Part shown: piece by piece, positions 1 through 64,000 of the stretch
How the letters are laid out: every line of letters starts with the position of its first letter
How positions within the stretch are numbered: the first letter of the stretch is position 1
DNA from: Branchiostoma floridae
Taxonomy: Eukaryota > Chordata > Leptocardii > Amphioxiformes > Branchiostomatidae
NCBI RefSeq assembly: GCF_000003815.2
Contig: NC_049980.1
Coordinates: 10,512,714-10,576,713 of the forward strand
Direction: 5' to 3'
DNA length: 64,000 bases
Notes under the pieces: generated by a model
The model's input: only the letters and a program-made list of their open reading frames with translations
What the model was told of the DNA's origin: nothing
The model's database searches: none
Translations under genes and position numbers: made by a program

Positions 1-945
1 TTCTGCACTTTCGGACGTGAGGCTCCGTGGAACGCCTTACGGCTACCGGGCTAGATTAGGGCCCGGGCCCCGGATTTTTCTAAACTCGGATTTAGAATCA
101 ACCCGGGACCCGGTTACAAATAGGCACCGTACGCTAATCGTGATCACGCTGAAAGGTGCTCCCACAGTATACGACAGTCCATCGGGACAAATCATTTGTG
201 GATTCGAGGCCCAAACGGAGCTTCAGCCCTTACGGGCATCGGTACGGTGCAAATCTAATGTGACCAAAGCATAAGGAGAGATATGCTTTATACAAGATCA
301 GTTTAATTCTGCAGTCCCTGTGGGATATAAACTCATGCCGCCCTAGTCGACAGCGCACTACTTCCCCCGTACCCACCACACACGTGTTCGTAGCGTTATC
401 AGTTGCCTACAGGCGGATATGGCTGTGTGCCCATTGACCAGCACTGTCGGTATTACTCGCAAAACGTTTCTGTTCAGCGGATTGCGCCATGTCAGTGTAT
501 ATGTGCCGAAAATGGACCATTTTCTAAGAATTAAGACGGGGTATCCTGTGTGCATATAGTGTCTATTATGTGCTTCTTTTTGTACATGACCAGGAACATA
601 CATGGGAAATATCTAAAGATCGCGGTTGTCCAAACTCAATTTTGTCCTGATTTCAACAGCTAGTTATGAAACTTCGATGTCAAAATTTATATTTAAAGTT
701 GTACCGTTATCCCGTCAGTCACCCCTCTTTTGCAGATAATCGACAGATCGAACTTAATATTCATTGACCTTCTGGCACATCGTGACATCTCTCCCCCTTC
801 CGCCCATTTAAGTCAGAACCATCGATCTGCGTGGTAGCTATAGGCTGAAAGTTTTCCTCTGTCTTGGCTTTCTGAGTAGACATACAGTCGATATCCCCAC
901 CGTCGTCCAGAGGGCGGCCGGGCCATTGCGATATCTAAACCGAAC
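1..945. other. Upstream region without a recognised gene
   Basis: No coding exon that I can support lies here. Short open frames exist on both strands, but none has domain similarity or credible splice borders. The last few hundred bases before 946 would be the promoter and 5' untranslated region of the first lectin unit; I see no convincing TATA box at a fixed distance. Confidence 0.4.
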
Positions 946-1033
946 ATGTCTGGAGAGAGTGGTGTGCACTGGACGATGTCGGGGGGTTTCACTCTCGTGC
1001 TGTTCCTGGTACTTGGGGCATCCACCTCAACAG
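946..1033 (+). CDS. Signal-peptide exon of lectin unit A
   Basis: The ATG at 946 opens a short hydrophilic stretch, then a second in-frame Met, then a hydrophobic core (FTLVLFLVLGA) followed by small residues (STSTG), a typical secretion signal. The exon ends at 1033 with donor GTACGT after the first base of a Gly codon (phase 1), which fits the phase-1 acceptor of the CTLD exon at 2531. The true start could be either Met, at residue 1 or 11. Recognised from the sequence only. Confidence 0.7.
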
Positions 1034-3353
1034 GTACGTGGCATCTTTAAAAAAAATGATACATTACTGTCTCTATAGTTGCAGCGAAGTTTTTAACACT
1101 GTTCTGGAATTGAGGTGTACAAGAAAAGTACGAAAGTGTGAAAGGTGATCAGTGATAGGCTTTACACTTCATCCTGGTGTACCCAGGGTACTACAATAAG
1201 GAAGCGCTCTCTGTGACCTTCCCAGCGGTTGGATGGGTAACTTGATCCCCATAAATACGTAGACTAATAAAGCTGAAAACAAAGGCAGGGACTATGGATT
1301 AGCAAGTATTAGCATGACACTGGCCAAAGTCTTCAACTATTTTTCTGTACTGGTTTTTATGGAAATTAAACCTTATCGAACCATGCAGATGATGGTAACA
1401 AAGCTACATATAATCTAGTCAATACCATCTATGACTTACAGTTTTGAGAACCAACCTTGTATGTATTTATGGGGCTCAATTGACCCCTCAAACTACAGGG
1501 AAGGTCACAGTGGGAAGTACTTCCTTACTGTCCTACCCTGGGCACAATAGGCTGAATTTTAAACAAAAACAACATTTTTCATGGCCTTGGAACTTCGATG
1601 GAACTTCAAAATACTGTAAATGCATGCATTCAAGTTAGCGGGGATTCTATTTCATGGTAGCGGGAAAAGGACTTTTCGCGGTGTTTTTAAGTTCGCGGTA
1701 GCACCATGCACCGTACATCGTCTCTTACTGCCATGGAAAAATGATCGCAGTGGTTTTAAGTTCGCTGTGAAGCAGCAACCGCGAAAACCGCGAACATTAA
1801 ACCACCGCGAAAGTTTCTGCATTAAACAGTATCCGCGACCGGCTACATCGTATTGTCGTTTCATGACTGATAAACAACTGTCTATGGTGGCCATTTGTAT
1901 GCCCATTTGCGCCCAGAAGCAGGTAGGGAACAGTATATGGTCTAGTCTCAGCCAAAAGTCAGCAATATCAAAAGGCGTCCTATACTGCATTTGCGTACAT
2001 GTACTTCCACCGAGATTGTTATAAACATGTCAAACTGTATAGTTGTTTACTGCAAACTTCGGGAGATCGAGAGGATACAGTTATACGTGACTTGGCAGGC
2101 GTAAAGCGGGTATCTCACTGGACTGCGCCCACTTGTGCTGGGAAGTTGCACCGACTCTGTCCAAATTTTCCCTTGGTGTTACATTGACGGCGACAGAGAT
2201 GAGCAGAAAAATGGCCGCGCGCGAAATGTCAAATTTTCAGTTTCAATACAAAACAATACAAGATATGCTTATAGCCATATATATATATTATAACATGATA
2301 GTATTAAAACATGATATGTATGCTATCGAGATTTTGGTAATATGTTTTTTCACCAGGTTATACTCAAGTATATGTTTGGATAAAAACTCGTAACGTTGTT
2401 ATTTCAAGCACCAGTACCATGTGCACAACGATCAAAAAGTCCTAAATAGGGAATCGACATTTAATCCCAAGTTTAATTGGTTATCCATTACTACTTGAAT
2501 CATAAACAAGTTCATGGTTCTCCCAAACAGGCTGTCCCGGTGGTTTTACTAAGTTCGAGGGAGCCTGCTTCAAGGTGTACCACCAGATTGTTACCTACGA
2601 CCAGGCGAGGCAGTTTTGTGCCACCAAGGGGGGACTTTTAGCCATGCCCAAAGACAACAAGACAGACGACTTTCTGTGGAAGTTGAAGAACGCGGCGGAT
2701 TCCGGGGGCTATTTCTGGTTTGGTTTCAGCGACGAGAACTGGGAGGGCCGGTGGATGTGGGAAGATGGGACTATTCACAACAAGTCAGCGGACTGGAGCA
2801 ACTGGCGAGAGGGACAACCCGATAACCACAAAGGAGATGAAGACTGTGCACATTACAACTCTCAAGCGGAGCCGGGATGGAACGACCTGCCGTGCTCAGA
2901 CAAAGCGGCCAAGTTCATCTGTCAGACAACAGGTGTGTCTGACGACATTTCTTCGACAGTTGGGTTGCCATGGTGATCTAGAAATCAAATTAGTACCTCT
3001 CTGAGAAACACAAACTATAGATGAAAGCTACCGATGTTACAGCGACAGAGTATGCACTATGCGGCTGAAGCAGTAGACTGGTTTATTTGTTTCGGCAGCC
3101 ATAACGTACAAGGCTTATTTATGATAGCGTAAAATTGGTTACAAGAGTCTGGAAGTATTGAATTTCTCTTGCACAATGCAAATTGCTATCTTTTGTAGTG
3201 CATGTTTTAGCCTTGAACTTCCAAACCCGTACGATGTATCCTGAACTAACGACTGTTTATTTTCAGATGACGAGGCAGTGAATTGGTCCAGTACGACCAT
3301 GACGTCACTCGTGACCGACCAGATGGAAACGCCAGCATCGCGAGAAACTCCAG
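946..3353 (+). CDS. Lectin unit A: signal peptide, C-type lectin domain, Ser/Thr linker (incomplete gene)
   Basis: Three exons join in one frame: 946-1033, 2531-2932 and 3267-3353, all with GT-AG borders in phase 1. The product would be a secreted or membrane lectin: a signal peptide of about 25-30 residues, one C-type lectin domain (CTLD) of about 133 residues and a Ser/Thr-rich linker. The linker exon ends in a good donor, so the transcript must continue, but no further exon is visible before the second signal-peptide exon at 6938. It may be an alternative 5' end that splices into the downstream phase-1 exons of unit B, or a partial gene left by duplication. CTLD and linker are nearly identical to those at 7632-8516, which argues for a recent segmental duplication or gene conversion. 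Confidence 0.6.
1671..1816. repeat. Palindromic GCGG-rich repeat (MITE-like)
   Basis: The left arm (TTCGCGGTG...TAAGTTCGCGGT, 1674-1700) pairs with the right arm (ACCGCGAAC...CACCGCGAAAG, 1787-1813). A related internal copy lies between them. The arrangement suggests a non-autonomous hairpin transposon in the first intron of unit A. Open frames across it on both strands are by-products of the palindrome. Confidence 0.5.
1945..2240 (+). repeat. Dispersed repeat, copy 1
   Basis: This block shares long stretches with 5065-5300, for example ATATCAAAAGGCGTC and AACATGTCAAACTGTA, and both are followed by a similar block ending in a run like TATGTTTTTTC...ACCAGGTTAT (about 2340 and 5600). It contains the motif GGGTATCTCACTGGAC at 2108, which recurs as a terminal inverted repeat near 29549, so it probably derives from a DNA transposon. 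Confidence 0.5.
2531..2932 (+). CDS. C-type lectin domain exon A (QPD type)
   Basis: A complete 134-codon CTLD in one phase 1-1 exon. Six cysteines are in the long-form pattern: CPGG, GAC, QFC, EDC, LPC and ICQ. The hydrophobic core motif FWFG is followed by the calcium-site segment. The sugar-specificity triad is QPD (2815-2823) and the second calcium motif is WND; both are the forms known to favour galactose-type ligands with calcium. Polypyrimidine tract and AG lie just before 2531; donor GTGTGT follows 2932. It differs from the copy at 7632 by only three residues. Sugar preference is an inference from the family rule. Confidence 0.9.
3267..3353 (+). CDS. Ser/Thr linker exon A
   Basis: A 29-codon phase 1-1 exon, acidic at the start (DDEAVNW) and then rich in Ser and Thr ([11 protein letters not shown]...TPASRETPG). 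No fold is recognisable; it looks like an O-glycosylated spacer. The same exon recurs at 8406-8516 and, shortened, at 13215-13286, so it was duplicated with the neighbouring lectin modules. Acceptor TTTTCAG and donor GTACGAG are good. Confidence 0.75.
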
Positions 3354-3393
3354 GTACGAGTAATGGTAGGTCCCATTTGGGCCCGCAGGGGGG

Positions 3394-3570
3394 TCTACCG
3401 AAAGTGCGAAAAGGAACGAAAAGGAACGAAAAGGAACGAAAAGGAACGAAAAGGAACGAAAAGGAACGAAAAGGAACGAAAATTCGTTCCTTTTCGCAAT
3501 TTCGCTACCGAAAGTGCGAAAAGGAACGAAGTATGAAGCAAATTCAAATAAAATCGATGGTAATATTAGG
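3394..3570 (+). repeat. 10-bp minisatellite (AAGGAACGAA)n, forward copy
   Basis: About seven perfect head-to-tail copies of a 10-mer (3411-3480) flanked by CTACCGAAAGTGCG. A short inverted stretch follows (3481-3505), then another partial copy and a unique tail (GTATGAAGCAAATTCAAATA). The whole unit reappears inverted at 4733-4870. Open frames with KGTKRNEKER repeats are translations of this satellite. Confidence 0.85.
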
Positions 3571-4732
3571 AAAAGGTAAACTGTGATCGGCAAATGCATT
3601 TTGCGGCTTGTTCCACGAAATTCCTATAGCAATGGTTCAATGGAGGAATGAATATTGATGAGACCTATCTATGCATATCTATGTTCATGTACGTGTTAAT
3701 GTGGTTATAACATTCCTTAGAATATCCATATTACATTTATATTATAAAATTTCACAAGAAGAAATGGATTATGTCGAGAACGATTGCGCATATTTTATCA
3801 TAAAAAGCCATGCTATGTGGATATAGTTGTTAAAAAAATGCAATGATAGCAAAGTTACAAGTATATGTATTGCACAATTTGTAAGAACTTGACCTTAGAG
3901 AAATATAGGTCGCATGTTCGAACCCAGGGAAGTCGACGATCGGAAGTTCGAGCCCAGCATGTTGGGAATTATTTTTCCTTCCTTTTTTTTCACACTTTCA
4001 TTAATATTAATACAACGCCTTAAATTTGTTTTGCAACCAGGACATCTAAACCCGGCATTGGGATTTTTTATCATCAGCGAGGGCCTGATGTCGGTCGCAA
4101 GAGGCAGAAATTTATTTGTATTGAATATGACGGAAAATTGTTGACAGAAATTGTATTTACCAATATCCTTTGCACAAATTCCTCACGTTGGCACCTTTCT
4201 TCCCGCCAAAATGATGAATACTCATGGTACAACTTGATGAAATCTCTTTGGTACTGTATGTATATATGTCTCTCCTTTTACAGCTTTTCTTTCGTTGTGA
4301 ACGAGCGAGAAGATATGTCTCCAGTCTCCAGAAAACCATGTTGTTGGCCCTGTTAAAAGGAGCTGTCATGCTCGTGGGGCAGCAGTTTATTAGCATATCT
4401 TTCCTGACCGGATTTCGCGGGTCATTTGCATGCGGCGCTCCCCTCTAGGGAGAATAAAAGCCACCCAAATACAACAACAACGTTACAATCTTGCCTCATC
4501 CTGAAAATGTATAATAATCGATATTCATCTACCACCCAATGAATTTTAGTCCTTACTTTCTTATCTCAGTTCCGTTTCTTTGTATTTCGCAGATCTTCAA
4601 AGAATAATTTAGCCACACAAAAACAACAGCCTGAAACAGCGCTGTAAAAATTTGATAATGTCAAATTCTCGGTAAAATAAAACACGTTTCATAGGCTTCT
4701 AACGCCCGCAGTACCGATTCCTTATATTCTCA

Positions 4733-4870
4733 TTGATTTTATTTAAGTTTGCTTCATACTCCATTCCTTTTCGCTCCTTTTCGTTCCTTTTCGTTCCTTT
4801 TCGTTCCTTTTCGTTCCTTTTCGTTCCTTTTCGTTCCTTTTCGCACTTTCGGTACACCGCCGCAGGGGGT
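4733..4870 (-). repeat. 10-bp minisatellite, inverted copy
   Basis: About eight copies of TTCCTTTTCG (4764-4845), the reverse complement of the array at 3394. The same flanks occur in reverse order: TTTAAGTTTGCTTCATAC on the left and CACTTTCGGTA on the right. The two arrays are about 1.3 kb apart, head to head. Confidence 0.85.
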
Positions 4871-5064
4871 ATACCTGCTATAGCCCCACCAGGCTCTATA
4901 GCCACAAAGTTGTCCTGGTGGACCTCTGTCCATACCGGGGTACCTTCCTGTGTTTTTACGTGCTTCATCGCGCAGCTGCATGCAGACGACATGCCAAATT
5001 ATGTAAGAATGCGGCAAAGGGAACATAGAGGTACAGATGCGAACACTCATCACAATGGTCTCAG

Positions 5065-5300
5065 CCCAACATCAGTGATATCAAAAGGCGTCATACGGTA
5101 TGTGTATACGTGCACTTCCCCCAAGATTGTTATCAACATGTCAAACTGTAAACATTGGACTTCAGTTGTTTACTGCGAACTGAAGAGTACACACGCGACT
5201 TGGCTGGGTAACCCAACTTTGCGAATTTGTCACAATTTTACCTTGCGGTCACATTGACGCGCGACGCAGATGGGCCAAGAAAAATAACGACCCCGCCTGG
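5065..5300 (+). repeat. Dispersed repeat, copy 2
   Basis: Second copy of the block at 1945-2240, sharing ATATCAAAAGGCGTC, CAAGATTGTTAT and AACATGTCAAACTGTA in the same order and orientation, with diverged stretches between them. Confidence 0.5.
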
Positions 5301-5679
5301 AATGTAAGATTCTCAGTTTCGGTACAAGATTTGCATATGGCCTGCATGTGTTAATATTGACAATGGTTGGAGCCTTATCAACAACATCAACACCATTAAT
5401 TGAATGGTCTTTTTCGAGAATGACAGTCGCTGCTACACAAATCACATCTGTAAGCTTACTTAGTTCTTTTGCAAAGGTCTAACTTTATTGGAAATCACAA
5501 TGTTGCCACTGAGAACCAATGTAGAATGATTACAAATTCATTAACAAGAGATTTGCAGTGACAAAATAGGTGACCGTTTACGCTATCCATATTTGGAAAT
5601 ATGTTTTTTCTGTCACCAGGTTATCCGCAAGTAGATGTGTACCTCTGCCAGATGGTTACTAGTCTATTATGCGCATGTT

Positions 5680-6330
5680 TGTCTGTCTGTCTTTGTCCGT
5701 GAACACCATAACTCGAGAAGCCTTCGATGGATCCTAATGATATTTGGTATGTGGGTAGGAGTCAGGAAAAGGAAGGTTAAGTTCGATAATGTCCCCCTAG
5801 CAGCTTGCTAAGGTACTGCAGTGGAACGTCCATTTTTTACATCTCGTGTTTTGGAAATGCTCTGGTTGTGATTTTTAAGTGGTAAATAGCCCTTGGGATA
5901 TAGAGTAAGTGCTGTGAGTTTGGACCCCCTAGCGGCCTCTTTCGAACTACAAACTTACAAACTTTGGACAAGAATAGCTCAAGAACATGTTGACGGATCG
6001 ACATGATTTTGGTATGTAGATAGCCTAAGTGATAACTTACATGATACTATACTATTTATGCAAATGAACAGCTAATTTGCACAATAAATGAGTAAAGTTG
6101 ATAAATCCACTGCATTCCATGATAGGACTTCGAAACTTGTCAAATACGTAACTGAGAATCATGTCAATTATGCAAATGATGACGCCATTTGCATAATTAA
6201 AGAGGAAATATGATTATTACATAGTGGAAAAAGATGGGAATTTCATACTTACAATTATGAAGCTTAGTGAAGGGGAACATTATTAGGCATAAATCATGCA
6301 AATTAGTTTAGTATTTGCATACTTTAGGAG
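5680..6330 (+). repeat. Dispersed repeat family with CCCCTAGCGGC and ATGCAAAT motifs
   Basis: Starts with a GTCTGTCTGT run, then CCATAACTCGAGAAG, TTTGGTATGTGGGTAGG, two CCCCTAGC blocks (about 5802 and 5927), TGACGGATCGACATGATTTT and several ATGCAAAT/ATTTGCATA octamers. The same ordered motifs occur in reverse orientation at 32540-33860, and partial copies lie at 7340-7520 and 11470-11600. Non-coding; it behaves as an interspersed repeat. Confidence 0.6.
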
Positions 6331-6937
6331 GAAACACTAAAAATTGACCTTCTCTACCACGATAAGACTTTCATGCTTTGGGCTTGTGCCTGTTTGATAG
6401 AGAAGATGATCAACCGAGACAAAATCATGCAAATTAGGACCATTTGGAGATGAGCTGCCAGATGCTGTACAAGCGCTAGCTGCCATATTCTGTACAAACA
6501 AATACAACAGGGATTCTAGTGTTACCAAAATGACAACAGAACTGCAGTGGATGTCACTTGAAAGTTGAAGACAGGAAAATGTCCAGACTTTGCATGATGT
6601 ACAAAATGACCAATAAACTGATAAGTATCTAATACAATTTCAACAAAGAACAAGAAACAGTCATGCCTTCAAATACCAGAGTTACCAACCTAAGGTTGAT
6701 GTGTTCAAAACATCGTATTTACTCATAACTATCGTATAGTGGAATCTATTATCACCAAGTACAGTAGGGGCATCTTCTCTGGATAGTTTTAAAGAACACT
6801 TGCAGATAGATGTGCAAAAAGTTAGGTGTGACGGGTCGTTCGGTGTAATATAACCAGCTGCTGTCGCGCCGCGTGCCTGCGAAGCTGGTGTGTTACGCCG
6901 AAGGGCGGTTATACCGGCTATAACAGATACAGATGGT

Positions 6938-7289
6938 ATGAGTGGAGTTCTAGTGTTTATAATAGCATGTTTCAATGTTTCTGCTATAGCGACTGTCTCA
7001 AATGAGGAACTATTCACCAAGGAGGAAGGTCACTTTTTCGGTGATTGGCCTGACCACATAGCAGCGTACAACAACATAGACGCAGACGAGTGTGCCCGCC
7101 GCTGTCTGCAGGGTCACGGCAGTTACGACGGCGTCAGTAGACCATGCCTGTCCTTTAACCATCGCCCCGCGGGATCGCCAGAGGGCGGCAGTGCACGGTG
7201 TTGGCTCCGTAGTAGTGACAAGGACACGGCGGCGTCTCTTGGTTCTGAGTGGGACAGTTGGCCTCACCGACATTACTACCAGAGGAAAG
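6938..7289 (+). CDS. Signal peptide plus PAN/apple-like domain exon (unit B start)
   Basis: The ATG at 6938 is followed by a clear signal peptide ([18 protein letters not shown]) and then about 95 residues with the PAN/apple pattern: [24 protein letters not shown] and a terminal YYQRKG. Four cysteines fit the core of the fold. The exon ends at 7289 in phase 1 (donor GTAAAT). An in-frame ATG exists at 6890, but its extension is not signal-like, so 6938 is preferred. An AG at 6926 would also allow inclusion as an internal phase-1 exon, although its pyrimidine tract is poor. Confidence 0.75.
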
Positions 7290-10200
7290 GTAAATACATC
7301 ATCTTTACCCTCGCCACAAGGTTATGTTTTGAGCGTGTCTGTCAGTCTATCTGTCTGTCTGTCTGTTTGTCCGTGTACACCATAACCCGAGAAGCTTTGG
7401 ATGGATCCTGATGATGGATCCAGACTTTGCATGATGTACAAAATGACCAATAAACTGGTGGACGTACCGTAGGTTGGTAGGGGTTAGGAAAACGAACGTC
7501 AAGTTAGGTAATGACCCTAGCCTAGCGGCTTTCTAAAGTACAACATAAGAAAAAGCCAGCTTTTTCGAAAGCACTTGTTTCATCTGTGTCTATCATTTGA
7601 ATCATAAACAAGTTCATGGTTCCCCCAACAGGCTGTCCCGGTGGTTTTACCAAGTTCGAGGGAGCCTGCTTCAAGGTGTACCACCAGATCGTTACCTACG
7701 ACCAGGCGAGGCAGTTTTGTGCCACCAAGGGGGGACTTTTAGCCATGCCCAAAGACAACAAGACAGACGACTTTCTGTGGAAGTTGAAGAACGCGGCGGA
7801 TTCCGGCGGCTATTTCTGGTTTGGTTTGAGCGACGAGAACTGGGAGGGCCGGTGGATGTGGGAAGATGGGACTATTCACAACAAGTCAGCGGACTGGAGT
7901 AACTGGCGAGAGGGACAACCCGATAACCACAAAGGAGATGAAGACTGTGCACATTACAATTCTCAAGCAAAGCCGGGATGGAACGACCTGCCGTGCTCAG
8001 ACAAAGCGGCGAATTTCATCTGTCAGACGACAGGTGTGTCTGACGACATTTCTTCTGTTTACCAATGACGGTTGGGTTGCCATGGTGATCCAGAAACCTC
8101 TCTGATCAGCACAATCAAACTATAAATGAATACTACCGACATTGTATGCATCTGAAACAAATAAACCAGTCTACTACTTCTAAATCTGAAGCAGTAGACT
8201 GGTTTATTTGTTTCGGCAGCCGTAACGTACAAGGCTTATTTATGAACGCCTAGAAAATGCAAGATCATAGATACATCATAAGTTACAAGAGCTGGAGGTA
8301 TTCTCTTGCACAAGGTAAATCGGTATCCTATGTAGTGCATATTATAGCCTTGATCTTCTAAACCGGTATAATGTATCGTGTACGAACCGACTGTTTTATC
8401 TTCAGATGACGCCGCAGTGGAATCTTCAGATGACGCCGCAGTGGATTGGTCCAGTACGACCATGACGTCACACGTGAACGACCAGATGAAAACGCCAGCA
8501 TCGCGAGAATCTCCAGGTAATGCATGCTAAGGTCTGCGCCGAGGCCCTGGTTGATTTTAAATGCGAGTTTAAAAAAACAGCCAAGGGACCCAGATGTCCC
8601 CCAATATAGCCCGGTAGCCGCAGTGTGTCCTATGCCACGTAGGGGCCACGCCCCAAAGTGCGACAAAACAGGCCGTAAACTGCCCGAAGGGGCCCCAAAT
8701 GGGACTGCAGCATATAAATGTTGCATCAGGTATGTGGGGCGCTGGTTCGGGATTTTCAACATTGACTAATACCGACAAAGAAAGTTTGCCGTGGAAGGGA
8801 CTTCGCCGCGAAAACAAGGCGAAACTCCTCCACAACAGTTTCCCTTCCGTGGCAAACTCCATTCCACGACTAATGTCCTTTCCAGGCATAGAGAACCTTC
8901 GCCAACATTGCAAACTAGCCAACCAGCGCACAAGCACCCCAATAAGATAAAATCCAGCTTCGCTCAAAGTTTGCACTATTAGGCGGCTAGGGCAATAAGC
9001 CCCCAACAGCGAGAAGGTGTGTATTTTGCAACAGGCTAACCAGATGATGTATCTACATGTGTGTTTCCCAGGTGATCACGACTTGCAGATGATAACCTTC
9101 CCGGCTCCACGCAGCGTCAGTAACTACGCCAGGCTGATGACACCACGGTCTCAGGACTTGATGAGCTTTACTTTATGTCTGCACATGCGCACCGACCATT
9201 CCTACAGAAACAGATACAGATACAGGCAGACAAGTCTGGTCAGCTACGCCGTGGGAGGTGGCGAGCATGCTAACGAGCTGCTCCTTTTCAACGATGTAGA
9301 TAACGGTGGTTTTCAAGTAAGTTTACAACCTCGTTCGATATTCTGATCAAAACCTGTAGTGTACACGGCTATTACAACTTTCCACTGCCTCTTGTAATCT
9401 CCAAGCAGTTCTTGCGTGGCATAAGATACACATGTAGTATCATAAGCTGGGGAAGGAGTTTAGCCGGCAGAGGAGTTAATTGGCTTCGTGGTGGAATAAA
9501 ACTCCTCTGCTGGCTTAACGCCTTCCCCAGCTTACGTCACTTCTTATTCCACCGCAAGATCTGCTTGGAGATTATGCCTCTCGTACTTCTAGCAATACAT
9601 GTCGCAATGTTAAGAAAATCGTCAATGTTATTGAAATATATCATACAATATTATATATGTGTGTTCCAGTTATGGGTACGAAATGTGAATGCTGGCACGG
9701 TAGACTTGCCCGTTTGGGACGGCGCGTGGCACGAGATTTGCGCCACCTGGCGGAGCAGTGACGGACATTGGCAGATCTTCAGCGACGGCGCGCTTCGGGC
9801 CTCTGGCTCGGGGCTTAACACGGGGGGAACAGTGCGCCGTGGCGGCACGTGGATCCTCGCGCAGGACCAAGACACAGTCGGGGGAGCTTTCGTGGAGTCT
9901 CAGGCGTTCAGTGGAGAGCTCTCGCAGGTGAACCTTTGGGACCGCGTGCTGTCTTCGGATCAAATCGGAACAGATTGGTCAGTGTTCTGTAAACACCATG
10001 GCAACATGATCGACTGGGCAACAGCAAACATAAATATTTCCGGACTGGCCAGTAGTGATCAGTATCTCTGCGGTACGTACAGCAAACCTACTGATTGTCC
10101 AGATGACTATCAACCATTCCAAGGCACCTGCTACAAGGCGTTCGACGTTACCGCCACTTTTCACGAGTCCCTACGCATGTGTGGTGAAGACGGTGGAACA

Positions 10201-13200
10201 CTCGCCATGCCTCGCGATATGAAAACCAACAACTTTCTGGTCGGGCTGAAGAACTCGGTCGATCAGAAATCCTCGTTTTGGTTCGGCCTTCACGACAGGA
10301 TAGAGGAAAATTTTTGGAAGTGGATAGATGGAGAAGAACTGGGGGACTTCACAGACTGGGGACCCGGGGAACCTAATGACTATAAGCAACGTAATGAGGA
10401 CTGTGTCGTATACTACCCGCCCAAGAAGAATAAGTGGAACGACATGCCATGCCTTAACAAGCTGAAATTTATCTGCCAAGTGGATACAACAGGTATGAAA
10501 CGAGTCCAAGCCGAATAGTTTTGATTTGTAGTAAAAAATACTATACTTGCAAGAAATACTTGGTGTTTTGGACGCAGCATGAAACAATTGATGAATTGTC
10601 ATGAAACTTGGTCTATGGTTAGGTCATGTCCTGTTGAAGAAATTATTAGATTTTGGGCCGCAGCCGGCTTTCATTAGTACCGCAAAACTTCCGGGTTTAA
10701 TATCCCGTGTTCTATGCAAGCTATGATTGGTAGCTAGCTCGTGTAAGAAATGCCTTTAAATGTGAGCTTCATGCAAGTCCTAAGATAATATTACCACAAA
10801 ATAGTAATAAGACATTCTATGAAATTGGATGAAATTTGTTTTCTTTGATAGAAATATGTTTAGGCTCCATCACTGACGGCAAGAAGGCCAACCTTTATGA
10901 TAAAGGGTTTCTTGCTATTTCTGTCTCTTTTTCATAACATCCTGGGTACACCTGACTAGGTTACACGCCCTACGTCAATGAGAAAATCGCCTTCAAGGTG
11001 TTCGCCCAGTCGAAGACTTACGAAGCTGCGAAGCAGACCTGTGCGTCAGATGGAGGCCATCTTGCAGATCTCAAGACACAGGCGTTACACGACTTTGTTT
11101 TGGCCATGATCCAGAATGTGACGCCAGTAGGGACTACTGATCGGNNNNNNNNNNNNNNNNNNNNNNNNNNNNNNNNNNNNNNNNNNNNNNNNNNNNNNNN
11201 NNNNNNNNNNNNNNNNNNNNNNNNNNNNNNNNNNNNNNNNNNNNNNNNNNNNNNNNNNNNNNNNNNNNNNNNNNNNNNNNNNNNNNNNNNNNNNNNNNNN
11301 NNNNNNNNNNNNNNNNNNNNNNNNNNNNNNNNNNNNNNNGGTTTTGATGGACATAGTCTTTAACATGTTTCTTCTTCTAAATCTCTTCCGCAACTTACAT
11401 CTAGGTCGCCCTGAACTTTTGATACTTATATTCCCCTCCATGTAAATGGTGTGTGTGTGTGTGTGCGCGCGCGTGTCTGTCTGTCTCTGATATGTGGCAT
11501 GTGGATAGGGACTGGGAAGACAAAAAGGTCAAGATGGCGATTGGGCCACCTGGTGTCTGACCTTGGTACTTCAGCAATACTTCTTTTCTTTGTATCTTTT
11601 GTCCTGGACATACCGTGGCCTTGATTTTATGGTGGCAGGTAGACTTTGATGTAAGGAAGAAGTAGTGTAGGACCCCCTTGCAGTATGTTCTGGATTGTTG
11701 TCACATTTTTGTAAATCATAAAAGGAGGATATCTAAACAAAGGAACGACATTCGGTATGCAAGTAGTCAAGACGTTGTGCACAATGACGTGCAATTTATG
11801 CGGTAATAGGATATCATTTGAAAATAGTATCTTTAGGATATCGTTTGAAAATAGTATCTTTATTGCGCACCTCAATTCAATGGATAGGTTGAGAGCACGT
11901 GGACCTGGTCTGATGGGACTCCGGTCAGCAACTGCGCCTTCGCCAACTGGGTACCGGGGGAGCCTAACAACGCCGGCACAGGCCAGGATTGCGGGCAGCT
12001 ATGGACGGAGAAAGGTTTCAAATGGGACGACGACTTTTGCGGATATCAGCAGTACTTCATCTGTCAAAAAGGTATTTTACCACGTTTAGCACTTCCGTGT
12101 TCGGAGGTATTCTCTTTAGTGTGTTGGTATGTCTGTGTCTAGATTCTCCGCACTTAATTCCATATACTATGTATAGGCTGGTCTCGTGACAATTTGGCAT
12201 GAGGGTACGTGAAACAAATGCCCACTGGAATTTGTGAACACATTTGGCCTAACCCAATTGGCAATGGTTCATTTTGGAACTTTCTCCACTTTCAGGTTCT
12301 TCATCATTATATGACAGCCAAATGACCTCATTTTGTTGTGGGGGGGGGGGGGGGGGGGGATGAACTTTTACACCCGAAAAAGGAATTTGGAAATGGGGAT
12401 TTGGAAGAATCCATTTCGCATGGGGGATCGAAGTGTCGATTTTTGCATAAGGGGCTCAAATTCATTTTTGTAGAGTGGTATTAAGTGATCAATGGACACA
12501 ACATGTAATGTTATCAATCATTATCAATGAACCACAGTTAAACAAGATATACGAGAAACCGTATATATTTCAGAGAGCTAAGGGATATTCACAATTTTCC
12601 GACATTTTATTTCAACATAATTGTATTGAGAATGTATGTCCTGATGAACATCAGTCCTAGCTTCAATCAGATGTATTTGATAATCAATGGTTTCTGATTC
12701 TTCCAATTTGTAAACTTGCAGGTTCCGGCGAAGAAAACTCCTGTCGACGATCAGAAGGTATAGCTCTATGAATGCTGGACATCTTCTAAGTTGTGTATGT
12801 GATTGTAGACAAGGCATATCAATATATGATGTCAGCATTGCAACATATAACTGCAAGAGGTATATTTGTATAAACTCCTTGAATGTTGATTATGCATTCT
12901 CATCTCATCTATCCCTCAGTTTAACGCTTTGACCCTTGGCTCGCCACGAAAATCTGGAAACCAGTTTTCTGCACCCTTTTCTGTTTTTCTTAATGTTTCA
13001 CTTATTAGTGTCACGTAGTGTGATTAGGCATTAGGCAAGCATTAGCACAACTTTTTCCGTCCTACCAGTAGAAATGAACATCTTTACAGTTAGTAAAGCA
13101 AACGTAAACGTATTCGCATATTAGATTATGAAACATTCGCGTACGACTCCACAGTCTAGTTCTATGTGGCAGTGCTTCAAGCAAAGCTCAAGATTCAGTT

Positions 13201-14406
13201 TTCCTCTGCATTAGAGCGCCCTCGCACAACTATGACGTCACTCGTGACTGACAAGATGGGTACGCCAGCGGCTCGTGAATCTTCAGGTAAGGTTTAGGTC
13301 CCAATCGCATCGGTGCCCATCATCAATTCTCCATTGTGTTCTGCACCCTAGAAGCTTCCTTAGCTCTTGGAGTTTCTTTACTGTTGTAGGAAGGGCTCGG
13401 CCTCTGTGCTTTAGGTCTGTGTTCAGCAAGCTGACAGTGTCTACCCTTGCGTGCCTTGTATCTGCTGGAGCATAGTATTGAGAATTCAAGGGCACAAACA
13501 TGCATGTGTGATTGATAAAGTATGTTTTTCTGTTTTTCAATCAGAAACGTGTGGAGTATCAGCGTTTCGCCACTTCCCCCAAACTGATTGCGGCGGACCT
13601 GCAGTGGACATAGTCAGCCATTTTGGTGTTACCGTCGATTCCTGTGCAGCGGCTTGCTGTGCCGACCCGACATGCCTGTCGTTCCAGTACAACACACACT
13701 CCAACTGTTACTTGAAAAGTACGATCTGCTCTGCCGAGGAGAAAGTGAATGCAGCAATAGGAAACATGTACGATCGGATTGATTCACCAGGTAGGATCAT
13801 TCAGTCCATTGGTAACATCATTTTTATTGCATTTCAGATAAAAATACTGTAAATAAATCATATAAGGATTACATAATGAAAATAGACATATAAGACAAAA
13901 ACTGGAAAAACTTCAACAGGTACAAACATAAACCACAGATCCGAAGATGAATAACAATACTATAATGGGGAGAAAATGATACCAACCAAATAAACTAAAA
14001 CAGTAATATAAAGGTTGTATTCACGGTTTTTGGTCTGTGTGTATGTGTCAGTGTCTGTAGTCATCTGAATACAGTAGAGAGGCAGAATATGTGGGTGCAA
14101 ACGGAAGCTTGGTGCAAACGAAGACTTGCAGGATGGAATGGTTGACTTGTTTGGCCCGGGTCCAAAGTTGGCCCCGCAGGCTAGCATGAATGGATTGGTA
14201 GATGGAGGCAGGAACTCGAGGACTGCATGTAAGCTAAAGTACAAGGGGCATGTACCGTTTTACATATGGACATTGACAATGGAAACTATTTAAAACGTCT
14301 GCTGGTTTTTGATTAGTCTGACATCAGACACTCCACACCTCGAGAATACTGACAGGAAGTTATGGCAAAGGTCACAGGAAGGCAACAGAATAGGTTATGA
14401 AAGACT

Positions 14407-14471
<65 letters not shown>

Positions 14472-17400
14472 ACACACACACACACACATACACAAACACA
14501 CGCACACACAAACACACACACACACGCACACACAAACACACACACACACACACGCACACACACACAGACGAACGCCGCTGCCTAAAACATAACCTTCATT
14601 TTTACGGAGGTAGTAATGTGATTCTGATGTTCACCTTTCTTGCACACTGTCTAAGGAACCGTCCCCGTCAGCCCACACACGGTTAGAGCCATGGAAGGCG
14701 AGACCGTCACCCTCCCCGTGCAGAGTAAGGTGGATCTACGCAAAGCGATCGCGCTGACGTGGAGCCGGGTGGTCGGCGAGTCGGATATTTTAAGAGTCAC
14801 TGTGTTCATGTACTCAGCCGGATCCAAGGGTCGCGCCTTGAGGCCACTGCTAGGGCGTGCCTCCTTAAACATTGACGGTTCGCTGCGGATAGATGATGCC
14901 AAACTTTCCGACGAGGGCGAGTACATCATGACGAAAATCATGCCCTTTAGCGGACAAACGGAGGAATACGTCAAGCTTGTCATAATCGGTAAGAGACACA
15001 TTCTTTATCTTTCGGTATCTCGTGTAATCAGCATGTCTCACATGTGCCACACCATTATCTTAATATACATACATTTTTGTTTAGACATACTAATCTTATC
15101 AAATATGACATTCAAGTAGCAATCTATCTTCATGAAACGTCCATTTAATGGTACTCATGTATTTCTCTAGTAGCCAATGTCGGTGCTTACTTGGGTGTCA
15201 AAATGTCTTGCGGGGTAAACGGACATTTTTACTGGATAACAGTAATACTTATAGTGACGGTGTGATTAAATGTTTTAGACTAATCGCTTAAAATTACTTC
15301 TGACTATTCACACATGACCCTGGCCGTCGTTTGCCCGCCCCCATCTCAACATTCTCTACAACTTTTCGACATTTCACAAGACCGTTCACGATTGATTTCG
15401 TTACTTTTATTACCAATTGCAAGTTATGATTCCAAAATGAAAGTTTCTCTCTAGGTGGTAATGTAAAGGACTCCACCAGATCCTTGAGGCACATTGTAAT
15501 ATTCTTTTGGATCCAACAATTTGTGCCAGTTTTATGCAAAGTTGGGCCAACTGTATTTCCAGTGTTACACGATGAGGAAAACTCTTAACTCTAAACTGTG
15601 CCCAACCCCACTTCCTGCAACCTTTTTCTCATAACTTTGTGGTACTTTTGCACTACAACTCTGTTGGTGTCTCCAACGCGCCTAGCATTCAAATTCAGAT
15701 ATTGCGGAATTACTGACACACAAACAAACAAACAAACAAACAAAAACATCAACTGTTCACAATACCTTAACCTTCACGAAGGTAAATATCATCACTCAAA
15801 ATGTATTTCACAGATAAATCAACTTACAAGAGACCGCAGTTGACTTTGGAGCTGTTCTATCATAAAGCGGGTGAGTTCTCATGCAACAGATTGAATATAT
15901 TAGAATACAAATGCACTAGTAATGCGTTGAAAATAACAAAGATAGTTTCATAGTTTTTTCTTCAAGAAATTATGTAACATGCGAATCAATTCTGTTGATA
16001 TCTTATTTGGATATCTTTGTGGACTTGAGTATCTTCATTATTTTAAAACAAAATCAACGTTTCATGCATTTTAATGTCATCAGTGTCAAATTAACGTTAC
16101 TTCATGTATATTCTTGCAACAATTATGTCTCTTTTCTGACGTTTCAAGATTGTCCAGAAGACTACCTACCATTCCAAGGCATCTGCTACAAGGCGTTCAA
16201 CGTAACCGCTACTTTCCACCAGTCCATCCGTGCGTGTAGTGAAGACAGTGGAACACTCGCCAGGCCTCGAGATAAGGAAACCAACGACTTCCTGGTCAGC
16301 CTAAAGAACTCGGTAGATGAGGGATCTTCGTTTAGATTCGGCCTTCATCATGACGTCTTCCAGGAAAACGTCTGGAAGTGGATAGATGGAGAAGAACTGG
16401 GGGACTTCACAGACTGGGGACCCGGGGAACCTAATAACTATAAGCAATTTGGGGAGACCTGCGTCGTATACTACCCGCCCAAGAAGAACAAGTGGAACGA
16501 CATGGCATGCTTTTCCAGGCGAAAATTCATCTGCCAAGTGGATAAAACAGGTTATTACATGCATTTTGGTTATCCATATTTGTCACTGTATGCCATGAAC
16601 CTAAGCCAAAGTTGTTGAACGATTCATACGTAGAAAAAGCCTCGTATCATATCCTTTCACAGCCAATGTTCTTCAATTACGTACATTTTCTACTGCTTGT
16701 ACGTTTCTCTCTCCATATCTCAGCATATCTAACCTTTATCTTCACCTTTGGCCCGGCGCCCGGCAGAAGCCGTCCGCATCCAGAGCTCGAGCAATGATGT
16801 TCAGTATGATGGCAAAGCTGTACTTGAATCTCCCGTCTTTAGCACCAACTGCAGCAACAGTTCGCTCGTTTTCCACTACCAAATGGAAGGCTCCGCTGTC
16901 CCTGCCACACTATACGTCTCCATCGTCGTTAATGAGTCAAACTCTGCCCCTGAATTGCTGGGAACATTTCCGTTCGAGCTGACCAACGGACAAAAGAATC
17001 AGGTGCATATGGATCTTCAAAGGGAGCAGCCGTTTCGTGTGGTCTTCACTGCCGAACTAGATCATCACTCGGCCAACTCAACGGACAGCGTAGGCCAAAT
17101 ACATCTGTATGATGTCGTCGTTCTCGACAAATGTAGACCCATAGGTACGCCAAATGACGTTGCCTACATAGGGTTGGATGTCCAAGATGTGTCCAAATTA
17201 TCTTAAACAGAGCGTTCGGGTGAAACAATATTGTTCTTGGATTTTACATGTCTTCTAAATTAAGTTTGTATATTATTGGCGTTTGTGGTTGTTTTGCTTA
17301 AAAGCATCTGTGTCTTTCAGTTTCTTTGCTTCAGTCGTAGAATATAGTGATTGTATAAACCATGCATATGATAGTCAGAGAGTGTTTACATGACTTGAAT

Positions 17401-18631
17401 ACACATAGGCAATGAGCAAAGCGTGACAAGCTAACGTAATCCTTGTGTTTGCTCCAATGTTAAAGCAGTATTTCTCTTTCCCTTAGACGGATCAGCCCAA
17501 GCAGTGCTTTTCCAAGGTAAGTGTATACAAATGTGAATATACTCAACACTGAACAGGCACTAGTTTCTTGTAACGACATCAAGATATCAATTGTTAATCG
17601 GCTGAATTTGGTTGATCTTTCTGTAGATTGTAGGAAGTGATGTGTGTGAGTAACCAGTTGGTATACCGATTGTCCTGATCATTATAAACACTTCTGTTTT
17701 GTTGATCTCTTTTGCCATCTTGTCTGGTCTTGCACTAACAAATTGGTTCGTTCCTTTTCTTTCTACAGAGCCTGCTCCTTCCAAAGTACCCGTTCTTTCT
17801 AATGACCAAAGTCTTCCCAGTGGAGCTATTATTGGGATCATCGTGGGGTTAGTTATCGTGGCAGTAGCGATTGTAACAGGAGTGGCGGTTGCCAGGTGGG
17901 CAGACATTCGGCATGTACTATAACTCTATTTCCTATCCTGTACGATACTATTGCAGCCCTCTCTGAACCGCGCTATTTTAGCATGAAAGAAATAGAGAAA
18001 GTGCTGCATTCTATTGTGGTCATTGTATGTCTTCGAAAAGGGTTGGGCCTGGGAGTAACAAAGATTCTATGAGGAACCCTTTCGTATTTTCATTAAAAAG
18101 AAGTGGGCATATGACTTTCAGCAGAACTGCGGTTCACCCACGTCCACACAGTAGCCTGGAGTCCACCCTTGTTTGGTTCGTTCGCTCCCGAAGATCAAGG
18201 GTAATGACCTTCCGGGGAGGACCAAAGCTAACAGGGCTGGTCAGGCTAGCTACATCCACAGCTCAGGCTGAAGCTCCAGTTGTCCTTCTCTTTCACCTAA
18301 CGTGAGGGCGTCGCCTACAAAGTAACGCTAACAGTGACTTGCATTGTGGTAGACATTAACAAAAGCCTTTATGCTCAATATATACCCCCTTCCATTTGAG
18401 ATGTGCACTTCATTCTGTGTAAGACTGCGATCTCACTACGTTCATCATCCCTTGTAATTTCACACTATTATCATGAATGACAATGTCATGATTCGTGTGT
18501 ATTTGCGCTAACTTTTTAGATCTTGTGTTCCATGCAGACGGATGAGAGGCCAATATGACCGCTTCATGACAACCAGCACAACCGTCCTGATGATGCGTGA
18601 CAATGTGATGTTTGAACCGGATGTGGAATAG
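6938..18631 (+). CDS. Mosaic membrane lectin receptor: PAN, CTLD, pentraxin, CTLD, CTLD, PAN, Ig-like, CTLD, MAM, TM
   Basis: A multi-exon gene assembled from splice borders that all agree in phase. Exons: 6938-7289, 7632-8033, 8406-8516, 9072-9316, 9670-10492, 10960-gap, 11888-12071, 12722-12757, 13215-13286, 13545-13790, 14656-14988, 15814-15870, 16149-16550, 16767-17144, 17487-17516, 17769-17895 and 18538-18631. The product is about 1,360-1,400 residues (part is lost in the gap). It is a type I membrane protein with signal peptide, a large ectodomain of carbohydrate- and pattern-binding modules, one transmembrane helix and about 31 cytoplasmic residues with a YDRF motif of the YxxPhi endocytic type. 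Role (inferred): cell-surface recognition of glycans, perhaps uptake, in innate immunity or cell adhesion. The combination of pentraxin, Ig-like, MAM and four CTLDs is not one I can name. One or more exon joins could be alternative. Confidence 0.72.
7340..7520 (+). repeat. Partial copy of the CCATAAC...GATGGATCC repeat
   Basis: Contains a GTCTGTCTGT run, CCATAACCCGAGAAGC and GATGGATCCTGATGAT like the start of the repeat at 5680. It also has a second match: CCAGACTTTGCATGATGTAC at 7420 repeats 6581-6602. It lies in the intron before the CTLD exon. Confidence 0.5.
7632..8033 (+). CDS. C-type lectin domain exon B1 (QPD type)
   Basis: A 134-codon phase 1-1 CTLD exon, exactly 5,101 bases downstream of its twin at 2531 and the same length. 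Long-form cysteines, FWFG core, QPD triad (7916-7924) and WND motif are all present. Only three residues differ from copy A: F to L after FWFG, E to K in NSQAxPGWND, and K to N before FICQ. The flanking intron sequence (ATAAACAAGTTCATGGTTC) is also shared, so the duplicated DNA starts outside the exon. Predicted to bind galactose-type ligands in a calcium-dependent way, by family rule. Confidence 0.9.
8154..8214. repeat. 27-bp perfect-type hairpin in the duplicated intron
   Basis: Left arm 8154-8180 and right arm 8188-8214 are reverse complements with one mismatch in 27 and a 7-base loop. Only the right arm exists in the first copy of the duplication (about 3068-3094), so the left arm arose after, or at, the duplication. 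Confidence 0.8.
8406..8516 (+). CDS. Ser/Thr linker exon B1 with duplicated acceptor
   Basis: Homologue of the linker exon at 3267, 37 codons, phase 1-1 ([23 protein letters not shown]). The first 24 bases, including the splice acceptor (ATCTTCAG followed by ATGACGCCGCAGTGG), are tandemly duplicated, so splicing at 8405 or at 8429 gives products that differ by eight residues (DDAAVESS). Donor GTAATG follows 8516. Confidence 0.75.
9072..9316 (+). CDS. Pentraxin domain exon, N-terminal half
   Basis: Encodes the first half of a pentraxin/LamG-like fold: [39 protein letters not shown] and NELLLFND. These are the recognisable strands of pentraxins such as CRP and neuronal pentraxins, including the single Cys in the LCLHMR strand. 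The acceptor at 9071 is phase 1; the exon ends at 9316 in phase 0 (donor GTAAGT) and joins the next exon at 9670 in phase 0. This is the only phase-0 junction in the gene apart from the one inside the split CTLD, and both lie inside a domain. Confidence 0.85.
9393..9574. mobile_element. Hairpin MITE in the pentraxin intron
   Basis: The two ends are long inverted repeats (left TAATCTCCAAGCAG, right CTGCTTGGAGATTA), and the inner arms also pair (GCTGGGGAAGGAGTTTAGCC with GGCTTAACGCCTTCCCCAGC). The 7-mer TGCCTCT lies at both 9386-9392 and 9575-9581, as expected for a target-site duplication. The element splits the intron between the two pentraxin exons. An open frame running through it into the next exon is accidental. 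Confidence 0.8.
9670..10492 (+). CDS. Pentraxin C-terminal half fused in one exon to a C-type lectin domain (EPN type)
   Basis: An 823-base exon. The first part continues the pentraxin: WHEICATW (the pentraxin signature with one extra residue), [10 protein letters not shown], then AQDQDTVGG with calcium-binding acidic and Gln residues, then [16 protein letters not shown] and the closing Cys of FCKHHGN. From about 10094 a full CTLD follows ([24 protein letters not shown], the triad EPN at 10369-10377, EDC, WND and FICQ). EPN is the mannose-type motif by family rule. Between the domains is a 21-base stretch (10073-10093) that starts with a perfect donor, GTACGT, in phase 1. It ends in phase 1 at 10492 (donor GTATGA). 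Confidence 0.88.
10960..11144 (+). CDS. C-type lectin domain, first part, running into the assembly gap
   Basis: A phase-1 acceptor after CTGACTAG opens a CTLD start: [42 protein letters not shown] and [10 protein letters not shown]. These match the beginning of the short CTLD form with its first helix and Cys. The frame is open up to the Ns at 11145. The donor must lie in the gap, because the sequence just after it (11340 on) hits a stop quickly. Confidence 0.8.
11145..11339. other. Assembly gap (195 N)
   Basis: A run of Ns that removes the middle of one CTLD (expected FWIGL-type core) and its splice donor. The gap size in the assembly may not be its true length. Confidence 0.99.
11809..11861 (+). 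repeat. 27-bp tandem duplication
   Basis: GGATATCATTTGAAAATAGTATCTTTA is followed at once by a copy with one substitution (ATCG for ATCA), ending about 25 bases before the next lectin exon. Confidence 0.8.
11888..12071 (+). CDS. C-type lectin domain, second part (EPN, WDD)
   Basis: Completes the CTLD begun at 10960: [13 protein letters not shown], an extra Cys in [11 protein letters not shown] at 11960-11968, [15 protein letters not shown] and YFICQ. The second calcium motif is WDD where most family members have WND. A start at 11888 (AG at 11886-11887, phase 0) gives the typical VExTWTW beginning; 11894 is the alternative. The exon ends in phase 1 (donor GTATTT). Because the first part is phase-0 compatible only if its donor in the gap is also phase 0, the join is inferred. 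Confidence 0.8.
12340..12359 (+). repeat. Poly-G tract (20 G)
   Basis: Twenty consecutive G residues in the intron after the split CTLD. This is the kind of homopolymer where the assembly length is unreliable. Confidence 0.9.
12722..12757 (+). CDS. Short linker exon (12 codons)
   Basis: A pyrimidine-rich tract and AACTTGCAG precede 36 bases coding for [13 protein letters not shown] in phase 1-1, followed by donor GTATAG. The phase and borders fit, but the exon is short and has no domain, so it remains provisional. It contains one Cys. Confidence 0.45.
13215..13286 (+). CDS. Ser/Thr linker exon, third copy
   Basis: A phase 1-1 exon of 24 codons whose core ([20 protein letters not shown]) is plainly homologous to the linkers at 3267 and 8406. 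The N-terminal acidic part is replaced by ERPR. A pyrimidine-rich tract ends in CATTAG; the donor is GTAAGG. Confidence 0.65.
13545..13790 (+). CDS. PAN/apple-like domain exon 2
   Basis: An 82-codon phase 1-1 exon with the apple-type cysteine pattern: [44 protein letters not shown]. The core [15 protein letters not shown] is diagnostic of the fold. Acceptor TTTTTCAATCAG and donor GTAGGA are good. These domains bind proteins or carbohydrates. Confidence 0.8.
14411..14566 (+). repeat. (CA)n microsatellite
   Basis: About 156 bases of CA dinucleotide repeat with a few interruptions (CG, AACA, TACA). Long open frames of alternating Thr/His, or Cys/Val on the other strand, come only from this repeat. 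Confidence 0.97.
14656..14988 (+). CDS. Immunoglobulin V-like domain exon lacking both canonical cysteines
   Basis: A 111-codon phase 1-1 exon with V-set hallmarks: [10 protein letters not shown] (B strand), the core Trp in [40 protein letters not shown] (D-x-G-x-Y of the F strand) and YVKLVIIG. The expected B-strand Cys is Val (codon 14718-14720), and the expected F-strand Cys is Met (codon 14928-14930), so the usual intra-domain disulfide is gone on both sides. Cryptic Ig-fold recognition is from motif order only; a different beta-sandwich is possible. Confidence 0.75.
15718..15746 (+). repeat. (CAAA)n microsatellite
   Basis: A short run of CAAA tetranucleotides in the intron after the Ig-like exon. 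Confidence 0.9.
15814..15870 (+). CDS. Short linker exon (19 codons) after the Ig-like domain
   Basis: TATTTCACAG precedes 57 open bases in phase 1-1, coding for DKSTYKRPQ then [11 protein letters not shown], with donor GTGAGT. Phase agreement on both sides and good sites support it. There is no domain. The next exon (16149) is also phase 1. Confidence 0.5.
16149..16550 (+). CDS. C-type lectin domain exon (EPN type), membrane-proximal
   Basis: A 134-codon phase 1-1 CTLD closely related to the one at 10094: [18 protein letters not shown], a FRFGLHH core (Arg replaces the usual Trp), [15 protein letters not shown], triad EPN (16437-16445), ETC in place of EDC, KWNDMAC and FICQ. The two share most residues, so one is an intragenic duplicate of the other. 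The loss of the core Trp may affect the fold. Mannose-type specificity is inferred from EPN plus WND. Confidence 0.9.
16767..17144 (+). CDS. MAM-like domain exon
   Basis: A 126-codon phase 1-1 exon. Features typical of the C-terminal part of MAM or related jelly-roll adhesion domains are [30 protein letters not shown], a central strand with [19 protein letters not shown], and the end [14 protein letters not shown]. Several NxS/T sequons are present. MAM domains act in cell adhesion and receptor dimerisation. The aromatic-rich N-terminal MAM half is not obvious, so the call is at superfamily level. Confidence 0.7.
17487..17516 (+). CDS. Micro-exon (10 codons) before the transmembrane exon
   Basis: TTCCCTTAG precedes 30 open bases in phase 1-1 ([11 protein letters not shown]), followed by the strong donor GTAAGTG. 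Small and without a domain, but the strength and phase of both sites argue for a juxtamembrane exon. Confidence 0.55.
17769..17895 (+). CDS. Transmembrane exon of the receptor
   Basis: Acceptor TTTCTACAG. The exon encodes a Pro/Ser stalk ([13 protein letters not shown]) and one hydrophobic helix of about 23 residues ([17 protein letters not shown] then TGVAVA) ending in Arg. It ends in phase 2 (donor GTGGGC), matching the next exon at 18538. The Gly-rich helix face (IIGIIVG) could mediate helix packing. Confidence 0.8.
18146..18256 (+). repeat. Dispersed repeat, partner of an inverted copy at 21080
   Basis: Contains GGAGTCCACCCTTGTTTG and CGCTCCCGAAG; the reverse complement of 21085-21137 gives the same ordered motifs. 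It lies in the last receptor intron. Confidence 0.45.
18538..18631 (+). CDS. Cytoplasmic tail and stop
   Basis: The acceptor CCATGCAG in phase 2 completes the Arg codon and reads [14 protein letters not shown] and then a Met-rich end before TAG at 18629-18631. The basic start after the helix follows the positive-inside rule. YDRF fits the YxxPhi sorting motif used in clathrin-mediated endocytosis. The last codons and the stop lie in the first unit of a tandem repeat (18603-18735). Confidence 0.78.
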
Positions 18632-18735
18632 TTAGACTGTGATGTTTAAAACGGATGGGGAATAGTTAGAATGTGATGTTTGAACCGGATGTGGAATAGT
18701 TAGAATGTGATGTTTAAAAAGCGGATATGGAATAG
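18603..18735 (+). repeat. 34-bp tandem repeat spanning the stop codon
   Basis: Four units of GTGATGTTTGAACCGGATGT followed by GGAATAGTTAGAAT or close variants. The receptor stop codon TAG at 18629 is inside unit 1; units 2-4 are 3' untranslated. Confidence 0.85.
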
Positions 18736-19025
18736 TTTCAGTATCAGAGCACATGAATCTCAACGCAGGAAAGCCCCTAGTTGCAAACTTGTATGGCCAA
18801 CAATATGTTAACGTTATAGCTATTGTTACTTTTTTATCCATCCTTTGTATTATGTCATGAGAATCTATCACCCGGTGAAGTCTCTAGAAACATGGTTTAT
18901 TACGTTATCACTGCCCAAAATGTAAGGATCGATAAGACGAAGCGTGATATTGATAACATAATGGTGCAGTTTATTGTATAGACTGGATAATTCGATTCTT
19001 TTCAAAACTTATATCCCGTAGCCCT

Positions 19026-19031
19026 AATAAA
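19026..19031 (+). other. Possible polyadenylation signal (AATAAA) of the receptor
   Basis: The first canonical AATAAA on the plus strand after the stop at 18631, about 395 bases downstream; a second lies just after it. It is in an AT-rich repeat, so this could be chance. Confidence 0.3.
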
Positions 19032-19444
19032 TAGATAAATAAATAGATAAACAAGTAGTATTCAAATTTATGTTTCTAGGTAAAAACAATAACAGAGAAT
19101 TGGAGAATGCAAGAAGCTTAATTTAAGCTTTAGATACAAAGAAAATCTTAAACAGATTCGAAGATCTATAGAGTCATCTAGAAATGGCCGATGTAATCAT
19201 TTTGAACAGGAATACTAGTTTAAGATCAGCATTTCGTATGATATAATTTACTGCATTTCTGTGCAATAATCATCGTGTCGGCACAACAGTAAACACTTTG
19301 TTGCTTTATATTTTTCCTATACTGCTCCCGGCAACCAAATAAGCATTGCATTATGTTTCCATAATTAACTTCTATAAGTTTGGTAGAAATGGAACATGCC
19401 AATGAATTCGAACTGCACATCTTAAATCTCTGTAACGATTATAG

Positions 19445-20531
19445 CTATGGGCTGAGTCTTTCCCTACGTAACTTTTCATTTTGTCTCATTGCCAGTTTCC
19501 AGTCCCAAATAAACCGCTCTTGTCTCAGTTGCTTACAAAATTTAGCATCTACCGTCCATGACATGCTCCACTTTGTTGCCGGAAAACTCCTGCTACCTTT
19601 AGGGTCGATCCTGCAATGTTCGTTCACATTACTGTTCATCGTGCGAAAGTGTTCAAGTTCCAACGCGAAGTCTTCCCCTCCCTTTGCGACCTCCTCCCAT
19701 AACGTTCTGTTGTAGTGTTCATACAGCGCGTAGTCTATGGAGCTCCACTTGCGATGGTTCTCCATTGCCAGGTCGCTCAAACTAGATGACTTGTAGTAGA
19801 ATTTTCGGTAGTTTCTCGCCGTCCAATCGTAGAAAATGTCCGCTAGAGACCAACACAGAGTCCGCTTGAGGACAACAAGGGATTCATCCAGATGTTCAAG
19901 AATCATGACAAACGGCACGTCCGTTGTTACCTCTCGAAAATGCTGTTCTGTTGACTCATCACCAACATCCTTCATCTGATCGAAGCCTAACACAAAGGAC
20001 TGGAAATTTCTAGTAGGCGAGCGTCCTTCGTAGAATTTGCTGTCGATTTCTGCGTAGTCAGTAACGTTTTCGAGAAACGTCTGAATCGGGGTTATTGATA
20101 AAAGTTTGTATTTAGTATTCAGGTGAATGAAATTGAACATGGACTTCAGATGGTCGAGGAGATGTCTCATGATGGCGACACGGACCGTGTCGGGAGGCAT
20201 CCTCGCCTGGATGGTTTCTGGATGGTACCTGGCGTGATGGGTGAGGATGTTGTACACCCCACCACTCACGGGATAGGCGTCCCCAGGGGAGGGGTTGTTG
20301 GCCCATGAGAAAGACGCAGGGTTTCTACCTCCGGGTAGCATTACGGTCAGGTTGTGGAAGTAGCCATAGCGAAGGAAGACACTCTGAACTGTAGTGGACC
20401 CTGCCTTGTGAACTTTTACGAAGGCGACATTTTGCTTTGGTTCACAGGTAGGTGGCTGCCATTCGGGAATGTGTCGTCCCTGGGTTCGGCTCTGCGTAGG
20501 AGATTCAAGCCGTTTAATGGTTTGACTCAAT
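19445..20531 (-). CDS. Sulfotransferase exon 3: catalytic domain and stop
   Basis: The acceptor TTTCTTTTTAG (minus strand) joins in phase 2 with exon 2, giving GLSQTIKR at the junction. The exon carries the whole PAPS-binding and catalytic domain, including HKAGSTT, the Arg/Ser region of the 3'-phosphate site, FVMILEHLDESLVVLKR and CRIDP. The stop is TAA/TAG-type at 19445-19447. A longer open frame to 20569 includes intron sequence and should not be used as the start. Confidence 0.9.
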
Positions 20532-21594
20532 CTAAAAAGAAACGAAACAACAATAGTATATATATGCAAAATAATTGCCTTTGTGGTGTTAAAATGATTT
20601 TCATAAACTATATGTCAAAGTCGTAATCCACGTATACTGATGTTATCCACGCACAAAAGAAAAAAAATGTCGAAATGCATAGGCTGATTTTGTGTGCCCC
20701 TTACGACATATCATAACTTGGTTAGTAACAGAATGATAACAAACATGCATTGTAGTACATGCAATAGCAGGAAAATTCCAATACCCTTCCTTGTGTTCTT
20801 CCATTGTCGGCTGCTTGCTTCGAAAAGAGTCATCAGCCAAATTTCGAATCGCTATCAACAGTTTCTGCCGTTCTTCGTATTTCTCCTCTATGACCAACAG
20901 CAGGTACGTGTACAGGGCCAACAGCAGGACCATCCCACCCAACAGGACAACCAACGGTCTATTGGTCCTCCACAGATGACGTAACGAAGTGAGCTGTAAG
21001 ATATTTTTGAACCGTATTTAGATCGTCAGGCCAAAGACAGTATCTTACATAATGTCCTTGGTGACACCCTGTATTTGATCAGCCTGGAGGGCAGCGACCT
21101 TCGGGAGCGGACTACAGCGAACAAGGCTGGACTCCAGACTAGTGTTCAAGCTTACGCAACAAAACCGTGTCTTGTCAGGTTAGACTTGTAAAGTGGCTAG
21201 CCTACGTTGGCATGAAACTTAAATGCTTGTTGCACAGCCATATCAATTTGAAGAAATTTTGTTACAGACTGGTACAGTGGATATAATTTCTTAGCACGTA
21301 CGAACTACATAAACAACATTACTTCGTCGCCCATAGAATTCAACATTATTGTGTGCGTCTTTTTTTCTGAGTCACCAGGTGTAGTATCAAACAGAATCAC
21401 ACAAAACCACGTCGACAATCCTTTGTACAAATTGAATTGTTAAATGCTACATTGTAACTGTGTTCCGTTTGCTACACTACGTTTAGTAAGAAATTCTACA
21501 GGGCATACGAAGAACGTTCACTACTTACGACGGCAAGGTTGTCCTTGATGCTGTAAAAAAGTCGCAAAAAGCCATACCAGCCCGATCTCCTCAT
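19445..21594 (-). CDS. Galactose-3-O-sulfotransferase-like enzyme (complete, 3 coding exons)
   Basis: Transfers sulfate from PAPS to the 3-OH of galactose on glycolipids or glycans, in the Golgi lumen (family role: cerebroside and Gal3ST sulfotransferases). Exons on the minus strand: 21529-21594, 20785-20993 and 19445-20531, with phases 0, 2 and stop; predicted 453 residues, in the family's usual range. Type II topology: a basic stretch (RHLWRTNR), then a signal anchor (residues about 35-57), a stem, then the 5'-phosphosulfate loop FVKVHKAGSTTV (about 129-140) and the 3'-phosphate region VAIMRHLLDHLKSMF (about 209-223). Several N-glycosylation sequons are present (NLTV, NVTD, NRTL). The ATG at 21594 is followed by donor GTAAGT. 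It is convergent with the receptor gene. The exact paralogue cannot be assigned. Confidence 0.85.
20785..20993 (-). CDS. Sulfotransferase exon 2: membrane anchor
   Basis: Begins after ATCTTACAG in phase 0 and codes for LTSLRHLWRTNRP, a hydrophobic anchor (VVLLGGMVLLLALYTYLLLV) and a charged stem (EEKYEERQ). It ends with GG before GTATTGG, phase 2. Taking the internal Met at the anchor as start would lose the basic cytosolic part. Confidence 0.85.
21080..21205 (-). repeat. Inverted partner of the repeat at 18146
   Basis: Reading the minus strand gives GGAGTCCAGCCTTGTTCG and GCTCCCGAAGG, the same order as at 18150. It lies in the first intron of the sulfotransferase. Confidence 0.45.
21529..21594 (-). 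CDS. Sulfotransferase exon 1: start and short cytosolic N-terminus
   Basis: ATG at 21592-21594 (read on the minus strand), then MRRSGWYGFLRLFYSIKDNL and AV, ending in the perfect donor GTAAGT in phase 0, which matches exon 2. An upstream ATG (TGACAGAG context) is closed by a stop after two codons. This exon is too short to stand out by length; it is supported by phase and donor strength. Confidence 0.65.
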
Positions 21595-22565
21595 TTCTCT
21601 GTCATTACCAAGACGTGGTGTCAGATGTCAAAACTTTAAACCGCAGAGTCGAGAGGGTTTAATGTGTTCACGGCAGCCATTGCTATACGAAGGTGTTGTA
21701 GGGTTATGTCGCAGGTTCTATTGCTGTTGTTCTATCTTCCCGTGGTTTCGAATTTGCACAGAAGTAGAGAATACAAACGTGTTTTAAGCGATGATCGAAT
21801 GCGAAGCACCAACTGTCAAAACTATATGATGTCAATGAACCCAGCGCTTGTGAAGTCTTTTTTTCGAAACCCCAATGGTAGCCCCGAAACATGTCTGCCG
21901 CCAACACACCGCGATTCAAAAGTTGCCAAACAAGAAATACAGGGGGAGGGGCATCGTAATTTGCAGTTATCTGGATTAGTTGTTAGGGTGTCATTGATAA
22001 CTGAGCTCGCTATTAATGCCTCTGACGTTGTTTCTTGTTACAGAGCAGTCGGCACCCCCTCTTAGTATTTAAGTGACCGTGTTACACATACCTTAAAAAG
22101 ACCGGTTTGCAATTGTATTACAAAAGATACTGAAAACACGATCGCGATAGTCCCACCTGCAGCTGATTGTAACTACATTGTAATTGTAGATGATACAGAA
22201 GGTAGATTTCACGTTACGTATTCTCAGAGGTTGGGTCGCGAGATAGGGGCGGTCGTGATTTTTACTAATGAAGGGAGCGAGTCGGTAAAAAAACAGACCA
22301 CTACTATCTCCCCGACCCAACACCTGCTTGGAGAATATGATTTACGTCTTCAGTTAGCCTTTATTATTTAATAAGCAGAATTATAGATTTATTTTGCATA
22401 ATCCTATTTTGTAGTTTGTAGCTGACCGTACGAAAGTCGCTTTCTTTTCTGTTGTCAAATGGTTCTTCTGATATTTGCGGTCTGTGCCTGCCTTCCAGTA
22501 CCCATTTTTTCCATTTCCTCCCCCTCAAAATGAGTGGCCCAAGTTAATAATAAAGTACTTCAGGT
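21595..22565. other. Intergenic region upstream of the sulfotransferase
   Basis: Would hold the sulfotransferase promoter. An open frame on the plus strand from about 21664 to 22065 (internal Met at 21706 followed by VLLLLFYLPVV) resembles a signal peptide but lacks recognisable cysteines, domains or repeats after it. I do not call it a gene. Confidence 0.4.
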
Positions 22566-22860
22566 CTCTGTAGCTCAACTAGCAGCAGTTTCACAGTTGA
22601 GCTAATGGTTCCAATAATTTCCAGGTTCAATTACACGAGAGGGTCATCTTGGTTGGGGCAGCACCCGTCTTTCAGAAGAGACGTATAATGGGGGTGTCCT
22701 AATCGAGAAGGTGGCTCAAGCACGTTAAGGGGGAATTGCTAGCAATCTCTTCCTGCAAAATAAACCCTGCTAGGGAAGAGCAAGGCAACTTGCTGACCTA
22801 CATGTGTCACTAGGCACTAGAAGTGCAAGGTGAACAATCACTCACATCAGGTGTCCTTGT
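22566..22860 (+). mobile_element. tRNA-derived SINE
   Basis: A polymerase III-type A box (TGTAGCTCAACTAG, 22570-22583) and B box (GGTTCAATTAC, 22625-22635) are at tRNA spacing. An unrelated body follows. The intact boxes suggest a SINE, not a tRNA gene: the acceptor and anticodon stems do not close. Confidence 0.6.
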
Positions 22861-23340
22861 TATTGTACAATAGTTTTATGAACAAATCATTTGTGCTCAG
22901 TTGTTCGTATATCTAACAAATAACATTATGCATGGAGGTACATACAACATCACAACAAGGAAACTCTTTTTTCAATTTCTCTTTTTTTTATCTTGGAGAT
23001 TCTCAGTAATCTACAAACTATATCACAAATTTGAGAAATAAACAGCTCAATCACTAACATTGTACATGTGGGGTTTCTAACAACATTTTACAACAAAACG
23101 TACAGTTTCTCATCAAGTCATCAGGGCAACAGCAATGAAAGTCTTAATCAATTAAACAATCCGATTTACACATATAACAGTTATATAGAAACTGTATAAT
23201 AACATTATTGTACTATACATGACAAAGAATATGACATTGTCACTCTAGCCTGGAGGCAAAACTGCAGCTCATTCTTGCTGGTTGAAGGTGGTCTTAGGTT
23301 TTGAACATTGTCTCTGATAAATGCCATACATATGTATATG

Positions 23341-23481
23341 TCACAGGAGAGATGTCGATCCAGTAGAATCGCCGATTCTCCTAGGAGAGATCTCAATCGA
23401 AGCTGGCCCTAGGACCAGCTCCGGTCGAGATCTCTCCTAGGAGACTCAACGATTCTACTGGATCGACATCTCTCCGTGTGA
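23341..23481. mobile_element. Fully palindromic MITE
   Basis: The outer arms TCACAGGAGAGATGTCGATC and GATCGACATCTCTCCGTGTGA pair, and so do the inner arms around CTCCTAGGAGAGATCTC and GAGATCTCTCCTAGGAG. The whole 141 bp can fold into one hairpin. TGTATAT occurs near both ends but I cannot prove a target duplication. Confidence 0.75.
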
Positions 23482-23804
23482 CAGATACATGTATATCCTA
23501 ATGCTTTTTGACACCAGCAGTATCTAGAATCTCAGTCATCTATTGCAACAACCAATTTTCGAGATTTTTCACATGTCCGTCATCACACAACATTTTGCAA
23601 TATGCAAATTTCCATCATTACAATCCTTGATATAAACATGTATCTGATCTTGGTGCTTGTGTATAGTGTGCCAGTAGTGAACGTGGGCATAACCCTCTTC
23701 CTACTGCCTAGCCACATAACTAGTACAAATTCGGTGTGAAGTGGCTACCTTAGCAGGCTGAAGGTTAAGCACTAGAAGTAAAACCTTCCTCCAACAAGTA
23801 AAGC

Positions 23805-24000
23805 TGATATCCCTCTGAAGTTTTGGCACATTGGCAGCAGTGCTGCGCCTTCAATCGGAAATATCATGCAAAACTTAAAAGTATGACTAAGACAACAACG
23901 TAAAAAGATTTGATTTTAGCGCTAAAAGTAGTTGGGTGCTCTGTCAAATTGCTCAGACGCAGCAAAACTGCGAACGTACCAAAGCTTCAGAGAGATATCC
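23805..24000. mobile_element. MITE with GATATC-CTCTGAAG inverted ends
   Basis: Left end GATATCCCTCTGAAGTTTTGG and right end CCAAAGCTTCAGAGAGATATC are inverted repeats. The interior (CATGCAAAA, GTAAAAAGATTTG, GCTCTGTCAAATTG, AGACGCAGCAAAA) is shared with the element at 29547-29760. Confidence 0.7.
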
Positions 24001-25262
24001 ACTTAAGAAATACATAGATGTAGCAAACTGGTAATGTTGTTCTTACACGTTTGCATGAGCAATTCTAGGGCTGTGGTAGACATTCGTTGTATTCCATGTT
24101 CATGTAACAGTGTGGAGGATATACAAAGTATAGCTGTATAACCCCATGTTATCAACGAAATTTACAACATTTAAAAACAAGTTGTACTGTGAACGTACAT
24201 GTATATTTACATCACAAATTTTCATCTACTTTTAAGTTTTATGGTCAAAAAGGGCAAAAAAGAAGTCTGTTAAAATATTCATTTACAACTTTGAAGACAC
24301 AATACAGTGAGGTGGATTCTGGTGACGATCTATTGCACAGTGTAAAATTACACATTTGTCAAGAGTTTAAAACTACAGTCAGTCTCCACTTGTACATTCT
24401 TCAATAGCCTTAACATCATATTACACTATATCATCATGCATTTACAAGGTATCATGTGCTAGATATACATTTTAGCACATGCATCTCCTAATGGAAAGAC
24501 GAAAATACTCTGAAGAGGGAGAATCTTTACAGGAAAACATGGGTACATCTACAAACATAGCTGCATGTTTAAGTTTTCGCATGTAAAAACTGGTCCCACG
24601 TTTGTTCCAACTTTCATGTGAAATGTGTGCAACTCACACGTACAACTGCTTTTGAGGCACTACATCTTATGACATTTCTATATAACTGTACAAGATCTGC
24701 TCTGCCTGGAGAATATAAGTTCTAAAAATGTTACTTGAAAATGTACAGAATTCAATAAAACCATGTTATTTCTGTTTCAGAGTCACATTTCAACATTACT
24801 CACTGAAATGAGTGATCCACAATTTACACATTGGAAACATACACATATTAGCTTAAGCAAAACAATAACATCGGAGCAAGTTATCTGGAATATGATTTTA
24901 AGGTGAACTATCAATGTGTTTCGAACAGCTTCTGCCACAATGTACATGTTTGTTTGCACAACGTATGTGGCATGCTTAAAATCACTTAATCAACAAAGGT
25001 TTTGTGTCTCAATATCATACTTAGTTTTGGATTCTTAGATAATTTTCCCTTTAGGTATCATTTTGAGAAGCACATTTTGCATAACAACTTATTTTATGCA
25101 TTAACTACAAATGTTGAGGACTCTCACAACTTAGCTTAATTAAGAATTGAGATGATACCTTTATGATGAAATTGCTAAAATGTTTTTCACACGACTGCTT
25201 ATGATACATGTTTGTACTGCACTAAGTTGTGTCATGGGGGAAGGGTGACTAGCCAGGTCCTG

Positions 25263-39049
<13,787 letters not shown>

Positions 39050-39300
39050 GGCGGCAGATTTTCTCCCGCGCGACGTTTATCGTCCTTAAGAAAAGTTCCG
39101 TGCACAAGGCGCTGAGTGGATCTCCCCCTGGTGAATTCCTGAGAAGTTTGGTCCGTGACGCAGCGACAGTTCGTCACGTTTACAACCGGCGCAATCTATA
39201 TGAAAGTTCTGCGGGTTTCCAGTCGTAGAAACATTTTCAACGTTGCAGAAATTCTGTTGTCAATTTCCTGAAAATACAGATAAAACAGTGGTTTGTACAG
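39050..39300 (-). promoter_or_regulatory. Probable promoter and 5' UTR of the MAK gene
   Basis: Just upstream of the kinase ATG, clearly GC-richer than the flanks (CCCGCGCGACG, GTGACGCAGCGACAG). No TATA box is obvious. Extent and start site are inferred from position and composition only. Confidence 0.35.
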
Positions 39301-41019
39301 GTTTGTGTCTGTATTATATTTATACTTCTAATACGTAATAGGATCCCAGGTTATACGTAATAGGATCCCAAAGGCCATGAATAATATATGAATTTCCCTT
39401 AAATTTATGAAGACATTAACAAACAGCGTATATAGAGAGTACTTTCTGATGTTAGAATATTTCTACCGCAAACTGATATCATAAATGTACAGTTCAATTA
39501 TGGAATCACCTGCAAAACTTGGCATTGCTGCAATACAGCTATATATAAAACTCAAACAGTCACTATCCAGTTAATTGTCTGTTTTCCTCATCATTATAAA
39601 TAATGCAGTTCTCATATCTATATATCATAAACGTTCATTTACACAAATCATTAAAAGTGACAGAATCAAACTCTAACTGAAGCAAAATTTGCTATTTTTT
39701 AGATGCACACTTAGTGACGCACAGCACATTGTTGTGTTGTAAGTGTAAATACAGGTAACAGCATTTTCACATTAAACTCATGCATGATTTAATAATCCAT
39801 CCACAGTGCTCCATCACAGACCTTCTCACGCAAGAGTAGGCTAAGTGTGAATATCTAACTCTAAGTAAGTGGCACAGGGCTAGGGATAGTGTCAAGGAAG
39901 TATAGGGCCGGTAAAAGTGTGACAAAATCCTTGGAAAGGGGGGAATCCAAATTGTCAACTGAACGTGTATTCACATAGTTCTACTGGTCCTCACAACAAA
40001 AGTTAGTATTAATGCTAGTTCATCTTTATCCAAGAAGTAACCTATATCTGTTGTTTTTAAAGTCAGGGTATTAAAGAAATGGATATCAAGTCGACGGACA
40101 GTGGTTACAAACTGCAACATTTTGAAAACATTGAAAATATTGTGGTGGTAATACGATAGAAGTGTATATTCGTGGTGTCATCATTTCACACAAAAACAAA
40201 ACAAAAAATAAAACCAAACGAAACATTTCAAGATATACAGTACAGTATAATCAATACTTTGTGCCATCTGGTGTGAATACTTCTATGCAAATGAGGGCTG
40301 GTAGGATCCCTTAGAAATGTCAACAACACACCAGGACAAAACAGGTGTTCATGTCAGCAGGTTTGTTAGGGGAGAGCAGCTTTTGGCTTTCACTATACAA
40401 GCCAAGATTTCCGTTTAGAGGTACAAAATAAAAATGGTACAAAATAATTTTAATCCTCAAAATATCACTGTCTTTCACTTTGTAAGTTTAAACTTTTAAA
40501 GAACTTCGTTTGTCCAAAACGCATGTTAAAGTTTAACCAAGGGAAGGTAGGTACAATGTATGACTGCTGTCAGTGCCATCCAAATAAGAGATAACATTGT
40601 AGCTAGTAGGATATATTTTCAGGTAGGAGTCAATGTTACAGAAAAACAGGTTAGGCATATAATTACTCGTTCAAATTTTACATCTACCTCCACACCTACA
40701 CTTTATACTGGCAGAGATATTTTGATATTGATATTTGATATTATGCCAATATTAGTCCAGCCTTGGCCTTACCTATGTCCATTCTCATGCACAGCTGGCT
40801 CTAACATGGCCTGGCTGGATCTAGTTCCCCGTTGTGATGGGAATTAAATGGCGGTATCCGTTAGAGTTGTTTGGTAAACACACACTTGGAGAGTCCCTTT
40901 GTAATTTGTTATCCCTTACCTAGTTGCAAAAATCTGGTGACTGAGACATGGATTTGTGAAGGACTTGTTCTTGCGTCATCATTGAATTATTCCTACTAAC
41001 AACCATCTTGACATATATT

Positions 41020-41095
41020 CGTTTACTTTTTATTTATTTATTTATTCATTTCTTCGGCTGTCTACAGACAGCCATGGCTGCCCAACTAGCCATAT
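41020..41095 (-). mobile_element. CR1-like LINE 3' end fragment
   Basis: On the minus strand it reads GGCTAGTTGGGCAGCCATGG and ends in an AATAAATAAATAA tail, matching the 3' end of the LINE at 45985-46045. Confidence 0.6.
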
Positions 41096-42416
41096 GTTTA
41101 CTTTTGCAATGGGGAAAAGAGTTTTTTGCGCTGTTCGGTAAAAACAACTCTACACATCTAACTTCTAAGATCAGATTCTGTACATTAGAACGAGTATGAC
41201 ATTCTTGCGGCAGTATAGTAGTCATAAAAACTTCAAACTATAACTAGTATAAGGGAGATCCATTTGTGGTGGTGAGGTCACTGCAAAAACCATGAAATTA
41301 AAGCCACCACAAAAATGTCCAAGATTTACAATACTGTATTACTGAGTGACTAAATACTGGTTACTAGGAAGGCGACACACAACCATCCTAGTAGCGTCCT
41401 ACGGATTTCCCATATAGGTCACTTTAAACAATCAGGAGCCAAACTGTCTGAACTATGAGGGCCGAGGCTTTGTCCACTTCTATATGCTTGTTTGAGTTTC
41501 TTGGATACCAACTAGGACATTTCAATAAAATGGCGCAAAGTCAATCGACATTGCACTTGAGGTTGGCTTCTGCCCCTAAACTTGTGCATTAAAATGTTTC
41601 ACCAACCAAACACAAGGCATGCACATGACATTGTTCCCAGGCAGTGTGGTATGTATCGGGACACATGCTCGAGCGGGTTAATTAACACCTGGGTGAACTT
41701 GTGTTTATGGTAGTAATAAAGGCACAATGTAGGAGCTGTACGATTATCAACAGCTGTGTCTACAGAGGTTTTTGTTAAAAAGTGCCCACACCTCAGTGAA
41801 TAATGTAATGTACATACAGCATCTGATGACATTTAATAGTACAGTAATAAAAAGTGGAAATCAACCATTGAAAAGGTCTAATTGGTAAACATTGTACTGT
41901 CACTGCTGCCGTTATCCCTGTCCTACTTTCCTTTGAGCATTAGACAGAGACAATACTGGAGTACTTGAGTAAAAGTAGGCAATTAGAAAATTCTGAAATG
42001 CTACAAATCATGATCATTGGTTAACCACCAGCCTGCTAGGGTAGTGGTTTGTTACCAAATGTGTATTGGTTATGGGGTCAGGAGGTAGGAAGATGGTTAA
42101 CTTTGAGACTTATCTAACCTGAGTTCTACATAATACAGCACGCCACATTCAATAATGATCAGATATTAAATGGGCTGCTTACAAGCCAAATAATTGAGTC
42201 GAGAATTTTGCAAAAACACAACAGATGCTAGACAACTGTCTACAGAACATCAGGAAGAAATATGTCTTGTCAGTTTCCGTGTAAATAACATTATTTTACC
42301 GCATTATACAGAAAATTAGAATCATTAGTGGCCATTTATTGTTATAAAAAGAAACCACACAATGTGAAGCCATAGGAACTGGAGCAGCCGTCACTCATTT
42401 GATTACAGTAATTTCC

Positions 42417-42440
42417 TCTCTGAGAGAGAGAGAGAGAGCT
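42417..42440 (+). repeat. (GA)n microsatellite
   Basis: CTCTCTGAGAGAGAGAGAGAG, self-complementary at its left end. Confidence 0.85.
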
Positions 42441-44269
42441 CGAGAGCTTTTACGTTTTAGTTTAGACTCCTGGATCAAATTAGCATCTTTCAAACAATCT
42501 TTTAGCATGACATACTTTCATGTGTTGTGGGAATGAGCAAATGTTGTTTTTGTTGTCAGACAGGATTATAGTAATTTATACTGTAGCATTTGGTAATTAA
42601 CATGTGAACTGCGATTAGATGGATAATCTCCACTAATCAACCTAATTTATACTAATAAATACTTCGGGCGTGGGTGCCTTCTAGGCAAAACAAAATTGTG
42701 TTGCAGTTCAAACAACAACATCAGATTATCGCTAAGCTTTTAAAAGTTGGAAACACTCAAGGTGTTTCAGAAAAACATTCTGTCACCGATGATTTTGCTA
42801 TGAAGTCCATGTACATGTAATTGTGTATAGAAGAAATGGAGAAACTGCATCACTTGTTCTTTGTTACATGTGTACTACAGAAAAAGACAGTCTAATCTAC
42901 TAACTTAAGACTTTCCTACTCTTTTCTAATAAGATTTTTCTACTTGCAGACCAAAGGATAGTCTTTAAAAGACTTTTACGCTAACATTTTACAGAACCCC
43001 TGAAAGAGTGGAATCCGAGAGGCGATGTCAGGGCAAAAGCCTGACGAGAACAAGCGAAGGTTCACTTGTCTTGAAGAGCCTTTACAAATCTTGGCAGCGA
43101 CGCTAAAAACCTTACATAACACCTCGACACACCTGTACTAAACATTTCACCACAGAAATGAACTATTTTCCTCACTAGTTGATGAGAAAGAAATACCTGT
43201 TCTAGACTTGAGCTTGCTGGAGGCAGTAGGATGGATTTGAAGCGTTCCCCATGAATGGTGCCGGTCCCACGGGACAGTTATTACACACCTGGCTTATCTT
43301 ACCTGTCCCTTACACCCAAAATCGTCTCGATTTCACCCAAAATAAAAGGTAACCCACCAGGTGATGGTAACCACACACCTGTCTGGATAAACTGACTGCC
43401 TCTGGTGGTGAGAATTTTGTGGGTTTAATGAAATATTTGGTGTTTTTTGCTGGGTGTTGGGCACATAGCAACTGGTGGGATTGATAGGTTTGTGTACATT
43501 GTGCTACAATCAATAGCAACAGTGAGAGAAGGGCACGCACAGCCAATTATGGCCGGTCCAACCCCCACACCATCACTACACATTCACTTCACACCTCCTA
43601 ATGCCATAAACAAGACCATATGATCAGTAGATAAATAGATATTTGTTTTACATGGTTGTGTCAAGAAGAATCGTTTTGATCACATTGAGAGAAAACGTCC
43701 AGATCGGCCAGGGAAAGTGGCGATCCGACACGAGGGGATTTTTTGTGAGTGCCAAGTATGCGATAAGCGGCGTTGCAACGCAAAGATCTAAAGAATTCTT
43801 CACAAAATCACACTGATCGTGATAAGTTCTACTGTGAAGAAGCAGAGAAAAGCGTATTTTATACACTAGCTTACCTGGTTATCGTCCAGAAACGTGGAAA
43901 TCCTTGGAAATGTGAGAAAACCGTGACTATCTCCCCCGCGACCTCCTCAGTGTTTGGTCCTTGTTGACAGCCATTACTTGGTGACGTCAAAGGATCAACT
44001 CCCATGATGCACCAGTGCAAAACTGACCCTACACAGCAGTTTGCTACAACATCGCTAGATGTCCCCAGTGAGTGGATTTGTCCCAGCTATGTGTCAAATA
44101 GTGTGGACGCCAAAACTTTTGACAATTATCATCCTTCAATGTGGCGCAAAATCACACCACCCAATAATGTGGACATGCAATTCAGTATAAGACACAGTAT
44201 GAGCAAATGAAAGGTTTCTGGAAAAGTCATTCCCAGTGGCTGGAATAATACTAGAATCCGTCGGTTGAA

Positions 44270-44870
44270 AATAGAAAGCCATTTGATTGCCAAAAATTAT
44301 CTAGTTACGTTCCTAGAAGACTTTAAGCAATATGAATGTCTCCATATATATCTGACATTGTATATTCTTAATTTCCATGCGTCATGGCGTCAATATTACA
44401 AAGTGCGCGTTACTTTTATCTCTTGAATTTTATACTAGAGCCCCTCGACAGCAAGTAGAAAGCCACCTGACTGCCTAAAACTACAAAGTTACTTTTCCAC
44501 AAGGCTTTAAAACGATGGTACTCACCCCGAATGTCGGGGATCTGGATAGCTACTTTTTCAGTGTTGCCTGGATTTTGACATTTTGAGGTGACGATAAACC
44601 AATGTGCGTTACAACTTTGATGATAGAATCTGATCTGATCAGTCTTTCAGTGATTGTTGAAAGTCGTTTGGATTACAAGAATTATTTAGATAGTTACCAT
44701 CCTACAAGGCGGTTAATGTCTTTGAGATACATAATGTTTTCGATATATGTCCGACGCCGCCTATTCTAACAGACGTCATGGCGTCAAGATTAGAAAGTAT
44801 GCGTTACTTTCATCATTTGAATTTCTTGGGAGAAGCCGACGACAGAAAGTAGAAAGCCCAGCTATGTGTC
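44270..44870 (+). repeat. Periodic repeat array, left part
   Basis: Several diverged copies of a block starting AGAAAGCCATTTGA (44273, 44457) or GAAAGTCGTTTGGA (44659), then ...TTACxTTxCTxxAAGxCTTTAA. Alternating with them is GCGTCATGGCGTCAA...TTACTTTxATCxxTTGAATTT (44385, 44773). The same units continue after the LINE at 46050. Confidence 0.65.
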
Positions 44871-44877
44871 AAATAGT

Positions 44878-46050
44878 GTGTTCCGTACTAGGTCCCACCC
44901 TCTTCATCCTCTACATCAACGATCTACCCACCTGCTGCACACAGTCTGACGCAAACCTGTTCGCCGATGACACATCACTCTCAACCAGCAACCGATCCGT
45001 CCAACATGTAGTCAACTCACTCAACACGGACCTACGGTCCGTATCCAACTGGCTAACAAGCTGGAAGCTAGAAGCCAATGAGGACAAATGCAAGGTGATG
45101 TTCATCACAACCCGCACTCTCCCTAGACCCCCTGCTCCAGTCATACTAGGCGGTTGTACACTACAAGTTGTTACTAACTACAAGCATCTTGGTGTCACCC
45201 TAACAAACACACTTTCCTGGTCTAAACACATTGAAACAACCTCCACTAAGTCAAGAAGATCTGCTGGCCTACTGTGTGCACTGAGAAAGAAGGTACCAAA
45301 GGATATCCTGCTCAGACTGTACAAAACCATCACCAGACTGGTCTGGAGTACGCCGACGTCGTTTGGGCTGGACTCACCAAGCGCGACGAAACAAAACTGG
45401 AATCAATTCAATACCAAACTGCCAGACTGATCAGCGGACAACATGGACTCCCGTACCCGTCATACCAATCTCTGTACACCCAGCTATCCCTTCCATCACT
45501 GCAGTTCCGACGACAATAATTCCACACCGCTGTCACCCTGTACAAGCTCCTCAACGGTCACTGCCCTCCACACCTTCAAACCCTGATACCCAGAACCCGT
45601 GCGTCTGCTACTGAGTCACGTTACTCCCTCAGGAACAGCGACCACCTGACATCTGAACTCACTAAGTCCACCAGAGGCCAGAAAACATTCATCTACAGAG
45701 CAACAGCACTCTGGAACACTCTCCCTACTGCTACTCGCACAGCCACCTCCACTGCTTCTTTCAAAAGAAAACTGTGGGAATGTCTAGGCAACCCTTACGC
45801 ATGGTAAATTAGTCATACACGTGTATATACAGACCCTGACCTCTCATTGCAAATATTGTTGTCGATGATATGATGTTATATACTCCATTTTAGATGATAT
45901 GTAAGTAATCCTACACCATGTACATACAAATGTTCTTTTTTTAAATTTGTATTGTTTATGTGTTTGTCAGTAGGGCTAGCCCTTTGTAATAGCCATAGGC
46001 TAGTTGGGCAGCCCTGGCTGTGTGTTCGGTGCAGCCAAACCAATAAATAA
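44878..46050 (+). pseudogene. 5'-truncated, frame-broken CR1-like LINE (reverse transcriptase remnant)
   Basis: The open part (to about 45340) encodes RT motifs: SVLGPTLFILYINDLP, the catalytic FADDTSL (the xxDD box), the palm/thumb stretch SWKLEANEDKC and YKHLGVTL. After about 45340 the reading moves to another frame (LEYADVVWAGLTKRDE, TARLISGQ), and then to a third (TRGQKTFIYRATALWNTLP), ending in the stop near 45808. The 3' end is GGCTAGTTGGGCAGCC... with AATAAATAAAA. The 5' half of the element and the endonuclease are missing; it is a dead copy. Confidence 0.85.
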
Positions 46051-47450
46051 AATAGAAAGCCATTTGACTGCTGAAAATTATTTCGTTAAGTTTCTGCAAG
46101 GCTTGAGAACTATGGGACTCACCCCGAATGTCAGTGATCCGGAAAGTTACTTTTATAGTACTTTCTTAATTTAGTCCCACTTAATTGTAATGCTATAATC
46201 TGATTTGATAAGTCCTTCAGTGATTGTTGAAAAATCGTTTGGGTTTCAAAAGCTATTTAGCTACCTTGCAACAAGGCGTTTAATGTTTTGGGGTACATCC
46301 GATGGCCGAACACCATAACATAAATGACACTGTATTAACATGCATTGGCATAATACCGGTCATAAGCCTTATACCGGTCAATTAAAAATAGTGGAACTTA
46401 AAGAGATCTACACATGCAACAATAGTTATTTCTGAGGTATGCACACTTCAGACATCTAGGTGTCCAATACATAATTTACAAAGCATCGATAACAATGCAT
46501 TCGAAGACAACAAGGCCAAAAGTTTTCAGGTCATTTTCGGGGCAGGCGAGCTCGTCGTGGGACAAACACACTGTCACGTTCATCGCCAGATTTGTAGATA
46601 ATAATCACATGTGCTCACGGCACAAGACGAGCATGATTCAACAGCAATCTTGAATTTCTTTTGGTGACCTACAACTCGTGTAAAAGTGTGAGGAACCGTA
46701 GCATTATCGCCCGGATCTACGGCTGAATGGGTCAAATTGAACGTACGCCGCCAATTTCCCGCCATTTTTAATGCTACGGCCAGCAGTGAAGTTTTACGTC
46801 ATAGCGGTTGTGACGGACCAAAAGTTAAATGAAAATTCTTGTCAGTATACGCCCATTTTCTCATGACTTTTTGTATGCTCATGCAGATTTTTGTTTTGTG
46901 CAACTACTAACAGGAAAGAAAGGAACAACAGAGGGAGGATGTATAAAGGTACATAGAGGCAGTTAATTGTGCCGTGTTTCGTTCGACCGGTATAGTGCAC
47001 CCCCTTCCAACCACGCGTCCGTTTTCCGTGCAATTCCGCGGTGTGTTCCAATTACGATATTATGTTTTTAGCAGGACCAGAGAGACAAAATTATTTACAC
47101 AGAAGAAGTGGCAAAGGTAAGCTGTAACAGCAACATGTAACTGGAGAAAATGATGCGTTGATCATTTGCCAAATTTATAGCATTGCTTGAGAAATTGCAG
47201 TAAACCGACCGGTATTACGCCAATGGATGTTATATTCCCAACTTTCAAATGTAATGGCGTCAGTATCTCAACGTATGCGTTACTTTTCTCACTTGAATTT
47301 CAAAGTAAAACCCATCGACAGAGTGTAGAAAGCCATATGACTGCTAAAAATTACTTCGTAACGTTTCTACAAGGCTTGAAAACTGTTGGATTAGCCGCGA
47401 ATGTCGGGGATCCAGAAAGCTCCATTTCGATTTGCTTGAATCTGATTCAG
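46050..47450 (+). repeat. Periodic repeat array, right part
   Basis: Continues the units of 44270-44870: AGAAAGCCATTTGACTGCTG (46052), AAAATCGTTTGGGTTTC (46231), GTAATGGCGTCAGTATC (47250) and AGAAAGCCATATGACTGC (47325), each with the companion CCCGAATGTCxGxGATC where present. Copies are diverged, so the array is old. Confidence 0.6.
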
Positions 47451-48906
47451 GGGAGGAGGGGCCTGCAAATAGAATTTAGCAAATAGCAATACATGCAAAA
47501 CAATCACTTAAAAACACATTTACCTACATTTCCAACTGCAAGTCTTTACCCCCACTGCACAGCTGAATTTGTCAGTTTTATTTTTGCTGTTAAAAAAACT
47601 CAAGTTCAACTCCGGCAAAAATTGTGCCAATGAAAAGTTTCAGGTATGGACAAAAAGTCATTCCCAATGGCTGCAGTTTTTCTTCCAGCCGCTAAAATAA
47701 ATCACTTTGTTATGGTGGCGCTTTTCTGCAGTTCTGAAAAATTCCGCTAAAGCAAAACTCCACCCAGTTGTCAGGATTCCCGGCTGCAGAACTTGGCGTG
47801 CCCACGTCTTCATGATTTACCAGGTTCGCTAGTTGGCGGGAACTTCAACTTCTCCATCTATTCTCTCTTTCTTTCGCAGTGTCTTGAGCCATAGTACAGG
47901 TTTGATTGAAGATAGAAGTGCTAAACAGTTGAAAATTATCATATATCGTGAAGATTTAGCTCTAAATTTACTGTACGTACTACCAGGTTGAACGCTGGGG
48001 GGTGGGGAGTAGTTTGCCCCCCTCCCCATGCACTCTACTGAACGCTATGTGTGTACTAGATGAGAGAGGTGGTTCCATTGATAAGGAAGGTTACTAATAT
48101 TAGTAACCCATTTTTTGGAACACAAGGTGTAATTAACATACACTTGACTCATTGTAGTGGATTCTCAACGCTCATTTTTGTTTACTTCATATGTCAGTGA
48201 TAAGGTCTAAATTCTAATTATTTGGCTTATCAATCATTTGACCAAATTCATAATCTGTCCTGAAAGTTGAAGTTGATCCTGATGGTAAAGTAATATGTCA
48301 GGGTAGGAAGAAAGTCCTGACATGTCACGTTACCTTAAATTGACATGTATAACATCCATGATGTGTGATTCTTTGTGATTAAATTTGCCCACACAAGACT
48401 CGATTGACATTTTTTCTTCAATACTGTACTCTGTGCTCAGATCGTGTCATTCTACCATTGGTTACACTCTTCACCACAGATGAAACAACAACATTAGGCA
48501 TCCAGGTTTTTTCTCAGAAACGGGTCGGCATCTCCTGTTTATCCTCCCCATCCTCCCATTGTGAGCTGTACTGAGATGTTGTGAGAGATAACGTATGTGC
48601 AGGCCGACATGTATCCCAAACAGTGTCTGGTATGTCACTCTTCCGTCTGACATTTCCAGCGCTCCCAAACAACCCAAAACAACCAGGCTGTGTGTTTATT
48701 GATACCTCAGGTGTCTTTTGGCAACTGGGGGGGAGAGAGGAGCCAGGCAGCCGGGCGCAGCTGACCTCTGACCTGCAGCGGTGCATCTTCCATGGGGCGG
48801 AACACCTGCGCCGACACGCTGAGGTACGGACAGGTATGAGAACACACTTAGAGATGGGAAATTCAAGGCCATAGAGAATGGATGAATCATTCAAATGTCC
48901 GGAAGG
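47451..48906. other. Intergenic, no gene seen
   Basis: A GC-richer block around 48530-48840 contains open frames on both strands with no domain. It could be regulatory or an unrecognised 5' exon; I cannot support either. Confidence 0.4.
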
Positions 48907-49257
48907 CAGGGTTGGACAAGTTTTTTCACTTGTCCTATTGGGCAAGTACAAATTCCCTTGTCCAAATCAACTTTTCACTTAAAATATAAAAATGACGTTT
49001 TTGGACATGGATATATTGATTGTATTTTCCCTTCCAGCAGTGGAATTCTTCCATTACTAAAGTATTGGCGGCTCTATTATTCTGTGTTGACCAATGCAGG
49101 ATGCCATGACTGTGAAAAGTAACAATGTATGTATATCAAAATCTCACTCATGGAAAAAATCTTACTTGCCCGATCAGTCAGGACATTCTCTTGCCCTACA
49201 TGTATGGGCACTTTTACTTGCCCTGGACAATCAGCCTTGTGGACTTGTCCAACCCTG
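48907..49257. mobile_element. hAT-like MITE with CAGGGTTGGACAAGT ends
   Basis: Perfect 15-bp terminal inverted repeats: CAGGGTTGGACAAGT at 48907-48921 and its reverse complement at 49243-49257. The CAGGG start is typical of hAT elements. Internal sequence has further inverted CTTGTCC/TTGCCC motifs. No transposase is encoded. An 8-bp target duplication is not evident. Confidence 0.8.
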
Positions 49258-49655
49258 AAAGAGATAGGAGTCATTAATTGGTCAATTAAAAAAAAAAGCT
49301 CTGAGGTTTTAACATTGTCCCGAGTGAAGTAGCCTCTCAGCACCAAATTTGTATTGGTTAGAGAGTTAGGTAGCAGAAAAAGGGTTAATATTAAGCTCCT
49401 TTTACATGTCTGTAGAGATGTAAGGTGTATCTGATGGATGAAGAGAAGGAGCAATTTGCCCTTCTCTGATATCCTTTCAGATCTAGTGAGTTAGGTTGTA
49501 CTACAATGTGCTTAACAGTATAGACACATGTAATGGCAGTTCACCTTTCTTTATCTGTGAGGTAACCTAAATTTTTATATTCGTTGTCTAAAAAAAAATT
49601 GGCATTTTCCTACCAAGTACAGTAAAGATCCACAATTCCGAATTTCCGCTGATAC

Positions 49656-49689
49656 ATCACCTCACCTCACCTCACCTCATCTCACCTCA
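49656..49689 (+). repeat. (CTCAC)n microsatellite
   Basis: About six CACCT/CTCAC pentamers with one CTCAT variant. Confidence 0.85.
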
Positions 49690-49859
49690 GCATGTTATAA
49701 TAGCTAGTATACAATTATGTCCTAGTTTGTTACTACATAACATGTTCAGTCAGTTCAACTATTTGGTATTCTGTAATTGTGTTGAATCTGTTGATACACC
49801 TGCTCACTAGTTGAGTCTAGCAAGTCTTCACAAATCTCTGCAAGAGCCAATATAGCTTT

Positions 49860-51760
49860 TTTGGTCCAAAACAGAGTTGTCATTATGAATGAACAGTCCC
49901 TTCTCCCCGGCTCCTCCCCAAAGGCACATGTGAGCGGTCCCTACTGCACAGTCCCAGCGGCAGCAGTTGTCAGTCGGCTGTCAGCACAGCTCCCCATTGT
50001 TGTGAAGCCGCTGGGGTGCGCCAAACTTTCTCAGCCCAAACTTTCTGCCATTCTCCGCTGTTTTTCACAGCCCGATGCCTGCAGTAATTGCCACCAGCGG
50101 GCCGAAACCCGGGAAAAGTATTGATTTCTTTCTCAGCCAGATTTATTCTTTTCTTCTCGCCTGAAAGGGCGGTGTAGTTCCGACTGACCTCCCATGCCAC
50201 GCACGCCGCATACTAAAGATGGCATGAAGGGGGCCGATAACGACCCGTGGTGGGAGCCAAATCCCTGAATTTGCACCCGCCCGACTTTTATCACCCAGGA
50301 ATTGCAGGAAAAAGTTTACGGCGAGCGTTTTTCATTCCTTCCAGCCGACGCGCTTCCTGAAATTTGACAATATCTGATTTGTGCTTATGGCTCTCGAACC
50401 GAATGCGCGGGCGCTGACATTTACGGTGAGAAGTTTTGCTCTGCTGGACCGCAAAGCGCGCCGATTGAGTCTGGCCGACCGACTGGAACCCGCCTCGCGA
50501 TGATAGATAACGCTGACGCAGGTGCCTAGATCACTAGAATTTCTCATCCACAACTTTTTTGTCAATTTTTACCGCCCGGCAAGTAACTCACCGGCGTGGT
50601 CTGCTCCAGAGGGCACACGAGCACAAATTGGGGGACACGCCATAAACCTCTCCCCTCGTTCCACGGTAACGCACCCTTTATGCCGCCTGGCACTTTTATA
50701 GGTATTGAGATGCAAATGCAGCCAGTCAATGGAGGCTTTCCCCACTGCTGCATGACAGATGGACGTACGGCTCTATACGGCTTGTTATTGTGACACCTGC
50801 TGACTTTCTGGCCTTCCCAATACAACTCAACCTCACTTCCCTCACATCCGCACCGACTCCTGCAGTGCACCACTCCTGTGGTCCCTCTCACTTCTCCTCA
50901 CTCCCTCTCCCCACATCCCTGCTTCCTACACTAAACCAGTCAGCTGGAACAAAACACTGGGGATCATTCCTCCCCTGGAACTCCACCCAGTCTGGATGCA
51001 GGGCATGCCTCTATCTACTGCAGCATCCACAGAGACATGATCCTCTCCAGGGATGGTCTCCTTAATTCCTGCCACTGCTCCTTAAGACTTGCGGGAGCAC
51101 CTGTCTTGTATCTTTCAGGGCTGTAGGATACACCTAACCTGGTTCCACTAACAATCCCAGGCAGCAGACCCTTACCCAGGCCTCAGGCTATCACCGGCTG
51201 CATGCATTCAGCACATTTCAACTGTGCCCACCCGACCATACCGCCGGAACAAGAGTGCCCCCGGCCAGTTAATTCCCCGACTCTTGCCGGCCTTTTCTTT
51301 TATTTCTCGTCTCTCTTTCTTTCCAATCACAGCAGACAAAAAAAAAGTTTCTTGCACGGCGCTCTGTCTGTCCACTCAACGATCTTGGCGCTAGCGTGAA
51401 ATTAAGAATTGAACATTAAGCCCGCCAAGCGTTGGTGCATGGAGGACGGGAAGGCGGGAGAATAGCAGATCCCCTCGGCTCGGTTCCGCTCGTCTGCCCC
51501 TGATTCTCATTAAATGGGCCGGGGTAACGTGATGGTGCTGGCGGCCACCGGAGCGGAAAAAATAGAGAGAGGGCAGCCAAGCGGACGTGATCGTGTGATA
51601 CAGGGGTAAGGGAGACTGTTTCTGCATTCCTTCCCGGGTTTTTTTCTTCCCCCCAACTTTCCTCCGCACCAAACTTTCTGCGGGAGGTTAGAGACCTGTG
51701 CGACTGTCTTCACATGCGGAGGGCTGTTCCGGTGACCACTGTTGGACATCTTCACTAGAG
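49860..51760. promoter_or_regulatory. GC-rich blocks, candidate regulatory sequence
   Basis: The stretch is GC-richer and less repetitive than its surroundings, with open frames on both strands but no domain or splice structure. It lies upstream of the BTB gene. Candidate conserved non-coding DNA by composition only. Confidence 0.2.
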
Positions 51761-54700
51761 GAGACAGACACCAGGCAGCCAGGGAAAGGTAGTCTGGCCA
51801 TGTGGTCCTCTCACAGTTATCTTCTGTCGTGACATTTGGTGTTTCTTTTGGTTTTCTGAAGGCACGATGTGAAGGAATTCACTCCCTAATCCATTCAACA
51901 AAGCGTTTATTTCATTCTTCACTGCTGGGGAGTTTTTTCAGGTCAGGTTGTTTAAGGCAGATTTGAAATTTTTCCAGCCGTCTTAGTTAGTTTCCATCAG
52001 TGATTTCCATGTTGACCCAACGTTGAGATATCCAAAATCTTTGACCCACTTAGACGAACATAATTGCTCGTTATTTCCAAAACAAGGTTAAGTGAAATCA
52101 TAGTGCCAGCCCCAATATAATGGCTTTAAATCATGTCACAGTTAGATCCTGTATTATTGGAATTCCCTTTCCCAAAGGAGCGGGGTTTAGGCCTAGGGGA
52201 GTAATGTGTGCCTGTGTTGTGATGATGAAGTGATGTTGTTATTGATGCTGGTTGTTTCATGTCAGTTGGAAAGGGTTGAAGAATCTGTTTATCTTTTCCT
52301 AACTGTTCCTTACATTTTTTTATTGATTTGTGCATTGCATTTACTTGCCTAAGGGTACAGATTATTGATTTCACAAAGTAGGGTTTAAACCCTGAATTAC
52401 TTTGATGTAATTGTGCAGGAAGATAAAACAACTCCCCCCCTCGGAGACAAAGTGGGCTGGTCTATGTAAGCCCTTAGGGTCAATGGGGCGTCTCATATTT
52501 TTGAATGAAAGGGGTGATTATTTTGGCAATGGAGCTGCAAATAGCTACACCTGTCAAATCCATCAGTTTGAAATGACTGAGAAGATGGATGAAATGATCT
52601 TTAGGCTATCTTTACGTGTTTTTAAATGGGAAGCATTGTTTGCACCAGTGTGGGTGCACCATTAATTGTATCTTAGCTGCAGAGAAACTTCAAGTACACT
52701 GCACATTCAATTTGTGATATTTTGACCTATCTCTTGGCGATTTATTCCTGAGGATAGGATATACGCTGTTTTAATTAAGTGTCTGATGACGAGTCATTGT
52801 CATGATCTGGCATACCAGTTTCGCGAATAAATGGACCCAATTTGCTTCTTTCTTTAGCTCATGGTCGAACAACACTAGAGGTCACTGAGCTGTGTAATGG
52901 GTGAGGGAAAAGGCTTCAACTTTTGTTCTGCAGTTGCTTAAGTTCATGTAGCCAGTTGGACGATCCTCTCCTTCTGAAAGTTACGCTTATCATAGATTTG
53001 GCAATGAAATATTAGTAATATTAATGTCAGTGATAAGTTTATATGATTTATCAGTTCAGTGCTTGATGGATTGGACATTTCTCCGAAAAGTCTTGGTTAC
53101 TTCCCTTAATTTCAAAGGGGAAAATGGCAACTTTAAATGTAAGACATCATGTAGATGTATGTATACAATATTATTGCTTCATGGTAGGAACGTATACACC
53201 AATTCCACTGGTGCAGTAGAACTGTGTCTACACAAGTTGGAAAAGTTACAGTAAGCTGCAGAATAACAATATTAGTGTCAGATATTGAAATGCCTTTATA
53301 TTATGTACCAATGTAGTGATCTTCATTGCCCTAAAGTGAAGTCTACTGCAAATTCCTTCACACAAAAACAATGTGAAGAGGCACAGAAATGGACTAAAAA
53401 TCTTGACCTTAACCTTTAGAGTTTGTAGTCACTTTTTAAACATCCAAAGTTTATGTTTTGTCAAAATTTGCTGAATGGATGCAGATATTCATCTTGCCAC
53501 AGACTCTAGCATGGAAAGGGAGAACCATTGTCTGTAAAATTTTCCAGCAGAAGCCAGCCGATAGATGGCGATGTGATGTGACGAAGAACGGACAGATTTG
53601 TCTTTGCGCTGTGCCATTAATCACACTCTCGGGGTGACGGGGTTTTGGCCAGCGCAGGTCGCTAGGGTGGTTCTAACGAGCTTGGTCCGGTGACCCCACG
53701 CCGTAACCTTTCGCCATTTTTTTCTTCAATAAATGTCGTGTTCTGTCAGGCAGTGTGCTAAGGGACAAAATAATTAGTTTGATTTTTTTTCACAAAATTT
53801 AAGTGGTAACATTTTTTTACTGAGTGTGTGCACTGTTCACTTATACTCTCCAAGCAGATGTAATTGTCCAGCTATTTCTTGATGTTTCGCACCTGTTTCT
53901 GTCACATTTGTACTCCTTTCCAGTGTTTTATTTTCTAATGGTTGGCCTTTTCCAAGAAGAACAATACAGGTCTAGAAAAGAGTACCAATGTCGCAAAAAC
54001 AGGCTTTAAATAGAACAAACCAGATCATAATGAATATAATGATCATATTCATACTGTCTTAAAACTGTAGCACGGAGAAATTGGTTTTAGAAAACAAAGG
54101 TTGATGGCAATTTTAAAACATACAATGTAAGTGTCAGACACTGAGTGGCTTTAGTATTTAATTTCCTTTCCAAACAAGACAGCTACCAAAACTTAACGGA
54201 CATGGCAAAGTTAGTGGAATATTATTATTAAGGGGAAATAGATTTGTTCAAACCCTTTTCCTGGACCGAGATGTTTAAATCGGATTTGTGCAACAGACCA
54301 GGCACGCCATCAATATTTGATACCTCTAGTCAAATAGAGGGAGGAGACATTTTGAGTAGGGTTCCACCCACCCTATTCCTCAATGTCCACACCATGTGCT
54401 TATCTCCTGTTCTGGGGTAGAGAGAGGCGTCTCATGGAACGGCGGACTCGATGATAGCATCTGATAGTTCTTATAGTTTTCAGAACAGCTTTGCCTGTAA
54501 GATTGCTGCCAAGGGAGCCCCAAAAACCACAGGTGGATCGGAACAAGATTGGAGCATGCTGGTCTGGATATGACAGTCAAGTTTCTTGTGAGTTGTAGCC
54601 TGTACCCTGGGTGCCATACTAGTTAGTTTACTGTGCTTCAATGAAGAATAGGGGAGTCCCGATGAATTAACTAGGATTTAGGGAGAGTATATGGAAGCCC

Positions 54701-55409
54701 TGAAAAACTAACTAGGATATGATAGGGGAGAGTACATTGTACATTTTGTATAGGAACCCCAGTATAATAAGTAGGAGGTCATTTTGTGAAAACATGATTT
54801 AAGCACGCTAAATTGATTTTTGGTGGTTCGTTCTTTACAAAGGGCCTTTGGCATCTGTAATTGATAAGAAGCAAAGTTGGCTCAACTTCATATAACCTCC
54901 AGTATTGTATAGTACATATACTTCAGACCCTTCAAGATAGGTTTAAGTATGGCAGATACAAATTATTTTTTTTTCACCACACAGCAAGTTAAAGAGTAAC
55001 ATTTTGGTGATGTTGCATTATGAAATTATGGGACAGTTGTGTCCCTAAAAAATGAAAATAATAGCAGAACAATTGATAAAGTATGCTGAAGAAATATATG
55101 CTAATCTTCGCCAAAGGCATAAACTGTAGCTAATCCCATGATTGCTCAATTTTTAACATAGAGTTGTCATTCTTTATTTTTCCCATCTCTCTATATTGCC
55201 ACTTTATGTACAGTACTTTGAATGTTGTTTGTTGCAGTCTGACTTGTTGGTGAGTTAGTAACAATAGCACTATGTACCTGTGCTAATGCCTATATCCTGT
55301 TTAGACTGCACTCCACAACTACTGACCCGGAACCACCGGTGTGTCTGTCATGCCCTAGCCGTTTCTCAAAACAACTCTTCACTCCAGTTAGTTTTCTTTT
55401 TAAAGCTTT
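51761..55409. other. Intergenic, no gene seen
   Basis: Mostly AT-rich unique sequence. A GC-richer patch at about 53530-53720 stands out. No exons supported. Confidence 0.4.
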
Positions 55410-55670
55410 ACCTGAGTGGCGCATTGTGGCGTTGTGGTTAGGGTTGTTCACTGAGAACCTGGAGGTACTGAGTTAGAATCCCTGGGGACCCATTGTTATA
55501 CATGTACATGTATGCCCCTGGGAAAGGTACTACACTAATTTCCTCACTAGTCTCAGGTGTAAATGAGTACCTATCATCTGCTAGGGATGTTCCTCAGATA
55601 GGAAGTTAGATGGAGGTCTGGTATTTGAGGGGAGCAATATACCTAAAGCAATTTAAAGAACCCACCACAT
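55410..55670 (+). mobile_element. tRNA-derived SINE
   Basis: GTGGCGTTGTGGTTAGGG (A-box region) and AGTTAGAATCCC (B-box region, one change from consensus) at tRNA spacing; the body has GGGAAAGGTACTACAC and CCTCACTAGTC. Its head is related to the SINE at 36957. Confidence 0.65.
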
Positions 55671-55929
55671 ACTGTAATTCACTTTGTCTTCTCGGTACCA
55701 AACTTTCAAGGTCTGAGAAAATTTAATCTCGGAACTAAATGTTCACGATGGCAGCATGTGCACATAAAAAAGTCTGTGAATTATTTGTTATCTGTAATGA
55801 TAAGTTCACGTTACAGTCGTCACAGTGAAAACCGTGAACATAAAAGTACAGTGAAAAAATTAGGAATTACAGTAGTTTAAAAGAGATGGGGTCCTTCCCA
55901 GTATGAGTGGATCAAATCAGCTTGTACTC

Positions 55930-56030
55930 TTTTTGATTTGATTTATTTGGCTGTATAGAGAGAAATACCGCTAGGGTTATCCAACTAGCCAGAGGCTATT
56001 ATCAAGGGCTACCCCTGGTAACAATACAAT
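55930..56030 (-). mobile_element. CR1-like LINE 3' end fragment
   Basis: The minus strand reads AGCCTCTGGCTAGTTGGATA and ends in AATAAATCAAATC, a diverged match to the LINE 3' end at 45985-46045. Confidence 0.6.
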
Positions 56031-59000
56031 ATACAAACAGTGTTACGTTTACTCTTCAGTACACACCTGATGTTTAACGTCTTTCAGGTAGTTTACCGGG
56101 TATGCAATACAAAGTAACAAACAAAGCAAACTGCTCCGGACATTACTTTAAGTTATAACCAACGAAGGTGCAAAACTTACTATTGTCTGAACACTGCTTA
56201 CAGAGCTGCACCTGATTAAGGTGACTTGACATTCATCGCTTGATTTGTTGGGTGATTGTCACGGGACTAAATAAAATTAGATCCGGAGAATCAATTAATT
56301 ATGAATTAGCAGTAATCAGGTATCACAAATCAGATCTGATATGAATTATTCATTAAGTCAGTGTCACTCACACCTTTATCCAACTACAATACAGGGTTGT
56401 GTTATCATAATGTTATAAAAGGCACTTGTACAATTTTTCTAAATTCTTGAAAAGAAAAATTAAGAGAAGTAATACTTGAGTCCTTTATACAACATAACAA
56501 CAGGACACAAAGAATAACCCCAAAAATCTAAATTTCCATCCCTCGCCCTCAGTTCTTTATGGTCTGTTCCATTCATTCCCACTCTGACTGCATAGTTCTT
56601 GTTTATGTTATTGTTTTTCTGGTCGCCACTCATGCGTAACTCCCTGGTATGATGGCTTACCAGTGGTAAGAAACCTCAAATGTTTCAAATTACTGGACCA
56701 GTGCTTAGTTTATGCAGTATAGACTTACTGGTTTTATGAATGATTAAGTGTTTAGGAAATAGAAAATATCACTAAAATATAGAAATATGATTATGATACA
56801 GATTTGTTAAAAGTATTTTTGAGCTAAGTACATGATGGCTGTGAGATATTTCAGGGACCCGGGGACCTTTCTCCGACCAGCTTTGTAGTCTCACGGTGCC
56901 GTCAGTTTGTCTGAGACAGTTGTGGAGTTGTGGTGAGGTGCGAGCGGCGGTGCGTGCAGGCAGGAGAAATCAGGTACAGGTGGGAGAGAGGTTGTTGATG
57001 AGCCTGTGAAATACAGAGCCGCCAGACTGTGTCAGTACCCTATCACAGTAGCCGTAATTCCCCGATAACGGGCGTGACCGCGGGTCACACCTTCTTCTCT
57101 GCCCGTGACGACGGCTTTGATGGAGTGGCCCCGAGCCGTGACTGCGGGCTTTGGCCTTTATCGCCCGTCCAACAGGGCCCCTTGCCATAACAAGGGGGTA
57201 TGCTTTTACCCAGGCTGGAGACCAGTTTATCTAAACATCATGTCTGTGTTCTCAGATCTTTGCAAGTCAGCTAACTAGTAAAATGACCCACTAAACAGGG
57301 CACACTCTATCACTACTACTGGTACTTAGAGCTCCAAGACTTTTTTTCTCTGTAGAATCTATTTATCAATATTCTCCAGTGAGAGAGATTGCTCCAGAGA
57401 TATTCCAAATATGAAAATCCATGGTAACTTGAACAATTGTATTACACCACAATAAAACATGTTTCCATCCACTGGCCATCACATGTTTGGATACTTCCAA
57501 ATGTCTTCGCATTGAGTTTTTAACATAAAACTTTACTATGTCTTGCCTTCCCATGTGAAATGACTTTAAAATGTACATTGTACATCGAGATATCGTAAGG
57601 TTTGTGACCCGAACAGTTGATTGTTATACTTTGAGATTCATGACCTATGTGTGATGTCACAGTGATGTTGAAGTAAGACTCATGGTTCTGTTTTCTGTAT
57701 TGCCTGTTCTTCTATATTTTAGTTAGCCATGCAGATAGATACATTGTTGAATGATATATCCAATAATGAGCATGTTGATAAGGCCAGTGACTGTCCTGTG
57801 TTTTGGCACTTCCTTTTCACCAAAGTCACTAGAAGACTATGTAAGGTCTGGTCATGATGAATACTCCAAGCTCATTGTAGTTTTATTTCTAAATTTAAGT
57901 GTTGCAGTTTTCTCTAATATGTTCATCACTGGCATATTTGTGACTTGTATCTAAGTAAGTTAAAAAATACCTACCGGTATAAGTCATTTGAAATCCTAAA
58001 GCCAGTTCATACCATTGTCTCTAAAGGATTGTGACCTTTCTTTGATCTTGGTCATTTTTTAAAGAAGTCAGAGAAATTGAAATGGTCAACATTATGCTTG
58101 TCTTACAATGATCATTCACCATACAAAATACATCTATTGTTAGGTGTCCACACCGCCTATTGCATATTTAGGAGAGCCTGCACTAAAGCACTATGGAAGA
58201 GTCATTGTTCTAACATTCGTCATGATCAAGGATTGTGCAGGCTGGGTCGTAACATGTCATGATGGGGATACGACAAATTTCAATTACAGGCATGCCATAA
58301 AGGAATACTAGTCAGAGAGGAGAGCCTAATAGATTGATGGACATAGTTACTATGGGCCAACACGTTGTTCTGGACACTGTCCAAACCGACAACACTTTCT
58401 CCAGTTTACACCTGCTACAAAACAACCCTCATACATGTACACACCTATCTGATGTTATCCCTGAATGAACATACATGTATGGATATAGACGACCGTTCTA
58501 GCCCGTTCTTTCATTCACTTCGCAGAATTTTGCTGTGTAAAATGTTAAAACCATTTCTCCACCTTCAAGTTGACAGACAAGAATCTGAGTGATCCCAAAT
58601 ACCTAAAACATCCAAATTTGAATAGAAATGTGTACAAGATTGATTTTTTGTAGGATCTTTTTATCACTGAGAATTGGGAAGATAGAAAAGAAATGCAAAC
58701 TTGCTATAGAGAGGCCTGCTGTAGACAGCCTTTTTTAAAGTTCCAAACAAGATGTTTGTGGCCAAGTCACAAGCCACTGTTCTGGAGACCTTCCAATTGA
58801 ACTAATAGTACGAGGGTACAAAAATGTATGCAATTGCGTTTATAACAGTGGCTCGGAGGAGTTGAATAAGGGGCACAAAGGTAAAGACCCATATATCCTC
58901 TTGAGATTGAAATATAACGTTATCAATTTGTTCAGATTTCTCTTAGCAACTGAGTTGATTTGAAGATGACTGCACCCTTAAATGTTTGTCATCTACCAGT

Positions 59001-60180
59001 CTGAATGCATATAAAGGGATGCCCAAGTACAGCAAATGCATTCTTGGCAGCTCCAGTTGTGAAGGAACAGGTTGTTTCAGGCCAAAGAGGAATATATATA
59101 GTGGACACCTGCCAAAGTGATGTGATCAGTTGGAAATAGCCTAAAGAAGACCATTGGGACAGGAGCCAATGAAAAAGTGCTCTATAGACATAGCAGAACA
59201 TTCAGAGCACCATCCACAACCCTAGGTACAATAAATGGTACCTGTAAATTTCATATTTCAATGGAGTAAGTGAGAGGGGTTAACCAAGTTTCCAGTTATG
59301 CCATATTTTAAGAATCAGAAAAATAGAATCATTGAAAAAATGTCCCTTGAAACAATTGCTGCTGCGAGAGCCAGCCTTTTATCGGTTAAGTATCAGCCTG
59401 GCAAATGCAGGCTGTTCAAAGGACAGAGTAATTGTGATCCTTAGAGCTTCTTTTCTTGGACTTCCTTCATTGCTGACATCTAATCTATCAACGAAGCCCC
59501 AGGCGATTTCCCGAAAAATAAAAAAACGTACTATAGGTGCCTTCCAAAATGTACTATTTTTAGGTAAAAAAATGCACGGGTAAGTTTAGTCTCAGGGGAC
59601 ATTAGGGTAAGAGCATACGTTGTAGGTTTCCTTTCTCAAATCCAATGTAAGGGTTAGAGCACAGAGTATTGTATGAGAGAGGAAAAAATTAGTCATAAAT
59701 AATTGAAGGCAGATCTTATTGTTGGCTGAATTTACCAATGATTGGTAGTGACACCAGTAGAAACCAAGTCAGACGATTGTCATGAGTTTAAAGTCGCAAT
59801 CAATATTTTTTGTTACCCCCAAAGTCCTCATGGTACATTCTAACAACGTTATGATCATGAGTCATGGCCAAGTGGACAACAGAACTCAACGCACCCACAG
59901 AAGCATTCCAGACATGCATTAGTAACAAATCTTGTTAATGCTTCAAAATCATGCTCCAAGGCTATGAAAGGTTAGAGAAATTTGGATGGAGGAGGAGAGG
60001 ATGGATAATAGTGATGGACCACCCTAGAGTAGAAACAATTTGAAGTACATATTTAGAGGTGAAATTTCTTGTGATACTGCTTAAAGCTTTGTGGAGGAAA
60101 TATGTTTTTTTACTATGTGTAAAAGGTTATCGTTGGGAAGTTGACAAGAAGCAATTGCAATGGCCCAACAGTTTGTACCA
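56031..60180. other. Intergenic or 5' UTR-intron region of the BTB gene, no gene seen
   Basis: AT-rich, with one GC-richer block at about 56860-57190 that is a candidate regulatory element or non-coding first exon. No coding exon supported. Confidence 0.4.
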
Positions 60181-60227
60181 TGATGATAAATTTCACGGCG
60201 CCGTTCTCCCGACCCCCAGCGCAGGTC

Positions 60228-60422
60228 ATGCAGGCGGACTCTGCGGACACCACCACCGGCATCATCGCCCAGCAATGGAAGCGGATGCGGCGAGACCTGG
60301 GCGACTCGGCCAACCACATGCTCATCTCGGACCCCGCACATGCCCAGAAGGTGCTGGAGGGCTTCCACGCACTGCGGGCAGACAAGGTCTTGTGTGACTT
60401 TGTCATTGTGGCAGAGAAGCAG
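60228..60422 (+). CDS. BTB gene coding exon 1
   Basis: Sixty-five codons from the ATG, ending VIVAEKQ before GTAGGA in phase 0. Codes for the N-terminal extension and the first BTB strand. The base composition is markedly GC-richer than both flanks. Confidence 0.85.
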
Positions 60423-63400
60423 GTAGGAGTTAAGAGTAGAGTAGAGTAGAGTTGAGTATAGAGTAGCTACGAGTAGAAGAATACAGTAGGGTAGGGTAGG
60501 GTAGGGTAGAGTAGAGTTGAGTAGAGCAGAGTAGAGTTCTTCGGTTGTGTAGGAGTAACACTCCAGTTGAAACTGCTCCTCTTGAACTCTTATTTGGCTC
60601 TTCATTTCAAACTCTTCATTATCTTACTGCCATGCTGTGTCTGTGTGGACTGCCCAGTGATCAATAATTAGTGCTTCCCTATGGTTGATGTAAGGTTGTG
60701 ATTGTAGCATGCTTCAAAAATGTCCTGAAACAAAATCCCAGACTTCCAAAAAGTAAAATGTACAGTTCCAATAAGAAGGCATTTTCTGTTCTGTATGTTG
60801 AGCAGAAGAAGAACATTTTTTTTGCTTGAATGTAAATACTTTTTATTCATGACATTTTGATTGCCTTTTTAAAAATCTTTATATCACCTTCAGTCGATAT
60901 TCAACACACTTATATCATCTACAACCTTTTAGTTCCCCATTGACCAAAATCAATGAATGGTCTTATTCATTAAATACTTGTATCACAAATATGATAATCA
61001 AGACTTTTGTTATTTTTCTATTGGTCGTAGATCAAATTTTTGATGATGCTATTTCACCTTCAGTTAGTATCAGATGGTTAATTCAAGATTTTTTTCAGCA
61101 GAATAGTAGCATATAATGTTTTGGCTAATAATTAAAGAAACAACAACAAAGTTTTGATTTCTTTAGATCAAAGAATCTCCCAGCAAATTGTTGTTATTCC
61201 CCATGATCTCCCTCCTGTTGCTGATCAGTGCCGCGTGGGACCCGAAAAAAACTCGATCCGTCCCCCGATTGATATTGACTTTAATTAGTTGAGATAATGG
61301 TGTCATTAATGTACAAGTTGTTAGGGGGGGACAGACTTTAATGGTTCTCTCTGCCAGCCTGATGACAAATCTGCACCTCATTTCACACCGCCGCTCGCTG
61401 TGATCTGCTTCATTTGCGAAGCATTGAACACTTGGCAAGGCAAGTATCCCTCTTCCCACCCTGATTAGACAGGTCCGAGGGGCCGTTAGTGTTCCTTACA
61501 GGTCAGAGCTGGCATCACTGACTATAGCTGTAATAGGGTCTTCACTATGTCTTACTGTACACAGTTAGCATTAACAACTGACTATAGCTAAGTGTCTTCA
61601 CTATGTCTTACTGTACACTGTTAGCATTAACAACTGACTATAGCTTAGGGTCTTCACTATGTCTTACTGTACACAGTTAGCATTAACAACTGACTATAGC
61701 TTAGGGTCTTCACTATGTCTTACTGTACACAGTTAGCATTAACAACTGACTATAGCTTAGGGTCTTCACTATGTCTTACTGTACACAGTGAGCATTAACA
61801 ACTGACTATAGCTTAGGGTCTTCACTATGTCTTACTGTACACAGTTAGCATTAACAACTGACTATAGCTTAGGGTCTTCACTATGTCTTACTGTACACAG
61901 TGAGCATTAAGAACTAACTATAGCTTAGGGTCTTCACTACGTCTTACTGTACACAGTTAGCATTAACAACTGTTTCATCTGAATCTTCAATAGGCCAGAT
62001 TCATAGTACAAGATTAGAAATAGGGTTTTATCTAAATCATGTCAGCTTAGAACTTTTTCAAGACTTTAGCCAGGCTTGTTTGGTACATACTGTTCATTGC
62101 TCTTTGCTGCAATAGGGCAATATGATTATTGTATATTCCTGCATTTTCTGCATCGTCTTGTTTATTTCTTAATTTGTAATGTGTATATTTTTATAAAGTT
62201 TTATAACAAGTTTATTTGCAAAATCATGCCCGAAGGCTAATTGCAGGAACATTCTCGAGGGAAACAAAATACAATGTAGTACATAGCACTATATTTTTAT
62301 ATATTCCAGACAGAAATATTCCAGAATACTCTTTTATCAATTTTCATTGATTCCTGTGCTAAAACGTGCACTTGGAATATTTGTGATAGGATTTTGTGTT
62401 ATTAATGATTTTATTCGTTCTGAACAAACATACCAATTTTCATTTTAAGAATTCAGGTCCTTTAATAGATGACTTTAAACTGTTTATTTCAAACATTTGT
62501 GAATTCAAACTAAATTACATGTAGAAAATATGTCATCATTTCACGATTGATTTAAGTATGCAGCATGGGCACAAAAGGAAAGCAAAGAAAAGATCACGGA
62601 ACTTCAGATTTATGTACATTGAAGTATAACGTATGAGGGAGTCCTGCACACGGTCAGGAGAGTCTACCCACTTGTGAAGAGGAGCCTGTGTGTTATTAAG
62701 ATCACAGGTGCGATACCTGGTCCCTACTCCCATTAAGATGCCTCATCAGAGCAGATCGATCAGTGTTCTGGCACATCTCTGTTTGAAGTGAGTCACTAAG
62801 TGTCCAGAGACTCAGCCAGTGGTGCAGCCTCCAATCAGACAGTTTCCCATCTCTGGCAGGAGGCACAAGATAATGGGGATAACTTGAAGTTCCTATTGCT
62901 CATTCTGTTCCTCTTTTTTGCTGATGTTGGAATTGACTCACAGAGTTGCTGCACTAGGTCTAGAAGATTACTCAAAGATGCCTTAAAGTTTATAGATATA
63001 TTCAGAATAAAAGTCACTTTCAAATTGGACTGTATTTTGAAATATAGATTTGGCAATCCTTTTTAAAAATTGTCTTTCATTTTACACTGAAAGAAAATTT
63101 GTCAAGTGAATAATGATGAGGAAAGTCAGTTTAAATGATGTATAGTATACTTAGAATTATTGAACGTAAATTTCAAAATATATGTCAACAAGTTTTTGTC
63201 TTAACATTATCTTAACTTTCATCTTTGCAATTTTTTTGAAAGTGAAAAAGGAATTGCTTCAGAGCATTGTACTGCTAGCATAGCCCAGATATCCAGAGAA
63301 GATAGAGGCTCTTTGTAAACACCCACTGTTGCATGTCACTTAAGCCAAGGTCTCTCCCACCACCTGTTTCCCCCAAAATCTGTCGGACTTTAATCAGTTT

Positions 63401-64000
63401 TCTCACCTTGGCTGATATTGCTCAGTGGGGCCGTTTGTCCACCATGCTTATATCTGCACGCACCGGTGAAAGAGTAATTCTAGCCCCATTGATTTGTCCT
63501 TCAGTGCCCAGCGTTGCGCGTCAGATCTCTCTCCATGATATTTGAAACAGATAATTGACCGAACGTAAATTATTTCAGTTTAATGTAGTGGCGGGGAGGG
63601 GAGCGTAATATATTCCAGGATACAAATGTCGGAGAGGCCATTAAATGAAAAGTTTTTATAGACAGTGATCTTACACTGATGAGACGAGGAATCAATTTCC
63701 CATTTCTCGCTTGCGCCCACAGAGCTTTGCCGTGCACAAGGCCGTTCTGGCGTCAAGTAGCGACTACTTCAAGGCCCTCTTCGCGGGGCTTTCCAAAGAC
63801 TGCAAGCTGGATAAGATTGAACTACAGGGGGTGACAGCGGCCGGACTGTTCGCGGTGGTGGAGTATCTCTACACTTCAAACCTCACCCTGAGTCTGGGGA
63901 ATGTGGAGGAAGTGCTGGTGGCTGCCAACATCCTAGTCATCCCCTCCGTCATCAAACTCTGCTCCGAGTACCTCAACCAACAGATAGCGTCCAACACGTG
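60228..64000 (+). CDS. BTB-domain (probably Kelch-like) protein, 5' part, runs off the window
   Basis: Exons 60228-60422 and 63723-end join in phase 0 and give 157 residues so far: an N-terminal stretch with a basic helix (QQWKRMRRDLGD), then a BTB/POZ domain. Family members of this type are usually substrate adaptors of cullin-3 ubiquitin ligases, with BACK and Kelch repeats following; those would lie beyond the window, so Kelch-like is inferred. BTB hallmarks: HAQKVLEGFHALRADKVLCD, FAVHKAVLASSSDYFKALFA, IELQGVTAAGLFAVVEYLYT and EVLVAANILVIPSVIKLCSE. The ATG at 60228 is chosen because the acceptor CCCCCAGCGCAG lies directly before it; an in-frame ATG at 60141 lies in non-coding-like sequence. 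Confidence 0.85.
60429..60537 (+). repeat. (GTAGA/GTAGG)n pentanucleotide repeat
   Basis: Begins seven bases after the donor of BTB exon 1: AGTAGAGTAGAG, later GTAGGGTAGGGTAGGG, then GTAGA units with interruptions. Confidence 0.85.
61190..61500. promoter_or_regulatory. Candidate intronic regulatory block
   Basis: Low-repeat, GC-mixed sequence with homeodomain-like TTAATTAG and TAATGGTGTC-type motifs in the BTB intron. Judged by composition only. Confidence 0.2.
61514..61975 (+). repeat. 56-bp minisatellite, about 8 copies
   Basis: Unit starts ACTGACTATAGCTTAGGGTC and continues TTCACTATGTCTTACTGTAC, ACAGTTAGCATTAACA. Copies differ by single bases (TTAGC/TGAGC, ACACAG/ACACTG); the first is diverged. 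Confidence 0.93.
62640..62880 (+). mobile_element. Possible tRNA-derived SINE
   Basis: Has GGTGCGATACC (B-box-like, 9 of 11 to consensus) after a 60-base region with tRNA-like spacing. No clear A box, so tentative. Confidence 0.3.
63330..63560. promoter_or_regulatory. Candidate regulatory block before BTB exon 2
   Basis: GC-richer unique sequence about 160-390 bases upstream of exon 2, with no open frame that continues into the exon. Composition-based only. Confidence 0.2.
63723..64000 (+). CDS. BTB gene coding exon 2 (truncated by the window end)
   Basis: Acceptor CGCCCACAG in phase 0. Encodes SFAVHKAVLASSSDYFKALF, the BTB core, and the helices up to IKLCSEYLNQQIASNT. The open frame continues to the last base. 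Confidence 0.92.

What the first reader, a model, noticed from the sequence alone, without database searches (positions are those of the whole stretch)
6938..18631. A single receptor combining pentraxin, four C-type lectin domains, two PAN domains, an Ig-like and a MAM-like domain
Seventeen exons with matching phases assemble a type I membrane protein whose ectodomain mixes pattern-recognition modules that are usually on separate proteins. Pentraxins and C-type lectins are known as innate-immunity and glycan-binding families; their fusion to an Ig-like and a MAM-like module on one transmembrane chain is unfamiliar to me. A YDRF endocytic motif in the tail hints at ligand uptake. Domain calls are from sequence motifs, and the function is inference.
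Basis: partly seen in the sequence, partly recalled or inferred. Interest (0 to 1): 0.8.

Follow-up and report, generated by a model that had tools for sequence, protein, structure and literature searches.

The report
Patchwork lectin-pentraxin surface receptor gene
A predicted animal gene, probably from a lancelet, strings a pentraxin, four C-type lectin domains, two PAN domains, an Ig domain and a partial MAM domain onto one membrane anchor; it looks like a real but fairly typical product of exon shuffling, and its function is untested.

Summary
The observation largely holds. Profile searches find every named domain. The 17 exons join into an open chain on both sides of a 195-base N gap that hides part of lectin domain 3, with one signal peptide, one membrane segment and one stop. 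The pentraxin C-half and lectin domain 2 share one exon, so that fusion does not rest on exon joining. Matching phases are weak evidence: nearly all introns are phase 1. Better support: a scan finds no credible second start exon downstream, and a gene on another chromosome keeps PAN, lectin, pentraxin and split lectin in that order, in a locus that also has REJ domains.

New: the fused exon most likely arose by intron loss. All 18 paralogous pentraxin exons that align to the final Cys have a GT one base after its codon; the window keeps that donor (10072) but reads through it. A second signal-peptide exon (946) precedes a near-copy of lectin exon 1.

Not supported: the YDRF motif (31% of shuffled tails have one). 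MAM lacks its first third; PAN1 barely passes.

Most likely a single-pass, Ca-dependent glycan-binding receptor made by exon shuffling. No transcripts were available.

The parts
946..1033 (+). Upstream signal-peptide start exon (SP0), alternative first exon or start of a separate partial copy
   Evidence: One of the two credible signal-peptide-plus-phase-1-donor start exons found in 1-19000; donor U1 duplex -9.0
2531..2932 (+). CTLD0, near-identical copy of CTLD1
   Evidence: Pfam 2.1e-20 (protein 10); dN 0.009, dS 0.114 against CTLD1
3267..3353 (+). link0, copy of linker exon 8406-8516
   Evidence: Self-alignment 2495-3356 to 7597-8519, 83%
6938..7289 (+). Signal peptide + PAN1
   Evidence: PAN_1 21.7 bits, cut-off 21.4; hydrophobic N-terminus
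7632..8033 (+). CTLD1 (QPD ... WND)
   Evidence: Pfam 2.4e-21; motifs
8406..8516 (+). Ser/Thr-rich linker exon
   Evidence: Splice sites, phase 1-1; copy at 3267, and 3293-3356 also matches 13226-13289
9072..9316 (+). Pentraxin, N-terminal part
   Evidence: Pfam Pentaxin 7.5e-35 on joined exons; own-genome match
9670..10492 (+). Pentraxin C-terminal part and CTLD2 (EPN ... WND) fused in one exon
   Evidence: Single open frame (404 aa); Pfam
10073..10093 (+). 21 bases read as a probable remnant of a lost intron; donor TGCG|GTACGT (exon end 10072) retained
   Evidence: Same donor position in all 18 of 24 paralogous exons that align to the final Cys; likeness to the first intron bases judged by eye
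10960..11144 (+). CTLD3, 5' part, runs into the N gap
   Evidence: Pfam 4.9e-4, 21.2 bits; homologous exon in L014/L015
11145..11339 (.). Run of N hiding the rest of CTLD3a and its donor
11888..12071 (+). CTLD3, 3' part (EPN ... WDD)
   Evidence: Pfam 4.5e-11; homologous exon in L014/L015
12722..12757 (+). Small exon, uncertain
   Evidence: Splice consensus only
13215..13286 (+). Linker exon, relative of 3267-3353
   Evidence: 3293-3356 to 13226-13289, 81%
13545..13790 (+). PAN2
   Evidence: Pfam 2e-7; 68% identical over 47 aa to the PAN exon of L021
14656..14988 (+). Ig V-set domain
   Evidence: Pfam 7.4e-8; 74% identical copy at C15:8863056
15814..15870 (+). Small exon, uncertain
   Evidence: Splice consensus only; the chain stays open with or without it
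16149..16550 (+). CTLD4 (EPN ... WND), copy of CTLD2
   Evidence: Pfam 3.5e-16; 84% DNA identity to 10093-10494, limited to the exon
16767..17144 (+). MAM-like module lacking the first third
   Evidence: Pfam 6.6e-9, profile 49-147/158; all-beta single-sequence model, pLDDT 74.6
17487..17516 (+). Small exon, uncertain
   Evidence: Splice consensus
17769..17895 (+). Transmembrane exon
   Evidence: Kyte-Doolittle 3.04 over 19 residues
18520..18631 (+). Cytoplasmic tail with stop
   Evidence: AATAAA at 19026 and 19038 downstream

Best explanation
One gene encoding a single-pass type I membrane protein whose ectodomain was assembled by exon shuffling from symmetric phase-1 exons. Shown: the domains, a chain that is open on both sides of the gap, and pentraxin and CTLD2 in one exon. 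Inferred: that this exon arose by intron loss; that the protein sits on cells exposed to microbes or food particles and binds glycans in a Ca-dependent, multivalent way, CTLD1 being of the galactose type (QPD/WND) and CTLD2-4 of the mannose type (EPN with WND or WDD); that the pentraxin adds a further ligand site or an oligomerisation surface; and that the short tail makes it a capture or tethering receptor or a co-receptor. Two start exons (946 and 6938) and the retained donor at 10072 could give isoforms with or without PAN1 and CTLD2; this is a prediction.
For: Domains. Open chain, one stop, one signal peptide, one TM by hydropathy. Pentraxin C-half and CTLD2 in one exon. No credible signal-peptide start exon between 7.3 and 19 kb (one site, 9574, is spurious: its donor lies 12 bases before an acceptor) and no AATAAA between 9495 and 13852. 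PAN - CTLD - pentraxin - split CTLD in the same order in a C7 gene. Shared donor position in all 18 of 24 paralogous pentraxin exons that align to the last Cys. Internal duplicates in both halves of the locus (CTLD2/CTLD4, linkers). CTLD0/CTLD1 dN 0.009 against dS 0.114 points to purifying selection. Ca/sugar motifs EPN/QPD and WND (their meaning is recalled).
Against: No transcript, protein or second-species sequence was available. The link between CTLD3 (12071) and PAN2 (13545) rests on splice sites and the lack of another start only; internal duplicates would also arise between neighbouring genes. The start-exon scan has fixed thresholds and can miss weak ones. AATAAA also occurs at 7449, 8160, 9495, 13852 and 13989 inside the locus. 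CTLD3 is broken by a gap. PAN1 is marginal, the MAM incomplete and without another match in the genome at E 0.001. CTLD2/CTLD4 dN/dS about 0.44 is weak constraint. The C7 gene shares no match to PAN1, Ig, MAM or TM-tail. Three small exons are unsupported. Function is inferred from families alone.
Confidence: 0.68

Rival explanations
1. Two neighbouring genes: a secreted PAN1-CTLD1-pentraxin-CTLD2-CTLD3 protein that ends shortly after CTLD3, and a separate PAN2-Ig-CTLD4-MAM-TM receptor.
For: If the donor at 12071 is not used, CTLD3b reads to a stop about 70 bases on (frame ends 12139). CTLD2/CTLD4 and the linker exons are duplicates, as tandem genes would show. The C7 gene that shares PAN, pentraxin and split CTLD has no match at E 0.1 to the Ig, MAM, TM-tail or PAN1 of the window in the 43 kb held (L014 and L023 contain runs of N).
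Against: No credible signal-peptide start exon between 7.3 and 19 kb and no AATAAA between 9495 and 13852. PAN2, the first named module of the supposed second gene, and not PAN1, is the window module that matches the PAN before CTLD and pentraxin in the C7 gene.
Confidence: 0.18
2. The gene really starts at 946 (signal peptide - CTLD0 - linker - CTLD1 - linker - pentraxin ...), with five lectin domains, and the 6938 exon is an alternative promoter or not used. This reading concerns the 5' end only and is compatible with the best explanation.
For: SP0, CTLD0 and link0 lie on the same strand with phase-1 borders and donors in the range of the others; CTLD0 is under strong constraint; PAN1 is a marginal PAN.
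Against: 6938 has a clear hydrophobic N-terminus and an open PAN-like exon with a usable donor. The 2.5-3.4 kb block could be a recent partial duplicate or an unmerged haplotype (dS 0.11).
Confidence: 0.35
3. A decaying or non-expressed pile of shuffled exons (pseudogene).
For: High exon turnover in lancelets (PMC4284660, passages); lectin C-type domains are over-represented among dispensable lancelet genes (PMC12373286, passages); the MAM is incomplete.
Against: No stop inside the 17 exons as read from the assembly (outside the gap); strong constraint between CTLD0 and CTLD1.
Confidence: 0.1

Closest known systems
REJ-domain (polycystin-1-like) gene of the same genome at C7:11.08-11.11 Mb (L021, L015, L022, L023), with a second copy at 11.13 Mb (L014)
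   Same: PAN (68% over 47 aa to PAN2), CTLD, pentraxin C-half (63%), CTLD split into two exons (59-60%) in the same order
   Different: Starts with CUB, carries F5/8C, Laminin_G_3, Sushi and REJ domains; no match to the window's PAN1, Ig, MAM or TM-tail. That all these exons are one gene was not tested, and no GPS, PLAT or channel domain was found in the three L023 frames scanned
Macrophage mannose receptor family (MRC1, MRC2, LY75)
   Same: Several CTLDs on a type I chain; these are the best CTLD matches of CTLD2 among solved structures
   Different: No R-type lectin or fibronectin type II domain; 4 CTLDs among unrelated modules
Neuronal pentraxins
   Same: Best solved relative of the pentraxin domain is neuronal pentraxin-2, E 9.1e-32; a membrane pentraxin (NPTXR) exists (recalled)
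   Different: Those carry no CTLD, PAN, Ig or MAM (recalled)
F-type lectin - pentraxin chimeras of Xenopus and others (PMC5712786, passages seen)
   Same: Lectin domains joined to a pentraxin on one chain
   Different: F-type, not C-type lectin domains; no PAN, Ig or MAM in the passages seen
Lancelet exon-shuffled 1-1 phase genes (PMC4284660, passages seen)
   Same: Symmetric phase-1 module exons, Ig domains among the shuffled modules, very rapid gain of domain pairs
   Different: This particular combination is not mentioned in the passages seen; the words lectin and pentraxin do not occur in that main text

Membership tests
Pentraxin domain proteins | Pentaxin profile above cut-off and HxCxS/TWxS signature (signature recalled) | tested here: met
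   120.8 bits against 25; HEICATWRS in the exon
Pentraxin domain proteins | Ca-binding residues of CRP/SAP | tested here: inconclusive
   QDQD replaces QEQD of neuronal pentraxin-2 in the alignment; other positions differ; residue roles recalled
Pentraxin domain proteins | Pentameric assembly | not testable with these tools
   No structure of the assembly could be made
Ca-dependent C-type lectins | Lectin_C fold with EPN or QPD and WND (motif meaning recalled) | tested here: met
   CTLD1 QPD/WND, CTLD2 and CTLD4 EPN/WND, CTLD3 EPN/WDD
Mannose receptor family | R-type lectin, FN2 and 8-10 CTLDs (recalled) | tested here: not met
   Pfam finds neither R-type lectin nor FN2 in the exons scanned; four CTLDs
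Polycystin-1/REJ family | REJ domain and several TM segments | tested here: not met
   No REJ in the exons scanned; chain ends after one TM
Lancelet 1-1 exon-shuffled genes | Module exons bounded by phase-1 introns and shared with other genes | tested here: met
   Phases; Ig exon 74% identical at C15, PAN/pentraxin/CTLD3 shared with C7. That the genome is a lancelet's is inference
Endocytic receptors with a YxxPhi signal | Tail motif beyond chance | tested here: not met
   One YDRF; 31% of 20,000 shuffled tails have a YxxPhi
Single transcription unit | One mRNA across 6938-18631 | not testable with these tools
   No transcripts held

The most novel reading that the evidence does not exclude
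A combinatorial glycan receptor whose ectodomain can be re-cut by splicing: two alternative first exons swap PAN1 for CTLD0, and the ancestral splice donor kept inside the pentraxin-CTLD2 exon (10072) lets the cell drop CTLD2, so that the sugar-binding face changes without any new gene.
Probability: 0.15. Interest if true: 0.55.

Novelty: new variant of a known kind. Interest (0 to 1): 0.38.

Why it matters
If expressed as one chain, it shows which recognition modules an early chordate lineage joins on one receptor, and the pentraxin-CTLD2 exon looks like a clean case of two shuffled modules welded by intron loss, with the old splice donor still readable. It would also give a defined, testable protein for asking whether shuffled lectin ectodomains bind microbes. 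It is less surprising than first thought, because the same genome holds other pentraxin-lectin neighbours and lancelets gain domain pairs very quickly.

Tried and rejected
Phase matching as proof of one gene: rejected, since symmetric phase-1 exons fit each other anywhere. YDRF as an endocytic signal: rejected as not above chance; the same script found no acidic dileucine signal. Uniqueness of the pentraxin/CTLD neighbourhood: rejected, 5 of 20 fetched loci show a CTLD within the 10-kb stretch; in L001 the CTLD and the pentraxin each sit beside collagen-like frames and may be separate genes, and L014 and L015 are near copies, so the figure is an upper estimate of independent fusions. The 129 matches (a lower bound: 150 candidates were scored) fall into 61 clusters when joined within 6 kb; the window is one, and 20 of the other 60 were fetched as 10-kb stretches, two more only as short pieces. 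Uniqueness of the fused exon: kept with limits. Of the 129 matches, 15 lie in open frames of at least 270 aa, which are 10 frames; the window's holds a CTLD, and none was found in the DNA held for the other nine. For one of these, C2:21674951, only 3 kb of a frame of 2534 aa was held, and the frame at C5:28688 may be cut at the left end of L003. Another match of the MAM module: none besides itself at E 0.001 (the first look offered one candidate). Fold comparison of the MAM model: not completed, so the MAM call rests on Pfam and a single-sequence model. Genome searches for relatives of PAN2, PAN_1 and the whole pentraxin-CTLD2 product did not complete; none was sent for PAN1, CTLD4 or the tail. 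Literature: the searches (listings) and the passages showed no report of a C-type lectin - pentraxin - PAN - Ig - MAM chain; most subscription papers are not held, so this is not proof of absence.

The species (a lancelet, by its 513-Mb genome and gene content, from memory) is inference; no call names it.

Full report
Setting. The window is C2:10512714-10576713 of a 513-Mb genome in 431 contigs. Size and gene content fit a lancelet; this is inference from memory, no call names the organism.

Domains. Two weak points: PAN1 only just passes, and MAM covers profile positions 49-147 of 158, so its first third is missing. A single-sequence AlphaFold model of the MAM exon is all-beta with mean pLDDT 74.6, which fits but does not prove a MAM fold; the fold comparison did not complete. 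Against solved structures the pentraxin is closest to neuronal pentraxin-2 (E 9.1e-32) and lectin domain 2 to the mannose receptor/LY75 group.

Gene model. Seventeen exons with GT-AG borders join into an open chain on each side of the gap: 706 residues up to the gap at 11145-11339, 658 after it, one stop at 18631. Fifteen of 16 junctions can be read; the donor of CTLD3a lies in the gap. Only the N-terminus and one C-terminal segment exceed 1.6 in a 19-residue hydropathy scan, so type I topology is the natural reading. Introns are phase 1 except inside the pentraxin (phase 0), between TM and tail (phase 2) and inside lectin domain 3 (hidden by the gap). Symmetric phase-1 exons fit each other anywhere, so phase agreement does not show one gene. 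Three short exons rest on splice consensus alone, and the frame stays open without 12722-12757 or 15814-15870.

Is it one gene? Four observations favour it. The pentraxin C-half and lectin domain 2 are in one exon with one frame. A scan of 1-19000 (+ strand, fixed thresholds) for signal-peptide-like start exons with a phase-1 donor finds 946 (and 976 in the same frame), 6938, and 9574, whose donor lies 12 bases before an acceptor and is spurious; there is none further on that could start a second gene, and no AATAAA between 9495 and 13852, while 19026 and 19038 follow the last exon. AATAAA does occur at 7449, 8160, 9495, 13852 and 13989 within the locus. A paralogue keeps the order: of 20 pentraxin loci fetched as 10-kb stretches, 5 hold a lectin exon in the stretch (L001, L014, L015, L016, L019). 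In L021 with L015 the order is PAN (68% to PAN2 over 47 aa), lectin, F5/8C, pentraxin (63%), then a lectin domain split into two exons like lectin domain 3 (59-60%); L014 is a near copy. Finally the locus has internal copies in both halves: lectin 2 and 4 (84% DNA identity, confined to the exon, dN 0.139, dS 0.315) and the linker exons; these would also fit tandem genes. The remaining doubt is the step from 12071 to 13545, where two genes could meet; I give that 0.18.

A signal-peptide exon at 946, a lectin exon at 2531 and a linker at 3267 precede 6938 on the same strand. The lectin exon differs from lectin exon 1 by 3 of 133 residues (dN 0.009, dS 0.114), which means recent copying under constraint. 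The gene may have two promoters, or five lectin domains, or the block may be a separate partial copy or an unmerged haplotype; the data do not decide.

Origin of the fused exon. Of 24 paralogous pentraxin 3' exons in the fetched loci, 18 align to the final Cys, and all 18 have a GT one base after its codon, usually GTAAGT. Several of the 18 are near copies of each other, so they are not 18 independent cases. Of the 6 that align less far, 3 show the same TGYG|GT pattern in phase 1 a few codons on (L010, L017, L018), one shows a pattern match in another phase far off and two show none. The window has TGCG|GTACGTAC at that place but reads on through 21 bases into lectin domain 2; by eye the first of those bases resemble the first bases of the paralogous introns. 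Lectin 4, its closest copy, still has its own acceptor. The simplest inference is that an intron was lost and two phase-1 modules were welded. The kept donor forms a U1 duplex of -6.5 kcal/mol, reached by 3.4% of 716 other GTs in the locus, while 5 of the 15 readable donors of the model are weaker. Splicing from 10072 to 10960 would stay in frame and give pentraxin followed directly by lectin 3, as in the C7 gene. Among the 10 open frames of at least 270 aa that carry a Pentaxin match, the window's is the only one in which a lectin domain was found (one of the other nine was held only in part).

Sources of the modules. The Ig exon is 74% identical to one at C15:8863056; 42 matches in all, most on C14 and C15. 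The two share the splice donor, some intron and a further intron stretch of about 200 bases (66.8%) not matched in the other 23 loci held then, with dS 0.47. The C7 gene that shares PAN, pentraxin and split lectin lies in a stretch that begins with a signal peptide and CUB and goes on with Laminin_G_3, F5/8C, Sushi (one frame scanned, more by eye) and two REJ pieces. I read it as a polycystin-1/REJ-like receptor; this rests on REJ alone, since three further frames of L023 gave no GPS, PLAT or channel match, and that these exons form one gene was not tested. No match to the window's PAN1, Ig, MAM or TM-tail was found there. [quoted passage not shown] The MAM exon has no second match in the genome at E 0.001.

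Mechanism. Lectin domain 1 has QPD and WND, domains 2 and 4 EPN and WND, domain 3 EPN and WDD; by established rules (recalled) this predicts Ca-dependent galactose-type and mannose-type sites. The pentraxin has QDQD where neuronal pentraxin-2 has QEQD; whether it binds Ca is open. I think the likeliest function is multivalent capture of glycan-bearing particles or microbes at a cell surface, probably in feeding or defence epithelia. The tail of 36 residues has one YDRF, which 31% of shuffled tails also show, no acidic dileucine, and a Cys pair near the membrane; other signalling motifs were not scanned. Uptake or signalling is therefore not supported by sequence. All of this is inference from families.

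Comparison and novelty. It works like a multi-lectin receptor of the mannose-receptor sort but is not a member of that family (no R-type lectin, no FN2). It carries a pentraxin domain but no evidence of pentamers. Lancelets gain more than ten new domain pairs per million years, with exon shuffling biased to 1-1 phased exons (PMC4284660, passages); lectin C-type domains are over-represented among dispensable lancelet genes (PMC12373286, passages); pentraxin-lectin chimeras with F-type lectins exist in Xenopus (PMC5712786, passages). Searches showed no report of this exact combination in the held library. I file it as a new variant of a known kind, interest 0.38.

Noticed in passing
L021/L015/L022/L023 (C7:11.077-11.110 Mb): REJ-domain (polycystin-1-like) locus with CUB, PAN, C-type lectin, F5/8C, pentraxin, split C-type lectin, Laminin_G_3, F5/8C, Sushi and REJ domains; a near copy of part of it lies at 11.13 Mb (L014).
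   Followed up: partly
L001:1-797 and L001:4263-5593: Collagen-like repeats next to a C-type lectin exon and, separately, next to a pentraxin; may be collagen-lectin and collagen-pentraxin genes in one cluster on C5.
   Followed up: no
946-3353: Signal-peptide exon plus near-identical copy of lectin exon 1 and its linker upstream of the reported start.
   Followed up: partly
3389-3578 and 4712-4861: Inverted repeats of 150-190 bases (73%) made of AAAAGGAACG-like units, possibly the ends of a transposable element in the intron after link0.
   Followed up: no
19448-20614, - strand: Open frame with a Galactose-3-O-sulfotransferase match, E 5.2e-47, next to the lectin gene on the opposite strand.
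   Followed up: no
31855-35547, - strand: Exons of a protein kinase (Pkinase 5e-24 and 3.8e-12), MAK/ICK-like from memory.
   Followed up: no
44735-45427: Reverse-transcriptase fragment (RVT_1 3.9e-11) of a transposable element.
   Followed up: no
61517-61972: Tandem array with a period of about 56 bases.
   Followed up: no
63669-63998: BTB domain exon (4.9e-22), perhaps a kelch-like gene running off the window.
   Followed up: no
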